The notes under the pieces were generated by a model. It was not told where the DNA came from. It saw only the letters and a program-made list of their open reading frames with translations, and searched no databases. 64,000 nucleotides of DNA from Devosia sp. Root413D1 (lineage in GTDB: Bacteria; Pseudomonadota; Alphaproteobacteria; Rhizobiales; Devosiaceae), in the NCBI RefSeq assembly GCF_001425235.1, contig NZ_LMEA01000008.1:558001-622000 (forward strand), written 5' to 3'. Of the stretch, positions 1 to 64,000 are shown piece by piece (the stretch's first letter is position 1; every line of letters begins with the position of its first letter). The position numbers and the translations under genes were made by a program.

Positions 1-22
1 TCAGGTTCTCCCGGGAGTGAAG

Positions 23-41
23 GGCGGGCGCGCGGCCCGCC
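23..41. terminator. GC-rich hairpin downstream of the bicupin gene
   Basis: A perfect 7-bp stem (GGCGGGC / GCCCGCC) with a 5-base loop lies just past the stop codon of the minus-strand bicupin gene. There is no clear T-run, so it is a terminator-like hairpin rather than a proven intrinsic terminator. Confidence 0.4.
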
Positions 42-47
42 TTGAGC

Positions 48-1088
48 CTATTCCGCTGCGACACGCCCCTCGGCGAACACCGGCGCGGCGGGCGCGGCGG
101 CGCCGCGGATGACGAAGGCGATGGCATCGGCCGAAGCCGGGTTGCGATAGCCGTGCATGAGGCCGATCGGCACAGTCAGCGTGTCGCCGGCGCCAAGGAT
201 CAGCTTGCCACCATCCCAGTTGAACTCGAGCGTGCCGGACTGGACGAAGATCACTTCCTGCTCCGAGCGCGAATGCGCGGGGATCGTCGCGCCGGTTTCG
301 AGCTTCAGCCGGCGCAGGGCAAAATCGTGCCGCCAGTGGCCGATGATCGGGCCGGCGGCAAAGCCGTCGCCAGCATCGACGTCGCCGATCAGCGCGTCTT
401 CCTCGACCCCGGGGCCCGACAGCGGCGAGTTGGGGTTGGCCCGCATATCTGCGGCCTTGACCGCATATTTTGCCAGCTCCGACATCGGCGGCGTTGCCAA
501 CTCCCTGAGCTTTGCCGCGTCAGGCGGCTGCTCCATTTCTGCGCCCTCGGGCACCTTTTCGCCCAGCGTCGTATCGATCAGCTTGCCGCCTTTCAGCAGC
601 TTCAGCCCGAAATCCTCGGCCATCTTGAACACCGATGGGGCCCAGACCACCTTGCCCGGATCATCGTGGCCGAGCACGACGAACAGAAAGCCCGTGCCTT
701 CGTCGCGCTTTTCGAAGCCGCGGAACATGTGGGTTGGCACCGTCGCCACGTCACCGGGCTCGACGTCGATATAGCCCTCGTCCTTGTTGGCGCCGAAGAC
801 GAAGCGCCATTTGCCGGTGTGCACTACGAAGGTCTCGGCGGTGAGGTGGCTATGCTGGCTGTTGGTGCAGCCGAAGGGCTGGCGCGCCGCGCCGATGTTG
901 AAGCCATGCGCCTCGGGGATATGCACCACCTGCGCCGGGTTTTCCGAGACGCCCGGCCCGATGATGGTGAAGTTCTCCTTCCGATCCGAGCCCGGGGTGC
1001 GGGCATCGATGAAGGCGTTCTTCAGGCCCTTGAGATCGGCATAGCGGACGAGGCGCTTCTCCATCGCCTCCAAGGTCCAGTCGCTCAT
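48..1088 (-). CDS. Bicupin protein, possible catabolic enzyme of the LacI regulon
   Basis: A 346-residue cytoplasmic protein with two cupin barrels. The first barrel carries a canonical metal motif, HSHLTAE followed six residues later by G. The second has a perfect second cupin motif, GDTLTVPIGLMHGYRN. Two-barrel cupins include gentisate-type dioxygenases and isomerases, but nothing visible fixes the reaction here. The ATG at 1088 follows an AAGGAA-type ribosome site. A LacI-type operator (core 1112-1125) lies 24 bp upstream, between this gene and the repressor gene, so it probably has its own repressed promoter. Its job is inferred from the regulon to be turnover of the imported substrate. 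Confidence 0.75.
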   Translation of the reverse strand: MSDWTLEAMEKRLVRYADLKGLKNAFIDARTPGSDRKENFTIIGPGVSENPAQVVHIPEAHGFNIGAARQPFGCTNSQHSHLTAETFVVHTGKWRFVFGANKDEGYIDVEPGDVATVPTHMFRGFEKRDEGTGFLFVVLGHDDPGKVVWAPSVFKMAEDFGLKLLKGGKLIDTTLGEKVPEGAEMEQPPDAAKLRELATPPMSELAKYAVKAADMRANPNSPLSGPGVEEDALIGDVDAGDGFAAGPIIGHWRHDFALRRLKLETGATIPAHSRSEQEVIFVQSGTLEFNWDGGKLILGAGDTLTVPIGLMHGYRNPASADAIAFVIRGAAAPAAPVFAEGRVAAE

Positions 1089-1110
1089 TGGAATTTCCTT
1101 TCCTTTTCAG

Positions 1111-1126
1111 ATGCATTCGTATGCAC
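1111..1126. promoter_or_regulatory. LacI-family operator upstream of the bicupin gene
   Basis: Core TGCATTCGTATGCA (1112-1125) is palindromic except for the two bases flanking the central CG. It shares the form TGCATWCGWATGCA with three other sites in the window (near 4360, 10352 and 10375). LacI-family repressors typically bind palindromes with a central CG. It lies just upstream of the bicupin start, where a bound repressor would block transcription. Confidence 0.75.
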
Positions 1127-1137
1127 AGCGCGCGCCA

Positions 1138-2226
1138 TCAAAGCGGGACTCTCTTAGTTGCCGCCGGGCGGTACAGGCGCTGGCCATCGACCTCGAATAT
1201 GCCGGCCTTAGGCAGGCGAGCGGAGCTGCGGACGATCAGTTCGCCGGGCAGCACCTTGTGCTGCGGCTCGATCTCGCCCGAGTGAATCTGGTCCATCAGG
1301 ATATCGACCGTGGCTTCGACCATCGGCTCGATCGGCTGGGTAACCGAGGTGATGCCGTAGCTCGGCCAGCGGGCCGGTCCGACATCGTCATAGCCGACGA
1401 TCGACAGGTCCTCGGGGATCCGGAGGCCGAACTCATGTCGAGCCACATCCATCACCGCCACCGCCATGTGGTCATTGGCAACGAAGATCGCCTCGGGGCG
1501 ATGGGGCAGGGCGAGCAACTCGCGCGCTGCGGCCTCGGCCTCGCTGCGCGAATAATTGCCGGTGCGGATTTCGATCTCGGTGATGCCATGCGCCGCCAGC
1601 GCCTCGCGGAAACCGCCGAAGCGGTCGCGATTGGTCGAGGAGTTCTCGAGTCCGGCGACATAGCCAAAACTCTTGTGGCCACCGGCGATCAGGAACTCGC
1701 CGAGCAGCCGGCCGCCTTCGTGGTTGCGCGTGGTGACCGACGAGGTTTCGTCGCGTTCGGTGGTGCGGTTGAACAGCACCACGGGGATGCCGGCCACGGC
1801 GCATTCGGCGGCAAGCTCGGAGCTGAGCGACGTCGAGGCGAGGATGATGCCGTCGACGCGATACTGCATCAGCTGGTCGAACACCGGGTCGCTGTCGCGG
1901 TCCTTGAAGCCGGTGAACAGCAGCATGTGATAGTTCTCGGCCGAGAGCCGCCGGCCCAGTTCCTCAAGCACGTCGGGGTAGAACAGGTTCTCGAGATAGG
2001 CCATCACCACGGCGATGATGCGCGATCGGTTGGTGATCAGCGAGCGGGCAATGGCATTGGGCCGATAGCCCAGCTCCTTGGCGGCGGCCAGCACCTTGGC
2101 CCGGGTCTTGGGTGAGATCGATGCGCCGGGCGTGAAGGTGCGCGACACGGCGGACTGGCTGACGCCCGCGTGCTCGGCCACCTGCGACGAGGTGACTGGC
2201 GCCTTCTTGGTTATTCCGCCGTCCAT
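1138..2226 (-). CDS. LacI-family transcriptional repressor
   Basis: A LacI/GalR-type regulator of 362 residues from the ATG at 2226. A GTG/ATG further upstream at 2271 would add 15 residues inside the preceding SDR gene. The N-terminal helix-turn-helix is clear (VTSSQVAEHAGVSQSAVSRT), followed by the hinge and a periplasmic-binding-like sensor domain from about residue 65. It overlaps the end of the SDR gene by 16 bp, so it is probably translated from the same transcript and autoregulated. Its likely targets are the four TGCATWCGWATGCA sites at the three promoters of this catabolic cluster. The inducer is unknown, presumably the imported compound or an intermediate. Confidence 0.9.
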   Translation of the reverse strand: MDGGITKKAPVTSSQVAEHAGVSQSAVSRTFTPGASISPKTRAKVLAAAKELGYRPNAIARSLITNRSRIIAVVMAYLENLFYPDVLEELGRRLSAENYHMLLFTGFKDRDSDPVFDQLMQYRVDGIILASTSLSSELAAECAVAGIPVVLFNRTTERDETSSVTTRNHEGGRLLGEFLIAGGHKSFGYVAGLENSSTNRDRFGGFREALAAHGITEIEIRTGNYSRSEAEAAARELLALPHRPEAIFVANDHMAVAVMDVARHEFGLRIPEDLSIVGYDDVGPARWPSYGITSVTQPIEPMVEATVDILMDQIHSGEIEPQHKVLPGELIVRSSARLPKAGIFEVDGQRLYRPAATKRVPL

Positions 2227-2975
2227 CCGCCATCCACCATCAATGCCGAGCCGGTAATCATCGCCGCCCAATCGGAGGCGAGGAAAACCACTGGTCCCAT
2301 GATGTCCTCGATCCGCCCCAGCCGCCCCAGCTTGATCTTACCCAATACCCAGCCACGAAAATCCGCATCGCTCAGGTTTTTCGCCGTCATCTCGGTTTCG
2401 ATGAAGGTCGGGCAGATCGTGTTGACGCGAATATTGTGTGGTCCCAGCTCGATGGCCATGCCCTTGCTGAGGCCTTCCACCGCAAACTTGGTGGCCGAAT
2501 AGACCGCCCGACGCGGCGCCGACACATAGCCCATCTGCGAGGAGATGTGGATGATCGAGCCGGGCCGGCCGGTTTCGACCAGCCGCCGCGCCACCGCCTG
2601 CGAGACGAACAGCAGCGCCTTGAGGTTGAGCCCGGCCACCGCGTCGTAATCGGCCTCCGTTACGTCCAGGAATTCGCCGTGCCGCGCGCCACCGGCGCTG
2701 TTGACGAGAATGTCGAAGGGCGGGCTCGCGGCGATCAGCTCGGCGCTTGCCGTGAGATCGGTGACATCGAGCGCGGCGCCGGCGACATCGAGGCCGGCTT
2801 GCCGCATCTCGGCGACCACCGCTTCGACGTCGGAGGCAGTACGGGCGGTGATGGTCACCGCCGCGCCAGCCTCCGCCAGCGCCACCGCAGCGCCCAGCCC
2901 GATGCCGCGCGTGCCACCCGTCACCAGGGCGCGCTTGCCGTCGAGCCGGATGCTGGGGGTGCGCGGCAGGCTCAT
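2211..2975 (-). CDS. SDR-family oxidoreductase
   Basis: A classical short-chain dehydrogenase of 254 residues. The Rossmann motif TGGTRGIGLG is near residue 18, NSAGG follows, and the catalytic Ser with YSATK gives the Tyr-Lys pair. The C-terminus ends with the common MVDGGWTAE type. Its ATG at 2975 lies one base after the stop of the HpsN-like gene, so the two are co-translated. In dihydroxypropanesulfonate pathways an SDR of this kind interconverts enantiomers through a keto intermediate before HpsN acts. That parallel is an inference from gene pairing only. Substrate otherwise unknown. Confidence 0.85.
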   Translation of the reverse strand: MSLPRTPSIRLDGKRALVTGGTRGIGLGAAVALAEAGAAVTITARTASDVEAVVAEMRQAGLDVAGAALDVTDLTASAELIAASPPFDILVNSAGGARHGEFLDVTEADYDAVAGLNLKALLFVSQAVARRLVETGRPGSIIHISSQMGYVSAPRRAVYSATKFAVEGLSKGMAIELGPHNIRVNTICPTFIETEMTAKNLSDADFRGWVLGKIKLGRLGRIEDIMGPVVFLASDWAAMITGSALMVDGGWTAE

Positions 2976-2976
2976 C

Positions 2977-4302
2977 TTACTCGGCGGCCGCCTTGGGGCT
3001 GGCGGCGGTACCGTAGGGAACGTTGCGCCCGCCGTAGCGGCGGACCCGGATATTGCCCTGCTCGGCATGGCCGGCAAAGCCTTCGAGCATCGAGAGCCGC
3101 GAGGCATATTCACCGACCATCGCCGAGGCTTCGTCGGATTCGACGATCTGCCAGGTGCAGGTCTTGAGGAACTTGCCCACCCACAGCCCGCCGGTGTAGC
3201 GGGCCGCCTTCATGGTGGGCAGCGTATGGTTGGTGCCGATGACCTTATCGCCATAGGCGACATTGGTGCGCGGCCCGAGGAACAGCGCGCCATAGTTCTG
3301 CAGGGTATCTCGGAACCACAGGTCGCGATCGGTCATCACCTGCACGTGCTCCGACGCGATGCGGTCGGCGACCTCGACCATTTCCTCATAGCTGTCACAG
3401 ACGATCACCTCGCCGAAATCCAGCCAGGATTGCCGCGCCACTTCGCCGGTCGGGAGGATCTTCAGCAGCCGCTCGACATAATCCATGGTGTCGCGCGCCA
3501 GCTTCTCGGAATTGGTGAGAAGGATCGCCGGGGAAGTCGGGCCGTGCTCGGCCTGGCCGAGCAGGTCGGTGGCGCAGAGTTCACCATCGACGGTTTCGTC
3601 GGCGATGACGAGGGTCTCGGTGGGGCCGGCAAACAGGTCAATGCCGACGCGGCCGAACAGCTGGCGCTTGGCTTCCGCCACATAGGCGTTGCCGGGGCCG
3701 ACCAGCATATCGACCGGCTTGATGCTTGCGGTGCCGATGGCCATGGCGCCGACCGCCTGGATGCCGCCGAGCACGTAGATCTCGTCGGCACCGGCCATGT
3801 GCTGCGCCGCGACGATCGCCGGCGCCGCCTTGCCGTTGAATGGCGGAGCGCACGTGATGACGCGGCCGCAGCCGGCGACCTTGGCGGTCAGCACCGACAT
3901 ATGGGCCGAAGCGAGCAGTGGATATTTGCCGCCGGGGACGTAGCAGCCCACCGAGGCGATCGGCACGTGCTTGTGGCCCAGCGTCACGCCGGGCAGGGTC
4001 TCGATCGCCAGCTCCTGCATGGTGCCCTTCTGCGCCCTCGCGAAGTTGCGCACCTGGGTCTGGGCGAACCTGATGTCGGTCAAGTCCTGCTCAGAAAGCT
4101 GCGCGATGCAGGCGTCGATCTCGGACTGGCTCAGACGATAGTCGGGGCGATCCCAGCCGTCGAACTTGCGGGACAGCTCGCGCACCGCGTCGTCGCCGCG
4201 CTTCTCGATATCGGCGAGGATGGTCTCGACCGTCAGGCGCACCTGCTTATTGGCCTCGGCGCGCTCCTCGACCGTCTTGCTCTGCTTCAACCAACGCGCC
4301 AT
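2977..4302 (-). CDS. Histidinol-dehydrogenase-family enzyme, HpsN-like (probable sulfopropanediol dehydrogenase)
   Basis: A 441-residue member of the HisD family. Zinc-site signatures are visible: QAEH, ASEHVQV, a D before GTNHTLPT, and a late AGHAEQG. The gene is not with histidine biosynthesis genes but with an SDR, an amidase and an ABC importer, as seen for catabolic HisD paralogues such as HpsN, which oxidises (R)-2,3-dihydroxypropane-1-sulfonate to sulfolactate with NAD. The ATG at 4302 is preferred over the GTG at 4317 because GGGAG lies about six bases upstream. A perfect operator is centred about 57 bp before the start. No desulfonating gene is present, so the exact substrate stays open. 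Confidence 0.75.
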
Positions 4303-4349
4303 TGCCCGCTCCCGCACTGCTTCTTGAGTTGTTGTGTCACATTAGCTAC

Positions 4350-4369
4350 CGTTGCATACGTATGCAACG
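4350..4369. promoter_or_regulatory. LacI-family operator, perfect 20-bp palindrome
   Basis: A perfect 20-bp palindrome with core TGCATACGTATGCA (4353-4366). It lies between the amidase stop codon and the HpsN-like gene, marking an internal promoter for the HpsN-SDR-lacI transcript. It is the most symmetric of the four copies in the window. Confidence 0.85.
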
Positions 4370-4388
4370 AAGTAAAGTCGCAGCTTAC

Positions 4389-5768
4389 TCAGGCGGGCTG
4401 CAAATCGATATCAGACCTTAGGGGAGGGCGCTGCACTGCGTGGTCGGTGGCGTTTTCGAACGCCTGGCCGATGGCGCAGATGCCGGCTTCGTCGCCCAGC
4501 CGGCCGACCACCTGCATGCCGAGCGGCAGGCCGGCGGTAAAGCCGATCGGCAGCGCCAGCACCGGGTTGCGCGTCAGGTTGAACGGCAGGGTGCGCATGT
4601 GCGTCCATACCGAAGTTTCTCCGTCGAAGGCGGAAAAGGGCAGGGCGGGGGTGAGTGTATTGACGGTCACCAACGCGTCGAACCGTCCGAAGATTTCGGC
4701 CTCGATGCGGCGGGCCAGCTCGTCCGCAGCGCGCCGGGCGAGGGCGACATCGTCGGTACTGAGGCTCAGGCCGCTCAGCAAGTTGCGCCGGGCCAGCACG
4801 CCGTATTCGTCGCCGCGGCTGCGCAGCAACTCGGTGTGCACCGCCAGTGCCTCGGCCTGGATGATCACCGCACCGGCCGCCTCGAAGAGGTGATAATCCG
4901 GCAGCGAGACTTCCTCGATCCGCGCGCCCCGCAGCGACAGGGCCGAGACAGCATCGTCCATCGCGGCGATGACTGCCGGGCTCGTTGCGGGGTCGTTGGC
5001 GAACCACGCGCGGGCATAGGCGATACGTCGCCCTTCGATCCCCTCGGCAAGCCGCGCCGTGGCGTTGCAGCCGTCGGCGATGGCGTCGAGCGTCAGGGCC
5101 GCTTCTTCGACACTGGCGCTGATCGGCCCGACATGGTCGAGCGACGGAGAGAGCGGGAAGACGCCGGCGCGAGAGACGCGGTCGTAAGTCGGCTTCAGCC
5201 CGACGACGCCGCAATAGCTGGCCGGGCTGCGGATCGAGCCGCCGGTATCGGTGCCGATGCTGGTGCGCAGCAAGCCGCCGGCCACCGCGGCGGCCGACCC
5301 GGAGGACGAGCCGCCGGTGATGTGCTCGGTATTCCAAGGGTTGCGGGAGGCGGGGAAGGGCAGGTCGAAGCTCGGTCCGACCAGCGCGAACTCATAGGTC
5401 GTGAGCTTGCCGAGCAGCACCGCTCCGGCGGCGCGCAGCCGCTCGGCGACGGCGGCGTCACGGGCCGGGACATGGGCCGCGAACAGCCGCGAACCTGAGG
5501 TGGTGCGGATGCCCGCCGTGTCGATCAGGTCCTTGAGCCCGATAGGGATGCCGTGCAGCGGCCCGCGGTCGACCCCTTCACCGAGCTCCCGGTCGGCCCG
5601 TGCGGCATCCTCCAGCGCCCGTTCCGCCGTCATGGTGACGAAGGAATGGTAGCGCGTGTCGCGCGCCCCGATCCGAGCGAGGTGAGCCTCGACCAGCGCC
5701 ACCGCGGTCAGCGAGCCATCACGCAGGCGCGCGCCGGCAGTTCCGATCGAATAGTCAGCAGCACTCAA
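4389..5768 (-). CDS. Amidase-signature hydrolase, AtzE-like
   Basis: A 459-residue amidase-signature enzyme. The Ser-cis-Ser-Lys triad is visible: Lys in IGLKDLI, Ser in GGSSSGSAAAVAGG, and the nucleophile region GTDTGGSIRSPASY. Such enzymes cleave amide bonds in the cytoplasm. The probable start is TTG at 5768, overlapping the TGA stop of a 50-residue upstream ORF in a TTGA arrangement, so translation is coupled. Pairing with a tiny upstream subunit is the hallmark of the AtzE/AtzG and GatA/GatC type. It is the last gene of the importer operon, implying that the imported compound or an intermediate carries an amide. Confidence 0.85.
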   Translation of the reverse strand: MSAADYSIGTAGARLRDGSLTAVALVEAHLARIGARDTRYHSFVTMTAERALEDAARADRELGEGVDRGPLHGIPIGLKDLIDTAGIRTTSGSRLFAAHVPARDAAVAERLRAAGAVLLGKLTTYEFALVGPSFDLPFPASRNPWNTEHITGGSSSGSAAAVAGGLLRTSIGTDTGGSIRSPASYCGVVGLKPTYDRVSRAGVFPLSPSLDHVGPISASVEEAALTLDAIADGCNATARLAEGIEGRRIAYARAWFANDPATSPAVIAAMDDAVSALSLRGARIEEVSLPDYHLFEAAGAVIIQAEALAVHTELLRSRGDEYGVLARRNLLSGLSLSTDDVALARRAADELARRIEAEIFGRFDALVTVNTLTPALPFSAFDGETSVWTHMRTLPFNLTRNPVLALPIGFTAGLPLGMQVVGRLGDEAGICAIGQAFENATDHAVQRPPLRSDIDLQPA

Positions 5769-5917
5769 CGCAGCAGGTCCGATTTCCTCAACAGCGCCAT
5801 GCAGCCCTCGAGCCAGCGGGCTCCGGCGAGCACCGCCGGCAGTTCGGCGGGCGCAATGGCGATCCGCTGCTTTCTAGCAGCTTCTGCGAGGTCTGCGCTG
5901 CTTGGCGTGTCGTACAT
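5765..5917 (-). CDS. Small AtzG/GatC-like amidase subunit (50 aa)
   Basis: A 50-codon ORF filling the gap between the ABC ATPase and the amidase. Its ATG overlaps the ATPase stop (TGATG) and its TGA overlaps the amidase TTG start. The protein begins MYDTPSSADLAEA and contains an aliphatic stretch around APAELPAVLAGA. Size, position and composition fit the short AtzG-like (DUF4089-type) proteins that stabilise AtzE-family amidases. I infer the family from context, since 50 residues give little sequence signal, but the double overlap argues strongly that the gene is real. Confidence 0.7.
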   Translation of the reverse strand: MYDTPSSADLAEAARKQRIAIAPAELPAVLAGARWLEGCMALLRKSDLLR

Positions 5918-6975
5918 CAGGCGGCCGCCTCGATGCGCTCGCCGCTGGTGCGGTCGAACAGGTGGCAGGCGCCTGGCGCGATATTGGCCCGCACCAGGTC
6001 GCCGATCTGGGCGCGATAATCCTTGGCAGTCTTGATCGATACCAGCTCGCCGCCGGCCCGCATCGAAATCATCGTGGCTTCGCCGAGCAGTTCCACCGAA
6101 TAGATTGGCGCGGCGACGTTGCCGCCTTCGCCGGCGAGCGTCGCATCCTCGGCTCGGAAGCCGAGCGTCACCGGGCCCTTTGCCCCACGGGGCAGGCCGG
6201 CGACTTCGATGTTCTCGCCGCGAAACACCCCGTCGGCGATGTCGCCCGGCACCAGATTCATCGCGGGCGAGCCGATAAAGCCGGCAACGAAGGTATTGGC
6301 GGGCCGATCGTAGATCTGCATCGGGGTGCCCACCTGTTGCACCACGCCGCGGCTCATCACCACGACGCGGTCGGCCAGTGTCATGGCTTCGATCTGGTCA
6401 TGCGTCACGTAAATGGTGGTGGTCTTCAGCGTGTGGTGCAGGTTCTTGATCTGCGCCCGGGTCGAGACGCGCAGCTTGGCATCAAGGTTGGAAAGCGGCT
6501 CGTCCATCAGGAAGGCGTTGGGTTCGCGCACGATGGCGCGGGCCAGCGCCACGCGCTGCCGCTGCCCGCCCGAAAGGGCGGCGGGGCGGCGCTCGAGGAA
6601 CTCGTCGAGCTCCACCATTTTGCTGGCGCGCATCACCCGCTCATGGTGCTGCTCGGTCGGCACTTTCCGCACCTTCAGCGGAAAGCGGATGTTCTCGTAC
6701 ACCGTCATGTTGGGGTAGAGCCCATAGCTCTGGAACACCATCGAGATGTCGCGGTCCTTGGGCTCGAGCTTGTTGACCAGCCGGTCGCCGATCCAGATCT
6801 CGCCGTCGCTGACATCCTCAAGCCCGGCGATCATCCGCATGGTGGTGGTCTTGCCGCAGCCCGATGGGCCGAGCAGCACCAGAAACTCCTGGTCGGCGAT
6901 ATCGAGGCTGAATTCCTTGACGCCGACGAAATTGGTCCAGCGCTTCGACACGTTCTTGAGTTGGATCCGGGCCAT
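5917..6975 (-). CDS. ABC importer ATPase, sugar type (UgpC/MsmK family)
   Basis: A 352-residue ATPase energising the CUT1-type importer of this operon. It has Walker A GPSGCGKTT, signature LSGGQRQR, Walker B AFLMDEPLSNLD, a switch His after the D-loop, and the C-terminal TOBE regulatory domain (from about residue 240) usual for sugar and polyol importers. It follows the second permease with a six-base gap and overlaps the next small gene. One subunit type would form the homodimer under the two permeases. Confidence 0.93.
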   Translation of the reverse strand: MARIQLKNVSKRWTNFVGVKEFSLDIADQEFLVLLGPSGCGKTTTMRMIAGLEDVSDGEIWIGDRLVNKLEPKDRDISMVFQSYGLYPNMTVYENIRFPLKVRKVPTEQHHERVMRASKMVELDEFLERRPAALSGGQRQRVALARAIVREPNAFLMDEPLSNLDAKLRVSTRAQIKNLHHTLKTTTIYVTHDQIEAMTLADRVVVMSRGVVQQVGTPMQIYDRPANTFVAGFIGSPAMNLVPGDIADGVFRGENIEVAGLPRGAKGPVTLGFRAEDATLAGEGGNVAAPIYSVELLGEATMISMRAGGELVSIKTAKDYRAQIGDLVRANIAPGACHLFDRTSGERIEAAA

Positions 6976-6980
6976 CGGGA

Positions 6981-7871
6981 TCAGCCTTTCACTGCGCCGG
7001 CGGTGAGCCCGCTGACGATCTGGCGTTGGAAGAAGAGCACGAGAATGAATAGCGGCACCGTCGCCGAGACCACCGCGGCCACCGCGTACATGACATTGCC
7101 CTGTTCCTGCACCGAGCCAAGGAAGCTCGAGATCTTGGGCACCATGGTCTGGTTGTCGGCACTGAGCAGCATCGAGGTGGTGGCGAAGTCGTTATAGGCA
7201 AGCAGGAAACTGAACAGCCCGGTGGTCACCACGCCTGGCCACATCACCGGGATGATGACGCGGCGGAACGCCTCGAAACGCGAGCAGCCATCGACCATGG
7301 CGCTCTCATCAAGATCCTTGGGGATCGACAGGAAGAACGAGTGCAGCATCCACAGCGTGAACGGCTGGTTGATGGCCACGAGGACGATGATCGAGGTCGG
7401 CAGTACGCCCCAGATGTTGAGCTGGAAGAAGGGGAGGAGGTAGCCCGAGACCAAAGTGATGTGCGGCATGGCGCGGAACACCAGCGCCGCGATCAGGATC
7501 CAGAAAGCATAGCGCTGGCCCGAGCGGGCGAGGGCATAGCCGCCGAGCGTTCCGAGCGTCAGCGAGATGATGGTCACCGACACCGTGACGATCGCGGTGT
7601 TGAACACGGCGCGCCAGAATTCGCGCGTTACCCAGGCACCGTAGTAGCCGTCGCCGGTGAAAGCCGAACCCGTCTCCTTGATAGTGTTGGTGCCGAAGAT
7701 GGCGTTCCACCAGCTCTCGCGGGAGAAGAAGTCGACCTCGACCTTGAACGACCCCCACACCGTCCAGAGGAACGGGAAGGCGGCGAGGATCACCCACAGC
7801 ACAATGAAGGCGGAGACGATCAGCTTGAGCGGCAGCGGGCGCCGGAGCGCGATGGAGTCCGACATCGTCAC
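6981..7871 (-). CDS. ABC importer permease, MalG type
   Basis: A 296-residue inner-membrane permease of the carbohydrate ABC family, with about six hydrophobic helices. The cytoplasmic EAA loop reads ESAMVDGCSRFEAFRRVIIPVMWPG. The GTG at 7871 overlaps the preceding stop codon (GTGA), giving coupled translation; an ATG follows two codons later. It forms the channel with the neighbouring MalF-type subunit. Confidence 0.92.
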   Translation of the reverse strand: MTMSDSIALRRPLPLKLIVSAFIVLWVILAAFPFLWTVWGSFKVEVDFFSRESWWNAIFGTNTIKETGSAFTGDGYYGAWVTREFWRAVFNTAIVTVSVTIISLTLGTLGGYALARSGQRYAFWILIAALVFRAMPHITLVSGYLLPFFQLNIWGVLPTSIIVLVAINQPFTLWMLHSFFLSIPKDLDESAMVDGCSRFEAFRRVIIPVMWPGVVTTGLFSFLLAYNDFATTSMLLSADNQTMVPKISSFLGSVQEQGNVMYAVAAVVSATVPLFILVLFFQRQIVSGLTAGAVKG

Positions 7872-8899
7872 ACCACCTTGTGGTTGAATTCGCGCCAGGT
7901 GCGTACCAGCACCGGCAGCAGCAGGATGACCACGCCGACAATGGTCAGCACCGAGGTAGCGCCGGCCGAGCCGAACAGCTGGGCATCGCCCGAGAGGTCG
8001 TTGAAGATCATCCAGCTCAGCGAGGTGGCATTGGCCTCGGCCGAGAACCCGACGATCGGTTCGAAGACGCGGAAATTGTCCATCAACTGCACCAGGGCGA
8101 CAAAGGTCGCGAGCGGCGCGAGGTGGGGCATGATGACGAAACGGATGCGCTCCCAGCGCGAGGCGCCGTCGATCATCGCCGATTCCAGCGTATCGGCCGG
8201 CACGGTCTGCAGCCCTGCATAGAACACCACGAAGGAGAACGGCGCATTGGTCCAGATGCCGTAGAACAGCAGCGACAGCCAGGTCAGCAGCGGCGAGGCG
8301 CGCAGCGACAGGCGCGGATCGTTGAAGATGTCCTGGATGGTGGCGCCGATAATGCCTTGCGGGTGGATCATCCAGTAAAGGATGAGCGAGCCGACCAGCG
8401 GCGTAATGATCATCGGCAGCAGCGAGAAGAAGATCACCGGCCCCTTGATGAAGCGGGGGATGGTGTTGACCGCCAGCGCGATCAGAAAGCCCAGCGCCAT
8501 GGCGAGCGGCGTCACCACGAAGCAGAACACCAGGGTGAAAGCGAGTGCCTTATAGAAGGGCAGGTTGTAGATGCGGGTGAGGACGTCGGCGAGCCCGCGG
8601 TTATCGGCGAAGATGGCGCCGAGCTCGTTGACCGCCAGGTGCCCGCGGTTGAGGTAGGTGCCGAGCCCGTTGAACTGGCCGAGCGGCTGTTCCTGTTCGA
8701 GCCTGGCGGTCGCGTCGGCGTCGACCCGCACCTCCTTGGTGCAGCCGCCGAACGGCTGGCAGTTCTCGACTTCGACGAGGATGCGCCCGTGTTCGACATA
8801 GAATGATTGCACCACCACCGAGACGATGGGCAGGGCGATGAACAGCACCATCGCGATCAGCGATGGGAGAATGAAGGCGAAGAATGTCTTATGCGGCAT
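7868..8899 (-). CDS. ABC importer permease, MalF type
   Basis: A 343-residue permease with an N-terminal helix, a sizeable periplasmic insertion (about residues 30-110, containing a Cys pair around QPFGGCTKE), then five or so helices. The EAA loop is ESAMIDGASRWERIRFVIMPH. The ATG at 8899 follows GGAGG. It is separated from the binding-protein gene by a 72-bp gap with a strong hairpin, which probably lowers its expression relative to the binding protein. Confidence 0.92.
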   Translation of the reverse strand: MPHKTFFAFILPSLIAMVLFIALPIVSVVVQSFYVEHGRILVEVENCQPFGGCTKEVRVDADATARLEQEQPLGQFNGLGTYLNRGHLAVNELGAIFADNRGLADVLTRIYNLPFYKALAFTLVFCFVVTPLAMALGFLIALAVNTIPRFIKGPVIFFSLLPMIITPLVGSLILYWMIHPQGIIGATIQDIFNDPRLSLRASPLLTWLSLLFYGIWTNAPFSFVVFYAGLQTVPADTLESAMIDGASRWERIRFVIMPHLAPLATFVALVQLMDNFRVFEPIVGFSAEANATSLSWMIFNDLSGDAQLFGSAGATSVLTIVGVVILLLPVLVRTWREFNHKVV

Positions 8900-8928
8900 C
8901 GAGCGCCTCCAGTTCGGCTGACAGAAGT

Positions 8929-8960
8929 CGGGAGAGGCCGGAGAACGGTGGCCTCTCCCG
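8929..8960 (-). terminator. Intercistronic hairpin between binding protein and permease genes
   Basis: A perfect 11-bp stem (CGGGAGAGGCC paired with GGCCTCTCCCG) with a ten-base loop lies 12 bases after the binding-protein stop. It has no U-run, so it is more likely an mRNA-stabilising or attenuating element than a full terminator. This arrangement is common where the binding protein must exceed the permeases. Confidence 0.6.
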
Positions 8961-8971
8961 ATGAACCGGGC

Positions 8972-10207
8972 TTAGAGGAAGCCGCCTTCCTTGGCGGCAG
9001 TGTCATAGGCCGCCTTCACGTCGGCAAGCGCTTGCTTCGCATCCTCCTGGCCGGCCATGAATTCGGCGAGCTCGGCCGAGAGCGCTGTGTGCAGCAGGCC
9101 CACATAGGGCTGCATCGGGTAGGCACGGGCGCCACCGGTAGCATTGGCGATGACGCCGACCGCTGCTGGGCCGGGGGTGTAGCCCTTGACCAGCCAGGTG
9201 GCGACGGCAGCGTTCTTGGCCACCATATCCGGGCTGATGCCGTGCACCATGGCGCGGAACGAGGCCTCGGCATCTTCGTCCGAGATGTTCTTGGCGATGG
9301 TGAAGCCATCCCACCACAGCGCGGCGCCCGGGATGGACTGGCCGGCAATGGTCGGCGCGGCGGCGAGCACGGTGTTGGCGACGACGCCGTCGGCGGCGCC
9401 TTCGGCATCCAGCGTGGCACCGGCAAGCGAGCCCCACTCGTTCATGATGGCGACCTTGCCCGCCTCGTACTCGGCCTTGATGCCGTTGGCGTCGAAGGTG
9501 AGGTAATCAGGGTCCATGTAGGCGGTCATCGCCTTCATGGTCTCGAGCACCTTCAAGCCATTGTCGTTGTCGATGGCGAGCTCGGCGCTGCCGGGGGCAA
9601 AGAACTCGCCACCGGTGCCGAGATAGGCGTTGACGAACTCGGCGGCGAGATCCCAACCCGGCTTCACGCTGGCGGCCGGCGGGGTTTCCATCAGCCCGGC
9701 ATCCTTGATCGCCTTGGCGGCAGCGAGCACGTCGTCCCAGGATTTGGGCGCGGCGACGCCGGCCTTGTCGAGGATGTCCTTGCGGTAGAACAGGTGCTGG
9801 CCGTTGCCCATGAAGGCGATGGCCATGACCTTGCCGTCGATCTTGATCAACTGGTTGGGTTGCAGGTCCTGGCCATACTTTGCGACCAGGTCGTCGAGCG
9901 GCCGGATCAGGTTGTCGTTGAGCAGCGGTACGATCGAGTTGTTGGCGACCACGGCCACGGTGTACTCGGCCGGATTGATCGAGAGTGCCGGCACCTGCAG
10001 GTTCTTGTGCTCGGCAGTGGCGTTGGCGGTGACCTTCACCGCATCGGTGGCGCACTCCTCAGCCGTGCTGTTGACGAGGCGCAGCGCCTCGAAGTCGTTC
10101 GACAGAATGCGAACCGAACCCGCGGTGACCCCGCAATCGGCAAACGCCGCGCCTGCGCCTAGACAGAGCGCCGCGATGGACACGCCGGCCGCCAGAAAAT
10201 GCTTCAT
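8972..10207 (-). CDS. ABC importer substrate-binding protein, sugar type
   Basis: A 411-residue periplasmic binding protein of the carbohydrate type. The signal peptide begins MKHFLAAGVSIAALCLG and ends near AFA-DC. The ATG at 10207 follows GGAGAG and is chosen because the signal peptide starts there; an upstream in-frame extension is not credible. It is the first gene of the importer-amidase operon, with two tandem operators about 140-175 bp upstream. Ligand is unknown; the neighbouring HpsN-like enzyme and amidase suggest a polyol, sulfonate or amide-containing compound. Confidence 0.9.
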   Translation of the reverse strand: MKHFLAAGVSIAALCLGAGAAFADCGVTAGSVRILSNDFEALRLVNSTAEECATDAVKVTANATAEHKNLQVPALSINPAEYTVAVVANNSIVPLLNDNLIRPLDDLVAKYGQDLQPNQLIKIDGKVMAIAFMGNGQHLFYRKDILDKAGVAAPKSWDDVLAAAKAIKDAGLMETPPAASVKPGWDLAAEFVNAYLGTGGEFFAPGSAELAIDNDNGLKVLETMKAMTAYMDPDYLTFDANGIKAEYEAGKVAIMNEWGSLAGATLDAEGAADGVVANTVLAAAPTIAGQSIPGAALWWDGFTIAKNISDEDAEASFRAMVHGISPDMVAKNAAVATWLVKGYTPGPAAVGVIANATGGARAYPMQPYVGLLHTALSAELAEFMAGQEDAKQALADVKAAYDTAAKEGGFL

Positions 10208-10342
10208 CTCGTCTCTCCTGTGTTCACCGGGCTGTTCCTCATGCCCAGGTGATGTTCTCCCGCGCAGGAGCTGCGACAGACCCGAGGGACGAAGGAGCGT
10301 TTCGGGGTCGCCGTGCCTGCGATGTGCAAACGCTATGACAAT

Positions 10343-10360
10343 TTTGCATACGAATGCAAA
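10343..10360. promoter_or_regulatory. LacI-family operator, promoter-proximal copy
   Basis: Near-perfect 18-bp palindrome with core TGCATACGAATGCA (10345-10358), one central mismatch pair. It is the downstream member of a tandem pair in front of the binding-protein gene. Confidence 0.8.
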
Positions 10361-10365
10361 TTGAT

Positions 10366-10383
10366 TCTGCATACGAATGCATG
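10366..10383. promoter_or_regulatory. LacI-family operator, promoter-distal copy
   Basis: Core TGCATACGAATGCA (10368-10381), identical in core to the neighbouring site. The two centres are 23 bp apart, roughly two helical turns, so two repressor dimers could sit on one face of the DNA and bind cooperatively. Confidence 0.8.
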
Positions 10384-10480
10384 GCGGTGTGCGGCTGTGG
10401 ATTTTTGCTTTGTCCATCAAGCCATAAGGGGAGGGCGCGACGTCGACAACTGCCGTGCGAGCAGCCGGCTGAGGCCACCC

Positions 10481-10912
10481 TCAGCGCAGCGTCTTGCTCA
10501 TGTGCCGATGCGGGATCGTCACCTCGATGAACTCGTCACTGTCCACGGCGTAGCCCTGCCGCTCGTAAAAGCCGATCGCGGTGCGGCGCGCCGCGAGCCC
10601 GATATGACGCACCCCGAGGGCGCGGGCATGTGCCTCGAATGCCTCGAGCAAATGTTCGCCGACACGCTGGCCCCGCATATCCTCGGCAACGGCCATCTGG
10701 CGCAACTTGACGCTGTCCACGCCCTCAGGCCTGAGCATGACGACACCGATAAGCCTCGCATCGCGATAAGCGGCGAACAGGGTATCGCCGGCTTCAGCGG
10801 CAATATCGGCAGCGGTGAAGTCGAGCCCCAGTGGCGTGCGCAGCACGGCGCGCCGCAGCATGAGGGCATCGTCCCAACCCGGGGTGCCGAGCGCGGGGCG
10901 GGTGATGGTCAC
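10481..10912 (-). CDS. GNAT-family N-acetyltransferase
   Basis: A 143-residue acetyltransferase with the acetyl-CoA-binding loop visible as MRGQRVGEHLLEAF and the C-terminal FYERQGY motif. The GTG at 10912 overlaps the stop of the upstream Gfo/Idh gene as GTGA, which fixes the start and implies coupled translation. The acceptor substrate is unknown. The pairing with a sugar oxidoreductase could mean the product is an amino-sugar or related amine, but that is speculation. Confidence 0.85.
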   Translation of the reverse strand: MTITRPALGTPGWDDALMLRRAVLRTPLGLDFTAADIAAEAGDTLFAAYRDARLIGVVMLRPEGVDSVKLRQMAVAEDMRGQRVGEHLLEAFEAHARALGVRHIGLAARRTAIGFYERQGYAVDSDEFIEVTIPHRHMSKTLR

Positions 10913-12018
10913 CGGCCAGCTGGCCTCCCAACGCCGACTTCGACCCAACCCCGTTCGGCGTTCGAGAGGAGGGCCGCATCGACCAGTTGCTGGGCCCGCC
11001 AGCCATCCTCGAAATCCGGCGCGGGTCTTCTGCCGGCGCGGATGGCCGAGACGAAGCCGCGCACGCCGATCGGGGTGGTGTTGTAGACGCTGAGCGCATC
11101 GGCCGGGTTGGCGGCGCCATAGAACTCGGCCGGCACCTCTAGCGGCACCGTCTCGCCCCCGGGCCTGAAGCTTTTGAGGCTGAGCTTGGCTCCCGACCCG
11201 AACAGCACGTGATCGAGTTCGAGCGCGCCATTCTCGCCTTCAACGCGCAACAGGTGCTGCACGATGCGGTCGCTGTCGTGGCTGACATTGGTGACGTCGA
11301 CGATACCTTGGGCGCCGCCGGTATAGCGAAAGGTCACATGGGCGAAGTCGTTATTGCTGGGCCTGCCCTCGTGGCCGGCAATGGCGCGGCGCGACACCGC
11401 CGTGCCGAGGTCGGCGCTGACGCTGGCGATTTCCTCGCCGGTCAGCCAGCGCGCCAGATCGAACAGATGCGAGCCGAGGTCGCCCAGGACACCGTTCGCT
11501 CGGGCCGGGTCGAGCCGCCACTGGTACTTTCCGTCATGGGCGAAGTTGGTAATGAACGACAGGTGCGTGCGATAGATCCGTCCGAACGTGCCGGCCTCGA
11601 TCAGCGCCTTCACATACTGAAAGTGCGGCTGCCAGCGCCAGGTGAACAGCACCATGTGACTGACCCCGGCCCGCTGAGCCGCGTCGAGCATCTGCCGGGC
11701 GTCGGCGGCCGAGTTGGCCAACGGCTTTTCGCAAAGGACATGGAGGCCCCGCTCGATCACCGCGAGCGTCACCTCCTTGTGCAGGTCGTCGGGCACCACC
11801 ACGGCCACGGCATCGAGATCATCGCGCGCGATCAATTCGCGATAGTCGCGGTGGATGCCCTTGATGGCGAAGCGCTCCGCGAGCTCGGCCAGTCGCGCTT
11901 CATTGCGTCCGGCGAGCGCCACAAGCTCGACGTCGTCATAGTCGCGCAACGTATTGAGATAGAGCAGTTCGGCCCAGCCGCTCGTCCCGATCACCCCCAG
12001 GCGCACCCGATCTGCCAT
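10909..12018 (-). CDS. Gfo/Idh/MocA-family oxidoreductase
   Basis: A 369-residue NAD(P)-dependent oxidoreductase. The N-terminal Rossmann motif is RLGVIGTSGWAE and the family signature is CEKPLANS near residue 95. The larger C-terminal domain begins around GTFGRIYRTHLSF. The ATG at 12018 follows AGGGACAGG. Such enzymes oxidise sugars, inositols or related polyols; the substrate is not predictable. It heads a two-gene unit with a GNAT. Confidence 0.87.
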   Translation of the reverse strand: MADRVRLGVIGTSGWAELLYLNTLRDYDDVELVALAGRNEARLAELAERFAIKGIHRDYRELIARDDLDAVAVVVPDDLHKEVTLAVIERGLHVLCEKPLANSAADARQMLDAAQRAGVSHMVLFTWRWQPHFQYVKALIEAGTFGRIYRTHLSFITNFAHDGKYQWRLDPARANGVLGDLGSHLFDLARWLTGEEIASVSADLGTAVSRRAIAGHEGRPSNNDFAHVTFRYTGGAQGIVDVTNVSHDSDRIVQHLLRVEGENGALELDHVLFGSGAKLSLKSFRPGGETVPLEVPAEFYGAANPADALSVYNTTPIGVRGFVSAIRAGRRPAPDFEDGWRAQQLVDAALLSNAERGWVEVGVGRPAGR

Positions 12019-12180
12019 ATCCTGTCCCTCAAGGTCAGTGCCACCCAAGACGAACGCTAGCACGTCTGCTCGTCTAGGTGGAGATATGCAGAATTCATTG
12101 GCCGTTAGATTGGGGGATGTGCCACATCAACTGGAGTGTGTCTGTTCAAACGACAAAGATTTGCAGTATCTGTGGAGGGG

Positions 12181-12906
12181 GTGGCAAGGTTGGCTGACGG
12201 ATTGGTGCTTCATCCACTCGATAATCATCTCTGGAACGCCCTGAACGGGGCGTGGGCAGGCTACAGCCGGGCGGTCGGTCGCATCCGACTGCTGTCGCCC
12301 GACATCGCCCGTGTCGTGGCCCTCGAAGCGGTTTCGCCGGCCAACCTGTCGACGCTCGCCTGGGCGATGGCTGTTGGGGAGGAAATCCTCGTCATCGCCC
12401 CCCAGGTGCTTCAATCCACCGCCGAGCTCGAGGTGCAGTCGGTCAAGCCGGTCCTGCAGATGGTTGCGGATGGGCCAAGCCCGGCTGCACCTGACATCGC
12501 GACAGTCAGGCTGAGTGTGGCCGATTTTCCGCAGATGCTGGCATTGGTGGATGTGGCGCGCCCGGGGCCGCTTGGCCCACGTGCCCTGGAGCTGGGTAAT
12601 TTCCGCGGTATCTTCGATGGCGCCAAGCTGGTGGCGCTGGCGGGTGAACGGCTGCGCTTCGACCGCTACACCGAAGTCGCCACCGTCTGCACCCACCCCG
12701 ACTATCGGGGCAGGGGCTACGCCAGGGCGGTCGTCTCGGCCGTGATGCAGGAAATCGTCGATGCTGGCCGAACGCCGTTCCTCGGCGTCGATGATGGCAA
12801 CATCGCTGCGATCCGGCTCTACGAGGCACTTGGGTTCACGCATCGCAGCACCTTCTACCTGAGTCTCGTGAAGCGCACCGGCGAGGCCGGGCAAGCTGAC
12901 CGATGA
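12181..12906 (+). CDS. GNAT-family N-acetyltransferase (FR47-like)
   Basis: An acetyltransferase of about 241 residues. The N-terminal half is poorly conserved; the C-terminal half has the GNAT core, with VCTHPDYRGRGYARAVV as the acetyl-CoA loop and IRLYEALGF at the end. The GTG at 12181 is a tentative start; an ATG at 12136 would add 15 residues. The stop overlaps the ATG of the next gene (ATGA), so the pair is coupled. Confidence 0.8.
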   Translation: MARLADGLVLHPLDNHLWNALNGAWAGYSRAVGRIRLLSPDIARVVALEAVSPANLSTLAWAMAVGEEILVIAPQVLQSTAELEVQSVKPVLQMVADGPSPAAPDIATVRLSVADFPQMLALVDVARPGPLGPRALELGNFRGIFDGAKLVALAGERLRFDRYTEVATVCTHPDYRGRGYARAVVSAVMQEIVDAGRTPFLGVDDGNIAAIRLYEALGFTHRSTFYLSLVKRTGEAGQADR

Positions 12907-14042
12907 AGGAGCAACTGGCGCGGATCTTCGCCGCCATCCCGCCTGCCGAGTTGGCCCAGGTTGCCTCCCGTGTGCTTGGCGTTGCCACGTCCGAGGTGCA
13001 ATCGGTAGCCTTCACCGAGATCGAAACATCGCATGCCGATCCTCGAACCATCGGCATTGTCCGGGTCTCGGGCCTTGCGTCGGCGGCCGGCGCCGCGAGC
13101 CCCTGGTCCTCGGTGACCAAGCTGATCGACCTGTCGGTGCCCAATGTTCTCGGCACGCCGGTCGACCCGCGCAACGAGGTGCTGGTCTACGAGAGGCGAT
13201 ATTTCGTCGGCGGTGGTGGTGGTCTGAGGCCAGCCAAGTGTTTTCACATCTCGCGGCCCAACGACACTCTGACCATCCTGTGGCTCGAGGATCTGACCGA
13301 GGCGGAGGCGCCGCCATTCTCGGCCGAGCAACTGGGCGCCATGGCGTACGACCTTGGGTTATGGAATGCCGGGGCGGCAGCCGAAGCCCCGCTATTCGAG
13401 TTTCCGACCGGAGGCGATTTCCAGGTGAAAAGCGCCGAGGGCTTCGATTTCGCGACGCGCGCCGCCGACCTCCTGGCGCTGCGGGACGAGCCGATGGTCC
13501 GCGCCATGTGCGCGCACCAGCCGGTGGAGACCGTGGTGGCCTATGTGGCGGCCTGTCTCGATCTGGTTGAGCGGTCGAAGAGCTTGCCGCATGCCTTGGG
13601 ATTGGCCGATTGCCCGATCAGCAACTTCTTTCACCGGCCGGGCGAAACCATCGCCATCGACTGGGCCGGCCTCGGCAACGAGCCGCTGGGTGCCGATGGT
13701 GGCCGCTTCATTGGATCGGCGCTGAGCTGGGGCAGGCGCTTCGTCGAGGTGGCGAGGCGCGAGCGGGACCTGTTCGGGCGCTACCTGGCGGGCCTCAGGG
13801 CGGGCGGCGCCACAGCCGCTACCGCGACCCTGCGGAGCGGCTACCTCAGCGAATTGGGGTTCTACCTTGCCTCGATGACGACCCTTCCCACCACCCTGGC
13901 GCGGCCGAAAGCCGGCCTGTCGCTCGCCTATTTCGAGAAGCGCCTCGATATGCCGATCGGCGATTTCGGTGCCGCCGCGGCAGACCTGGTGCAACTGCTG
14001 CCCTCCTACACTGCGGAAATGCGGGCGCTGCAGGGGCAGTAG
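12903..14042 (+). CDS. Kinase-like protein, distant APH/choline-kinase fold
   Basis: A 379-residue protein of uncertain function. The segment LADCPISNFFHRPGETIAID followed by WAGLGNEP resembles the catalytic and metal-binding loops (H/C-x-D-x4-N and IDW) of aminoglycoside-phosphotransferase-like kinases. A weak P-loop-like region precedes it. Overlap with the upstream GNAT gene suggests a two-enzyme modification pair acting on one amine or alcohol compound. I am confident in the gene, less so in the family. Confidence 0.65.
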   Translation: MKEQLARIFAAIPPAELAQVASRVLGVATSEVQSVAFTEIETSHADPRTIGIVRVSGLASAAGAASPWSSVTKLIDLSVPNVLGTPVDPRNEVLVYERRYFVGGGGGLRPAKCFHISRPNDTLTILWLEDLTEAEAPPFSAEQLGAMAYDLGLWNAGAAAEAPLFEFPTGGDFQVKSAEGFDFATRAADLLALRDEPMVRAMCAHQPVETVVAYVAACLDLVERSKSLPHALGLADCPISNFFHRPGETIAIDWAGLGNEPLGADGGRFIGSALSWGRRFVEVARRERDLFGRYLAGLRAGGATAATATLRSGYLSELGFYLASMTTLPTTLARPKAGLSLAYFEKRLDMPIGDFGAAAADLVQLLPSYTAEMRALQGQ

Positions 14043-14086
14043 GGTAGCGTTCGATCGGACCGCTGACTCGAGCTGTGGGCCAACAC

Positions 14087-14115
14087 ATTTAGTCCACTAA
14101 AATTATGGACTAAAT
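14087..14115. promoter_or_regulatory. GTC-N13-GAC palindrome, site A
   Basis: Perfect 10-bp arms (ATTTAGTCCA and TGGACTAAAT) around a nine-base AT-rich spacer. The GTC-to-GAC span is 19 bp, identical to two other palindromes at 16782 and 21349. It lies about 240 bp before the flavin reductase gene and is a likely transcription-factor operator of the sulfur-salvage locus. Confidence 0.7.
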
Positions 14116-14354
14116 TCAAAAATAGCATGGCGTTCTCAATCGGGCCGGCTCTCGCGGCACAATTTGTAAGGGGCTGCCGAGATTAGCAACGGCTGCTCTC
14201 GCGCCGGTGCGGCCTGTCGTGGTGCAATTTGCTCCATGTCGAACGTCACGCCCCAGCGCCGCCGAAGCCTCCCACAGCTCCTGTGGTCGCTCAGCGTTCG
14301 TGGCGTCCGCTCAGCCGCGCCTCGTCGCTATGTCCTGACCCACGGAGTTGCGTG
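14116..14354 (+). other. Leader region of the flavin reductase gene, with a possible 39-codon upstream ORF
   Basis: This long leader contains an ATG-initiated ORF of 39 codons at 14236-14355. Its TGA overlaps the flavin reductase ATG (TGATG). The encoded peptide is Arg-rich and not recognisable, and no good ribosome site precedes it. The motif AATTTG occurs twice (near 14160 and 14226). No known riboswitch was recognised. Confidence 0.3.
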
Positions 14355-14927
14355 ATGACTTTGCTCGATCCCAATGTGGCCGCCGCGGCCCCGCAGGATG
14401 CATTGACCCAGGATGCATTTGCCGACGCAGCTGCATTCAAGCGCGCGATGCGTCACCTGGCGGGGGCGGTGAGCGTCATCACCACCGGGCGTGGCGAGCA
14501 GCGCACCGGCTTCACCGCGACGTCGGTCTCATCGTTCTCCATGGATCCGCCGGCGATGATCGTCTGTCTCAACCGTTCGTCTTCGTCCTGGCCGGTGGTT
14601 CGGGAGCATCAGAGCTTCTGCATCAACCTATTGGCACATGACCAACTGCACGTCGCCGACCGCTTCAGCGGTCGCGGCGGCGCCACGGGCGTTGCGCGTT
14701 ACGAGGGTGCGGCCTGGCAGGAACTGGCCACCGGCGCGCTGGGCCTGTCCGACGCCCTGACGGTGATCGACTGCGAGCTCGACGAAGCGATCGAGCGCCA
14801 CTCACACGCCATCCTGATCGGCCGGGTCCGCGCCATCCGCACCCGCGAGACGGCGGAGCCGCTGCTCTATTGGCACGGCGCCTATCGCCATATCTCGAAT
14901 CTGGACCGCGTACTGACCTCGGCCTGA
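14355..14927 (+). CDS. Flavin reductase-like FMN-binding protein
   Basis: A 190-residue split-barrel flavin reductase of the HpaC/DIM6 type. It has MRHLAGAVSVITT near residue 30, TGFTATSVSSFSMDPPAMIV, and the C-terminal HGAYRHI signature. Such enzymes use NAD(P)H to supply reduced flavin to two-component monooxygenases, and three luciferase-like monooxygenases lie downstream. The ATG at 14355 follows GGAG and comes well after an unconserved in-frame extension. Operator site A upstream suggests control together with the monooxygenase operon. Confidence 0.88.
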   Translation: MTLLDPNVAAAAPQDALTQDAFADAAAFKRAMRHLAGAVSVITTGRGEQRTGFTATSVSSFSMDPPAMIVCLNRSSSSWPVVREHQSFCINLLAHDQLHVADRFSGRGGATGVARYEGAAWQELATGALGLSDALTVIDCELDEAIERHSHAILIGRVRAIRTRETAEPLLYWHGAYRHISNLDRVLTSA

Positions 14928-14970
14928 GGCCGGGGGCAGGGCAGTCACCACGCAACGCGGGAGCTGAAAG

Positions 14971-15390
14971 TTGGACATCAAGCATATCGACGAGCGGGTC
15001 AGCGTCTCGCCGCAGATCGGCATCGACGACGTGGCACGGCTGAAGGCAGCCGGGTTCGTCGCCATCATCAACAATCGCCCGGATGGCGAGGATGCCACCC
15101 AGCCGCCAGGCGCGGTTATCGCTGAGGCGGCGGCAGCCGCCGGTCTCCGCTACTTCGCCATTCCGCTGGGTCGTGACGGCGTCCGTGACGAGCTGATCGA
15201 GGCGACCCGCCAGGCGCTCGACAGCGTCGAAGGGCCAGTTCTCGCCTATTGCCGCTCCGGCACCCGCTCGACCACACTATGGGCGCTCAGCCAGGCCGGC
15301 CGCGAGGCGACCGAAGACCTCATCGGCAAGGCCGCGGGCGCCGGCTACGACATCTTGCACCTGCGCGGTCATCTCGACGCCGGAGTGTAG
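14971..15390 (+). CDS. TIGR01244-family phosphatase/sulfurtransferase-like protein
   Basis: A 139-residue protein of the DUF442/TIGR01244 type, related to dual-specificity phosphatases. The active-site loop CRSGTRS (C-x5-R) is intact at about residues 92-98. The start is TTG at 14971, well placed after GGGAGCTGAAAG. The family is often linked to sulfide oxidation and persulfide handling (the Blh type), which fits a sulfur-metabolism neighbourhood, but biochemical roles differ among members. Confidence 0.8.
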   Translation: MDIKHIDERVSVSPQIGIDDVARLKAAGFVAIINNRPDGEDATQPPGAVIAEAAAAAGLRYFAIPLGRDGVRDELIEATRQALDSVEGPVLAYCRSGTRSTTLWALSQAGREATEDLIGKAAGAGYDILHLRGHLDAGV

Positions 15391-15526
15391 CTCTAGCGCC
15401 GCCCTGACCACGGGATCAGCAGTTTCTCCGCCAGGAGCCGAACTGCTGTTGCTGGGTGAGGGGACACGTCGACCGGCCGCTCCTTCCACCTGAGCGGCCG
15501 GCTTCGGTAGCGGGGTCGGAAAACCT

Positions 15527-16633
15527 CTATCCCTTCCCCGCCGCCCAGGCAGTCACCTCAGTCGCATCCCGCTTCCCGGTGATCGCATCGGCCAGCCCCG
15601 ACGCAATCACCGGACCCAGCTTGAAGCCGTGCCCGGAGCACGCGCTAAGCAGCCAGCTCCTCGCCCCGATCGGCTCGACCACGAAGCGCTCATCGTCGGT
15701 GACGGTGTAGTAGCAGACCTTGGCCTCGAGCAGCTCGTAGCGCTCGAACCCTTCAAAGATCTCGCTTGCTGCCGTCTTCACCGCCGCCACGTCCTCCGGT
15801 GTCGCGATGCGATTGTCCGAGCCGTCGCCGCGGCGGGTGAACACGTGATCGCCGATCTTCAGCCGGGTGCCGCCGCGCGGTGGCAGGATGTAGCCGCCAT
15901 GGGTGACGCCCTGGTCGACCAGCACCGGCGCCGCGGCCCAGGCCGTTGCCAGTTCGACCGGCGGCTGCAGGTAGAGCATCACCTGGCGCGAGGGGGTAAG
16001 GCGGGGCCGCGCCGCGGGATAGATGGCGGGCAGCCAGGCGCCGGCGGCGATGACGACCACGTCGGCAGAGCGACGCTCGCCGTTCACCGTGAAGCTGCCG
16101 GCTTCGGTGTCGACCTCGCTCACCCGGCTATGCGGATGCAGCGCCACGCCGGCCTCGGCCAGCCACCTGGCCAGATCAGTGACGATGCGGCTGGCGAACA
16201 GCATGCCGGCGCCCTCAGCTTCGAACGCCTCGGCGATACCCTCCTGGCGCAGCATCGGCAGCCGCGTCGCGATTTCCGCCTTCGACACCGGTCGGTGGGC
16301 GATGCCCATGGCGTCGAGTTCACCAGCTGTTGCCTCGTACCAGTCCGAAGCGCGGCGGGCGACATACAGCAGGTTGGTCGGCAGGTAATGCGTCGCGCCG
16401 AGATCGCGCCACAGCTCCTCATAGGCCCGGAACGCCAGCGGCATCAGGGCGCCATAACCGCTCAGCCCGCCATAGGTGTGCCGGGTGATCCGGTGCTCGT
16501 CGAACGACGAACTGATCGGGTTAGGGATCGCTCCCTGTTCGTAAAGCGACACCCGGGCACCCCGCTTGTGCAGCGCCCAGGCCAGCGACAAGCCGCCGAT
16601 TCCGGCGCCGATGATTGCGATGTGCTGCTGCAT
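15527..16633 (-). CDS. Sarcosine-oxidase/N-methyltryptophan-oxidase-like flavoprotein
   Basis: A 368-residue FAD-dependent amine oxidase. The dinucleotide-binding motif is IAIIGAGIGGLSLAWAL at the N-terminus. Cys at about residue 307, in KVCYYTVTDDERF, matches the covalent-FAD cysteine of monomeric sarcosine oxidases, and SGHGFKLGP follows. It oxidises an N-methyl or secondary amino acid to an imine with release of peroxide; the precise substrate is unknown. The ATG at 16633 is preferred over an upstream in-frame start. It is transcribed divergently from the DUF3088 gene, with operator site B in between. Confidence 0.87.
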   Translation of the reverse strand: MQQHIAIIGAGIGGLSLAWALHKRGARVSLYEQGAIPNPISSSFDEHRITRHTYGGLSGYGALMPLAFRAYEELWRDLGATHYLPTNLLYVARRASDWYEATAGELDAMGIAHRPVSKAEIATRLPMLRQEGIAEAFEAEGAGMLFASRIVTDLARWLAEAGVALHPHSRVSEVDTEAGSFTVNGERRSADVVVIAAGAWLPAIYPAARPRLTPSRQVMLYLQPPVELATAWAAAPVLVDQGVTHGGYILPPRGGTRLKIGDHVFTRRGDGSDNRIATPEDVAAVKTAASEIFEGFERYELLEAKVCYYTVTDDERFVVEPIGARSWLLSACSGHGFKLGPVIASGLADAITGKRDATEVTAWAAGKG

Positions 16634-16778
16634 CTCTTTGTCCCGTGTTCCTGCTCTCAAGGAGAGGGAAAGCCGTTCGGCGCGTCCACTGCCGCCAAGG
16701 ACATAGTTTTTCCCGCCATGTGCCCAGAAGGCAAAGTTCTATGCCTCCAGCGCCTCGCTTTGGCGAGCATGTATCTTT

Positions 16779-16804
16779 ATTGTCCATAGAATTAATAGAC
16801 TAAT
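16779..16804. promoter_or_regulatory. GTC-N13-GAC palindrome, site B
   Basis: GTCCAT and ATAGAC half-sites with the same 19-bp span (16782-16800) as sites A and C, flanked by TT and TAAT. It lies between the divergent flavoprotein and DUF3088 genes and runs into an in-frame ATG at 16803, which argues that translation really begins downstream at 16815. Confidence 0.65.
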
Positions 16805-16814
16805 GGAGATCATC

Positions 16815-17171
16815 GTGCCGGCACGCGACAAGGCCACGCTCTACCTGCTCGAGCCCAGCTTCGAGGACGCTGCCTTTCCCGGACAGAAATTCTTCTGCCG
16901 GCACGGCGCCCTGGTCGAAGGCGTGCTCGGCCACCATCCTGAGGTGCGCGACAAGCTCAAGGTCGAGCGCATCGCTTTCTCGCGCCCGCGCCAGGCGGTG
17001 ATCGCGGCGATCGGCGAAGCCAACCAGGCGCTGCCGGTGCTGGTGCTGCCGGCCGGTGAGACCAGCCCATCCGCCACCGGCATCGCTAATGGCCATGCCT
17101 TCGCCGCTGGCGCCAGCGCCATCCTCGCGACGCTCGCCGAGCGCCACGGCATCCCCCTCATCCATCCGTGA
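16815..17171 (+). CDS. DUF3088-family protein
   Basis: A 118-residue protein of unknown function. It starts (V/M)PARDKATLYLLEPSFED and contains PGQKFFC, LVEGVL and LPVLVLP, matching the DUF3088 pattern. The GTG at 16815 is preferred because GGAG lies six bases upstream and the family begins here; the ATG at 16803 sits inside operator site B with no ribosome site. The gene leads the monooxygenase operon and ends 10 bp before the next start. The fold resembles thioredoxin-like arrangements but the cysteine pair is not obvious, so no activity is claimed. Confidence 0.8.
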   Translation: MPARDKATLYLLEPSFEDAAFPGQKFFCRHGALVEGVLGHHPEVRDKLKVERIAFSRPRQAVIAAIGEANQALPVLVLPAGETSPSATGIANGHAFAAGASAILATLAERHGIPLIHP

Positions 17172-17181
17172 GGCCCCGGCC

Positions 17182-18183
17182 ATGAGCTACACGCTGAGCC
17201 TGCTCGATAAGAGCCCCATCGCCAAAGGCGAGACCGCCCACGACGCGCTGAAGCGCACGCTGGCTTTGGCGCAGGCCGCCGAGCGGCTGGGCTTTCACCG
17301 CTTCTGGGTCGCCGAACACCACGACACCGCCGACCTCGCCAGCTCGGCGCCGGAACTGGTGATCGCCTGGCTGCTGGCGGGCACGCGGCGCATCCGCATC
17401 GGCTCGGGCGGCGTCATGCTGCAGCACTACAGCCCCTACAAGGTGGCGGAGAGCTTCAACACGCTCGCTTCGATCGCTCCGGGCCGTGTCGACCTCGGCG
17501 TCGGCAAGGCCCCTGGCGGCCTGCCATTCTCCACCAAGGCGTTGCAGAGCGAACGGGAGGCGGGCAGGAAGCTCGATTTCAACGGCCTCCTCACCGACCT
17601 CACCACCTTTCTCGACGGCACACAGGGCCCTGATCGCGCCAAGGCGACGCCGTCACCGGTAACCGCACCCGAACGCTTCCTGCTCGGCGCCAGCGTCGAC
17701 AGCGCCGAACTGGCGGCGGGGCAGGGCTGGGGTTTCGTTTTTGCCCGCCACCTCAACGGCGACGGAGCGCTGCTGGCCGCGACGGTCGAACGTTACCGCC
17801 AGCTTACCGGCCGTTCGCCGGTCGTTGCGGTCGCGGCGATCCTGTCGCGCGATGGCAGCGAGGCCAAGGCGCAGGGCGACCGGTTCCGGCCGCTGAAACT
17901 CCACATTGCCGGGCGGCAAAGCGTCACCATCGGCAGCGAAGAGCAGGCCCGGGAGTTTGCTCGCCAGGCCGGCGTCAGCGACTACCGCACCGAACCCGCA
18001 ACCCCGAGCGTCGTCACCGGCTCGCCGCGCGACCTGCTCGACGAACTCGACCGGCTGAGCGGCACGCTCGGCGTCGGCGAGTTCATCGTCGATCTGTTCA
18101 ACCAGGGCGACAGCCGCCTCGAAGCGGTCGAGCTGCTGGCCGCGGCGCACGCCGCCGCCGGCCGTGTCGCCATCCCCGCCTGA
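17182..18183 (+). CDS. Luciferase-like monooxygenase, MsnO8/CmoO type
   Basis: A 333-residue flavin-dependent monooxygenase. The start LSLLDKSPIAKGETAHDAL, the FWVAEHHD motif and GGVMLQHYSPYKVAE are typical of the MsnO8-like LLM subgroup, to which B. subtilis YtmO (CmoO) belongs. Reduced FMN would come from the nearby flavin reductase. In the Bacillus pathway this type oxidises an N-acetylated S-alkylcysteine and breaks the C-S bond. Here the substrate assignment is inferred from the gene set. Confidence 0.85.
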   Translation: MSYTLSLLDKSPIAKGETAHDALKRTLALAQAAERLGFHRFWVAEHHDTADLASSAPELVIAWLLAGTRRIRIGSGGVMLQHYSPYKVAESFNTLASIAPGRVDLGVGKAPGGLPFSTKALQSEREAGRKLDFNGLLTDLTTFLDGTQGPDRAKATPSPVTAPERFLLGASVDSAELAAGQGWGFVFARHLNGDGALLAATVERYRQLTGRSPVVAVAAILSRDGSEAKAQGDRFRPLKLHIAGRQSVTIGSEEQAREFARQAGVSDYRTEPATPSVVTGSPRDLLDELDRLSGTLGVGEFIVDLFNQGDSRLEAVELLAAAHAAAGRVAIPA

Positions 18184-18204
18184 CCCCCTAACGGAGCCCT
18201 TAAG

Positions 18205-19545
18205 ATGAGCAAGCGCATCCCATTCGGCATCATGCTGCAGGGCCCGGGCGGCCACATGAACGCCTGGAAACACCCGAGCGTCCCGGCCGATGCCAGCGTC
18301 AATTTCGACTATTACGTGCGGACCGCCAAGCAGGCCGAAGCCGCCGGCATCGCCTTCGCCTTCATCGCCGACGGGCTCTACATCAACGAAGTGTCGATCC
18401 CGCATTTCCTCAACCGCTTCGAGCCGATCGCCATTCTCTCGGCGCTTGCCGCCGTCACCGACAAGATCGGCCTCGTCGGCACTCTTTCCACCTCCTACTC
18501 GGATCCCTTCACCGTGGCCCGGCAGTTCGGTTCGGTCGATGCCATCAGCAAGGGGCGTGGCGGCTGGAACGCCGTGACCTCGCCGCTCGAGGGCTCGGCC
18601 AAGAACTACAGCCGTGAAAAACACCCCGAGCATGCGCTGCGTTATCAGATCGCCGGCGAGCATATCGACGTGGTGAAAGGCCTGTGGGACAGCTGGGACG
18701 ACGATGCGTTCGTCCGCAACCGCGAGACCGGCCAGTATGCCGATTTCTCGAAGCTGCATCGGGTCAACTACAAGGGCCAATTCCACTGCGTCGAAGGCCC
18801 GCTCAACCTCGAGCGCTCGCCGCAGGGGCAGCCGGTGCTGTTCCAGGCCGGCGGCTCCGACGACGGCATCGCGCTCGCCGGTCGTCACGCCGACGCGGTG
18901 TTCGCCAACGGCGCCTCGATCCCCGAGAATCAGGAGTTGACCAGTAAGCTCAAGGCCAGTGCCGTGGCGCATGGCCGGCGCTCCGACGACATCAAGGTGT
19001 TCCCCGGCATTTCGCCGATCGTCGGCTCGACCGCCGAGGAGGCGGAGCGCAAGTATCGCGAGATCCGCGACCTGGTCAGCGTCACCGAGGCGCTGCGCTA
19101 TATCGGCCGCTTCTTCGACCACCACGATTTCACCCAATACGACCTCGATGCGCCATTCCCTGAGCTGGGCGACTTGGGCAAGAACCAGTTCCGCTCCGGC
19201 ACCGACCGCATCAAGCGTATCGCCAAGGAGAAAAACCAGACGCTGCGCGAAGTGGCGCTCGAAAACACCACGCCGCGCAATGACTTCATCGGCACGCCCG
19301 ATGTGGTCGCCGACAAGCTGATCGAGTGGGTGGAGCAGGGGGCAGCCGATGGTTTCGTGCTCGGCTTCCAGGTCATCACCCAGGGTCTCAACGACTTTGA
19401 GGCAGAGGTGCTGCCGATCCTCGAAAAACGCGGCTACCACTCGCGTGAACTGATCGGCACCACCCTGCGCGAGCATCTCGAACTGCCGCGCCCGGTGAAC
19501 CGCTTCGCCGACGAGGCGGCGGCCAAGGCCGGGGCAGCGGAATGA
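18205..19545 (+). CDS. NtaA/SnaA/DszA-type FMN-dependent monooxygenase (CmoJ/YxeK-like)
   Basis: A 446-residue monooxygenase of the NtaA/SnaA/SoxA(DszA) subgroup. Diagnostic segments are GRGGWNAVTSPLEGSAKNY and a long C-terminal half typical of DszA and nitrilotriacetate monooxygenases. Enzymes of this class include B. subtilis YtnJ and YxeK, which cleave N-acetyl-S-alkylcysteines such as N-acetyl-S-(2-succino)cysteine. The ATG follows a CGGAG-like site. Its stop codon overlaps the M20 deacylase start (ATGA). Confidence 0.9.
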   Translation: MSKRIPFGIMLQGPGGHMNAWKHPSVPADASVNFDYYVRTAKQAEAAGIAFAFIADGLYINEVSIPHFLNRFEPIAILSALAAVTDKIGLVGTLSTSYSDPFTVARQFGSVDAISKGRGGWNAVTSPLEGSAKNYSREKHPEHALRYQIAGEHIDVVKGLWDSWDDDAFVRNRETGQYADFSKLHRVNYKGQFHCVEGPLNLERSPQGQPVLFQAGGSDDGIALAGRHADAVFANGASIPENQELTSKLKASAVAHGRRSDDIKVFPGISPIVGSTAEEAERKYREIRDLVSVTEALRYIGRFFDHHDFTQYDLDAPFPELGDLGKNQFRSGTDRIKRIAKEKNQTLREVALENTTPRNDFIGTPDVVADKLIEWVEQGAADGFVLGFQVITQGLNDFEAEVLPILEKRGYHSRELIGTTLREHLELPRPVNRFADEAAAKAGAAE

Positions 19546-20699
19546 GCATTGATGTCGCGGAGTTCGTGGCGCTCCGGCACCGGCTCCACTCCGAGCCGGA
19601 GCTGGCCTACGAGGAGAAAAACACCAGCGCGCTGGTGGCCGAGCTCCTCACGGGCTGGGGCTACGAGGTCGCGACCGGTATCGGCGGCACCGGCGTCGTC
19701 GGAACGCTCAGGCGCGGGCCGGGCGCGCGGACCATCGGCATCCGTGCCGACATGGATGCGCTGCCGATCACCGAGACGACGGGTGTCCCCTATGCCAGCA
19801 AGACGCCTGGGGTGATGCATGCCTGCGGGCATGACGGACACACTGCGATCCTCCTCGCGGCGGCCAAAGACATCGCCGCAACGCGTAACTTTTCCGGTAC
19901 CGTTCGGCTGATCTTCCAGCCCGCCGAGGAGAATGGCGGCGGCGCCCGCAAGATGATCGAGGATCGGCTGTTCGAGCGCTTCCCGGTCGATGCGGTGTTC
20001 GGGCTGCACAACTGGCCGGGGGTTCCGGCCGGCGAGTTCCGCTTCATCGACGGCCCGGCGATGGCCTCGGTCGACATGGTCGTCGTCACCATCACCGGCA
20101 AGGGTGGGCATGGTGCCCGGCCGCACGAAGCGGTGGATCCGATCGTCACCGCTGCCTCGCTGATCATGGCGTTGCAGACTATCGTCTCGCGCAACATCGA
20201 TCCGCTCGAGGCGGCGGTGGTCACCGTGGGCGCCATCCACGGCGGCAACGTGCCAAACGTCATCCCTGAGAGCGTCGAGCTGCTGCTCACCGTCCGCGCT
20301 TTCTCCGCGTCGGTACGCGAGAGTATCAAGCAGCGGATCGCCGCGCTCGCCGAGGCCCATGCCCAGAGCTTCGGTGCGAGTGCCAAGGTTTCGGCGCCGC
20401 GCGGCTATCCTGTGCTGGTCAACCACGCCGCCGAGAACGCCTTCGCGCGGGGCGTGGCGCAGCGGCAGCTGGGGGAGGGGAGTGTCGGTACGCTCCCGCC
20501 GATCACCGCCAGCGAGGACTTTGCCTTCATGCTGGAACAGCGCCCTGGCGCCTACCTGTTCGTCGGCAATGGCCCGAGCGCCGATCTCCACAGCCCCAAC
20601 TACGACTTCAACGACGAGATCCTCGGCATAGCTGCCCGCTACTGGGTGGCGCTGGTCGAGGATTACCTCAGGGCCAACGAGGAGGCGGCAGCGGCATGA
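19542..20699 (+). CDS. M20-family amidohydrolase, probable N-acetylcysteine-type deacylase
   Basis: A 385-residue metallohydrolase of the M20D group. Metal-binding features are visible in order: MHACGHDGH (about residue 95), PAEENGGG, GLHNWPG and a C-terminal TASEDFAF. The central lid/dimerisation domain is present. Homologues such as YxeP and YtnL/SndB remove the N-acetyl group after C-S cleavage, releasing cysteine. ATGA overlaps at both ends tie it to the monooxygenase before it and the acetyltransferase after it. Confidence 0.9.
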   Translation: MSIDVAEFVALRHRLHSEPELAYEEKNTSALVAELLTGWGYEVATGIGGTGVVGTLRRGPGARTIGIRADMDALPITETTGVPYASKTPGVMHACGHDGHTAILLAAAKDIAATRNFSGTVRLIFQPAEENGGGARKMIEDRLFERFPVDAVFGLHNWPGVPAGEFRFIDGPAMASVDMVVVTITGKGGHGARPHEAVDPIVTAASLIMALQTIVSRNIDPLEAAVVTVGAIHGGNVPNVIPESVELLLTVRAFSASVRESIKQRIAALAEAHAQSFGASAKVSAPRGYPVLVNHAAENAFARGVAQRQLGEGSVGTLPPITASEDFAFMLEQRPGAYLFVGNGPSADLHSPNYDFNDEILGIAARYWVALVEDYLRANEEAAAA

Positions 20700-21265
20700 G
20701 CGACTATTTCTACTACACCACCCCTGACCACCCGCTGGCCGAACCGCTCGTCAACCAGCTGACCGCGGAGTACGACCGGCGCTACGGCGCCTATTTCGGC
20801 GAGACGGCCGACAAGGAAATGAATCGCTACCCGGCAGCGCTGTTCGCGCCGCCCGATGGCAATTTCCTCTTACTGCTGCGCGACGGTTTTCCGATCGCTG
20901 GCGGCGCCTTCAAGCGCTTCGATGGTGAAACCGCCGAGCTCAAGCGCATCTGGACCGATGAGAACCATCGCCGCCAGGGTTTGGCCCGACGGGTGGTGGC
21001 CGAGCTCGAGCAGCAGGCGTTCCGGCAGGGCTTTTCGCGCCTCTACCTCACCACCGGCTTCCGCCAGCCGGAGGCGCGCGACCTCTACCTCAATGCGGGC
21101 TACACCCCGCTGTTCGATGTGGATGCCGATCCCGAGATCTACGGCGCGCTGCCATTCGAGAAATTTCTCGTCAACCCGCCGCCCGGCTATGTCCCGACGT
21201 TGGTGACCCCGCCCGAGGGCGGCTGGAAGGCGGCGCGCGAGCGCCAACTCGCCGAGCACAGATAG
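20696..21265 (+). CDS. GNAT acetyltransferase, SnaA/YxeL-like
   Basis: A 189-residue acetyltransferase. The acetyl-CoA loop ENHRRQGLARRVV and the late YLNAGY motif are clear. The N-terminal half has FLLLLRDGFPIAGGAFKRF as the strand pair before the loop. In the analogous Bacillus operons this enzyme N-acetylates the S-alkylcysteine so that the monooxygenase can act. The ATGA overlap with the deacylase shows acetylation and deacetylation enzymes made in step. Confidence 0.87.
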   Translation: MSDYFYYTTPDHPLAEPLVNQLTAEYDRRYGAYFGETADKEMNRYPAALFAPPDGNFLLLLRDGFPIAGGAFKRFDGETAELKRIWTDENHRRQGLARRVVAELEQQAFRQGFSRLYLTTGFRQPEARDLYLNAGYTPLFDVDADPEIYGALPFEKFLVNPPPGYVPTLVTPPEGGWKAARERQLAEHR

Positions 21266-21345
21266 CCACGGCACCGCATTTTCGCAGGCAAACGAACTCT
21301 CCGGCGACCCAACAACAGACGCCGATGCTTTGACCCCGCGACGTT

Positions 21346-21370
21346 AAAGTCTATCATTTTGATAGACTAA
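21346..21370. promoter_or_regulatory. GTC-N13-GAC palindrome, site C
   Basis: Nine-base perfect arms, AGTCTATCA and TGATAGACT, with a three-base spacer. The GTC-to-GAC span (21349-21367) is again 19 bp. It sits 47 bp before the ABC permease-ATPase gene and is the best-conserved of the three sites. Confidence 0.75.
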
Positions 21371-21413
21371 TAATGACGGGCCCAAGCCCCAGGAACAACG
21401 AAGGCACCTCTGA

Positions 21414-23192
21414 ATGGCTACGACCGATGCAAGTTCTGCGAGTGTCGAACTCGACCTGGCGCGCTCCTCCGCCGATCCGGGCGGTTATCGCGTCGTGCCG
21501 GCCAAGCACCCATGGCGGATCGCCGGCACGGTGGTGGCGGGGCTGCTGATCCTCGTCACGCTCCACTCGGTGCTCACCAACGAGCGCTGGGGCTGGACGG
21601 TGTTCGCCCAGTACTTCTTCGATGGGGCGGTGCTGATCGGCCTCGGCCGCACTCTGTGGCTGACGCTGCTGGCCAGCGTGCTCGGCTTCTTCCTCGGCGG
21701 CCTGCTGGCGTTCGCCCGGGTGTCGAAGTCGAAGCTGCTTTCCGGCCTCTCCTGGGCCTATATCTGGCTGCTGCGCTCGATCCCGCTGATCGTCCTGCTG
21801 CTGGTGCTCAACAATATCGGCTACCTCTACCCGACCGTCGATATCGGTATCCCGTTCACCGATATCCTGTTCGCCCAGTACGGCACCACCTCGGTGCTCA
21901 GCGTCTTCGCCGTGGCGGTGATCGGCCTCAGCCTCAACCAGGCGGCCTTCTCGGCCGAGATCATCCGGGGCGGCATCCTGTCGATCGACCAGGGCCAGCA
22001 GGAGGCCGCAGCCGCACTTGGCCTCTCCTGGCGCCACCAGTCGCTGCGCATCGTCCTGCCGCAGGCCATGCGCGCCATCATCCCCTCGGGCTTCAACGAG
22101 ATCATCGGCCTCGCCAAGGCCACCTCCATTGTCTACGTGCTGGCGCTGCCCGAGCTCTTCTACACCGTCCAGGTCATCTACAAGCGGAACCTCGAGGTCA
22201 TCCCGCTGCTGATGGTGGCAACGGTCTGGTACCTGATCATCATGAGCGTGTTGTCGCTCGTGCAGTTCGGCATCGAGCGCTATTTCGCCAAGGGCGCCAC
22301 TCGCGAGGTGCAGGCGCCGCTGCTCGGCCGCTTCCTCGGTCCCAACCGCACCGCCCGGACCATCGCCGCCGTCCGTGCCGCGCCGCAAGCCCAGCGCGCG
22401 CCGCTCGCCGCCTTCGATCGGCACAGTCACGATGTCGGCCGCATCGACATCCGCCGCATCACCAAGAGCTTTGGCGACTTCAAGGCGCTCGACAATGTGA
22501 GCCTCACGGTCGAGCCCGGCGAAGTGACCGTGATCATCGGCCCCTCGGGCGCCGGCAAATCGACGCTGCTGCGTACCATCAACCACCTCGAGCGGCCGGA
22601 TGCCGGGTTCGTCTCGATCGATGGCGAGATCATCGCCTACGAGCAGCGCGGCAACGTGCTCTACGAACTCAAGGATCGCGCCATCCGAGAGCGCCGCGCC
22701 GGCATCGGCATGGTGTTCCAGAACTTCAACCTGTTCCCGCATCTGACGGCGGTGGAGAACCTGATCGAAGCCCCCATCGCGGTGCAGAAGCTCGAGCACG
22801 GCAAGGCCGTCGGCCAGGCGCTCGACCTGCTCGATCGCGTCGGTCTCTCCGACAAAGCCGAGGCCTATCCGCGGCATCTCTCCGGCGGCCAGCAGCAGCG
22901 CGTCGCCATTGCCCGCGCCCTGGCGCTGAAGCCCAAGGTCTTGCTGTTCGACGAGCCAACTTCGGCGCTCGACCCCGAGCTGGTGGGCGAAGTGCTCGAC
23001 ACCATCAAGGAGCTGGCGAAATCGGGGACCACGATGGTCATCGTCACCCACGAGATCGGCTTCGCCCGAGAGGTCGCCGACAAGATCGTCTTCATGGAAA
23101 ATGGTCGCATCGTCGAAGCCGGCGCGCCCGAGCGCCTCTTCAACTCTCCCTCACACCACCGGACGGCCGAGTTCCTGGCCAAGGTCCTCTGA
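21414..23192 (+). CDS. Fused amino-acid ABC importer: permease plus ATPase
   Basis: A 592-residue fusion of two usually separate subunits. Residues about 35-305 are a HisM-type permease with helices and the EAA loop QQEAAAALGLSWRHQSLRIV. Residues about 345-592 are a polar-amino-acid ATPase with Walker A GPSGAGKSTLL, signature LSGGQQQR and Walker B VLLFDEPTSALD. The linker (about 305-345) is Ala/Arg-rich. With the two following binding proteins it would import a cystine- or S-alkylcysteine-like amino acid. No frameshift is needed to read through, so the fusion is genuine in this sequence. Confidence 0.9.
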   Translation: MATTDASSASVELDLARSSADPGGYRVVPAKHPWRIAGTVVAGLLILVTLHSVLTNERWGWTVFAQYFFDGAVLIGLGRTLWLTLLASVLGFFLGGLLAFARVSKSKLLSGLSWAYIWLLRSIPLIVLLLVLNNIGYLYPTVDIGIPFTDILFAQYGTTSVLSVFAVAVIGLSLNQAAFSAEIIRGGILSIDQGQQEAAAALGLSWRHQSLRIVLPQAMRAIIPSGFNEIIGLAKATSIVYVLALPELFYTVQVIYKRNLEVIPLLMVATVWYLIIMSVLSLVQFGIERYFAKGATREVQAPLLGRFLGPNRTARTIAAVRAAPQAQRAPLAAFDRHSHDVGRIDIRRITKSFGDFKALDNVSLTVEPGEVTVIIGPSGAGKSTLLRTINHLERPDAGFVSIDGEIIAYEQRGNVLYELKDRAIRERRAGIGMVFQNFNLFPHLTAVENLIEAPIAVQKLEHGKAVGQALDLLDRVGLSDKAEAYPRHLSGGQQQRVAIARALALKPKVLLFDEPTSALDPELVGEVLDTIKELAKSGTTMVIVTHEIGFAREVADKIVFMENGRIVEAGAPERLFNSPSHHRTAEFLAKVL

Positions 23193-23210
23193 CACACAAG
23201 GTCTCCTGAA

Positions 23211-24140
23211 ATGCGCCTTCTTTCTCTCATGCTCGCCGGTGGCCTCGCCGCCGCCGGCCTCGGCGGAGCCTACGCTGCCGAAGATATCTTCGATCTCAGC
23301 CCCGAGCAGCCCAGCCGCATCCATGTCGAGGCCGATCCGGCGCTGGCCGCAAAGCTCCCCGCCGACTTCAAGTGGGTGGTGCCGGGCAGCTTCACCGTGG
23401 CGGTTGCCGCCGCCGGCGAGCCGCCGCTCGGCACCTACGCCACCGACGCTGCGACCGTGGTCGGCGCCGACCCTGATATCGCCTGGCTGGTTGCCGACAA
23501 GCTGGGGCTGAAGCTCAACCTCGTGCCGGTGGCCTGGGCCGATTGGCCGCTCGGCCTCACCTCGGGCAAGTATGACGCGGTGATCAGTAATGTCGGCGTT
23601 ACCGAAGAGCGGAAGCTGAAGTTCGACTTTTCGACTTACCGGCAGGGCCTGCACGGCTTCTTCGTTGTCACCGACAGCCCGATCACCTCGCTGAAGCAAC
23701 CCAGGGACGTTGCCGGCCTCAAGATCGCGACCAGCTCGGGCACCATCCAGGATCGCATCATCAACGAGTGGAACAAGGAGAACGTCGCCGCCGGCCTCCT
23801 GGCGAGCGACATCCTCTACTACGAGGACACCCCGGCGGCGCTGCTCGCCATCCAGTCCGGGCGCGTCGATGCCATCTTCAACGTCAATTCGATCTTCACC
23901 TACCAGGGCCTGAAGACCGGGGCGATCCACCAGGTCGGCACCGTCAATGCCGGCTGGCCCAACACCACCGAGGTCGGCATCACCACCCGCAAGGACAGCG
24001 GTCTCGCTCCGGTGCTGACCGAGGCGCTGAACGCGGTGATCGCAGACGGCAGCTATCTGAAGACGCTGGAGCGCTGGAAGCTGGCGCCTGAGGCGGTGGA
24101 GACCGCAAAGACCAACCCGCCGGGCCTGCCTAAGTACTGA
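23211..24140 (+). CDS. Polar-amino-acid-type ABC binding protein, first copy
   Basis: A 309-residue periplasmic binding protein with a signal peptide ending around GGAYA-AED. The family-3 binding fold is recognisable: AWLVADKLGLKLNLVPV, then KYDAVISNVGVTEERKLKFD with the aromatic-acidic signature. The segment ANPPGLPKY-type tail is shared with the next gene, to which it is clearly homologous. It lies 18 bp after the fused transporter gene. Confidence 0.88.
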   Translation: MRLLSLMLAGGLAAAGLGGAYAAEDIFDLSPEQPSRIHVEADPALAAKLPADFKWVVPGSFTVAVAAAGEPPLGTYATDAATVVGADPDIAWLVADKLGLKLNLVPVAWADWPLGLTSGKYDAVISNVGVTEERKLKFDFSTYRQGLHGFFVVTDSPITSLKQPRDVAGLKIATSSGTIQDRIINEWNKENVAAGLLASDILYYEDTPAALLAIQSGRVDAIFNVNSIFTYQGLKTGAIHQVGTVNAGWPNTTEVGITTRKDSGLAPVLTEALNAVIADGSYLKTLERWKLAPEAVETAKTNPPGLPKY

Positions 24141-24148
24141 GCTCAGGG

Positions 24149-24180
24149 CATTTCGCCGTTTCGCTTGAAACGGTGAAATG
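24149..24180. repeat. Palindromic intergenic element between tandem binding-protein genes
   Basis: Two 14-bp arms, CATTTCGCCGTTTC and GAAACGGTGAAATG, with one mismatch and a GCTT loop. It has no T-run. Similar palindromes recur in many alphaproteobacterial genomes. Here it could stabilise the upstream transcript or dampen expression of the second binding protein. Confidence 0.6.
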
Positions 24181-24310
24181 TCCCCAAAGCTTCTACCAGA
24201 CACGCCGGCGACAGTGCGAAGCGCCGGACGCATAGCGTCGCATTACCGGGGACACCGGGATGTGCGCCCAGCCTCTTCGCGCCCAATTGGACCCAAGAAA
24301 GGCGTCAAAA

Positions 24311-25246
24311 ATGACCCTCATTCGCACGGCAGCCGCAGGCATTCTCGCCGCCGGCCTGCTGTTCTCCGCCACTTCAGGGGCTTTCGCCCAGGGCGGCTTC
24401 GACCTCACTCCCGAGCAGACGGCTCGCCCCAAAGCCGAAGCCAATCCGGACGCGATCGCCAAGATCTCACCCGACTTCAAGCCGGTGAAGCCGGGCGCCC
24501 TTACTGTGGCGCTGACTGTCGGCGATCCGCCGCTCTCGACGTACGCCACCGACTCCTCGACGCCGGTTGGCGTCGAGGAAGATACGGCCTCGATCATTGC
24601 CGACGCGCTGGGCCTCGAACTCGTCCTGGTGCCGGTGGCCTGGCCCGATTGGCCGCTGGGCCTCGAATCCGGCAAGTTTGACGCGGTGATTTCCAACGTC
24701 ACCGTCACCGAGGCGCGCAAGGAGAAGTTCGACTTCTCGTCCTATCGCCTCGACGTCCTCGGCTTCTACGTGCCGAACGAGAGCAAGATCACCGAGATCA
24801 AGGAACCCAAGGACATTGCGGGCCTCAAGGTGATCGTCGGGGCTGGCACCAACCAGGAAAAGATCGTCGTCGAGTGGGACAAGCAGAACGTTGCCGCCGG
24901 CCTGCCGGCCGCCGAGTTCCAGTATTATGACGATACCGCCGCGGCGCAGCTGGCGCTGCAGTCCGGCCGCGCCGACGTCGAGTTCAACCCCAACGCCCAG
25001 CTCGCCTACCGCGCCGTGGTGAGCGGCAACACCCGGCTCGTCGGCATCGTCAACGGCGGCTGGCCGCTGACCGCCGAGATCGCTGTCGCCACCAGGAAGG
25101 GCGCCGGCCTCGCCGATGCGCTCACCGCCGCCATCAACGGGCTGATCGCCGACGGCAAGTACATCGAGGCGCTGAAGCGCTGGGGCCTCGACGCCGAGAA
25201 ACTCGGCGAATCGCGCACCAACCCGCCGGGCCTGCCCAAGACCTGA
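24311..25246 (+). CDS. Polar-amino-acid-type ABC binding protein, second copy
   Basis: A 311-residue paralogue of the preceding gene, sharing DLTPEQ, the PVAWPDWPLGLESGKFDAV block and the NPPGLPK ending. The signal peptide starts MTLIRTAAAGILAAGLLF and is cleaved near AFA-QGG. The ATG at 24311 is chosen over an upstream in-frame ATG because it begins the signal peptide. The two copies have diverged in the middle, which suggests different ligands served by a single fused transporter. Confidence 0.88.
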   Translation: MTLIRTAAAGILAAGLLFSATSGAFAQGGFDLTPEQTARPKAEANPDAIAKISPDFKPVKPGALTVALTVGDPPLSTYATDSSTPVGVEEDTASIIADALGLELVLVPVAWPDWPLGLESGKFDAVISNVTVTEARKEKFDFSSYRLDVLGFYVPNESKITEIKEPKDIAGLKVIVGAGTNQEKIVVEWDKQNVAAGLPAAEFQYYDDTAAAQLALQSGRADVEFNPNAQLAYRAVVSGNTRLVGIVNGGWPLTAEIAVATRKGAGLADALTAAINGLIADGKYIEALKRWGLDAEKLGESRTNPPGLPKT

Positions 25247-25365
25247 TCACTAACAAGACCTGACCAGACCTGAGCCCCAGATCGTCCCACCCCTTCCTCG
25301 GGACGTAACCGGCGCCGCGTGTCGCCTCTCTCCTTGGCACGCGGCGCTTCAACGCGAACACTCCC

Positions 25366-26343
25366 ATGACCATCAGCAAGCTCAGCTTTCTTATCCCCGG
25401 CAACTACGCGGAGAACGATCCGCATACCGGCCTCGAGGCGACGCTTCGGATCATCGAGCTGGGTGAGGCGCTGGGCTATCACGGCGCCTGGGTGCGTCAG
25501 CGGCACCTCGAACACGGCATTTCGTCGGCAGCGGTGTTCCTCGCCGCGGCCAGCCAGCGCACGCGCCGGATCGAGCTCGGCAGCGCAGTGATCCAGATCG
25601 GCTACGAGAGCCCGTTCCGCCTCGCCGAGGACCTCGCGATGGCGGAGGCGCTATCCGCCGGGCGGCTGAATGTCGGGCTCAGCGCCGGCCCGCCACAGCA
25701 CCTCGACCTGCTCGGCCCGCTGGTGTTCGACGGCGACTACCGCTCGTTCGATTTCTCGCACCGGCGCATCGCGCGGCTGGTCGAGCTGCTGCGCGCAGAG
25801 CCGTTGGGCGAGCCGATCGCCATCCCCGGCGGCAAGGCGGTGCCGCGGGTGCAACCGGGCGTGCCCGGCCTCCTCGACCGACTATGGTATGGCGGCGGTT
25901 CGCTGAAATCGGCCGAATGGGCGGGTGCGAACGGCTTCAACCTGCTGGTCGGCAACGTCACCTCGGGCGAAGGGACAGACGATTTCGTCACTGCGCAACT
26001 CAACCAGATCGCGGTCTATCGGGCCCAGGCTCGGGGTGCCTCCGGCCGCATCGCGCTGGGTCGGGTGATCGTGCCGCTCGACAGCGCCAGCCGGACCACG
26101 CGGGAGCGCTATCTCGCCTATGCCCAGTCCCGCCATGCCCGCACGCTGCAGCCCAATGGCGACAAGCGCACCCTGTTCGCACCCGACCTGGTCGGCACGC
26201 TGGCCGATATCGCCGAGCGACTCACCGCGGACGCCGCAGTGGCAGCGGCCGACGAGTTGCGCCTCGAGCTGCCCTATGAGTTCGACGAGGCCGACTACGC
26301 CCAGATCCTCACCGACGCCATCGGCTTGCTGACGAAGTCCTGA
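25366..26343 (+). CDS. Luciferase-like flavin-dependent monooxygenase
   Basis: A 325-residue LLM-class protein at the end of the sulfur-salvage locus. The N-terminus KLSFLIPGNYAENDPHTGLE, the WVRQRHLEHG segment in place of the usual EHH motif, and LSAGRLNVGLSAGPP show the fold. It is the third LLM enzyme of the locus and the least typical. It may oxidise a different S-alkyl substrate or sulfonate; I do not assign one. A 119-bp gap separates it from the binding protein. Confidence 0.82.
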   Translation: MTISKLSFLIPGNYAENDPHTGLEATLRIIELGEALGYHGAWVRQRHLEHGISSAAVFLAAASQRTRRIELGSAVIQIGYESPFRLAEDLAMAEALSAGRLNVGLSAGPPQHLDLLGPLVFDGDYRSFDFSHRRIARLVELLRAEPLGEPIAIPGGKAVPRVQPGVPGLLDRLWYGGGSLKSAEWAGANGFNLLVGNVTSGEGTDDFVTAQLNQIAVYRAQARGASGRIALGRVIVPLDSASRTTRERYLAYAQSRHARTLQPNGDKRTLFAPDLVGTLADIAERLTADAAVAAADELRLELPYEFDEADYAQILTDAIGLLTKS

Positions 26344-26494
26344 ATAACCTGCCGAGGCGGGCGTCAGCGACTTGCCCCCCGGTCGAGCGACGCGCTTTTC
26401 GCCGACAGCAGTTGAGTACCGCAAAGCCACACGCTCACGTAACGCTCGCTTAACACACAATATCGGAACCTAGGCGCCAATCAGGAGTGCATTG

Positions 26495-26743
26495 ATGGGT
26501 GCGACCGTGCTGGCTGCCTTGCTTGCCAGCGGACTAGGCTTGATAGCCGGAGGTTACTATTCGACGGTCGGCTGGATCGTGGTGGGTAACCTGTTGCTCG
26601 TGACCACGGCGACGGCGTCGTTCGCGGCGCACGCCGATCTCGTCACGGCCCTGGGCTGGACAGCGCTCTCTATCGTCGCGTTCAATATCGGCCTGATGCT
26701 CGGCCTCATCATCCGGCGCCCGGTGGTCCTTATTCCCGCGTGA
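26495..26743 (+). CDS. Small membrane protein, unknown function
   Basis: An 82-residue protein with two or three hydrophobic helices (LAALLASGLGLIAGGYYSTV, then a stretch around GWIVVGNLLLVTTATASF, and a last one ending IGLMLGLII). The ATG at 26495 follows CAGGAG. It stands alone, on the same strand as the next gene. No family recognised. Confidence 0.65.
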   Translation: MGATVLAALLASGLGLIAGGYYSTVGWIVVGNLLLVTTATASFAAHADLVTALGWTALSIVAFNIGLMLGLIIRRPVVLIPA

Positions 26744-26841
26744 TTGCGTAAAGTTTTACTCAAACGCTGAACCGGGCAGCAAAGTCCAGCTGTCATGGTG
26801 TTCCCAATGAACGCGCGCCAGTTGCGCCACAGGGGGATTGC

Positions 26842-27387
26842 ATGAGCGTCCAAACCGCTACGGGTTCGAACCGGAAGATCGCAGCCGTCATCATGGCGGC
26901 CATGGTATCGCTGGCCGCCGGCGCGATGTCGACGGCAGCCAGCGCGGGCAGCGTGCACGCGCCTCTCGGCTACCAGGTGATGTGCCTGAAGAACCCCGCC
27001 GAATGCAAAGGCGGCGGCAAGGCCAAGGTCGATCTTACCGCCGACGTCATGTCGACGCTGAAGCGCGTCAATGGCCACGTCAACCGTTCGATCAAACCGC
27101 GTTACGACAGCGGCGCCGATGTCTGGTCGGCCAGCTCCTCCTCCGGCGATTGTGAAGACTATGTGCTGGCCAAGCGCAAGGCGCTGATCAAGGCCGGCAT
27201 CCCGGCCAGTTCGCTCCGCATTGCCTACGTCAAGACCCGCAGGGGCGAGGGCCATGCAATCCTGGTGGTCAAGACCAATGGCAAGGATCTGGTGCTGGAC
27301 AACCTGACAGCAAGCATCAAGCCGCTCAGCCAGTCGGGCTACCGCATCATCTCGATGTCGGGCGCCAACCCGCGCAGCTGGAGCTGA
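26842..27387 (+). CDS. Transglutaminase-like cysteine peptidase (BTLCP, DUF920 type)
   Basis: A 181-residue exported protein. The signal region is MVSLAAGAMSTAASA. The catalytic triad of bacterial transglutaminase-like cysteine proteases is in place: Cys104 in SGDCEDYVLAKR, His in GEGHAILVV and Asp in LVLDNL. The length fits the family. In other proteobacteria, relatives (LapG group) cleave surface adhesins to control biofilm, while rhizobial single-domain forms are uncharacterised. The ATG follows AGGGGG. Confidence 0.85.
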   Translation: MSVQTATGSNRKIAAVIMAAMVSLAAGAMSTAASAGSVHAPLGYQVMCLKNPAECKGGGKAKVDLTADVMSTLKRVNGHVNRSIKPRYDSGADVWSASSSSGDCEDYVLAKRKALIKAGIPASSLRIAYVKTRRGEGHAILVVKTNGKDLVLDNLTASIKPLSQSGYRIISMSGANPRSWS

Positions 27388-27400
27388 TCGGCAAGCCGGC

Positions 27401-28018
27401 TCAGGTCGGCGTGCCGCGCTTGAGCTTGTTGAGGACGCGGTCGAGCAGCGCCTCATGCTCGGCAAATACCCCAAAATCGTCCGGTGCGCTGGCATGGCCT
27501 TCCGTCAGCGCCCGGATGCGTTCGGCTTCAACCAGCACCGGCAGCACGTCGCCACCGGTCTCGATGGTTTCGAACAGCTGCCGGCGCAGATCGTCGAGCT
27601 TCGAAATCGTGTCGTTGGCATAGACCATCTCGGCACGATCGGCAGGGAACGCCGCGCCGCCCACCTGCACCAGATAGCTGAGCGACACCAAGTAGTAGCT
27701 CGCTTCGCTGAGCAGTTGCTGGTCAAGTTCGGCCAGCGCCTCGGCCGGCGGGGTCGCCTTGCCCCAGCGCAGCGCCTGCTCCTCGAGCGCCGCTCCCAGT
27801 TCCTCCCGCGGCACGACGTCGAACGTCGCGCGGATCATCTCCAGCGACAGGTAGCGCGACAGCGCCTCGCGCAGCGGCAGCGCGGCTGGCGCCACCTGTT
27901 CGGAAGGGGTAGGGCCGAGGTCTGCCGCCTGCAGCGGCACCGCGGCAACCGACAGGCTCAGCAGCAGGGCTCCAGCCAGTGGCAATAGTCTCGACGCGAA
28001 ACGCAACTTCAACCTCAC
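27401..28018 (-). CDS. Secreted hypothetical protein
   Basis: A protein of about 205 residues, convergent with the BTLCP gene. The likely start is GTG at 28018, giving a signal peptide (RLLPLAGALLLSLSVAAVPL, cleaved near LQA-AD). The mature part is mostly alpha-helical with many Glu and Leu residues and no catalytic motif. In-frame codons upstream could extend it, but they lack signal-peptide character. Not recognised. Confidence 0.6.
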   Translation of the reverse strand: MRLKLRFASRLLPLAGALLLSLSVAAVPLQAADLGPTPSEQVAPAALPLREALSRYLSLEMIRATFDVVPREELGAALEEQALRWGKATPPAEALAELDQQLLSEASYYLVSLSYLVQVGGAAFPADRAEMVYANDTISKLDDLRRQLFETIETGGDVLPVLVEAERIRALTEGHASAPDDFGVFAEHEALLDRVLNKLKRGTPT

Positions 28019-28316
28019 GCGATGCAATAGCGCATCCCTATCAGCTAGCGCCCTTGAGGTGGTCGGTAACCGCTTGGTAAGGATAATTTCCGCGCCAAAG
28101 CGAGCGAGCCGGCAGCTGATCGCCTCTATCTGGCGGGGCTGATGGATGCTATCGCGTTCATGGTACAATTCTCCATCACGCCGACGCAGGACGGCCATGG
28201 CATCGTTGCTTACGCCAGGGCGGACGGCGTCCTCACCCAGCTGAATCAGCAGTCAACCACCACCTCGCATGACTTCGCGGCAAGCATGCGGGCTATTACG
28301 CCGAGGCCCAGAACCG

Positions 28317-29753
28317 ATGACTGAAGCCAATTTGATCGTACCGGTGATCCTTGCAGGCGGGCAGGGGACCCGGCTCTGGCCGATGTCTCGTGCGGCTCGC
28401 CCCAAGCAATTCCTGCCGCTGACCGGCCCGACCTCGCTCTATCAGCAGACGCTGCTGCGTGTTGCCGACCCGGCGCGCTATCATCCCGCTGTCATCGTCA
28501 CCAACGCCGAGTATCGCTTCCTCGTCGCCGAGCAGGCACAGGAGGCGGGCGTGCCGACGTCCGCCGTGCTGCTCGAGCCGATGGCGCGCAATACCGCCGC
28601 TGCCATCGCCGCGGCAGCGCTGCATGTGCAGCAGGCCTTCGGCGACGATGCGGTCATCCACGTTCTTGCCTCCGATCATGCCGTCGACGCCGATGACAAC
28701 TATTGGTGGAGCGTCGCCACCGCAGCTGCTGCCGCCCGGGCCGGCCGGCTCGTCACCTTCGGTATCACCCCATCGGCCCCCGAAACCGGTTACGGTTACA
28801 TCGAGGCAGGTGCCGAGCTCGGCAACGGTGTTCGCGCCGTAGCGCGCTTCGTCGAAAAGCCCGACCTCGACACCGCTGAGAAGATGCTGGCCACCGGCGG
28901 CTACTACTGGAACTCCGGCACCTTCATGCTCGGGGTCGCGAGCTTCCTCAGCGAGGTGGAGGCGCTGGCGCCCGAGACTTTCAGCGCCGCTGCGGCCGCT
29001 GTTTCCGCTGCCAGGACCGACCTCGATTTCATCCGCCTCGACGAAGCGGGTTTCAGCACGGCGCCCAACATCTCGGTGGACTACGCCATCTTCGAAAAAT
29101 CGAAGCAGGTCGCCCTGGTTCCGGTGACCTTCCCCTGGTCGGATCTTGGTGCCTGGGATGCCGTGTGGAAGGTGTCCGGCAAGGACGCCGCCGGCAACGT
29201 CGTCAGCAACGGCAACGCCACGCTGTCCAACACGCGTAACTCGCTGATCGTGTCGGAGCGGGCGCATATCGCCGTCGAAGGGCTGGAGGATGTCGCCATC
29301 ATCGCGTCGGAAGACGCCATCTATGTCGGCCGCCTGTCAGACGCGCAGCGGGTTGGGCCGATGGTCAAGGCATTGCGGGCCAATCCCGCTACCCAGGGCC
29401 TCACCGAGATCCATCGCACGGCCTACCGTCCTTGGGGTGGTTACTCCTCGGTGCTGAACGGCGATCGCTTCCAGGTGAAGCGCCTGTTCGTCAAGCCCGG
29501 CAAGAAGCTCAGCCTGCAGAAGCACCACCATCGGGCCGAGCACTGGGTGGTGGTCAGTGGCACCGCCGAAGTGACCGTCGACGGCAAGGTGACGATGCTG
29601 ACCGAGAATGAGTCCATCTACCTGCCGCTTGGCTGCGTGCACCGGCTCGCCAACCCTGGCAAGATCCTGCTCGAGCTGATCGAGGTGCAAACCGGCTCCT
29701 ATCTGGGCGAGGACGACATTATCCGCATTGAGGACGAGTTCGGTCGCGCCTGA
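28317..29753 (+). CDS. manC: Mannose-1-phosphate guanylyltransferase / mannose-6-phosphate isomerase
   Basis: A 478-residue bifunctional enzyme that makes GDP-mannose for polysaccharide. The nucleotidyltransferase part has GGQGTRLWPMSR at residue 11 and FVEKP. The C-terminal cupin (from about residue 360) carries the RPWGGYSSV and HHHRAEHWVV motifs of type II phosphomannose isomerases. The ATG at 28317 starts the protein directly before the catalytic loop. First gene of the exopolysaccharide region. Confidence 0.93.
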   Translation: MTEANLIVPVILAGGQGTRLWPMSRAARPKQFLPLTGPTSLYQQTLLRVADPARYHPAVIVTNAEYRFLVAEQAQEAGVPTSAVLLEPMARNTAAAIAAAALHVQQAFGDDAVIHVLASDHAVDADDNYWWSVATAAAAARAGRLVTFGITPSAPETGYGYIEAGAELGNGVRAVARFVEKPDLDTAEKMLATGGYYWNSGTFMLGVASFLSEVEALAPETFSAAAAAVSAARTDLDFIRLDEAGFSTAPNISVDYAIFEKSKQVALVPVTFPWSDLGAWDAVWKVSGKDAAGNVVSNGNATLSNTRNSLIVSERAHIAVEGLEDVAIIASEDAIYVGRLSDAQRVGPMVKALRANPATQGLTEIHRTAYRPWGGYSSVLNGDRFQVKRLFVKPGKKLSLQKHHHRAEHWVVVSGTAEVTVDGKVTMLTENESIYLPLGCVHRLANPGKILLELIEVQTGSYLGEDDIIRIEDEFGRA

Positions 29754-29876
29754 CCGGGCTTGCGCTTCGAGGCAGAGACGCTGATCCGGCCATCGGCGCT
29801 GCCCGTGTCGCGCTGGTGGTTGCTAGGCGCCGTAATTGCCGCGCATATTGGCAGCGCGTTCTCTTCGGGGCTCTGA

Positions 29877-31268
29877 ATGAAGATCACGATATTCGGCTCG
29901 GGCTATGTCGGCCTCGTCACCGGCGCCTGCCTCGCCGATGCAGGCAACCAGGTTGTCTGTGTCGATATCGATGCGGCCAAGGTGGCGTTGCTCAACAGCG
30001 GCCATGTCCCGATCTACGAGCCGGGGCTCGAGGCGATCGTCTCCGGCAATCGCGCTGCGTGGCGGCTCTCCTTCACCACCGACATTGCAGCCGGTGTCGA
30101 ACACGGTGAAGCGCTGTTCATCGCGGTTGGGACCCCGCCTGACGAAACCGGGTCGGCCGATCTCAAATATGTGCTCGCTGTGGCGCGCAGCATCGGCGAG
30201 CACGTCACCGGCTTCAAGGTCGTGGCCGACAAGTCCACCGTGCCGGTTGGGACTGGCGATCGCGTTGCCGAGGCCATCACCGCCGAGCTGGTGAAGCGCG
30301 GCTTTGCCGCCGACCCGGCGGAACGGGTCCGCCTCGACCAGCCCGATTTCACCGTCATCTCCAACCCCGAGTTCCTCAAGGAGGGCGCGGCGGTCACCGA
30401 TTTCAACCGCCCGGACCGCATCATCATCGGTGCGGACGGCACGCCGGCCGGTCGGCGCGGCCTCGAGCTGATGCGCCAGCTCTACGCGCCGTTCACCCTC
30501 AACCACGATCGCACCATGGTAATGGACGTTCGTTCGGCCGAGCTCACCAAGTATGCCGCCAATGCCATGCTGGCGACGCGCATCTCGTTCATGAACGAGC
30601 TGGCCAATCTGGCAGAAGATCTGGGCGCCGATATCGAGCTGGTCCGTCGTGGCATCGGCTCCGATCCGCGCATTGGCTACAGCTTCCTCTATGCCGGCAC
30701 CGGCTATGGCGGCAGCTGCTTCCCCAAGGATGTGAGCGCGCTGCGCCACAGCGCGGCGGAGCAGGGGCGCGAATTGCGCATTCTCGCCGCCGTCGAGGAA
30801 GCGAACACGGCGCAGAAAGATGTGCTGGGCGGCAAGATTCGCACCCGCTTTGGCGAAGACCTCACCGGCCTGACCTTCGCTGTCTGGGGCCTGTCATTCA
30901 AGCCCAACACCGACGACATGCGCGATGCGCCCAGCCGCGTGCTGATCGCCGATCTCCTCCGCCGCGGCGCCGCGATCCGGGCCTATGACCCCGTGGCGAT
31001 GGAGGAAGCGAAACGCGTTCTGGCGTTCGATCTCGATGGCGGGATGGGGCGGATCGATTTCGTCGAAACCGCGATGGCGGCCGTGACGGGGGCCGATGCC
31101 CTGGTGATCGTCACCGAGTGGAAGGTGTTCCGGAACCCCGACTTTGCGGCCTTGGCCAGGGGGCTCGGGCGAAAGGCGATTTTCGATGGCCGCAACCTCT
31201 ACGAACCCTCGATCGTCGAGGACGCCGGGTTGGCCTATTTCCCCATCGGCCGGCGTCAGGTGTCCTGA
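29877..31268 (+). CDS. ugd: UDP-glucose 6-dehydrogenase
   Basis: A 463-residue NAD-dependent enzyme that oxidises UDP-glucose to UDP-glucuronate. The N-terminal Rossmann motif is [16 protein letters not shown]; the catalytic Cys is in [10 protein letters not shown]; the central helix motif [12 protein letters not shown] is present. Length is usual for the family. The product feeds the UDP-xylose synthase encoded 7 kb downstream. Confidence 0.95.
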
Positions 31269-31365
31269 GCCTCCATCGATACGACGACGCAAAGCTCTAC
31301 TTGTATAGCTAGTCGCTGGAAATTATATCTCGTGCGCTTTTTGCTGCCTGGGATGATTTTCGGCG

Positions 31366-31812
31366 ATGCTGACTGCCAAGGGAAAATACGGCCTGAAGGC
31401 GCTGGTGCATCTGGCGCAGTTCCCTCCAGGGGAGTTGGCGCTGGTCGCCGACATCGCGTCGGCGAACAAGATTCCGAAGAAGTTCCTCGATGCCATCCTC
31501 GGCGATCTTCGCAATGCCGGCATCGTGCAGAGCCGCAAGGGCAAAGGCGGCGGCTATCGCCTGGCCCGGGCGCCCGAGGAGATCAAGGTCGGCTCCATCG
31601 TGCGCGTGCTCGATGGCCCGCTGGCGCCAATCCCCTGCGCCAGCCACACTCGCTACGAAGCGTGCGACGACTGCGATGTGGCGACCTGCCAGGTCCGCCA
31701 CACCATGCTCAATGTCCGTAACGCCATCGCCGAAGTGCTCGATCGCACGACGCTTGCGCAAATGCGCGACGCCAATGGCGAGGTCCTGCCGATCGAGCTG
31801 CAGACCGCTTAA
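31366..31812 (+). CDS. Rrf2-family transcriptional regulator
   Basis: A 148-residue winged-helix regulator. The N-terminal recognition region includes IPKKFLDAILGDLRNAGIV and the wing GKGGGYRLAR. Four cysteines lie in the effector segment: C in PIPCASH, then ACDDCDVATC. They are placed like the cluster or thiol ligands of IscR/NsrR/CymR relatives, so it may sense an Fe-S cluster or thiol status. It stands alone between EPS genes and the DUF1684 operon. It is a candidate to bind the GTC-N13-GAC sites of the sulfur locus, as CymR (Rrf2 family) does for Bacillus cysteine genes. Confidence 0.85.
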   Translation: MLTAKGKYGLKALVHLAQFPPGELALVADIASANKIPKKFLDAILGDLRNAGIVQSRKGKGGGYRLARAPEEIKVGSIVRVLDGPLAPIPCASHTRYEACDDCDVATCQVRHTMLNVRNAIAEVLDRTTLAQMRDANGEVLPIELQTA

Positions 31813-31815
31813 GAT

Positions 31816-32613
31816 CTAGTGCAGCTCGGCTAGCCGCTTCTCGCCCGCCTCGATGCGGAATGGCAGCACGTTTTCCGGTGGCGGCAGCGGGCATACCGCG
31901 AACTCGGTGAAGGCGCAGGGCGGGTTGATCGCTTTGTTGAAGTCGAGGACGATGCTGTTCTCAGTCACCTCCTCGCCATAGAGGAAGCGTGAGGCCGGAT
32001 AGGTCGAATCCCGCGAGGTCGGGTCGCGGATCACGAATTGCGGCGCCTCCGGCGTGCCGTGCGTGGCGATCAGCTCGTAGGTGTTGCCCTCGTGGGTGAA
32101 CACCGCCTTGTGCGTCACCGCGACGCCGGTGCGGATATTGCCGGTGGTGTCGACATCCATCTCCAGGGGCGCCTCGAACGGCACCCACTGGGCGGTGATC
32201 CGCCAGTCCTGCTGTGCCGGGAAATACTCGATCCCCGGGAACGCGGCCGGCGCCGCCGAAGCGGTGTCGCGGATGCGCAGCGCATTGTCGCCGTTCACCG
32301 TGGTGATCTCGCACAGCAGGGTGCCGAGCTGGAACCGCGGCGGATGCTTCTTGTTCGGCGTGATGTGGATCGGCTCGCCGTCGGTCGGCTTGAACGTCAC
32401 CGTGCCGTCAGGCTCCTGCGTCACCGCCCCCAGATGCGCCGGGCCGGCGGAGAGGACGATGTCGTTGTCCTCGGCGGTCCCGACACTGGCAGTGCCGGGG
32501 TCGAGCACAAAGCGGCCGATGATGTTGAGCCAGCCGTTCGGCGCCTTGAGGTTGTTGAGGCGCTTCGCCTTCCAGGCGTCGAGTGCGGCGAGATAGTCGG
32601 CAGAGTTAGTCAT
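31816..32613 (-). CDS. DUF1684 protein
   Basis: A 265-residue protein of the DUF1684 family, recognisable from LDAWKAKRLNNLKAPNGWL, GRFVLDPG, DPTSRDSTYPASRFLYGEE and FNKAINPPCAFTEFAVCPLP near the end. No signal peptide is visible. Function unknown in the family. It follows the oligopeptide-type ABC operon by 26 bp on the same strand, so it may act on the imported compound. Convergent with the Rrf2 gene, three bases between the stops. Confidence 0.85.
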   Translation of the reverse strand: MTNSADYLAALDAWKAKRLNNLKAPNGWLNIIGRFVLDPGTASVGTAEDNDIVLSAGPAHLGAVTQEPDGTVTFKPTDGEPIHITPNKKHPPRFQLGTLLCEITTVNGDNALRIRDTASAAPAAFPGIEYFPAQQDWRITAQWVPFEAPLEMDVDTTGNIRTGVAVTHKAVFTHEGNTYELIATHGTPEAPQFVIRDPTSRDSTYPASRFLYGEEVTENSIVLDFNKAINPPCAFTEFAVCPLPPPENVLPFRIEAGEKRLAELH

Positions 32614-32639
32614 TGGAGTCGTCCTTGGGGTCAGGCAGA

Positions 32640-33386
32640 TCAGGCAGGCATGCGCGGCACGCTGCCGAGCAGCTTCCGGGTGTACTGATGTTGGGGGTCG
32701 GTGAGAATTTTGCGAGTGGCGCCGGCCTCGACGATCCGGCCCTTCTCGAGGATCACCATCTCGTCGCAAAGCGCGGCGACAACGCCGAGGTCGTGCGACA
32801 CGAAGACCAGTGTCATATCGGCCGCCAGCTTCTGCAGCAGCTCGACGATGCGGATGCGGGTCGAGAGATCGAGCGCGCTGACCGCCTCGTCGGCCAGCAG
32901 CAGTTTCGGCTTGGCGACGATGGCGCGGGCAATGGCGATGCGCTGCCGCTGCCCGCCCGAGAACTCGTGCGGGTAGCGCCCGAGAATGCCCGGCTCCAGT
33001 CCCACCGAAACCAGTGCCGCCTCGACCAGCATCCGCCGATCGCCTGGAATGCCCAGCGAGCGCAACGGCTCCGAGACGATGCCGAGCACGTTCTGGCGCG
33101 GATCGAGCGAAGAGTAGGGATCCTGGAACACCGCCTGCACCTGCCGGCGATAAATCCGCATGAAGCTGCCGCTGCGCGTGTCGAGGATCTCGCCGTCAAA
33201 GCGGATCTGCCCCGCGCTTGGCCGGGTCAAGCCCAGCAGCAGCCGGAGCAGGGTGGTCTTGCCGGACCCGGATTCCCCGACCAGACCGACGCTGGCGCCG
33301 GCACGGACCTCCAGCGACACCCCATCGAGCACCAGCCGATCGCGGGCATAGCCGAAGCTGACATTCTCCACGCTGACGAGGCTCAT
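32640..33386 (-). CDS. Peptide/nickel-type ABC importer ATPase, DppF type
   Basis: A 248-residue ATPase with Walker A GESGSGKTT, signature FSGGQRQR and Walker B LLLADEAVSALD. It lacks the usual long C-terminal extension. It overlaps the start region of the preceding ATPase gene by four bases. Fifth gene of the importer operon. Confidence 0.9.
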   Translation of the reverse strand: MSLVSVENVSFGYARDRLVLDGVSLEVRAGASVGLVGESGSGKTTLLRLLLGLTRPSAGQIRFDGEILDTRSGSFMRIYRRQVQAVFQDPYSSLDPRQNVLGIVSEPLRSLGIPGDRRMLVEAALVSVGLEPGILGRYPHEFSGGQRQRIAIARAIVAKPKLLLADEAVSALDLSTRIRIVELLQKLAADMTLVFVSHDLGVVAALCDEMVILEKGRIVEAGATRKILTDPQHQYTRKLLGSVPRMPA

Positions 33387-34195
33387 GCTGTACCCTCCAG
33401 CGCGTCGTCGAACGCCTTGGCGGCCGCGACCAGCGAGCGCGTGTAGTCGTGCTGCGGCGCGCCGAATACCTCGCGCACCGGTCCGGCCTCCACCGCGATA
33501 CCCCGTTTCATCACCACCACGCGCTCGACGATTTCGGCCACCACCGGCAGGTCGTGACTGATGAACAGCAGCGCCATGCCGCGCTCCCGCACCAGCCCGT
33601 CGAGCAGCTTCAGGATCTCCGCCTGCGTGGTCACATCGAGCGCCGTCGTCGGCTCGTCGGCGATCAGCAATTGCGGCCGGCAGGCCAGCGCCATGGCAAT
33701 CGCCACCCGCTGCCGCTGTCCGCCAGAAATCTCATGCGGATAGGATCGGGCGATGCGTTCCGGCTGGGGCAGCGCAACCTGCTCGAGCAGCGCCAGCACT
33801 TCGCGGTTGAGCAGGCTGCCCGTGAGCTCGCGCCCATCCCGCCGGGCTCGCCGCTGCAGCGGCTCGGCCACCTGTTGTGCCACCCGCAGCAATGGGTCGA
33901 GCGCCGTCAGTGGCTCCTGGAACACAAACGCCGCCACCATGCCGCGCAAGCCGTTCAGCACCCGGTCCGGCGCCCCGATCACCTGCTGCCCGCCCAGCAC
34001 CACCGAGCCGCTTGCCTTGATGGCCCGCGGCAACAGCCCGGTCGCCGCCATTGCGGTGAGCGATTTGCCTGAGCCGCTCTCGCCGATCAGCCCCAGCCGC
34101 TCGCCCGGCGCGATCGCGAACGACAGGTCGGAAACCAGCGGCTTGCCGTCGACGGCTAGGTTCAGGTTCTTGATGTCGAGAAGTGGCACCATCAC
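33383..34195 (-). CDS. Peptide/nickel-type ABC importer ATPase, DppD type
   Basis: A 270-residue ATPase with Walker [11 protein letters not shown], signature ISGGQRQR and Walker [13 protein letters not shown]. It is shorter than canonical DppD (about 330), with no obvious Fe-S or OppD C-terminal zone, as in many minimal importers of this type. A palindromic repeat (34210-34287) separates it from the permease gene upstream. Confidence 0.9.
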
Positions 34196-34209
34196 GCCAC
34201 CCCCTCGAT

Positions 34210-34287
34210 GTCATCCCAGCGAAGGCTGGGATCCATCTTGCCGCTGGCGCGGGCTGTGAGTTGGGTCCCAGCTTTCGCTGGGATGAC
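34210..34287. repeat. Palindromic intergenic repeat in the peptide-importer operon
   Basis: Two 22-bp arms (34210-34231 and 34266-34287) beginning GTCATCCCAGCGAA, with one mismatch and a 34-bp centre. It occupies most of the gap between two genes of one operon. The GTCATCCCAGCGAAGGCTGG-type sequence is a common dispersed palindrome in alphaproteobacteria. Confidence 0.75.
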
Positions 34288-34331
34288 ACCGGTGGCTGGG
34301 GCAGCAATGGTGACGACAAATAGCCGGAAGC

Positions 34332-35177
34332 TCATCGCGAAACCCTCCGCGTCGGATCGCCGATGTCGCGCAACCCATCGGCGAGCAGGTTCACCCCGAT
34401 CACCAGCGACACCAACGCGATGCCCGGCGCGATGGCGCCGATCGGTGCGGTATAGACCGTGCCTTGCGCCTCCTGCAGCAGCCGGCCCCACGAGGCGTTC
34501 GGCGGTGGGGCGCCCAGTCCGAGATAGCTGAGCGACGCCTCGGCGATCACCGCCAAGCCGAACTGCAGCGCAAAATTCACCGACAGTGTCGGCCAGATAT
34601 TGGGCAGCACATGCTGGAACACGATGCCGAGCCACGAGGTGCCCGACGTGCGCGCCGCCGTGATGTAATCCATCAGCAGCACCCGCTTGGCGAGGATGCG
34701 CGTCAGGCGCGCGACGATCGCCGACAGCGCAATACCGAGCGCCAGCACCGCCGTACCGAGGCTTGCCGTGTCGCTTGCCGCTACCACCAGCATGGCGATC
34801 AGCAGTGTCGGGAAGGCGATGAGGATGTCGAGTGTCGCCGCCAACGCGTCATCAAGCAGCCGCGTCGCGAACGCCGCCAGCACCCCGAGCGTCACCCCGA
34901 TCAACCCGCCGATCGCGACCGCGGAGATGCCGACAATCAGCGCAATGCGCGAGCCGATCATGATCTGGGTGAAGAAGTCCCGGCCCAGCCGGTCGGTCCC
35001 CGCCCAGTGCTCCAAGGACGGTGGCGCCAGTCGTCCGCCGGTCAGCGCCGTCGGATCGTAGGGCAGCCACACTAACGTGAGCAGCGCCACTGCGACGTGG
35101 AGCCCGACCAGCAGCAGCCCGAGCCACAGCGTCAGCGAGCTGCGCGAACGCCGCGCGCTTGCAACCACCGCGCTCAT
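34332..35177 (-). CDS. Peptide/nickel-type ABC importer permease, DppC type
   Basis: A 281-residue permease with an N-terminal helix (SLTLWLGLLLVGLHVAVALL), the GTDRLGRDFFTQIMIGSRIAL signature of DppC proteins and the EAA-like TAARTSGTSWLGIVFQHVLPN loop. Starts with an ATGA overlap with the DppB gene. Confidence 0.92.
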   Translation of the reverse strand: MSAVVASARRSRSSLTLWLGLLLVGLHVAVALLTLVWLPYDPTALTGGRLAPPSLEHWAGTDRLGRDFFTQIMIGSRIALIVGISAVAIGGLIGVTLGVLAAFATRLLDDALAATLDILIAFPTLLIAMLVVAASDTASLGTAVLALGIALSAIVARLTRILAKRVLLMDYITAARTSGTSWLGIVFQHVLPNIWPTLSVNFALQFGLAVIAEASLSYLGLGAPPPNASWGRLLQEAQGTVYTAPIGAIAPGIALVSLVIGVNLLADGLRDIGDPTRRVSR

Positions 35178-36133
35178 GACACCCCCGCCCGTCCGCGCAA
35201 CCGCGGATCGATGAAGCGCTGCAAGAGGTCAGCGGCAAAGCCGATCAGCAGCACCAGCAGCGTCGAAATGAACAGTACACCCTGCACATTAGGATAGTCG
35301 CGCTGCTGGATGGCGAGCAGCAGCATCGAGCCGAGCCCCGGCAGCGCGAACACCTTTTCCACCACCACGGCGCCGAGGAAGGTCGTCGCCAGCTCAATCC
35401 CGAGGATCGAGATCACCGGCACGGCGCCATTGCGGATGCCATGTCGGACCAGTGCCTCGACGAAACCCGAACCCAGTGCCCGCGCCGTGCGGATGTAGTC
35501 GCTGCCGATGACGTCCTGCGTCGCTGACCGCACATAGCGCAGCAGCGATGCCGCGATCACCAGCGCCACTGTCAGCACCGGCAAAGCCAGCGCAACGGCA
35601 GCTTCGCCGAAATTCGCCCAGCCCTTCAGCGGGAAGCCGCCCGAGGGGAACAACCTGAGGTTGATGGCGAAGATCGTGACGATGAGGATCCCCAGCCAGA
35701 ACACCGGAATGGCGATCCCTAACTGGCTGACGATCGAGATCGCCGCCCCGTACCAGCGGTCCGCCTTCACTGCCGCGATGATCCCGAGCGGCAGCGCAAT
35801 GACGATGGCCAGCAGGAACCCCAGGATGGTCAGCGGTACCGTCACGCTCAGTCGGTTGCCGATCTCGCTGAGCACGCTCGCCTTGCTGACGAACGAGGTG
35901 CCGAGGTCGAAACGCGCCAGGTTGCCGACGAAGCTCACGAACTGCGTCAGCAGCGGCTGGTCGGAGCCGACCTGCGTCCGCGCCGCCGCGATCTGCGCTT
36001 CGGTCGCGCCGACGCCGAGCAGTGCATTTGCCGGATCACCCGGCAGCAGCCTGAGCAGCACGAACAGCACGACCGCCGCGATCAGCAGCGACAGCAGCAG
36101 GATGGCAAGGCGCCGGAGGAGGTAGGTGAGAAT
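35174..36133 (-). CDS. Peptide/nickel-type ABC importer permease, DppB type, with no ordinary start codon
   Basis: The DppB-type permease of the operon. From the GTG at 36070 the reading frame would give 298 residues starting inside the first helix. Upstream in frame the protein continues ILTYLLRRLAILLL, exactly the N-terminus expected of DppB. The only plausible initiator there is ATT at 36133; no ATG, GTG or TTG lies between it and an in-frame TGA further up. Either ATT is used, or the true start was lost, perhaps when the inverted repeat at 36213-36340 was inserted. EAA loop and helices downstream are intact. Confidence 0.7.
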   Translation of the reverse strand: MLTYLLRRLAILLLSLLIAAVVLFVLLRLLPGDPANALLGVGATEAQIAAARTQVGSDQPLLTQFVSFVGNLARFDLGTSFVSKASVLSEIGNRLSVTVPLTILGFLLAIVIALPLGIIAAVKADRWYGAAISIVSQLGIAIPVFWLGILIVTIFAINLRLFPSGGFPLKGWANFGEAAVALALPVLTVALVIAASLLRYVRSATQDVIGSDYIRTARALGSGFVEALVRHGIRNGAVPVISILGIELATTFLGAVVVEKVFALPGLGSMLLLAIQQRDYPNVQGVLFISTLLVLLIGFAADLLQRFIDPRLRGRAGVS

Positions 36134-36212
36134 TGTGAATGCTCTGAAAAAATGGACAGCACCGCACTCTAGCGTGCGGCGCTCGTGGCGTCATTGCGGT
36201 GACAAGCGGCAG

Positions 36213-36340
36213 CAGACGGCCCCCTCCCGGCCTCCCCCATGAAGGGGGAGGTGAAGAGTCGAGGCTGTGGCCTCGATCATGCCAGGTGAACCGGCGGGGC
36301 ACCTCCCCCTTCATGGGGGAGGATGGGAGGGGGCCGTCTG
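36213..36340. repeat. Inverted-repeat element R, copy 1
   Basis: Two 40-bp arms (36213-36252 and 36301-36340) differ at only two positions and flank a 48-bp core. Each arm is itself nearly palindromic around CCTCCCCC / GGGGGAGG. It lies between the binding-protein and DppB genes, and recurs at 51649 (reversed) and 60108 (same orientation). Confidence 0.85.
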
Positions 36341-36358
36341 TGTCAGTCTGCGTCCCGC

Positions 36359-37855
36359 TTACTTCGCCTTCTGGATTCCATAGGCGAAGAACTGCGAGTT
36401 CAGCCCGTTCACCGGGTAGCCGGTGACATTGGCGGCTGACACCACGATCTGCGGGTAGAGATAGAGCCAGTTGCTGGCCGCGTCTTCGGCGATGAGCTTG
36501 TTGGCTTCCGTCAGCTTGGCGGTCTGCTCGTCGATCGTCGCCGCGGCTTCCGAGTCGGCGATCAGCTTCACCACCTCAGGGTTGTTGTAGCCCCAGTAGA
36601 AGTCCGGGTTGCCGTAGAACACGATATCGCGGTGGTTGACGTGCTCCTGCAGGGTCGCCTGGAAGTCGTGCGCCTTATAGATCTTCTCGTACCACTCGTT
36701 GGCGGTGATGATGTTGATGTTCACCTTCACGCCGACCTTGGCATACTCGGCCTGCAGGAACTGCGCGACGATCGGGTGCGGGTCGTAATCGGGCGTGTCG
36801 AGGGTGAACTCGAAGCCATCGGGGTAGCCAGCTTCCGCCAGCAGCGCCTTGGCAGCCTCCACGTCATAGGCATCGACGCCGGTCAGGTCGACGTACCACG
36901 GGTCGGTCGGCGGCACGAACGAGCCGATCAGCGTGCCATAGTCGCCCCAGATCGAGTTGAGCAGCTTCGCCTTGTCGGTGGCCTTGGCCAAAGCCTTGCG
37001 CACCTTCACATTGTCGAACGGCGCGACGCGATCGTTCCAGGCCAGCAGTTCCTTGGTCGTCGAGGCACCCTCGGTCACCGTGTAAGCCGGGTTGCCGCTG
37101 AACTGCGCCAGCGAATCCGGGCTTTGTACCGAGGTGATGACGTCCACCGCGTTGGTCAGCAGCGCGTTGTTCAGCGCCGTCGCGTCCGTGAAATAGGTGT
37201 AGATCACTTCGCCATTGGTCGGCGCGGTGCCCCAGTATTTGTCGTTACGGGCGAGCGCCAGCGCCGAACCGCGGCGCCATTCGCCCAGCGTGTAGGGGCC
37301 GGTGCCGTCTTCGCTCGCAGTGATGTCGGTCGCCTTGTCGTTGACGATCCACACATAGCTGAGGTTGTAGGGCAGCGAGATCGAGCGGGCCGACAGCGTG
37401 ATCACCACCGTCTGATCGTCAGGCGTCTCGATGCCGGTAATGGTCGACAGGCTCTTCTTGCGCGAGCTCTTCGACGCTTCGGCGGTGACGCGCTCGATCG
37501 AGTATTTGACGTCGGCCGCAGTGAGCGGATCGCCCGAGTGGAAGGTGACGCCCGGCTTCAGCTTGAAGGTATAGGTCAGCCCGTCCTCGCTGGCGCTGTA
37601 GCTGTCGACGAGCTTGGGCTCGACGGCGCCCGCATCGGTCAGCTGGAACAGCGCCTCATAGACGTTGCCGTTGAACGCCTCGTTGATGCCCTGGCCGGCG
37701 CCGGCGGTGTTGTCGAGGTTCTGCGGCTCATAGAGCGAACCAATTCGGATCGTCGCATTGGCGTCGTAGTCCTGCGCCATCGCAAGCGGCGCCACGGCAA
37801 CGCTGCCCAGCAGCGCAGCGGCGACCAGCGCGCGGCGGATGGAAATCTGGTTCAT
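36359..37855 (-). CDS. Peptide/nickel-type ABC importer binding protein
   Basis: A 498-residue periplasmic binding protein of the DppA/OppA class. Signal peptide ISIRRALVAAALLGSVAVAP, cleaved around AMA-QD. Family hallmarks are FKLKPGVTFHSGDPLTAADVKYSIERV and VRKALAKATDK. The ATG at 37855 is chosen because it precedes the signal peptide. It begins the importer operon; the repeat element after it probably limits read-through. The ligand may be a peptide, opine or glycoside and cannot be told from sequence. Confidence 0.92.
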   Translation of the reverse strand: MNQISIRRALVAAALLGSVAVAPLAMAQDYDANATIRIGSLYEPQNLDNTAGAGQGINEAFNGNVYEALFQLTDAGAVEPKLVDSYSASEDGLTYTFKLKPGVTFHSGDPLTAADVKYSIERVTAEASKSSRKKSLSTITGIETPDDQTVVITLSARSISLPYNLSYVWIVNDKATDITASEDGTGPYTLGEWRRGSALALARNDKYWGTAPTNGEVIYTYFTDATALNNALLTNAVDVITSVQSPDSLAQFSGNPAYTVTEGASTTKELLAWNDRVAPFDNVKVRKALAKATDKAKLLNSIWGDYGTLIGSFVPPTDPWYVDLTGVDAYDVEAAKALLAEAGYPDGFEFTLDTPDYDPHPIVAQFLQAEYAKVGVKVNINIITANEWYEKIYKAHDFQATLQEHVNHRDIVFYGNPDFYWGYNNPEVVKLIADSEAAATIDEQTAKLTEANKLIAEDAASNWLYLYPQIVVSAANVTGYPVNGLNSQFFAYGIQKAK

Positions 37856-38102
37856 TCGGGGAACTCCTGGTTTCGGCGTGGACCGCGTGGATGAAAGCGG
37901 TCTCACATTGGTATCTGTGTACCTCGCTGCACCGCAAAACCCTATGCTTTTGCTGGTTGAATCGAACTATGTGCGGCGCTTGAGGCGGAACACTCTTCGG
38001 CCGTCGCCCGAGAACGGAAAATCTGGTTCCGAACCGGATTCGCGGCTATAGCCAGACGCTGCGCGCGCACCGGCATGATGCCTGCGTCGGGTAGGCCGTT
38101 TG

Positions 38103-39068
<966 letters not shown>

Positions 39069-39247
39069 CGCCGGAATCGGCGACATCAACGCCGCCTGCG
39101 GCAGACTCGCAAGGTTAACCAGAGTCGAAGCAATTCCAGCAGTTTGTCGACTGAATGGCGCCGTTGCGCTATGATACTTCGAATAGGCTATGTATCGCCG
39201 CCAGTGTTCTTGCCGGCGCGGATCAATTCGATCTGAGGAGGTATTGG

Positions 39248-39931
39248 GTGAAGGGGTCACCGCGTGTTGCGCAAAGCGCCATGCTGATTGTGACCTTGGC
39301 GCTCGCAACCTCTGGAGCGGTGGTCGCATTTGTCGAGGCCAAGGCGTATCTGTCTGCCGGCATTTTGCCCAAGGAGCGCTTCGATGCGTTGGCAGCCGGT
39401 GGCATCGATGTCGGCCTCTCAACCGCCTCGCACACCCTCATCCTCAACAACTGCTATGAGGCGCTCACCTCGGTTACCGCTCGCCTGCAGCCTGCCGCTC
39501 GCCGTAGCGCTGTCGCGGCCAACTGCCTCCTGGTTGCCGACGGGATCAGTGCAGGCGAGCCTGCAAACGCCTTCGCCTGGTATGTTGCTGCGCTGGCTGC
39601 GGCGCACAATGACGATTTGCCCACCATGACGGAGCGACTTCGTATGTCGCAGATCTCCGGACCGAGCGAGCAATGGATCGTCGAGTTGCGGGTCAACCTG
39701 GCTGAGGATCACCTGGCGGCACTGACGCCCGAGGTCATGGCGGGCAATGACCGGGACCTCACGCTGCTTGCCCAGAGTCAGCGTGGCGTCGCCTCGATCG
39801 CCCAGCGTTATGTTCGCCAGGCGGATTTTCGCGAGCGCATCACCGCCCTGGTCGAACGGTTGCCAGCCGAGCAACAGCAGAGCTTCCTCTACAATGTCCG
39901 CCTTGCCGCGGACCAGCTGTCGCGAGGCTGA
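39248..39931 (+). CDS. Membrane-anchored protein of the exopolysaccharide locus, unknown function
   Basis: A 227-residue protein with one N-terminal membrane helix (MLIVTLALATSGAVVAFVE) and a periplasmic helical domain that reads like a TPR-type array (alternating Ala/Leu-rich helices). The GTG at 39248 follows a strong AGGAGG, seven bases away. It ends one base before the polymerase gene. Probably an accessory factor for polymerisation or export, by position only. Confidence 0.75.
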   Translation: MKGSPRVAQSAMLIVTLALATSGAVVAFVEAKAYLSAGILPKERFDALAAGGIDVGLSTASHTLILNNCYEALTSVTARLQPAARRSAVAANCLLVADGISAGEPANAFAWYVAALAAAHNDDLPTMTERLRMSQISGPSEQWIVELRVNLAEDHLAALTPEVMAGNDRDLTLLAQSQRGVASIAQRYVRQADFRERITALVERLPAEQQQSFLYNVRLAADQLSRG

Positions 39932-39932
39932 G

Positions 39933-41369
39933 ATGTCAGGAATCGAGGTCACCGCAACGCGCCCCGCTTCGCGCGGCACGCGCATGGAGACCCGGGCAGG
40001 GGCGAGCCGTCAGTCCACCTTCAATGAGATACTCGCCAGGGCTCTTCTGGTGTTCGTGGCGCTCACCCCCATCCCGCTGGGCAGCAATCGCCCCTTCTTC
40101 TGGGCGGTGAACGCCCTTGCCGTCGGGTTGCTAGGCCTCATCTACGTGGTCGCATTGCGCCAGACCCGGGAGCCGTTTCGCATCGGCCTCGAGCGCATGT
40201 GGCCGTCGATTGTGCTCTATGGCGGCGTCGCGCTCTATCTTGTGATCCAGGCATTGCCCCTGGCGCAATTCGGCGGGCCCGCGATTGCCGCCTTGCTGAC
40301 CGTCCCGACCGCCGCTGGCGGGGTGGTGACAGGGCAGGCGATCAGCCTTGCCCCGAGTTCTACGTGGCTGATGCTGCTTCGCTGGGCAACTTATGGTGTG
40401 CTGTTCCTGCTGGTCGTCCAGGTTGCCTCGCGAACGCATCGCCGCGAGCTGCTGCTCAACGGCATTGTCGCCATCGTCGTGGCTTACGCGATCTTCGGCC
40501 TCGCCTCGCTGCTGCAGCTGGGTGACACGCTGCTGAGCATGCCCAAATGGGCCTACGAGGGCAGTGCCACGGCGACGTTCGTCAACCGCAACTCATTTGC
40601 TACCTTCCTGAGCTTCGGGGCTGTCGTCACCGTCACCATGCTGATGGGTACTTTCGTGCGGCAAGACGAGGGCGATGGACGCCGGCCCGCAATCGATCCG
40701 ATCGTGCTGATCTACCTGCTCGCGCTGGCGTTGATCCTTGCCGCGCTGTTTGCCACGCAATCCCGCATGGGAGCGGTGTCGGGTATCGTGGGTTGCCTCG
40801 TGGTCGCCATCATGGCCCAGCGTCGCCTGCGCTGGCGGTTGGGATGGTTCCTGTTGTTGCTTCCCGTCGCACTCGCTGCCCTGGCAGCCATCATCTATTT
40901 CTATGGTCAGGGTCTGGTAGAGCGTCTCGGCTCGCAGGAGTCGACGGCCGACGTCCGCCTGGATCTCTATGCCCAGGTGATCGAGATGATCGGTGTCCGC
41001 CCCCTGCTGGGGTATGGCGGGGGAGCGTTCGAGCAGGCGTTCCAGTTGTTTCATCATCTGCCAGTCAGCCCGGACCTCGTTTGGGACCGGGCACACAACA
41101 CCTACCTCGCCCTTTGGTCGGAACTGGGAATCGTTGCTGGTTCCATCCCCGTGCTGCTGGTCGGCATGGCTGCGGCAAAACTGGCCTGGAACAGCTCTCG
41201 CGCCTCTTCGGACTGGACCGGACGGGTCGCTGCCGTCGGCGTCGTTGTGGTGGCCGCGATCCACTCGCTGGCCGATTTCAGCCTGGAAATTCAGGCCAAC
41301 ACCATACTGTTCGTGCTGCTACTCGGGCTCGGTACCTCGGCGGCAATGAGCAAACGGAGCCATACCTAG
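39933..41369 (+). CDS. O-antigen polymerase/ligase family protein (Wzy/WaaL-like), first copy
   Basis: A 478-residue membrane protein with about ten to twelve helices. The Wzy_C hallmark is DRAHNTYLALWSELGIVAGS preceded by a periplasmic loop with GYGGGAFEQAF. Such proteins polymerise lipid-linked repeat units. It starts almost at the stop of the preceding gene and shares the transcript. A second polymerase-like gene lies 3 kb downstream. Confidence 0.88.
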   Translation: MSGIEVTATRPASRGTRMETRAGASRQSTFNEILARALLVFVALTPIPLGSNRPFFWAVNALAVGLLGLIYVVALRQTREPFRIGLERMWPSIVLYGGVALYLVIQALPLAQFGGPAIAALLTVPTAAGGVVTGQAISLAPSSTWLMLLRWATYGVLFLLVVQVASRTHRRELLLNGIVAIVVAYAIFGLASLLQLGDTLLSMPKWAYEGSATATFVNRNSFATFLSFGAVVTVTMLMGTFVRQDEGDGRRPAIDPIVLIYLLALALILAALFATQSRMGAVSGIVGCLVVAIMAQRRLRWRLGWFLLLLPVALAALAAIIYFYGQGLVERLGSQESTADVRLDLYAQVIEMIGVRPLLGYGGGAFEQAFQLFHHLPVSPDLVWDRAHNTYLALWSELGIVAGSIPVLLVGMAAAKLAWNSSRASSDWTGRVAAVGVVVVAAIHSLADFSLEIQANTILFVLLLGLGTSAAMSKRSHT

Positions 41370-41380
41370 TGTTGCGCGCC

Positions 41381-42190
41381 ATGAATGCACTGTTCGGCTC
41401 TCGTCGTGCGCCGCAATCCCTGGCAGCAAGGGAACGCTTGAGCGCTTCTGCACGGCCTGCGCTCGTCTATGCAATCGGGGACGTTCATGGTTGCCTGGCC
41501 GAGCTCCGCCAGCTCGAGCGGCTGATTGAGGCAGATGCAGCCGGCACACCAGGCGAAAAGTGGATGGTCCTTCTGGGGGACTATATCGATCGGGGACCCC
41601 AATCGGCCCAGGTGATCGATCACCTGCTGGCGCCCGCTCCGGCCGGGTTTCGTCGTTTCACCCTTGCCGGAAATCACGAGCAGATGCTTCTAGATTTCCT
41701 TGCCGCGCCACAACAGTCGGCCGAATGGCTCGACTATGGCGGCGTCGAGACGTTGACGTCCTATGGCATCGACGCGCGCGACGGCGGAGGACGCCCCGCC
41801 ATGCTGGCCAGGTCGCTCGAGGCGCAGATGCCGCGGTCTCACCTTGAGTGGTTGCGGCAGCTGCCGATCAGCCTCGAGACCCCCGGCTTCTTCTTTGCCC
41901 ATGCCGGCGTTCGCCCGGGACGGACGTTGGCCGAGCAGCTGGACGGTGACCTGATGTGGATACGCGAGCCGTTCCTTGGGGGCGCCACAGGCACCGGCAA
42001 GATCGTCGTGCACGGGCATACTCCCGAAGCTGAGCCCATGCGCCTGCCGTGGCGCATCGGTATCGATACCGGCGCTTTCGCAACCGGGCGGCTGACATCT
42101 GCCCGCATCGACAAGGGTGGCGAGATCAGCTTCCTCTCCACTGTGCCAAACATCCCCATGACCGCCCCCCCGGCGTTCAGATCTGACTGA
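41381..42190 (+). CDS. PPP-family metallophosphoesterase (serine/threonine-phosphatase-like)
   Basis: A 269-residue phosphoesterase. The PPP metal-site motifs are intact and in order: GDVHG (near residue 34), GDYIDRG, GNHE and HGHTP. Close relatives hydrolyse phosphoproteins or diadenosine tetraphosphate. It sits 15 bp before the tyrosine-kinase gene, where other loci have a low-molecular-weight tyrosine phosphatase. An in-frame GTG at 41369, overlapping the previous stop, is an alternative start. Confidence 0.88.
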   Translation: MNALFGSRRAPQSLAARERLSASARPALVYAIGDVHGCLAELRQLERLIEADAAGTPGEKWMVLLGDYIDRGPQSAQVIDHLLAPAPAGFRRFTLAGNHEQMLLDFLAAPQQSAEWLDYGGVETLTSYGIDARDGGGRPAMLARSLEAQMPRSHLEWLRQLPISLETPGFFFAHAGVRPGRTLAEQLDGDLMWIREPFLGGATGTGKIVVHGHTPEAEPMRLPWRIGIDTGAFATGRLTSARIDKGGEISFLSTVPNIPMTAPPAFRSD

Positions 42191-42205
42191 GGACTTCGCG
42201 AGTTC

Positions 42206-44335
42206 ATGGAAGACGCCGATTTCGATCTCCGCCGATTGCTCGGGCTGCTGCAGCGGCAGCTGCGCCTGATTCTCATCGTCCTGGCGCTGGGTGTCGGCAT
42301 CACTGCCCTCGTCGTGTTTTCGCTGACGCCGGTCTATCAGGCCTCAGCCCTGGTCGAAGTGACGTCGCGCGACCGCAATTTGCTCGACCCGAGCGGCGAC
42401 TTCGACATCGGCGCCAGCGACATGGCTCGCGTTGCGAGCGAGCTCGAAATCATGCGCTCCGATGCAATGATGCTGCGTGTCATCGACAAGGAGGCGCTCA
42501 CGTCAGACGCCGAGTTCGGGCCGAGGCTCGGAACCATCGATCGGCTATTGTCCTTCCTGCAGATCCGCCAGCCGACGCTGCCGAGCGGTGAGGCGGCGTT
42601 GCGCCGCGTGCTGCAGAACCTGAAGCGCGCTGCCGGCGTGAGCCAGGTCGGGCTGTCGACGATCGTTTCGATGTCGATCCGCTCCACCGACCGCAACCGG
42701 GCCGCCGAGATCGCCAATGCCTGGGCCCAGGCCTATATCAATGCGCAGGTCACCGCCAAGATCGACAGCACGCTCAATGCCCGCAACGTCCTGCAGGCGC
42801 GCCTGGGGCAGACACGCGCTTCGATGGTGGCTGCCGAGCAGTCGCTGGATACCTATATCGACGACAACGTGGATCGCATCGTCGGGGAAACCGGCCGGTC
42901 GGATGTCGCCGATCTCAGTGGCAATCTGCACAGTCTGATCGCCGCGCGCTCGGTACTTTCAACCAAGTTCAACCAGGCGGAAGCGAGCCTCCGCGACAAG
43001 AACTGGGAGCTCCTCACCAACACGCTGCAGTCGGATGCATTGCGCGAACTGCAACGGCAGCGCAGCGCTGCGGTGGAATCGCTCGCCAAGGCGGCAGCGG
43101 GGCCGACAGTAGACTTGCGGGCTGAACTTGCCAATATCGAAGAGCGTCTGGGGCGTGTCGCCGACGGGGAGGTGGCGGACTTGCGCCGCGCGGTCACCGA
43201 CAACCAGTCCAAGGAAACCGATCTGCGTCAGCGGCTGCGCACGGCAGTGCTCTCTAGCTCTCTGCCGGCCGACATGCTGGGCGAGATCTTCGAGATGCAG
43301 CAGAGCGCCGAGCTTGGTCGCCAGCAGTATCAGACTCTGTTGTCGCGCACCCAGGACCTCGACGCCCAGGCAACCCTGCAGATCGCTGACAGCCGGATCA
43401 TTTCCCCGGCGCTTGCGCCAGAACAGGCGGCTTTCCCAAGTACAATGCTCTCTCTGGTGGGAGCGATGATCGGCTCCCTTGCGTTCGGGGTGGGTTTGGC
43501 TTTCTTGCGTGAGAACCTGGTTGGCGGGCTGCAGACCGAAGACCAGACCGAGGCTGTCCTCAAGATTCCGGTTGCCACGGCCACCCCACGGCTGAGCGGA
43601 TCAGCAGGACAGGGTCCACTCGCAGAACTCATGCTGACGTCGCCATTGTCGCAGCTACCCGAAGCCATCAGGCGCATCCGCGCCACGGTCGACCAGCGGC
43701 TGCGGCGGTTTGGAACCCAGTCGGCGGGACAAAACGATGCAATAGTCGTGATGGTTACCTCGGCCACCGCCAGCGAGGGCAAGAGCACAATTGCCCTGGC
43801 GCTGGCGCGCGCCTACGGCGCCGCCCACAAGAGCGTCTGCCTGATCGACTGTGATCTGCGACGTCCCAGCATCGAGGCGATGGCCGGTCTGCCTTCGTCG
43901 GATCGCCTCATCAAGTACCTTGATGAGGATGAACCGGCGATCGGCGCCGCGGAGCTTGTCGTCCGTGACAAGCAGCCGGGGGTCTACGTGATCGGAGCCG
44001 GCGAGCGCGCCGACATGCCGACCGACTACTTGATCGGCGGGCCCAACTTCGCCCGCCTCCTGACGCAGGCACGCGCGCGATTCGACGTTGTTATCCTCGA
44101 TACTCCGCCTGTTGGCCCGGTGACCGACGGCCTCTATCTGGCCGGCTACGCTGATCTCATCCTGTTCGTCGTCATGTCCGGTCGTACCTCGCAAACTGAG
44201 GCGCGTTTGGCGCTTGCCCAACTTCGCACGGCGTACCCCGAAGACCGTCCCATCCTGGCTGTGCTGAACGCACAGCAACGTGCCAGTGCCCGCTACAAGA
44301 GCAGCTATGGGTACTCGTATTACTCGGAGCCCTGA
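42206..44335 (+). CDS. Wzc-type polysaccharide co-polymerase and tyrosine autokinase
   Basis: A 709-residue inner-membrane protein. It has a Wzz domain with two membrane helices (residues about 20-45 and 410-430) around a large periplasmic coiled-coil region. The C-terminal BY-kinase has Walker A SATASEGKST (about 520-528), Walker A' CLIDCDLRRP and Walker B VVILDTPPV. The tail holds five tyrosines (about 697, 701, 703, 705, 706), the usual autophosphorylation cluster. It controls chain length and export. Confidence 0.93.
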   Translation: MEDADFDLRRLLGLLQRQLRLILIVLALGVGITALVVFSLTPVYQASALVEVTSRDRNLLDPSGDFDIGASDMARVASELEIMRSDAMMLRVIDKEALTSDAEFGPRLGTIDRLLSFLQIRQPTLPSGEAALRRVLQNLKRAAGVSQVGLSTIVSMSIRSTDRNRAAEIANAWAQAYINAQVTAKIDSTLNARNVLQARLGQTRASMVAAEQSLDTYIDDNVDRIVGETGRSDVADLSGNLHSLIAARSVLSTKFNQAEASLRDKNWELLTNTLQSDALRELQRQRSAAVESLAKAAAGPTVDLRAELANIEERLGRVADGEVADLRRAVTDNQSKETDLRQRLRTAVLSSSLPADMLGEIFEMQQSAELGRQQYQTLLSRTQDLDAQATLQIADSRIISPALAPEQAAFPSTMLSLVGAMIGSLAFGVGLAFLRENLVGGLQTEDQTEAVLKIPVATATPRLSGSAGQGPLAELMLTSPLSQLPEAIRRIRATVDQRLRRFGTQSAGQNDAIVVMVTSATASEGKSTIALALARAYGAAHKSVCLIDCDLRRPSIEAMAGLPSSDRLIKYLDEDEPAIGAAELVVRDKQPGVYVIGAGERADMPTDYLIGGPNFARLLTQARARFDVVILDTPPVGPVTDGLYLAGYADLILFVVMSGRTSQTEARLALAQLRTAYPEDRPILAVLNAQQRASARYKSSYGYSYYSEP

Positions 44336-44339
44336 CGCC

Positions 44340-45635
44340 ATGGCGGACGAAGCGATCGGGCCTCGACCAGCCAGTCGCGCGGCGGCTAGTTCTCGGACGA
44401 AACACGCAGAGTGGGCCATCTGGGCCCTTATCCTGCTTGTTGCGCTGGGCCCGTTTCTGCTCGACGCTGGCAGTGCCGATGGATCATGGCTTCGTCTGGC
44501 GCTTTACCCCGCCTTGCTGGTTTATGTTGCCGTCACACAGGGGGCGCTGTCGGAGCCTCGCCAGCTGATTGTGCTGCCAATAGGGTTGGGGCTGCTGCTG
44601 GCCTTGTGCCTTGCCAGCGCGTTGTGGGCGATCGACCCGTCTACGACCCTCAGGCGTTTCGGCCTGCTCGCCATTGTGGCGGTTATCATCTTTATGGTTG
44701 TGGAGGGGGCCGGAACGTCCAGGACGCTGGTGGCCCTGCGCTACAGCCTCGCGGTCATTCTTGTACTCAATTATCTCACCGTTGCCGCAAGTCCGCTTGG
44801 CGTGCACGGCCTGGCCGGGCCTGAGCCGGCGTTGGTCGGAAACTGGCGGGGTCTCATGACGCACAAGAACAGCGCAGCGATCGGTTGCGCTTTCACGATA
44901 CTGATCTGGCTCTTCACAGCGAAGGGCGGTTGGTTGCGCTGGACCGTCATCCTGGGCGCCGCATACTTCCTGCTTCGGACGCAGTCGAAGACATCACTGG
45001 GAGCACTTGCGATTGCTCTGTTGTTCGGGCTTGCGTTCAAGCTGCTGCCGAGGCGGGCATGGCCTATTGCGATCGCTGCCGCTACCGTTCTCGTCGCACT
45101 TGTCGTTGTGGTTGGACAAGACCATCTCGGCGAGATCTCCCAGTATCTCAGCCAGCCTGACGCCCTGACGGGCCGCGGCGACATCTGGCGGATAATGCTC
45201 TCGTACGCGAGCACCAATCCTCTGCTGGGAGCCGGTTACGCCTCTTTCTGGGATATCGGGCCGGCAAGTCCGGTCTTTGCCTATACTCGCGACAGCTGGG
45301 TAACCACGATCGCGCACGGGCACAACGGATACCTGGACATGCTGGTCCAGATTGGGGTCCCCGGGCTCATTCTCGGCGTTTTCGTGCTCATTATCGCTCC
45401 GGCCTGGAGACTGCTGGTGGCGGATCGTCGCGCCCTTTGCAGCGGGCCCTTTCTTGCCGCGGGCCTGGCCTTTTACGCCGTTCGAGACGTCACCGAAACG
45501 TCCTTCCTGACGGGTGACAAGTTGAGCTGGGTGTTGATCCTGTTCATCCTGGCGCTGATTGGGGCCAATACAAGGCGCCGGACGAGCACAATTGCGGCGT
45601 GCCAGCGAGCCGACGAACGCCGGGCCCCTCGCTAG
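44340..45635 (+). CDS. O-antigen polymerase/ligase family protein, second copy
   Basis: A 431-residue membrane protein with about ten helices. It has the ligase/polymerase signature LLGAGYASFWD and HGHNGYLDMLVQIGVPGLILG. It follows the kinase gene by four bases. Two polymerase-like proteins in one locus could make alternative linkages, or one may be a ligase. Confidence 0.85.
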   Translation: MADEAIGPRPASRAAASSRTKHAEWAIWALILLVALGPFLLDAGSADGSWLRLALYPALLVYVAVTQGALSEPRQLIVLPIGLGLLLALCLASALWAIDPSTTLRRFGLLAIVAVIIFMVVEGAGTSRTLVALRYSLAVILVLNYLTVAASPLGVHGLAGPEPALVGNWRGLMTHKNSAAIGCAFTILIWLFTAKGGWLRWTVILGAAYFLLRTQSKTSLGALAIALLFGLAFKLLPRRAWPIAIAAATVLVALVVVVGQDHLGEISQYLSQPDALTGRGDIWRIMLSYASTNPLLGAGYASFWDIGPASPVFAYTRDSWVTTIAHGHNGYLDMLVQIGVPGLILGVFVLIIAPAWRLLVADRRALCSGPFLAAGLAFYAVRDVTETSFLTGDKLSWVLILFILALIGANTRRRTSTIAACQRADERRAPR

Positions 45636-45676
45636 CAAAGCAGGCCGACGCTCCGGGAACGAGTTGCGTCAGGCGG

Positions 45677-46768
45677 TCATCGCCCCGTCGGCAATACTCG
45701 GAGATCCGACAGCAGGTTCTCCACTATGGTGTTCCAGTTGAGTGCACCAGCCGCGGCAGCTTCGGCGCCGGCGCGTAATGCTGCTGCCCTCGCCGGGGCG
45801 TCGGCCAGCGTCAGCATGGCTTGTGCCAGCGCCTCCGGAGCGTTGGGCTCAATCAGGATGCCATTGAGGCCATCGACGACTGCGTCGCTCAAGCCGCCGA
45901 CTCGCGAGGCGATCACGGTTCGACCATTGGCAAATGCCGCAGCCACAACACCGCTTTGCGTCGCGTCCTTGTAGGGTACCAGCACCGCCTCTGAGCGCTG
46001 CATCAGTTCGATGGTTTCGTCCCTGCTCAGGTACTTGTCGATGATCTCGGCGCCGCTGGCGGAGAGGCGCGGCCCCAACCGCTGCAACTCCGGACCACTC
46101 CCAGCCACTATTACGCGCAATAAACGGCCTCTGGAGCGCAACAGCTCAAGTGACGAGGCGAGGACATCGAGACCCTTGTACGCTTCCATCCGGCCGAAGA
46201 ACAGGAACTGCCCAGGCGATGGCGCCAGGCGTTGCGCGGATGACGGTCCAAGGATTGTCCCGTGCACGCTGGTGAGCAGCTGCTGTGACGCTGGCCGTCC
46301 CATCGAGTCGTAAAGCGCGCTGCAGAAGGCCCCATGGAGCACGGCAACGTCGGCCCGTTGTCGAACCGCGTTTCTCAGAGGCCACGTCTTGGCGGCGATC
46401 GGGCTGTCGTTTCCTGAATGCGGCTTTGGGTCGTGTACCGTCAGCACCGTCCTTGTTCGCCCCTTGAGCAACATTGTAAGCACGGCATTGACGGCGGCCG
46501 CTCGCCGTCCCGTCGCCTCCTGAAAATGGACGAAGTCCGGGCGTAGCCGCACGACCTCGCGCAAGACCCTCAGTATCGTGCCCGGCGTGCCATACTCGAC
46601 CAGTCGAAGCTGCACCCGGCCATTGATCGCCCCCGCTTCGCCGACTTCGGACTGGAAGAGCACCCGATTACAGAACAGCGTCACCGGCATGCGCTCAGCC
46701 AAGGCGTTCGCATAGTTCCAGCAGTATTCTGGAAATGCCGGAGCAAGCAGAACCGCAGAACCCATCAT
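45677..46768 (-). CDS. GT4-family glycosyltransferase
   Basis: A 363-residue GT-B transferase. The C-terminal half has FLFFGRMEAYKGLDVL and a donor-site acidic region ending VVAAAFANGRTVIASRVGG. The ATG-ATG start at 46768 overlaps the stop of the flippase gene and follows CTGGAGG. It is convergent with the polymerase cluster. Donor sugar unknown. Confidence 0.87.
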   Translation of the reverse strand: MMGSAVLLAPAFPEYCWNYANALAERMPVTLFCNRVLFQSEVGEAGAINGRVQLRLVEYGTPGTILRVLREVVRLRPDFVHFQEATGRRAAAVNAVLTMLLKGRTRTVLTVHDPKPHSGNDSPIAAKTWPLRNAVRQRADVAVLHGAFCSALYDSMGRPASQQLLTSVHGTILGPSSAQRLAPSPGQFLFFGRMEAYKGLDVLASSLELLRSRGRLLRVIVAGSGPELQRLGPRLSASGAEIIDKYLSRDETIELMQRSEAVLVPYKDATQSGVVAAAFANGRTVIASRVGGLSDAVVDGLNGILIEPNAPEALAQAMLTLADAPARAAALRAGAEAAAAGALNWNTIVENLLSDLRVLPTGR

Positions 46769-48249
46769 GTCCTCCAGCGCCGGGTCAGGGCGGTCGTCAG
46801 CCGTGTCCGCTGCTCGCTGTTTGCGAACAGCAGAAAAGCCGCTCCCGCGCAAAGCACGGTGAAGATGCAGCACTCGAGCACGAGCAGCGGAAGCGACCGC
46901 TCAATCGTGCTCGCCACGGCTCGTACGCCGTAGCCTATCGAAAGAAACACCAGCAGCGGCAGCAGGTTGGCGAACTGCAATGGCAGACCGCCAAGGACCT
47001 CACGGACAGCCAGGCAGCGGGCAAAGTTCGTGATCCCAAAGCCGACCGCCACAGCCAGGGCCGCGCCGGCTGCGCCGAACACGGTGGTTAGGTAGATGAG
47101 CAGCAACACCGTCACGACAACCGATCCGCCCAGGATCAGCGTCTCGGTCCGATGTCGCCCGGTCATCGAAAGCGCGTAGCCGAGTGGAGACAGCACTCCA
47201 CTGACAAACCAGCCCACTGCAAGGAGGACGGAAAGTGTTGAGGTGAACTGAAACTCGGGACCGAACAGCAGGTCCAGCTGCGTTCCGAAAACTGCAACGC
47301 CCGCTGCCAGGTACCCGGCAACCAAAGCCGCGAGCCTCACATAGCGCCGAAGCACGTCGCGGATGGCTCCGACATCGCCCGCCGCATACATCGTGGCGAT
47401 TTCTGCTCCAAGCGTCTGGCTCATCGCTGTTGGATAGATCTGGATGACTTGCGCGATGCTGCTCAACGCGGCGTATTCGCCGGCAGCTTTCACGGACACC
47501 AGGTTTCCGACCACCAGCACGTCAAGAAAGCGCATAACTCCGTAGAGCAGCAAGCTGAAGGCCATCCACACTGCTTCGCGCAGAATTGTGGTGGCGCGGC
47601 GCCAGGCATCCTTTAGCGCAGTCGCGTCAAGACGCAGCCGCTGCATAGGGAATCGGCCCATACCCTCCAGCACCAGCACGTTGAGCGCCAGCGCCGCAAC
47701 ACCGGCCCATGCCACTCCGGGCAGACCGAGGCCGAGCGCGATGGCGACGATCGTCAGCAGCAATCGCAACGCCGGCTGACCATAATTCGTGATCACTGCG
47801 TAGCGAACGTGCAGTTCCGTTGCACGGTGCACCGCACTGCTCAGTTGCAGGTCCGCGGCAAATATCCCCCCGATCAACGTCACCACGAGCAGCATGGAGA
47901 ATGCTGGAAACACAAACACCTGCGACTCCAGCAACGGCCCGATCCATAGAAACGTGACGGCTACTGCCAGAAGATTCAGCCCGACCACAACGACACGGCA
48001 GAGCGCGTAGACCAGTTCGAATTCCTGGCTGCGTCCCCCGAGCAGCCTGACATGCTTGAGCAGGGCAAGATCGAGTCCCAGCGGGGTCAGGAAAAGCAGC
48101 GCCAGGGACAGGTTCTTCAGAATCGAATGAACGCCAAAAGCCTCTGGCCCCAACGATCTGGCGATAACCACTCCAAGCAGGAACACGGCGGCCTGCTGCC
48201 AGAACAAGCCGAGCGAGATGATCAGCGAACCGCGACCGAGGTTGCTCAT
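46765..48249 (-). CDS. Polysaccharide flippase (Wzx/PST-like)
   Basis: A 494-residue protein with about 12-14 hydrophobic helices and the N-terminal pattern GLFWQQAAVFLLGVVIARSL of the MVF/MATE-like polysaccharide transporters. It would flip lipid-linked repeat units to the periplasm for the polymerases. It is co-transcribed with a GT4 gene. Confidence 0.87.
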   Translation of the reverse strand: MSNLGRGSLIISLGLFWQQAAVFLLGVVIARSLGPEAFGVHSILKNLSLALLFLTPLGLDLALLKHVRLLGGRSQEFELVYALCRVVVVGLNLLAVAVTFLWIGPLLESQVFVFPAFSMLLVVTLIGGIFAADLQLSSAVHRATELHVRYAVITNYGQPALRLLLTIVAIALGLGLPGVAWAGVAALALNVLVLEGMGRFPMQRLRLDATALKDAWRRATTILREAVWMAFSLLLYGVMRFLDVLVVGNLVSVKAAGEYAALSSIAQVIQIYPTAMSQTLGAEIATMYAAGDVGAIRDVLRRYVRLAALVAGYLAAGVAVFGTQLDLLFGPEFQFTSTLSVLLAVGWFVSGVLSPLGYALSMTGRHRTETLILGGSVVVTVLLLIYLTTVFGAAGAALAVAVGFGITNFARCLAVREVLGGLPLQFANLLPLLVFLSIGYGVRAVASTIERSLPLLVLECCIFTVLCAGAAFLLFANSEQRTRLTTALTRRWRT

Positions 48250-48346
48250 CGCTCGTCAATACAATCAATGCGTTGCCACGATGAGGATGCGCTGCCCTGT
48301 TCGCCAGCAGATCCGTTGTGCGCAGCGCGCTCGGCTTCGATATCGA

Positions 48347-49459
48347 TCACGCCCCAATCCTCGGTCGGCTGAGGACCTGCTCGTAGATGGCAAGCAGCTT
48401 TTCCATGTAGGCGTCCATCGTGAACTTCTGATCGTAGAGAGCTCGTCCCTGGACACTGAGTTCTGTTGCCACTCCCGGCTCAGTCTTGAGCTTCAGCATT
48501 GCCGCCGCCAGCGCCTCAACATCGCCAGGGGGGACGAGGATGCAGTTCCGACCGGAGGTCATTATTTCGGGGATCGCCCCTACTGGAGTAGCGATCACCG
48601 GCAACCCTGTACTGATTGCCTCGAGAATAACCATGGGCACCAACTCGAAATGCGATGGCAACACCAACGCGTCGGCCTCGCGGATCACCTTCTCAACGCC
48701 TGGCCGATCGAGCCAGCCGGTGAAGACACAGCGCGGTGCGATGCCCAACTGGGTGGCCTCGGCGGCATAACGGGATACGGCTCCCCCGCCGGCCAACGTG
48801 GCTGTTACGTCGTGACCTTTATCGATCAGTAGTTTTAACCCCTGCAGAAACTCCGATACCCCCTTTCTCGGCGCCAGGTTTGCCACAAGGGCGTAGCGCA
48901 TCGGTGACGGATCTCGACGTGGCTCATATGAATACCCCAGGTCGTTTGTGGCGTTGTGCAGTACCGCCACGCGATCGGGCGCCGCCCCGATCGTCTCCAC
49001 CAGGAACTCACGCATGCTTTCGCTGAGAACCATGTTCAGATCTGCCGCGAGCACCGTAGCTGCAATCCACCGGCGCATGCGAGGCGACGACGTCGGAAAA
49101 AGGCTGGAGAATTCTCCACCGTGATGGTGAAGAACGGTGTGCATGCCGAGTGCCTTGCCCAGGCGCAGTATGACTCCCTTGCGGATGAAGCTGCTGCGCT
49201 CCGAAACCTGGACGTGCATCAGGTTCGCCCCGCCGAGACGCAGTCCAACGGCCCGCATGGCCGCGACCAGCAGGAAGGCGGGGGATAGGCCAGCGTGCCC
49301 AGATCCCCGCGTATCAAGCACCTCTACCGGCACTTCGGCACGGTTTGCACGCAACCAACTCTGGATCCCCCGGCTGACCGATCCCATGCCGCCTCCGCCG
49401 GCAACCCCGCCCGGGGAAGCAATCACCAGTCCTCTTATGCGTGAAGCGTTGTTGGTCAT
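48347..49459 (-). CDS. GT4-family glycosyltransferase
   Basis: A 370-residue GT-B transferase. Family marks are GGGGMGSVSRGI at the N-terminus, HHHGGEF, ANLAPRKGVSEFL and the donor motif HFELVPMVILEAISTGLPV. The ATG at 49459 has a weak ribosome site; the frame is open further upstream, so the start is tentative. Confidence 0.85.
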   Translation of the reverse strand: MTNNASRIRGLVIASPGGVAGGGGMGSVSRGIQSWLRANRAEVPVEVLDTRGSGHAGLSPAFLLVAAMRAVGLRLGGANLMHVQVSERSSFIRKGVILRLGKALGMHTVLHHHGGEFSSLFPTSSPRMRRWIAATVLAADLNMVLSESMREFLVETIGAAPDRVAVLHNATNDLGYSYEPRRDPSPMRYALVANLAPRKGVSEFLQGLKLLIDKGHDVTATLAGGGAVSRYAAEATQLGIAPRCVFTGWLDRPGVEKVIREADALVLPSHFELVPMVILEAISTGLPVIATPVGAIPEIMTSGRNCILVPPGDVEALAAAMLKLKTEPGVATELSVQGRALYDQKFTMDAYMEKLLAIYEQVLSRPRIGA

Positions 49460-49624
49460 CGTTGGCTTAGCAAACAGGGGATGAAGTATGCGCCATGGTG
49501 AATCTACCCGGCCGACGGCAATAAGGGGCGCCACCTTCGCTCGCCGGCTCGTCGGCAGCAACGCCGCACGCGACGCGCGGCGTCGATCGAACCCGATCTG
49601 ACATCGGATGTCTGCGTGTTCCCC

Positions 49625-50410
49625 TCACTTCGGTGGCCGTCCGTCGGTCAGGTCTTGTCCGCTGACCAGCAAGAACAGCAGTTTCGGCGCGCCAAGGATG
49701 TATCGCCGCCACAAGCGGCCTGGCTCATTGACCAGTCGGAAGAGCCATTCAATGCGCAGCCGGCGCATGATCTCGGGCGCGCGCTTCTGGCGGCCGATCA
49801 GGAAGTCGACCGCCGCCCCGGCACAGATCGCAGCGCCGGAAGATCGCTTCTGTTTGAGCGCCAGGGCGAATTGTTCCTGCTTGGGAGCGCCAAGACCGAT
49901 GATGAGGATGTCCCAGTCTGCTGTGGCTGCCTGTTCGGTCGCCGCGTGAAACTCCGGGGACCCGATGTCCATGTGCGAGGGCGACGCCACGAACCTCAGG
50001 GGGCGGGCAGGGTGGCGCTGCCGCAGAATGTCAAATCCTTCGCGTCCGATACCGATAACGCCGATCGTCACATGGGCGAACGCAGGGTCCTCCACCAGGT
50101 CCTTGACGAGATCAGCCCCCGGGTAGGTGAACAAGCGGATGGACCGCACGCGGGCCAGCAACTCCAGTACCCTGCTGTCGCAGACAACGATGTCCGCGCC
50201 GTCATAGCCATCGCGCAACTGCCGGCCGCGGATCGAGTCCTCGCGCAGGATGTTCACGTGATCGACATTGGGCGTGACGACGAAACGAAAGCGATCGCTG
50301 CTGTCGAGCAGCACGCGTCTCAGATCGTCCTGTGTGCCCTCGAAGAAGTCGATGCCCATATACTTCAATTGCGTTTCTGCCCTCGAGGTCCGAGACAGTG
50401 TTGCGCGCAA
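49625..50410 (-). CDS. WecG/TagA/CpsF-family glycosyltransferase (GT26)
   Basis: A protein of about 261 residues. Family marks are FVVTPNVDHVNI, ADIVVCDSRVLELL, GVIGIGREGFDIL and LIIGLGAPKQEQF, followed by the membrane-associated tail with EWLFRLVNEPGRLWRRY. These enzymes add the second sugar, such as ManNAc, to a lipid-linked acceptor. The start is TTG at 50410 or ATG at 50359. The frame is closed by a TGA about 40 bp above 50410, with no ATG or GTG between. Confidence 0.85.
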   Translation of the reverse strand: MRATLSRTSRAETQLKYMGIDFFEGTQDDLRRVLLDSSDRFRFVVTPNVDHVNILREDSIRGRQLRDGYDGADIVVCDSRVLELLARVRSIRLFTYPGADLVKDLVEDPAFAHVTIGVIGIGREGFDILRQRHPARPLRFVASPSHMDIGSPEFHAATEQAATADWDILIIGLGAPKQEQFALALKQKRSSGAAICAGAAVDFLIGRQKRAPEIMRRLRIEWLFRLVNEPGRLWRRYILGAPKLLFLLVSGQDLTDGRPPK

Positions 50411-50801
50411 GTCGCGCCACCTGCCATCGAGTTGGAAACGAACAAACCGCCGTCAACGTGGATGACATCGCCCTGCTGGAGGGCTTGGTCGTATCTAGCA
50501 TCGTCTCGTGCGGGGAGAGACTCTGACCACGCATCATAGGATGACATGAGCGCAGTCTAGCTCCCGGATTTTTTCAATGGCAACCATCCCCTTGCTTTTG
50601 GTTACCTTTTGACTATTCGCCCGGTCGTTACGGCTGCCTTCGCGGCGACTAAAAGCCCCGGCTGACAACGACGTTACGCCTCGCGTTGCACCAAGCGGTC
50701 GGGCGGTCAAAAGTCCCCTGCCGGCGCGACCAGAACGCTGATTTTTCTGTCCTCTACCACCGCTCACGCTAAGCTCCTTGCCTACGAGCGAGTGAGTCCC
50801 G
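50411..50801. other. Divergent intergenic region between WecG-like and IMPase genes
   Basis: A 391-bp gap between divergent genes, so both promoters should lie here, though I could not identify convincing -35/-10 pairs. On the minus strand a 60-codon ORF (50365-50547) contains GDVIHVDGGLF, resembling the C-terminal end of an SDR. It stops five bases before the ATG at 50359. No RNA gene recognised. Confidence 0.3.
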
Positions 50802-51629
50802 ATGAGCATTTCCTACGACGCCATCCTTGCCGACATGGTCACTGTTGCACGCGAGGCAGGAGCCCTGACGCTGGGCTATTTCAAGCGCTTCCGCGACATC
50901 GAGATCGGCATCAAGGGACCGGCGGATTTCGTCTCCGACGCCGACAAGGAATCCGAGCTGCTGATCCGCAAGTTGCTGTTCGAGCGCTATCCGGACTGGA
51001 GCTTTACCGGCGAGGAGTTCCCGCCCGTCGACAAGGCCGACCAGGAGTATCGCTGGCTGGTCGACCCGATCGACGGCACCACCAATTTCATCAACGGCAT
51101 GCACTACACCATCTCGATCGCGCTCCGCCGGGGCAGCGAGACGGTGATCGGGGTGCTCTACAATCCGCCCGCCGACGAGATGTTCACCGCCATTGCGGGA
51201 GAGGGCAGCTTCCTCAACGGCGAGCGGCTCGAGGTCTCCGAGCAGACCGATATCGGGCTGATGAACATCGGCACCGGGCTGCCCACACCGGGCCTCTCGC
51301 TTTATCCCGGCGCCTATGAGCGCCTCGATGCCATCCGGGCCCCGGTTGGGGCTGTCCGCATCGTTGGCAGCGCTGCCAATTCCTGTGCCTATGTCGCGAT
51401 GGGCCGGCTCACCGGCTACTACGAAGAGACCGGCTTCACCGACACAGCCGCGGGCATCCTGTTCGTCCAGGAGGCCGGCGGCATCGTCACCGACTGGTGG
51501 GGCAGGGGGCCGGAGTACTACGAGCAGACCGGCGCCATGATCGTCGCCAACAAGGCGACGCATGCGTATCTGATCGACAAGCTGAAGGATGTGCCGAAGA
51601 AGGAAGCGAAGCATCCGAAGGGGGTGTGA
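50802..51629 (+). CDS. Inositol-monophosphatase-family phosphatase
   Basis: A 275-residue Mg-dependent phosphatase. The metal sites are visible: GEEFP, WLVDPIDGTTNFINGMHY and a late GFTDTAAGILFVQEAGG (aspartate in FTDTAAG). It hydrolyses inositol phosphates or related sugar or nucleotide phosphates such as PAP. It lies at the end of the polysaccharide region. SuhB-type function is possible but the substrate is not certain. Confidence 0.9.
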   Translation: MSISYDAILADMVTVAREAGALTLGYFKRFRDIEIGIKGPADFVSDADKESELLIRKLLFERYPDWSFTGEEFPPVDKADQEYRWLVDPIDGTTNFINGMHYTISIALRRGSETVIGVLYNPPADEMFTAIAGEGSFLNGERLEVSEQTDIGLMNIGTGLPTPGLSLYPGAYERLDAIRAPVGAVRIVGSAANSCAYVAMGRLTGYYEETGFTDTAAGILFVQEAGGIVTDWWGRGPEYYEQTGAMIVANKATHAYLIDKLKDVPKKEAKHPKGV

Positions 51630-51648
51630 GGTTGAGTCTCACTGTGAG

Positions 51649-51775
51649 AGACGGCCCCCTCCCATCCTCCCCCATGAAGGGGGAGGTGCCCCGCCGGTGC
51701 ACATGGCGCGATCCAGCCACCCACTCGACTCTTCACCTCCCCCTTCATGGGGGAGGCCGGGAGGGGGTCGTCTGC
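51649..51775. repeat. Inverted-repeat element R, copy 2 (reverse orientation)
   Basis: Same element as at 36213 but reverse-complemented: arms 51649-51688 and 51736-51775, and the core also matches copy 1 when reversed. It fills the gap between two convergent genes, ending one base before the stop of the GDPD gene, where it could act as a bidirectional terminator. Confidence 0.85.
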
Positions 51776-51776
51776 T

Positions 51777-52616
51777 TCAGTCAGCAGCCAGCGCCGCCGC
51801 CACCCCGTCCGGGTCGTCCGTCGTGATCTGATCCACCTTCAGCTCGAGCAGGCGGCGCACCACCGCCATCCCCTCATCGTCAGCCCGTCGCACCGTATAG
51901 GCATCGATCCGCCGCCCATGTGCATGGAATGCGCCGATGAGGTCGTACCCATCGCGGTCGGCTTCCAGCACCAGGCGATACTCGAGATAGTCGAGCTCCG
52001 ATTTCGGCGAAGCTGCCACGGCGTCGGCAACGAACGTCGCGTAGTCGCGCGTCGCCATCAGTCGCTCCATCGCGCCCTTGTGGCAGGGGTCGTAGCCGAT
52101 CCTCAGCCCTGGCGTGCTGTCGGTCAGCATCCGAACCGACTCCGCGTCGCCCGACGACAGGATGAAGTGCCGTGCCACCGGCTTGAGCGCTGCGGCGAAG
52201 CTGGCGATCACCCGCGGGTTGAGCGCCGCCGCATCTTCCTTGCAGTCGAGCTGCAATAACCCTTCCGGATGCGCGCCGTCGCGCACGATCAGCGCCGCGA
52301 GGTCCTCGAGCAGCATCACCTTGTCATCGATCGGCTGCCCGTCATTGTTCCTGAGATGCAAGCCGCGCAGCGTTTCCGCTGAGGTCTGCCGCACCAGTCC
52401 GCTGCCGGTCGTCTCGCGCTCCAGCGACAGGTTGTGCAGCACCGCCATGCCGTCATCGGCATGGATCACCAGGTCCACCTCGACGCTGGCGCCGAGCTGC
52501 ATGCCCTCAATGATCCGCCGCCCGGTGAACACCGGATCGGAGCCTCTGCGACGTCCACGATGCCACTTGAAGAACGTGCGATGACCCGCGCGGGTCACCG
52601 AAATCGCGTCGGCCAT
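51777..52616 (-). CDS. Glycerophosphodiester phosphodiesterase
   Basis: A 279-residue cytoplasmic GDPD (no signal peptide). Recognisable parts are HRG near residue 19, VEVDLVIHADDGMAVLHNL with the metal-binding E-x-D, ERETTGSG, and a C-terminal DAYTVRRADDEGMAVV. It would cleave glycerophosphodiesters to glycerol 3-phosphate and an alcohol. It is the last gene of an ABC importer operon, four bases after the ATPase gene, so the importer likely takes up glycerophosphodiesters or related phosphates. Confidence 0.85.
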   Translation of the reverse strand: MADAISVTRAGHRTFFKWHRGRRRGSDPVFTGRRIIEGMQLGASVEVDLVIHADDGMAVLHNLSLERETTGSGLVRQTSAETLRGLHLRNNDGQPIDDKVMLLEDLAALIVRDGAHPEGLLQLDCKEDAAALNPRVIASFAAALKPVARHFILSSGDAESVRMLTDSTPGLRIGYDPCHKGAMERLMATRDYATFVADAVAASPKSELDYLEYRLVLEADRDGYDLIGAFHAHGRRIDAYTVRRADDEGMAVVRRLLELKVDQITTDDPDGVAAALAAD

Positions 52617-52620
52617 GGTC

Positions 52621-53658
52621 TTAGTTGCTCCGGTGGATTGCCGCGTTGTCGCGATAGGCCGCAAACGCTCTCGGCTTCAGATCGATCGGTTGGCCATGCG
52701 ACCAGTCGCGCGCCTCGCTGGTCATCGACTTGAGACGTGTGCCATCGGGCAACTCGATATCGACGATGGCATGGGTGCCGTAATCGGTGACGCGGTGGAT
52801 TTTGGCCATGCCGCCGCCATTGGCCGAGACGATCTCGAGCGCCTCCGGCCGCACCGCCAGCGTCGCCGCGCCGTCGCCCACCGGCAGCGGCACGGTGAAA
52901 CCCGAGTGCGTGAACGTGCCATTGGCCACTGCGCCATCGACCAGGTTCATCGTGCCGATGAAACCCGCAACGAACGGCGTCGCCGGTTCGCGATAGACCA
53001 CGTCCGGTCGTGCCGCCTGCTCGGTCCGTCCATCACGCATCACCACGATCCGATCGGCCAGCGCCAGCGCTTCATCCTGCCCGTGCGTCACGAACAGCGT
53101 GGTGATCTTCAGCCGCTGCTGGATGTCCCGAACTTCTTCGCGAAGTCGTTCGCGCAAGTGTTGGTCGAGACTCGCGAAAGGTTCGTCGAGCAGCAGGATT
53201 TTCGGCTCCAGCACCAGCGAGCGCGCCAGCGCCACGCGCTGCTGCTGGCCGCCCGAAAGCTGCGTCGTCGCGCGGTGGCCGAAACCGCCGAGCCCCACCA
53301 GTTCCAGCACCGCTTCGACCCTGCGCTTGATCTCGGCCTCCGGCAGCCGCCTGAGCTTCAGTCCGAAGGCCAGGTTCTTGAACACGTTCATGTGCGTCCA
53401 CAGCGCGTGGCTCTGGAATACCATGCCGGTCGGCCGCTTCTCGGGCGTCACGCGCGTCACGTCCTCACCGTCAATCGCCACATGCCCCGACGTCGGCGTC
53501 TCGAAGCCGCCGATCATCCGCAGCAGTGTCGATTTGCCGGAACCGGAGGGGCCGAGCAGGCACACCAGTTCGCCGTCGCCGACGGTCAGGCTGAAGCTGT
53601 CCACCGCCTTGGTGGCGCCGAAAGCCTTGGTCACATCTCTGATTTCGAGCACGGACAT
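52621..53658 (-). CDS. ABC importer ATPase (UgpC/PotA type)
   Basis: A 345-residue ATPase. Walker A GPSGSGKSTLL, signature LSGGQQQR and Walker B LLLDEPFASLD are intact. A TOBE domain follows from about residue 270. It serves the two permeases encoded just upstream. Confidence 0.92.
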   Translation of the reverse strand: MSVLEIRDVTKAFGATKAVDSFSLTVGDGELVCLLGPSGSGKSTLLRMIGGFETPTSGHVAIDGEDVTRVTPEKRPTGMVFQSHALWTHMNVFKNLAFGLKLRRLPEAEIKRRVEAVLELVGLGGFGHRATTQLSGGQQQRVALARSLVLEPKILLLDEPFASLDQHLRERLREEVRDIQQRLKITTLFVTHGQDEALALADRIVVMRDGRTEQAARPDVVYREPATPFVAGFIGTMNLVDGAVANGTFTHSGFTVPLPVGDGAATLAVRPEALEIVSANGGGMAKIHRVTDYGTHAIVDIELPDGTRLKSMTSEARDWSHGQPIDLKPRAFAAYRDNAAIHRSN

Positions 53659-53669
53659 GCGTGGATTCC

Positions 53670-54491
53670 TTAACCGCCAAAGCCCTTGGCAAAGCTGCCC
53701 GAACTGATGACGCGGCGCGCGAACAGCAGCGCGATGAAGCTCGGCACCCAGAGCAGTACGGAAAGCACCGCGCCATACTGGATCACCGGCTGGTTGTTGA
53801 TGAAGCTGATCATCAGCACCGGCAGGGTGCGGATCTGCGGTGCGCCGATGAGCCAGGCGCCCTCGGTTTCATAGAACGTGCCGACAAAGCTCAGCAGCAC
53901 CGCCGCCGCAATGGTTGGTCCGGCCTGGGGCAGGGTGATCGACCAGAACACCCGGAACGGCCCGGCGCCGACGTCACGCGCCGCTTCTTCCATCCGCCGG
54001 TCAACCGCCTGGAACGCCGCCACGGGGATCCAGATCATGAACAGGAGCGTGCCCACCAGCTGGATCAGCACCACCCCCCAGAACGTGCCGATCAGGTTGA
54101 GCTGCAGGAAGATGCCGGCAATAGCGACGAGCAGGCCGAACTTGGGGAAGGCGTGCCCGGCGAGGAACGAGAAGAACAGGATGCTGCGCCCCGGAAAATC
54201 CATCCGCGCGAAAGCGTAGGCGGCCGGCAGGCAGATGATCGCCGAAAGCAGCGTCACCATGGTTGCGAGGCTGAGGCTCATGGTGATCGAGCTCCACACA
54301 TCGGCTCGCGCCAGCGTCTGCTGCCAGAACTTCAGCCCGAACTCCTGCGGGATCACCGAGGGGTAGCGCCACACATTGGTGAAGGCCCAGGTCCCCACCA
54401 CCAGCAGCGGGAAGACGATGACGATGGTCAGCGCCACGGCAAACAGGATGCCGGTCCAGTCGATGCGCTTTTCTACGAGGGTGTGCGCCAT
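53670..54491 (-). CDS. ABC importer permease, PotC/ThiP-like
   Basis: A 273-residue permease with about six helices and the EAA loop MEEAARDVGAGPFRVFWSITLPQ. It follows the other permease gene with a one-base gap and precedes the ATPase gene. Confidence 0.9.
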   Translation of the reverse strand: MAHTLVEKRIDWTGILFAVALTIVIVFPLLVVGTWAFTNVWRYPSVIPQEFGLKFWQQTLARADVWSSITMSLSLATMVTLLSAIICLPAAYAFARMDFPGRSILFFSFLAGHAFPKFGLLVAIAGIFLQLNLIGTFWGVVLIQLVGTLLFMIWIPVAAFQAVDRRMEEAARDVGAGPFRVFWSITLPQAGPTIAAAVLLSFVGTFYETEGAWLIGAPQIRTLPVLMISFINNQPVIQYGAVLSVLLWVPSFIALLFARRVISSGSFAKGFGG

Positions 54492-54492
54492 C

Positions 54493-55371
54493 TCACGGAT
54501 TCCGGTTTTTGGCGACGGAGCGGACGTAGAACAGCCCGAACACGATGCAGAAGCAGAAGGCGATCACCGCCTGGGTGATGGCGTTGGTCGGATCGTTCAG
54601 GTCGCGGAAGGTGCGCTGCATGAACGGCCCCATCATTTCCGGCGCCGCAGGCCCCAGTACATAGGGCAGGGTGAAAGCCGAGAAGATCCCCAAGACGGTA
54701 AAGCTCACCGCCACCAGGATGGAATTTGAGATGCGCGGCAGGATGATGTGCCACAGCACCGCCAGCCGCCCGGCGCCGACATCGCGCGCTGCCTCGATCG
54801 ACTGGTTGGAAACGTTGCCCAGTCCCGAGAGCAGGATCAGTACCGTCAGCGGAATATTGTCCCACACCAGCCCGATCACCGGCCCCCACGGCGTCAGGTA
54901 GGGCGAGCGGATATGCGGCAGCCCGACCGAGTTGAGCAGCAGGTCCACCGTGCCGTTCGGCCCCAGCACGCGGATGATCGCGTAGCTCAGGATGATCGAG
55001 GGCACGAACATCGGAAAGATCGCGAGGCCCTGCACGTAGGCCGCGAGCCGCCCCTTGGCGAAGCGCAGGTAGAGCGCGATCGGCAGGCAGATCAGCACCA
55101 GGAGCAGGGCGCAGATGCCCGTCGTCCACAGCGTCACGCTGAGGTTGTTGAGGCTGTACTGATCGGTGAAGAAGAACTTGTAGGTCTCGAGCGAAAAGCT
55201 CCTGCCCGTCCCACCATCATTGGGCAGCCAGATGGTCCGTCCGATGGCCGAAATGATCGGCCAGATGATCATCCAGACGACCAGGAATACCGGAATGGCG
55301 ACCAGCAGGAGGCCCGTGAGCCCCCTGCGAGTCTTGGTTCCGACGATGTCGCTCGTGGCCGAAAGGCTCAC
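54493..55371 (-). CDS. ABC importer permease, PotB-like
   Basis: A 292-residue permease with about six helices and the EAA loop SIEAARDVGAGRLAVLWHIILPR. It overlaps the binding-protein gene by four bases (ATGA-type), tying the operon together. Confidence 0.9.
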   Translation of the reverse strand: MSLSATSDIVGTKTRRGLTGLLLVAIPVFLVVWMIIWPIISAIGRTIWLPNDGGTGRSFSLETYKFFFTDQYSLNNLSVTLWTTGICALLLVLICLPIALYLRFAKGRLAAYVQGLAIFPMFVPSIILSYAIIRVLGPNGTVDLLLNSVGLPHIRSPYLTPWGPVIGLVWDNIPLTVLILLSGLGNVSNQSIEAARDVGAGRLAVLWHIILPRISNSILVAVSFTVLGIFSAFTLPYVLGPAAPEMMGPFMQRTFRDLNDPTNAITQAVIAFCFCIVFGLFYVRSVAKNRNP

Positions 55372-56519
55372 GCGTTGCGGTCCACGTTGGGCGCAACGTT
55401 GCGATACCAGCCATCATTGATGGCCTTTTCCCAGTCACCACCCGGGAACGCCGGAATGGTGGTCGGGATCACGTCCTTGTACTTCTCGCGCAGGTCCTGG
55501 CTGACATAGTCCCAGGCAACGCCCGGGAAGCCGCCGAGTTCGCTCAACACGGCCGACTGCACTTCCTCGGTGAGGATGAAGTCGGCGAGCTTCAGCGCTG
55601 CGTCCTTGTTGACGCCATTCGAGAGCACGACCGAGCGCGAGAAGCCGCCCGGCAGCGCCAGGTCCTGCAACTGCACGAGGCCGGTGGTCTCGGGCAGCAC
55701 GCCGGTGTTGATCGCCTGGATCGCCTGGTCCGACCAGGCCGGGATCATGGTGACCGCCGACTGGCCCAGCAGCTGGATCGACTGGGTGTTGCCCGAGGTG
55801 TAGGCGCCGTTGTCGAACAGCGAGCCCGACAAGTCCTTGAGAATGTCCCAGGCCGGGTTCAGCGCTGCGTCGCCGGCTTCCTGCGTGTAGTTGTCGATCT
55901 TGAACTTGCCGAGGTCCTTGCCGTTCGCCTCGAGGATGGCGCGGCGGACGAAGTTGCCACCCGAACCGCCCTTGTCGGGACGGTTGTAGATGAACTGGCC
56001 GGGGTTGGCCTTGATCCAGGTGACGAGGTCGGCAAAGCTCTTGGGCGCATTGGCCGGATCGAGCTTGGTCGTGTCATAGGCGAGCAGCACCTGCGAACCG
56101 CGATACGGCACCGAGTAGTCGCCGTCGAAGGCCAGCGGGTTGATCTTGGAATAGTTTGAGAGCCCGGCTTCCTTGATGTTCACATAGAGCCCGGCGTCGG
56201 CCGCCCCGGCCGGCAGGCGCCAGTCGGCGGATTCGAAATAGTCGGCCTGCGGGTCGGTCTTGGTCTGCATCGCGGCCAGCGCGCGTTCGCCGATCGCGGT
56301 CTGCCCGGCTGCGTCGCCGGCATCCACGAGGTTCAGGGTGACGCCCGGGTTGGCAGCCTCGAACTTCGGCTTCACCACGTTGGTCCAGAAGTCGAGAATG
56401 TTCTGGTCCGACGAGGTGTACCAGTCGATCTTGCCGGTTTCGGCGAAGGCCATCCGCGGCAGCAGCACCATACCGGCGGCTGCGCCGCCGACCGAAAGCA
56501 TAAACGCACGACGTTTCAT
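55368..56519 (-). CDS. ABC importer binding protein, polyamine/phosphate-ester type
   Basis: A 383-residue binding protein of the family-1/8-like fold. The leader has twin arginines (MKRRAFMLSVGGAAAG) and looks like a Tat signal, cleaved near AFA-ETG. The mature part shows IDWYTSSDQNILDFW and VNKDAALKLADFILT. First gene of the GDPD operon; the ligand is inferred to be a glycerophospho compound from the downstream phosphodiesterase. Confidence 0.87.
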   Translation of the reverse strand: MKRRAFMLSVGGAAAGMVLLPRMAFAETGKIDWYTSSDQNILDFWTNVVKPKFEAANPGVTLNLVDAGDAAGQTAIGERALAAMQTKTDPQADYFESADWRLPAGAADAGLYVNIKEAGLSNYSKINPLAFDGDYSVPYRGSQVLLAYDTTKLDPANAPKSFADLVTWIKANPGQFIYNRPDKGGSGGNFVRRAILEANGKDLGKFKIDNYTQEAGDAALNPAWDILKDLSGSLFDNGAYTSGNTQSIQLLGQSAVTMIPAWSDQAIQAINTGVLPETTGLVQLQDLALPGGFSRSVVLSNGVNKDAALKLADFILTEEVQSAVLSELGGFPGVAWDYVSQDLREKYKDVIPTTIPAFPGGDWEKAINDGWYRNVAPNVDRNA

Positions 56520-56763
56520 CGTTGTCTCTCCCAGGTTCGCCTGCGGGCCATCCCGCGGCAGGTCAATCTGACGCCGACCGTAGGGACCAGACTAATCTCG
56601 GTGGGCCCGCTGGCAAGCGAAAAATGGAACGGAAATTCCATTGTGACAGCGCGCGCCTGATTTATTCCGCGCGCGTGGTCTAGCCGCTTAAACCGCACTC
56701 CCATGACATCAGGATGACAGTGGGAGAGCCCCGGTTTTCGGGGCTTTCAGGGCGTTGATGACG

Positions 56764-57834
56764 TCAGTTTTGCGACAAGAAGTGACGGCCGACTTCCGCG
56801 AACAACTCGAGGTCTTTGAGAGAGTCCGTCAGCAACGTCTTGGGCTTTTCCCCAGTTGTCACCGCATGGTGGAAGGCGCCGAGCTCCACGCGGAAAGCAT
56901 CCTCGTAAAACGGCCCGATGATCTCGGTGCCGGTGGAGTGCAGATCCGAGGTGGTGATCTCCAGCCGGGTGGGCAGGTTCCGCACATAGGGGGTGTCGTA
57001 GTTGATCTTGAAATGCTGGTTCAGCGTCAGCACTTCGATGCCGGCGTCGAACCGCGCCACGTCATGGATCACCGCCTCGTAGAGTGCGGTGAACGTCCCG
57101 TAGTCGAACATCACCAGCACGTTCTCGCCGCGATGCTGCCGCGCCGCCGCAACCGAATTCGGTGCCCCGAAAAGTTCGCGCATCGCTGAAAAGCTGTGCG
57201 ACGAGAGCCCGGTCAGCACCTGATAGGCCCGCAGCTGATCCGGCCGCGCCTCGCCCATCACTGATTTCAGCAGCGCCTGCGTCTGCGTCCGGCCGTCGGC
57301 AATCGCCTCCATCGGCACGTCGGTGGGCCGGAAGATGTTGCGCGACTGGTCGACGAAGAACTGGCTCTCGCGGATCAGGTCACGGATCCGCACGTGCCGG
57401 ATTTCCTCCCGCGGCGGCAGCCGTTCCTTGAGGGCGGTGAACGCTGGCGCAAAGCGTCGCATATAGCCGACGAACACTGTCTTGGTGTTGGTCTTGTCGA
57501 GCTCCAGCAACGGCTTCAGTTCCGCCGCGGTCAGCGCCGCCGGCTTCTCGATGAACACATGCTTGCCGGCGCGTATGGATTTTTCCAAGAGCGGCGCATG
57601 GAGGAAATCCGGCGTCAGGATGAACACCGCGTCGATTGCGGGATCGGCGATCAGCGCCTCGGCCGTTGCATGCCGGGTCTTCACTCCATAGCGCTCCGCC
57701 ACGTGAGCGACGAGGCTGGGGGAGACATCGGTCACCGCCGCGATCTCGAAGCGCTGGTCGTCCGCCAGCAGCGGCAGGTGCATCAGCTGCGCGACTTCGC
57801 CGAGGCCGATCAGGCCGACTCTGAGCTTTGCCAT
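56764..57834 (-). CDS. Gfo/Idh/MocA-family oxidoreductase
   Basis: A 356-residue NAD(P)-dependent oxidoreductase. The Rossmann motif is RVGLIGLGEVAQLMH and the signature FIEKPAALT is near residue 95. The ATG at 57834 overlaps the stop of the TIM-barrel gene (TGATG). Last gene of the catabolic operon headed by a sugar-type importer; substrate probably a sugar or inositol derivative. Confidence 0.88.
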   Translation of the reverse strand: MAKLRVGLIGLGEVAQLMHLPLLADDQRFEIAAVTDVSPSLVAHVAERYGVKTRHATAEALIADPAIDAVFILTPDFLHAPLLEKSIRAGKHVFIEKPAALTAAELKPLLELDKTNTKTVFVGYMRRFAPAFTALKERLPPREEIRHVRIRDLIRESQFFVDQSRNIFRPTDVPMEAIADGRTQTQALLKSVMGEARPDQLRAYQVLTGLSSHSFSAMRELFGAPNSVAAARQHRGENVLVMFDYGTFTALYEAVIHDVARFDAGIEVLTLNQHFKINYDTPYVRNLPTRLEITTSDLHSTGTEIIGPFYEDAFRVELGAFHHAVTTGEKPKTLLTDSLKDLELFAEVGRHFLSQN

Positions 57835-58685
57835 CACGCGATCGCCTGCATGTAGACGTAGTTGCGCTTGGCCAGCTGCAGCGGCGTCTCAGCTGCATTC
57901 TCGGCCACGTCCTGTTCGACGACGATCGGGCCATCGAAGCCTTTCCGGTCGAGGAAGCGCATCACCGCCTGGATGTCGACGGCGCCGTCGGGCAGGGGGG
58001 CCATCACTCCGGCGCCATAGGACACGGCCACCGAGAGCTTGCCGTCGAGCACGCGCTGCCGCACCGTCGCATCGACGTTCTTCAGATGCATGTAGGCGAT
58101 CCGGCCCCACACCTTTTCCATGTAGGCCAGCGGGTCCTGGCCCCAGAAGGCATGGTGTCCGGTGTCGAAGCAGAGGTCGATTTCGGTCTCCTCGAGCAGC
58201 CGGTCGATCTGCCGTTCGAACTCCACTGCTGTGCCGATATGCGGGTGGAAGCTCGCCTTCAGTCCGAACTCGCCCTCGATCACTGCCTGTGCCTCGCGCA
58301 CCGTGGCGGTAAGCCCGTTCCAGCCCTCGCGATCGAGCACGCCTTCCTGCCCCTCGGGGTACCAGTTGCTTTCATCCATGATGACGAGGTGTTTCGCGCC
58401 CAGGTCCTTCAGCAGCGGGGCCAACTCGCGCAGCGTCGCCAGCAGCACCGGTGCGGAAGCACGGTCGCCGAAGGTGTGCACATGCGTCGCGCCGATCAGC
58501 GTCAGCCCGCGCTTGTCGAGCTCCGGCCCCAGCACTGCCTTGTCCTTGGGCAGGAACCCGAACGGCCCGAGCTCGGTGCCGCGATAGCCCGAGGCCGCCA
58601 CCTGATCGAGATATTCCTGCCAGCTGTAGGCGTTGCCGGTGGGATAGTTGATGCCCCAGGAACACGGGGCATTGCCGATAAACAT
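57834..58685 (-). CDS. Sugar-phosphate isomerase/epimerase-like TIM-barrel protein (IolE-like)
   Basis: A 283-residue AP-endonuclease-2-type TIM barrel. Marks are GNAPCSWGINYPTGNAYSW at the N-terminus (reminiscent of IolE), FHPHIGTAVEFE and CFDTGHHAFWGQDP with metal-binding His and Asp, and late HLKNVD. The gene sits between the PHP hydrolase and the oxidoreductase with three-base and one-base junctions. Likely an isomerase or dehydratase of a sugar or inositol pathway. Confidence 0.87.
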   Translation of the reverse strand: MFIGNAPCSWGINYPTGNAYSWQEYLDQVAASGYRGTELGPFGFLPKDKAVLGPELDKRGLTLIGATHVHTFGDRASAPVLLATLRELAPLLKDLGAKHLVIMDESNWYPEGQEGVLDREGWNGLTATVREAQAVIEGEFGLKASFHPHIGTAVEFERQIDRLLEETEIDLCFDTGHHAFWGQDPLAYMEKVWGRIAYMHLKNVDATVRQRVLDGKLSVAVSYGAGVMAPLPDGAVDIQAVMRFLDRKGFDGPIVVEQDVAENAAETPLQLAKRNYVYMQAIA

Positions 58686-58688
58686 GAG

Positions 58689-60104
58689 CTAGTCCTGATC
58701 GATGTAGATTGGGTTGGAAATGGCGCGCCGGATCGGCTCGTCCGTGAGGTGCGAGCCCTTGAGCTGCCACGGCAGCTCGCCGCGCTCGCTCGCCGCCTTG
58801 GTGAACTCTTCGATCAGCCAAGGCCTGCTGGCTTTGGCGATGATCTCGGCGCGCACGAACTTTTCGGCGCCGTCGAGCAGCGCCAGCTCGCCCCGCCAGT
58901 CGCCGCTGGTGATCTCCTGCTCGGTGATCGTGCCGCGCGCGTCGATCCACTGCAGCACGTCGCCGCGCGCGCCGCGGACGATCGCCTCGCAGTGGAGCGG
59001 CGCCGTCACCGCCGCGCCCATCGGCTGGCCATTGACGGTGATCTCGAGATGCGGCCCCTTCGGCCCTTCGGTGACATAGCCACGCCCGGCCTGCATTGCC
59101 GCAAGCACTGCGTCTTCGCTGAGCTCCGGCAACCACAGCACCGTGGTCGGCCGTGCCAGCGCCAGCGGCCCCTCCGGCTGGAGCTTCGCCGGCTGATGGA
59201 AGTCGCTACCGCCGATGGCCGAAATCCGCAGGCCCGACGCCAGCCGCTCCTGCCAGCGCGCCAGCGACACCCAGTTCCACGCCATCCAGGTTGATTGCCA
59301 GACCTCCTGGCAGTCGGCGGCGGGGAACTCATAATCCCAGGGGATGGTCGGCTTGTCGTGGTTGATCGATAAGAGCCCGCCCTTGCGGTGCACCATGTCG
59401 GCCAGCACATGCGCGTCCGACGGCCTGGTCATGCGGAAGTCGATCCACTCATCGACCCCATAGACATTGGCGTGCCCGACGGCGGTGGTCACCTCCATGC
59501 CGCGCACGAACACCAGGTCGGGCGATGACGCCGGATGGAAGTAGCGTCGCTGCGTAATGGTGTTGTGATCGGCGATGGCGAGGAAATCGAGCCCGGCCTG
59601 CAGCGCCGCCTTGTGCAGCGTTTCGGGCGACCCAGCCGCATCGGAGTGAAAGGTGTGGCAATGGAGATCACCCCGATACCACCCGTCGCCGGCGCGCACC
59701 GGAAACGTCCGCTCCGGCTGCGGATTGGTCGGGCGCTCGGCGCTGTCGAGCTCGACGGTGACGGTCACCTCGGCGCCATCAGCGGGCACCTTGTAGAGCC
59801 CCAGGATGACGTTCCACTCACCCGCCGGCATCGGCCCATGCACATAGCCAGGCGTCGCGCTGTCGGTCGCTACATGGAACCGATCGCGAAACCCACCCGA
59901 CCAGCCCCGGAACCCACCCTCGGACGGGTAGGCGGTCATCCCGGGATCGAACATCCCGAGGTCGATGACGCAGTCATCCGCCTTGGGATAGGCCAGCGTC
60001 ACATCGACCCGCGTCGTGCCCGCGGGGACGGTGACCGGGATGTAGAAATAGGGGTTCTTCGCCTGATCGGCGCGAGTAACATTGACCCTTACGATCTGGG
60101 TCAT
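58689..60104 (-). CDS. PHP-domain metallohydrolase, CehA/McbA type
   Basis: A 471-residue protein. An N-terminal beta-rich domain (residues 1-140) precedes a PHP domain with YRGDLHCHTFHSDAAG, FLAIADHNT and GGSDFHQPA as metal-binding motifs. CehA-like members are hydrolases of esters and phosphoesters. The apparent ribosome site, GGGAGGGGGG seven bases before the ATG, lies in the arm of the inverted repeat at 60108-60230. Confidence 0.85.
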   Translation of the reverse strand: MTQIVRVNVTRADQAKNPYFYIPVTVPAGTTRVDVTLAYPKADDCVIDLGMFDPGMTAYPSEGGFRGWSGGFRDRFHVATDSATPGYVHGPMPAGEWNVILGLYKVPADGAEVTVTVELDSAERPTNPQPERTFPVRAGDGWYRGDLHCHTFHSDAAGSPETLHKAALQAGLDFLAIADHNTITQRRYFHPASSPDLVFVRGMEVTTAVGHANVYGVDEWIDFRMTRPSDAHVLADMVHRKGGLLSINHDKPTIPWDYEFPAADCQEVWQSTWMAWNWVSLARWQERLASGLRISAIGGSDFHQPAKLQPEGPLALARPTTVLWLPELSEDAVLAAMQAGRGYVTEGPKGPHLEITVNGQPMGAAVTAPLHCEAIVRGARGDVLQWIDARGTITEQEITSGDWRGELALLDGAEKFVRAEIIAKASRPWLIEEFTKAASERGELPWQLKGSHLTDEPIRRAISNPIYIDQD

Positions 60105-60107
60105 GCG

Positions 60108-60230
60108 GCCACCCCCCTCCCGGCCTCCCCCACAAGGGGGGAGGTGAAGAGTCGGGGCTGTGGCGCGATGATGCCGAACACTCGATGCGGCACCTCCCCC
60201 CTTGTGGGGGAGGATGGGAGGGGGGAGTCT
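60108..60230. repeat. Inverted-repeat element R, copy 3
   Basis: Same orientation and architecture as the copy at 36213 (CCCGGCCTCCCCC left arm, GGATGGGAGGGGG right arm, GAAGAGTCG at the start of the core), but the arm centre reads CACAAG instead of CATGAAG. It fills the gap between the ATPase and PHP genes of one operon. Confidence 0.8.
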
Positions 60231-60252
60231 CTCTCAGTCAGCATCGCCACCC

Positions 60253-61365
60253 TCACAGCGGCATCTCCCCATCCGCCGGGATGCGCTTGCCCTCCGCGTC
60301 GAACAGCGTCGCGTGCGCCCCGTCGAAGGTGAACGCTACGTTCTCCGTCGTCTCGACCGCGTCGTCGGTGAAGATCCGCGCCGTCACCCGACCGCCGTCC
60401 TGGCGCTCGAAGGTCACCAGCTTTTCGGGGCCCATATTTTCGTTGGCGAACAGCTTGCCGCTGACCATGTTCACGTCGTTGATCGTGCCCATGCTCAGGT
60501 GCTCGGGCCGCACTCCCAGCGTCAGCCCGGCGCCCTTGCCGAGCGCCGCCTTGATCCCCTGTGAAATCGGCAGATCCCGCACCAGCACTCCGTGTGCGCG
60601 CAGCTGCAGCCGCTCGCCGTCGACCGTCCCTTCGACCGGGATCATGTTCATCGGCGGGTTGCCGACGAAATTCGCCACGAACGTTGTTGCCGGCCGGCGA
60701 TAGATCTCGATCGGCGGCGCGAACTGCACGATCCGGCCGCGATCCATCACCGCAATTCGCGTCGCCAGCGCCATGGCTTCCGCCTGGTCGTGCGTCACGT
60801 AGACTGCTGTCATCCCCATGTCGCGCTGCAGGTGGTTGAGGAAGCCGCGCGCTTCGAGCCGCAGCTTCGCATCAAGGTTGGAGAGCGGTTCGTCGAACAG
60901 GTACACCCGGCTCGGATAAACCAGCGCTCGCGCCAGCGAGGTGCGCTGCTGCTGCCCGCCCGAGATCTGGCTCGGCAGCCGGTTGAGCAGGTCGCCGATC
61001 TTCAAGACGTCGGCCACTTCCTTGGCCCGCTTGTGCCGCTTCTCGACGCTCTCGCCGCGCACCTTCAGTGGGTAAGCGATGTTGTCGGCGAGGTTCATGT
61101 GCGGGTAGAGCGCATAATCCTGGAACACCATCGAGATCTGCCGATCCTTCGGGTGGAGGTGGGTCACGTCATCGGGCCCGATCATGATCTTGCCCGAACT
61201 CGGGGTTTCGAGCCCGGCGATCATCCTGAGACTGGTGGTCTTGCCGCAACCCGAAGGCCCGAGGAGGCAGATGAACTCCCCATCCGCGACCTTGAAGCTG
61301 ATGTCCGAGACGGCATTGAAGGTGCCGAAGCTCTTGGTGACGTTCTGGAATTCGACCGAGGCCAT
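60253..61365 (-). CDS. ABC importer ATPase, sugar type (MsmK/UgpC family)
   Basis: A 370-residue ATPase with Walker A GPSGCGKTT, signature ISGGQQQR, Walker B VYLFDEPLSNLD and a C-terminal TOBE domain. The ATG at 61365 overlaps the stop of the permease gene (TAATG). Confidence 0.93.
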   Translation of the reverse strand: MASVEFQNVTKSFGTFNAVSDISFKVADGEFICLLGPSGCGKTTSLRMIAGLETPSSGKIMIGPDDVTHLHPKDRQISMVFQDYALYPHMNLADNIAYPLKVRGESVEKRHKRAKEVADVLKIGDLLNRLPSQISGGQQQRTSLARALVYPSRVYLFDEPLSNLDAKLRLEARGFLNHLQRDMGMTAVYVTHDQAEAMALATRIAVMDRGRIVQFAPPIEIYRRPATTFVANFVGNPPMNMIPVEGTVDGERLQLRAHGVLVRDLPISQGIKAALGKGAGLTLGVRPEHLSMGTINDVNMVSGKLFANENMGPEKLVTFERQDGGRVTARIFTDDAVETTENVAFTFDGAHATLFDAEGKRIPADGEMPL

Positions 61366-62195
61366 TACGCTTTGATTCCACCGAAGAAGCGGAAGCCGAA
61401 CTTCCAGCTGACGAAGAGATAGAGGGCGACGACGGGCAGGGAGTAGATCAGCGAGTAGGCTGCAAGCAGCGTCACGATCGGCGTCCCCGCCTCCGAGTAG
61501 AACGAGTAGATGGCGACCGACGATGGCATCAGGTCATCCGAGCGCAACAGGATGAAGGGGATCAGGAACGAGCCCCAGATGTTGACGAAGGCCCACACCA
61601 CCACGACCACGATGCCCGGCCGGATTACCGGCAGCGCCACATCGAAGAACGCCTGCACCGGTGAAGCGCCGGCCACCATGGCGCTTTCCTCATAGGTCTT
61701 GGGAATGCCGTCGATGAAATCGCGCAGGATGAACATCGCCGTCGGCAACAGCCCGCCGGCGAACACCAGGATCACTGCGATATGGGTGTCCATCAGCCCC
61801 ACCGACGAGACAATCAGGAAGATCGGCACCATCGCCGCCGTCCCCGACACCACCGAGGAGAACAGCAGCAGCACATAGGTGACGATGCTCTTGCCCGGGA
61901 TCGAAGAGCGGGAAAGCGCGTAGGCCGCCAGCGTCGCAGCCGCGGCGACGAGGATCACCCCGCCGACACTCTGGATCAGGCTGTTGAGCAGCCCGCGCAT
62001 CGCAAAGCCATTGCCGAACACCGTGAGGAAGTTTTGCAGCGTCCACGGGTCGGGAATGGCGATGCCAAGCTCGGCCCGGGCGTTGAACGGCGCGAAGATG
62101 AACCAGATCAGCGGCAGCGCGAACAGGATGCCGATGATCGCAGCCAGTGCCGAAAAGCCGATACGGGCGAGCAGTTGCGGAAAGCTCAGCCTCAT
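61365..62195 (-). CDS. ABC importer permease, MalG type
   Basis: A 276-residue permease with about six helices. The EAA loop is ESAMVAGASPVQAFFDVALPV. The ATG at 62195 overlaps the previous stop (ATGA); the reading frame is open further upstream but that extension lies inside the preceding gene. Confidence 0.91.
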   Translation of the reverse strand: MRLSFPQLLARIGFSALAAIIGILFALPLIWFIFAPFNARAELGIAIPDPWTLQNFLTVFGNGFAMRGLLNSLIQSVGGVILVAAAATLAAYALSRSSIPGKSIVTYVLLLFSSVVSGTAAMVPIFLIVSSVGLMDTHIAVILVFAGGLLPTAMFILRDFIDGIPKTYEESAMVAGASPVQAFFDVALPVIRPGIVVVVVWAFVNIWGSFLIPFILLRSDDLMPSSVAIYSFYSEAGTPIVTLLAAYSLIYSLPVVALYLFVSWKFGFRFFGGIKA

Positions 62196-63118
62196 TCTTC
62201 CACCGCCTTGGCTTTCTTCCTGCCGAACGACAGGTAGATCAGCGCGAAGATGAGGTTGATCAGCATGATGATCACGCCCACTGCCGCGCCCTTGCCGAAA
62301 TCGAATTCCCGGAAGGCGATGCGGTAATTGTAAATCGAGAGGAGTTCCGTGCGGTAGCTCGGCCCGCCATTGGTCAGGATGAATGGTGTGAACACGTTGA
62401 ACGTCCACATGGTGATGAGGATCAGGTCGGTGACCACGTGGCCGCGGATCAGCGGCAGCCCGATATCGCGGAACTTCTGCCAGCTCGAGGCGCCGGCCAC
62501 GTCAGCCGCCTGGAAATAGCTCGGCGGGATCGAGGCGAAGGCCGAGTTGAACAGCATCATCGAGAAGGCGGCGCCGCGCCAGGTGTTGAAGATAACGATC
62601 ACCCAGAATGGCTGCTGCAGCAGGAAATCTCCCGCCGGCAGCCCGAGCCCCCGGAGGATCATGTTCAGCGTGCCGTTGTCGTAGTCGAGGAAGGCGAACC
62701 AGGCGAAGCCGATCACCACTTCGGGCAGGATCCAGGCCGCGATCACGGCGGTCTCGACGATCCGCTTGAGGGCAGGGGGGATGGTCTGCATCAGCCACGC
62801 CAGCAGCAGCCCGAGCAGCGCCTGCCCGACCAGCGCCGACAGCAGCACGAACTGCGTGGTGAGGATCAGCGAAAAGCCGAACTGCCCACGCGTGAAGAAT
62901 GTCGCCGGGTCGAACAGCTGGAAATAGTTCTGCAGCCCGACGAAATCCGGGCTGAGCGCGGTCTTTCCCAACAGCGTCCGGTTGGTGAACGAAACGAAGA
63001 TCACCCAGAAGAACGGCAGCAGCACGAAGACCCCGACCAGCGCCGCGGCGGGGGCGAGGAAGGCAGCGCCGGCGCGGTGGGAGAGAAGGGAGAAGTTCTT
63101 CTTTTTGGTCATGCGCAT
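62192..63118 (-). CDS. ABC importer permease, MalF type
   Basis: A permease of about 308 residues. The first helix is AGAAFLAPAAALVGVFVLLP; the EAA-like loop is FQAADVAGASSWQKFRDIGLPL. ATGs at 63118 and 63112 are both possible and neither has a good ribosome site; repeat R4 lies directly upstream. Confidence 0.88.
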   Translation of the reverse strand: MRMTKKKNFSLLSHRAGAAFLAPAAALVGVFVLLPFFWVIFVSFTNRTLLGKTALSPDFVGLQNYFQLFDPATFFTRGQFGFSLILTTQFVLLSALVGQALLGLLLAWLMQTIPPALKRIVETAVIAAWILPEVVIGFAWFAFLDYDNGTLNMILRGLGLPAGDFLLQQPFWVIVIFNTWRGAAFSMMLFNSAFASIPPSYFQAADVAGASSWQKFRDIGLPLIRGHVVTDLILITMWTFNVFTPFILTNGGPSYRTELLSIYNYRIAFREFDFGKGAAVGVIIMLINLIFALIYLSFGRKKAKAVEE

Positions 63119-63135
63119 AGACCGGCGCGTGTTGG

Positions 63136-63265
63136 CCCCCACCCCTGTCCCCTCCCCCTCAGAAGGGGGAGGGAGACGCCAATAGTTCCGCCGGATGCGA
63201 GGTCACGAAGGATGGTCGAGAGGGTCTCCCTCCCCCTGTTTGGGGGGAGGGGGCAGGGGTGGGGG
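63136..63265. repeat. GC-rich inverted repeat between binding-protein and permease genes
   Basis: Outer arms CCCCCACCCCTGTCCCCT and its near-complement at 63248-63265 surround two inner hairpins built from CCCTCCCCCT-type tracts. The design (arms that are themselves hairpins) resembles element R, but the sequence differs. Confidence 0.65.
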
Positions 63266-63324
63266 GCAGCGAGCGCTACCGCCAGTGGATGCGATGACCG
63301 TCTCAATGTGACAAACCCCAATCG

Positions 63325-63367
63325 AAAAAAAGGAACCTCCCCGGCCGCAGACAGGGTGCCGGGGAGG
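63325..63367 (-). terminator. Intrinsic-terminator-like hairpin after the binding-protein gene
   Basis: On the minus strand a perfect 10-bp stem (CCTCCCCGGC / GCCGGGGAGG, 12-base loop) is followed four bases later by a run of seven T. It lies about 60 bp after the binding-protein stop and before the permease genes, where partial termination would keep the binding protein in excess. Confidence 0.7.
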
Positions 63368-63425
63368 CGTTCCCAGGGAGCGCCCGGCTCAGGGAGGGCC
63401 GGGCGTGGGAGGACGTCCTTCGAAG

Positions 63426-64000
63426 CTAGAGCTTCGAAACCGTATTGGCTTCGCCGACGATGGCGATCACAGCCGCCTTGTAGGCGGCCATCGCGTCTGC
63501 CGGGCTGGCTTCGCCCGAGACGACGCTTTCGGTCATGCGCTGAATCTCGGCCGACACCTTGTTGTAGTTGGGGTCGTTCGGGCGCGCGGTGGTCAGCGGC
63601 AACAGGCTCTCCTGCGTCTTCTGCAGGTAGACATTGTTCGGCGTCGCCACGTCGTCGCGGATGCGGCGCGCCTCACGGAAGCCCTGGAAGGCGGTCAGCG
63701 ATTCCTGGCTGTTCATATAGCTCAGGAGCGCCCACGCCTCGGCCGGGTTCTTGGTGGCGGGGTTGAGCACGAAGCCCGTGCCTCCTGAAACCGTCACGTA
63801 GTCCTGCCCGCGATAGCCCTTGCCCGGCTCCTGCGCCGGCATCGAGGCCCAGGTGACTTCGGCGTCGCGATTCTCGAGCCCGAATTCGGCGCCCGGCGCC
63901 ATTACCGAGTTGAAGAACCAGTCGCCTTCGACGAGGAGCGCCGTCTTGCCGTCGCGGAAGTTGGTGAAGGTGCGGTTGCGGCCGTCGCCGAGCAGCTGTG
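63426..64000 (-). CDS. Sugar-type ABC binding protein, C-terminal part (cut by window end)
   Basis: The last 191 residues of a periplasmic binding protein; the gene continues beyond 64000. Visible features are LLVEGDWFFNSVMAPGAEF, the GGTGFVLNPATKNPAEAWALL segment typical of carbohydrate-binding family-1 proteins and a helical C-terminus. It should be the first gene of the importer-PHP-TIM-oxidoreductase operon. Confidence 0.88.
   Translation of the reverse strand, partial: QLLGDGRNRTFTNFRDGKTALLVEGDWFFNSVMAPGAEFGLENRDAEVTWASMPAQEPGKGYRGQDYVTVSGGTGFVLNPATKNPAEAWALLSYMNSQESLTAFQGFREARRIRDDVATPNNVYLQKTQESLLPLTTARPNDPNYNKVSAEIQRMTESVVSGEASPADAMAAYKAAVIAIVGEANTVSKL

Follow-up and report, generated by a model that had tools for sequence, protein, structure and literature searches.

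A probable CmoO/CmoJ-type S-alkylcysteine salvage locus in Devosia with a candidate operator and an MsnO8-linked DUF3088 protein

The CmoO/CmoJ pathway and its operon are described in the portions available of PMC10863075, PMC11487621 and PMC12757645. The Bacillus subtilis operon is given as snaA-tcyJKLMN-cmoOIJ-sndA in the available part of PMC11487621. A sulfoxide route, CmoO followed by CmoJ, is set out in the part of PMC10863075 available, which names reduction of the sulfenic acid and gives no enzyme for this step. YtnI is termed a 'putative glutaredoxin' in the accessible text of PMC10780176. The yxe locus comprises YxeK, YxeL, YxeMNO, YxeP and YxeQ in the available part of PMC9706529, where no MsnO8/CmoO enzyme is listed, YxeK orthologues are taken at >50% identity and a loose definition of the locus is three of five components. 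The logic of acetylation, oxidative breakdown and deacetylation in the B. subtilis yxe/scm system for S-(2-succino)cysteine (2SC) breakdown is common to the Devosia locus described here, as is a YxeP-like M20 enzyme. We take the snaA-tcyJKLMN-cmoOIJ-sndA operon to be the ytm operon, CmoI to be YtnI, CmoJ to be YtnJ, CmoO (YtmO) to be a member of the MsnO8 family, YxeQ to be MmgE/PrpD-like and the two binding proteins of the B. subtilis importer to be TcyJ and TcyK.

The locus was studied in a window of 64,000 nucleotides, the whole stretch of DNA analysed, from the soil bacterium Devosia sp. Root413D1. Its genes span positions 14355-26343, from the flavin reductase to the third luciferase-like monooxygenase (LLM) (Table 1). 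All families named in the original prediction (NtaA, MsnO8, M20, GNAT, importer, flavin reductase, DUF3088, third LLM and sarcosine-oxidase-like) were present by profile scores. The ATGA overlaps it described were confirmed in the sequence at 19542-19545 (NtaA/M20) and 20696-20699 (M20/GNAT), and the NtaA gene lies 21 bp downstream of the MsnO8-family gene. Features additional to that prediction were the TIGR01244 sulfurtransferase, the single-polypeptide permease-ATPase, three palindromes at 14091, 16781 and 21348, and an Rrf2 gene. The sigma-70-like promoter was the sole match in 13900-26600, where shuffled sequence averages 1.2 matches.

Table 1. Genes and sites of the locus and of its proposed regulator, by position in the window.
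Feature	Position	Strand	Evidence and remarks
Operator-like palindrome 1, ahead of flavin reductase	14090..14112		0 mismatches to TAGTCYAYN7RTRGACTA
Flavin reductase	14355..14927	+	PF01613 E 3.9e-39; probable FMNH2 supply
TIGR01244-family sulfurtransferase / BLH phosphatase-like	14971..15390	+	TTG start; TIGR01244 141 bits vs cut-off 86
FAD-dependent amine/sarcosine-oxidase-like protein (DAO)	15527..16660	-	PF01266 E 2.3e-44; divergent side gene
Operator-like palindrome 2, divergent gap DAO / DUF3088	16780..16802		1 mismatch
DUF3088, thioredoxin/GST-N-like monothiol protein, Cys32 in CRHG	16803..17171	+	PF11287 E 3.9e-35
MsnO8-family LLM monooxygenase, CmoO-like (proposed S-oxidation)	17182..18183	+	TIGR03558 295 bits vs cut-off 167
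NtaA/DmoA-family FMN monooxygenase, CmoJ-like (proposed C-S cleavage)	18205..19545	+	TIGR03860 502 bits vs cut-off 280
M20 amidohydrolase (proposed N-acetylcysteine deacetylase)	19542..20699	+	TIGR01891 361 bits vs cut-off 154
GNAT (proposed S-alkylcysteine N-acetyltransferase)	20696..21265	+	PF00583 E 1.2e-15
Sigma-70-like promoter, overlaps palindrome 3	21330..21357	+	TTGACC-16-TATCAT, 10/12
Operator-like palindrome 3, ahead of importer genes	21347..21369		1 mismatch to TA-flanked form, 0 to W-flanked
Fused amino-acid ABC permease + ATPase	21414..23192	+	BPD_transp_1 at 91-293, ABC_tran at 359-517, one frame
Family-3 substrate-binding protein 1	23211..24140	+	PF00497 E 1.6e-21
Family-3 substrate-binding protein 2	24260..25246	+	PF00497 E 1.4e-21
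Third LLM (luciferase-like) monooxygenase	25366..26343	+	PF00296 E 6.9e-26
Weak palindrome, 43 bp ahead of Rrf2 start	31302..31322		looser core: 2 mismatches; strict pattern: best match 5
Rrf2-family regulator, CymR-like, proposed repressor	31366..31812	+	PF02082 E 3.9e-37

The locus was compared to the B. subtilis cmo operon as far as the available portions of the sources describe it. Both have a GNAT, an M20 deacetylase, an ABC importer for amino acids that uses a pair of binding proteins, an NtaA/CmoJ-type monooxygenase and an Rrf2-type regulator (CymR in B. subtilis). The MsnO8-family enzyme would be the counterpart of CmoO, and a small protein of predicted thioredoxin-like fold may be that of CmoI. 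The Devosia locus differs in having a flavin reductase as against RibR, a fused permease and ATPase, an added third LLM, its own four-cysteine CymR-like regulator and its own palindrome. DUF3088, a different Pfam family with a predicted thioredoxin-like fold, is found where B. subtilis has CmoI. The NtaA protein aligned with YtnJ over almost its full length (E 3e-151); its top solved relative was 3sdo, annotated as nitrilotriacetate monooxygenase (E 9e-178). The top PDB match of the M20 protein was YxeP (E 6e-71) with an IAA-amino-acid hydrolase a close second (E 5e-69), and high scores were also obtained with the DoeB2 and CpsA models. The top NCBIfam model for binding protein 2 was a cystine binding protein (82 bits, under the cut-off of 312).

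The locus is read, with a probability of about 0.75, as the form that the CmoO/CmoJ pathway of S-alkylcysteine salvage takes in Devosia, and the gene set probably recovers cysteine from S-alkylated cysteine. We infer each of the enzymatic steps as follows. S-alkylcysteine would be brought in by the importer and converted by the GNAT to N-acetyl-S-alkylcysteine. The MsnO8/CmoO-like enzyme would oxidize the thioether to the sulfoxide. The NtaA/CmoJ-like enzyme would then cut the C-S bond, releasing a carbonyl compound and leaving N-acetylcysteine as its sulfenic acid. Reduced FMN would come from the flavin reductase. The sulfenate would be reduced in a thiol step, possibly by DUF3088, and cysteine would be released by the M20 enzyme. 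When sulfur is ample the CymR-like Rrf2 protein would repress the locus through its AGTCYAY-N7-RTRGACT sites.

Conservation was assessed in the nearest 80 of at least 581 confirmed NtaA relatives, found with the NtaA protein, an uneven sample in which part of the loci end at contig boundaries. Gene presence was scored by BLAST with an identity threshold set per gene. Among these best 80 of at least 581 loci NtaA was accompanied by MsnO8 in 79, GNAT in 79, the fused permease-ATPase in 77, M20 in 68 and at least two binding proteins in 68. This recurrence argues that the gene set is no chance assembly. The core set spans alpha-, beta- and gammaproteobacteria. Non-core genes in the same 80 were the flavin reductase (14 loci), DUF3088 (12, missing in 68), the DAO gene (four, all Devosia) and the TIGR01244 sulfurtransferase, which BLAST detected in none. 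The original prediction had read the flavin reductase, DUF3088, third LLM and sarcosine-oxidase-like protein as a possible sign of a wider substrate range. That reading calls for revision: the flavin reductase fits flavin supply and DUF3088 possible thiol reduction, and the third LLM (57/80 loci, best 80 of at least 581) is the strongest candidate to act on additional substrates. Neighbor clusters in related loci included an FMN reductase (11 loci) and a Cys/Met-metabolism lyase (8 loci), with one member of each confirmed by Pfam, and a taurine-type binding protein (9 loci), assigned by reading only.

The palindrome AGTCYAY-N7-RTRGACT lies ahead of three blocks of the locus. The window contained no further copy at ≤2 mismatches. 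Across the genome the TA-flanked form (≤1 mismatch) occurred at only three sites, all at the locus, with 0.034 expected under a first-order model. Palindrome 3 was kept with 0 mismatches in two related loci (L025 and L026), and a counterpart of palindrome 2 (2 mismatches) precedes DUF3088 in the first of these, from Devosia 66-14. Among the best 80 of at least 581 loci 24 sites were found in 23 loci at ≤1 mismatch, against 3 sites in 3 loci for a scrambled palindrome. MsnO8 upstream regions carried it (≤2 mismatches) in 34/79 of these loci compared to 30/1600 random windows (1.9%). Another 34/79, including all nine beta- and gammaproteobacterial loci, had no match at ≤3 mismatches.

The CymR-like Rrf2 protein is likely the binder of this palindrome and a sulfur-responsive repressor of the locus; we infer its effector, its site binding and its action by repression rather than activation. 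CymR is a cysteine regulator of the Rrf2 family in Firmicutes and the Devosia protein comes from a different taxon. The CymR model NF047409 was its top curated equivalog (86.1 bits, under the cut-off of 195), and among PDB structures CymR 2y75 ranked second (E 7e-19), behind the Rrf2 protein 4cic. The Devosia protein has four invariant cysteines (C-X8-C-X2-C-X4-C), and aligned CymR 2y75 has none of them. The CymR-like Rrf2 protein (Rrf2-A) was found in 14/14 family genomes with NtaA and 16/107 without (Fisher p 1.9e-10, genomes counted as independent), and its gene stands divergently to MsnO8 at three loci of Agrobacterium and one of Devosia. It is unlikely that another regulator, for example LysR-type, binds the palindrome and Rrf2 is a bystander. 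The core CTAT-N7-ATAG presumably resembles LysR-type sites. The Devosia Rrf2 gene is separated from the locus by 5 kb of unrelated genes, an Rrf2 gene was present within only 7/80 NtaA loci (best 80 of at least 581), and many palindrome-bearing loci had none in the stretch examined. The strict palindrome (≤2 mismatches) was upstream of only 3/30 Rrf2-A genes (control 2.1%) and is weak at the Rrf2 gene of the window. Of six genus genomes with Rrf2-A and no NtaA match, five had no W-flanked site at ≤1 mismatch. Against the bystander role stand the 14/14 co-occurrence and a looser core (≤2 mismatches) located 33-72 bp ahead of 19/30 Rrf2-A genes compared to about 2% in two controls, although both this core and the interval from -105 to -25 were picked once the strict-palindrome list had been inspected, and several of the 30 rows are near-identical Devosia. 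The 19 include a near-perfect site 42 bp ahead of the Rrf2-A gene in genome G662, which has no NtaA match.

For the substrate, the original prediction had likened the locus to both ytm and yxe and labelled it '2SC-type'. The ytm likeness held, as the set matches the cmo operon and NtaA resembles YtnJ. A locus dedicated to 2SC disposal, yxe/scm-like with NtaA acting as YxeK, is quite unlikely. The yxe components in the available description likewise include a GNAT, an M20 protein, a monooxygenase of the NtaA family and an ABC importer for amino acids, and YxeP is the best PDB match of the M20 protein. No MmgE/PrpD-like (YxeQ) or lyase-class-I match was found among the scanned proteins of the locus, however, and MsnO8, present in 79 of the best 80 of at least 581 loci, is absent from yxe as given in the available part of PMC9706529. 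The 2SC label is not supported on this ground; the substrate is likely different, although 2SC may be among those used, and the pairing of MsnO8 with NtaA points to the sulfoxide route of CmoO then CmoJ. It is very unlikely that the locus serves the breakdown of a different N-substituted or sulfur compound (aminopolycarboxylate, plant S-alkylcysteine sulfoxide or N-acyl amino acid) with GNAT and M20 in other roles, which would suit the annotation of 3sdo, the nearby sarcosine-oxidase-like gene and third LLM and the M20 scores with DoeB2, CpsA and IAA-amino-acid hydrolase, but not the conserved MsnO8-NtaA-GNAT-importer set (best 80 of at least 581 loci) or the sulfur genes adjoining related loci.

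Within the salvage pathway DUF3088 may be an N-acetylcysteine-sulfenate reductase, parallel to CmoI. The protein scored 120.5 bits against the PF11287 gathering cut-off of 26.4, and its true start may be the GTG at 16815 with GGAG ahead. The predicted structure (AF2 pLDDT 94) had a thioredoxin/GST-N fold. The top Foldseek matches of the model were GST Omega, thioredoxins and DHAR, none at E≤1e-3. DUF3088 (PF11287) is placed in the thioredoxin-like clan in the available part of PMC3091736, and the accessible portions of the literature naming it give no pathway. Two DUF3088 clades adjoin organosulfur genes. In one supported clade (n = 14) every member directly precedes MsnO8, and 13/14 are CRHS/CRHG single-thiol forms, differing from the family in lacking the second Cys of CxxC; single-thiol forms are also present outside this clade. 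A tentative proposal, possible rather than probable, is that a single-thiol DUF3088 lineage is dedicated to sulfenate reduction and that in Rhizobiales the pathway is controlled by a CymR-like Rrf2 repressor that has four cysteines and an operator of its own; the signal it senses may be cysteine, persulfide or Fe-S status.

With this probable salvage locus a cysteine-repair pathway of recent description reaches plant- and soil-associated Proteobacteria, where its operon is conserved. Beyond the known operon it adds the palindrome with its likely Rrf2 binder, a proposed regulator-operator pair, and the MsnO8-linked DUF3088 clade. Two DUF3088 lineages gain a testable role. If true, DUF3088 would fill the reduction step named without an enzyme in the available part of the published scheme (PMC10863075), a gap that a dedicated reductase would close.

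Family searches gave the gene order of the locus as flavin reductase, TIGR01244 sulfurtransferase, divergent sarcosine-oxidase-like FAD protein (DAO) and DUF3088, then MsnO8-family luciferase-like monooxygenase (LLM), NtaA/DmoA-family LLM, M20 amidohydrolase and GNAT, and finally a fused permease-ATPase protein, a pair of family-3 binding proteins and a third LLM. The gene list of the original prediction was correct by these searches. It did not include the sulfurtransferase gene, the joining of permease and ATPase in one protein, the palindromes or the Rrf2 regulator. From DUF3088 to GNAT the genes are separated by gaps of 10 bp and 21 bp and then joined by two ATGA overlaps of the kind predicted. 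The host genome is 5.85 Mb and the window lies on contig C8. Among named organisms its nearest relatives are Devosia; NtaA shares 97% identity with its counterpart in Devosia sp. 66-14.

Features of the window, in window coordinates
Feature	Position	Strand	Setting
Palindrome 1	14091		before flavin reductase
DAO	15527-16660	-	divergent
Palindrome 2	16781		between DAO and DUF3088
MsnO8	17182-18183	+
NtaA	18205-19545	+
Palindrome 3	21348		before importer
Third LLM	25366-26343	+
Rrf2 gene	31366-31812	+
Opp/Nik/Gsi-type ABC importer (SBP_bac_5)	32640-37906	-	after Rrf2 gene

The NtaA protein query returned at least 593 stretches, at least 581 of which were confirmed, and the best 80 of these were retained. 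Presence was scored by BLAST with an identity threshold chosen per gene. MsnO8 and GNAT were each present in 79 of the best 80 loci, the fused ABC protein in 77, M20 and at least two binding proteins in 68 each and the third LLM in 57. Counts were lower for flavin reductase (14/80), DUF3088 (12/80, on which count it was rejected as a core pathway gene), DAO (4/80) and sulfurtransferase (0/80). Hosts among the best 80 loci were Devosia, Phyllobacterium, Rhizobium, Agrobacterium, Bosea, Methylobacterium, Stenotrophomonas, Variovorax, Acidovorax and others. Because the gene set is conserved in these loci, the locus is an established operon and not a local assembly, and chance or artefact was rejected on the conservation of the core. 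Distribution in the family is patchy, with an NtaA gene (E ≤ 1e-120) in 14 of 121 genomes.

In the available text of PMC10863075, S-alkylcysteine is N-acetylated, CmoO forms the sulfoxide and CmoJ then breaks the C-S bond to give N-acetylcysteine sulfenic acid, which is reduced and deacetylated. The available literature gives ScmP, YhaA and YtnL as N-acetylcysteine deacetylases of B. subtilis. Each enzyme step has one candidate in the window. The NtaA protein matched YtnJ across residues 5-431 (E 3e-151). We take YtnJ to be CmoJ. A protein annotated as nitrilotriacetate monooxygenase (3sdo) outscored YtnJ against the window NtaA (E 9e-178). The top solved match of the M20 protein was YxeP, with IAA-amino-acid hydrolase a close second. 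The locus most likely encodes a CmoO/CmoJ-type S-alkylcysteine pathway, this being the substrate we infer. The original prediction had called it 2SC-type, a claim lowered by the presence of MsnO8 beside NtaA in 79 of the best 80 loci. A 2SC-specific, yxe-like locus is improbable, as the definition of yxe in the available text of PMC9706529 has no MsnO8-type enzyme; the CmoO/CmoJ route is preferred because that enzyme is near-constant here. The B. subtilis operon as given in the available text of PMC11487621 differs in having no counterpart of the third LLM. The literature search found no description of the set for these organisms among the papers listed, and its enzymes make up a variant form of an already described pathway.

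Two further gene sets were observed. In a 20-kb piece of the same genome (L010, G000:C14:143500-163400), another M20 amidohydrolase that shares 72% identity with the window M20 adjoins an ABC importer (9944-13774); the importer's ATPase and permease are 50% and 33% identical to the window fused protein. No match to the window monooxygenases was found in this piece, and the set is possibly for N-acyl amino acid uptake. Two proteins of the importer after the Rrf2 gene were scanned and neither reached a curated equivalog cut-off; peptide, nickel and glutathione are candidate substrates.

DUF3088, described as thioredoxin-like in the available text of PMC3091736, is uncommon: with the own genome counted, it occurs in 10 of the 289 genomes of the class and in 29 of the 398 of the phylum. 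The AlphaFold2 model (22 sequences) had a mean pLDDT of 94. Foldseek placed GST Omega and thioredoxins at the top and dehydroascorbate reductase lower, none at E 0.001, and a PDB sequence-profile search starting from the DUF3088 alignment had no significant match (best E 0.15). In the model Cys32 opens the first helix and an invariant proline (78) stands ahead of a strand, as in thioredoxin folds.

A maximum likelihood tree was built from 47 DUF3088 proteins; locus L166 was matched in two fragments, one too short, and neither is in the tree. One clade of 14 proteins (support 98/98) is MsnO8-linked, each member lying directly before MsnO8, with the motif CRHS or CRHG in 13 and CPHC in one. Nine of the 14 entered via the NtaA search or the window, and their linkage is a matter of selection. 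The DUF3088 family search contributed the remaining five (L158, L159, L162-L164), which show the MsnO8 linkage as well, although L162-L164 nearly duplicate Stenotrophomonas-group sequences that the count already includes. Nine proteins form a second clade (support 99/97) in other organosulfur settings; four are Devosia proteins with the same operon and the family search supplied the rest. These five lie next to an NtaA-type gene (L149, L154), GNAT (L150), binding protein, third LLM and GNAT genes (L153) and, as a weak link, an ABC ATPase (L152). For the remaining 24, BLAST of their 3.3-kb pieces against the other window proteins gave no match within about 1.5 kb; DUF3088 as a family devoted to the pathway was rejected, as these 24 of 47 fall outside both organosulfur-linked clades. 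The second Cys of CxxC is missing in four of the 24 (20 keep CxxC) and in two of nine in the second clade, so having just one thiol does not by itself identify the MsnO8-linked clade.

The MsnO8-linked single-thiol clade may reduce the CmoJ product with glutathione. Such a glutathione-dependent reductase role would suit its position and the chemistry, and is a good hypothesis. CmoI is presumably YtnI. The available text of PMC11487621 places CmoI in the corresponding B. subtilis operon, and YtnI is a putative glutaredoxin in that of PMC10780176. A DSBA-like protein (cluster 8; PF01323 in the one member checked, L061:18067-18660) was present in 15 of the best 80 loci, which include loci of Rhizobium, Brucella and Ochrobactrum where its gene comes after the operon. 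None of these 15 loci has DUF3088, which could be replacement or only taxonomy.

The palindrome AGTCYAY-N7-RTRGACT was found at ≤2 mismatches at exactly three sites in 64 kb. In the TA-flanked form at ≤1 mismatch these were the only sites in the genome, with 0.034 expected under a first-order model. The W-flanked form at ≤1 mismatch added a fourth genome site, C9:72064 (1 mismatch). The sole promoter-like match in 13900-26600 overlaps palindrome 3, which suits a repressor, the promoter scan being no better than chance. In the best 80 loci 24 sites at ≤1 mismatch were found in 23 loci, compared to three in three for the scrambled palindrome. Upstream of MsnO8 (-250 bp to +120 bp around the ORF start) a site was present at ≤2 mismatches in 34 of 79 of these loci, compared to 30 of 1600 random windows from the same loci, and at ≤3 mismatches in 45 of 79. 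Sites upstream of the ABC gene were found in five of 76, every one Devosia. No MsnO8-upstream site at ≤3 mismatches was found in the nine beta- or gammaproteobacterial loci among the best 80 (L076, L079, L087, L090, L091, L093, L095, L099 and L104). Conservation is lower for palindromes 1 and 2 than for palindrome 3, which alone recurs at ≤1 mismatch in the two nearest Devosia loci. Among seven stretches upstream of DUF3088, a counterpart of palindrome 2 (2 mismatches) was found in L025 and no convincing palindrome in the other six.

A wide sulfur regulon under the palindrome is tempting but not proven. The 23-mer gave 14 sites at exactly 3 mismatches in the own genome; at ≤3 mismatches the reversed control gave 69 per strand, exceeding the 18 of the real pattern. 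Four of the 14, chosen for AT-rich cores, were inspected; two precede sulfur genes and two do not. C7:119623 (L116:6624, in G000:C7:113000-126000) is an AT-rich palindrome directly before cysD (NCBIfam-confirmed), which is accompanied by a cysN-like gene (by reading). C11:534084 precedes an NtaA-family gene, and the genes after that one read as FMN-reductase-like and sulfonate-type binding-protein genes. C8:19785 is at what reads as a sugar-type binding-protein gene and C9:279918 is within an ORF. C9:72064, here a 2-mismatch site (1.2 expected by chance in the own genome at ≤2 mismatches), precedes an operon with SsuABC-like genes (by reading) and NtaA-family monooxygenases, one confirmed by family search (L012, G000:C9:66000-80000, 6065-12908). 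C7:16591 is a 3-mismatch variant before a permease-ATPase-binding protein-NtaA operon, whose Devosia ZB163 orthologue (L026, 74-83% identical) has a 1-mismatch site. In a genus search of 19 genomes most matches in genomes without the locus were GC-rich and look like chance.

A one-cluster Rrf2-family gene was found in seven of the best 80 loci. It lies divergent beside MsnO8 in Agrobacterium loci L043, L045 and L050 and Devosia locus L035, where the palindrome before it is weaker (3, 3, 3 and 2 mismatches, respectively). The window Rrf2 gene is the orthologue (61-72% identical), the best among the seven Rrf2 proteins of the own genome above the cut-off. Against curated Rrf2 equivalogs its protein scored 86 bits for CymR, far under the CymR cut-off of 195, 68 for IscR, 66 for NsrR and 57 for RirA. 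This type, Rrf2-A, was counted at E ≤ 1e-50 over the 121 genomes of the family and was present in 30, namely every one of the 14 NtaA carriers and 16 of the 107 genomes lacking NtaA (Fisher p 1.9e-10, a test that ignores kinship). The two genes are ≤15 kb apart in seven of the 14.

The strict palindrome at ≤2 mismatches was found upstream of three of the 30 Rrf2-A genes (control 2.1%). A looser core, WGTCYA-N9-TRGACW, was present at ≤2 mismatches between -105 and -25 in 19 of 30, compared to 68 of 3000 random windows and 124 of 6000 shuffles, the core and region having been picked post hoc from the strict-palindrome list and some of the 30 rows being near-identical. These sites sit 33-72 bp before the Rrf2-A start. 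Genome G662 has the clearest own-gene site, 1 mismatch to the strict form and 42 bp upstream; an NtaA match was not found there. None of five genomes of the genus with Rrf2-A and no NtaA (G656, G658, G664, G667 and G668) had a W-flanked site at ≤1 mismatch. We interpret these results together as autoregulation, and they are the strongest evidence for Rrf2-A reading the palindrome. The regulator-operator pair rests on the conserved sites, the co-occurrence and the own-gene sites, the last being post hoc.

Four cysteines of the window protein, C-X8-C-X2-C-X4-C, are invariant in all 30 Rrf2-A proteins, unlike CymR (2y75), which lacks them in the alignment. A metal or Fe-S center in Rrf2-A is a guess. 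The literature search, which covered few subscription papers, found no report of an alphaproteobacterial Rrf2 regulator of this pathway among the papers listed. The same four cysteines occur in seven related paralogues, mostly beside sulfate-transport genes (neighbors by reading). A second four-cysteine Rrf2 protein of the own genome (L138, G000:C1, 102789), 49% identical, lies beside a gene reading like a sulfate-binding protein. This pairing recurs by reading in other genomes of the class (L122, L128, L133 and L135), which suggests a wider sulfur-linked Rrf2 family.
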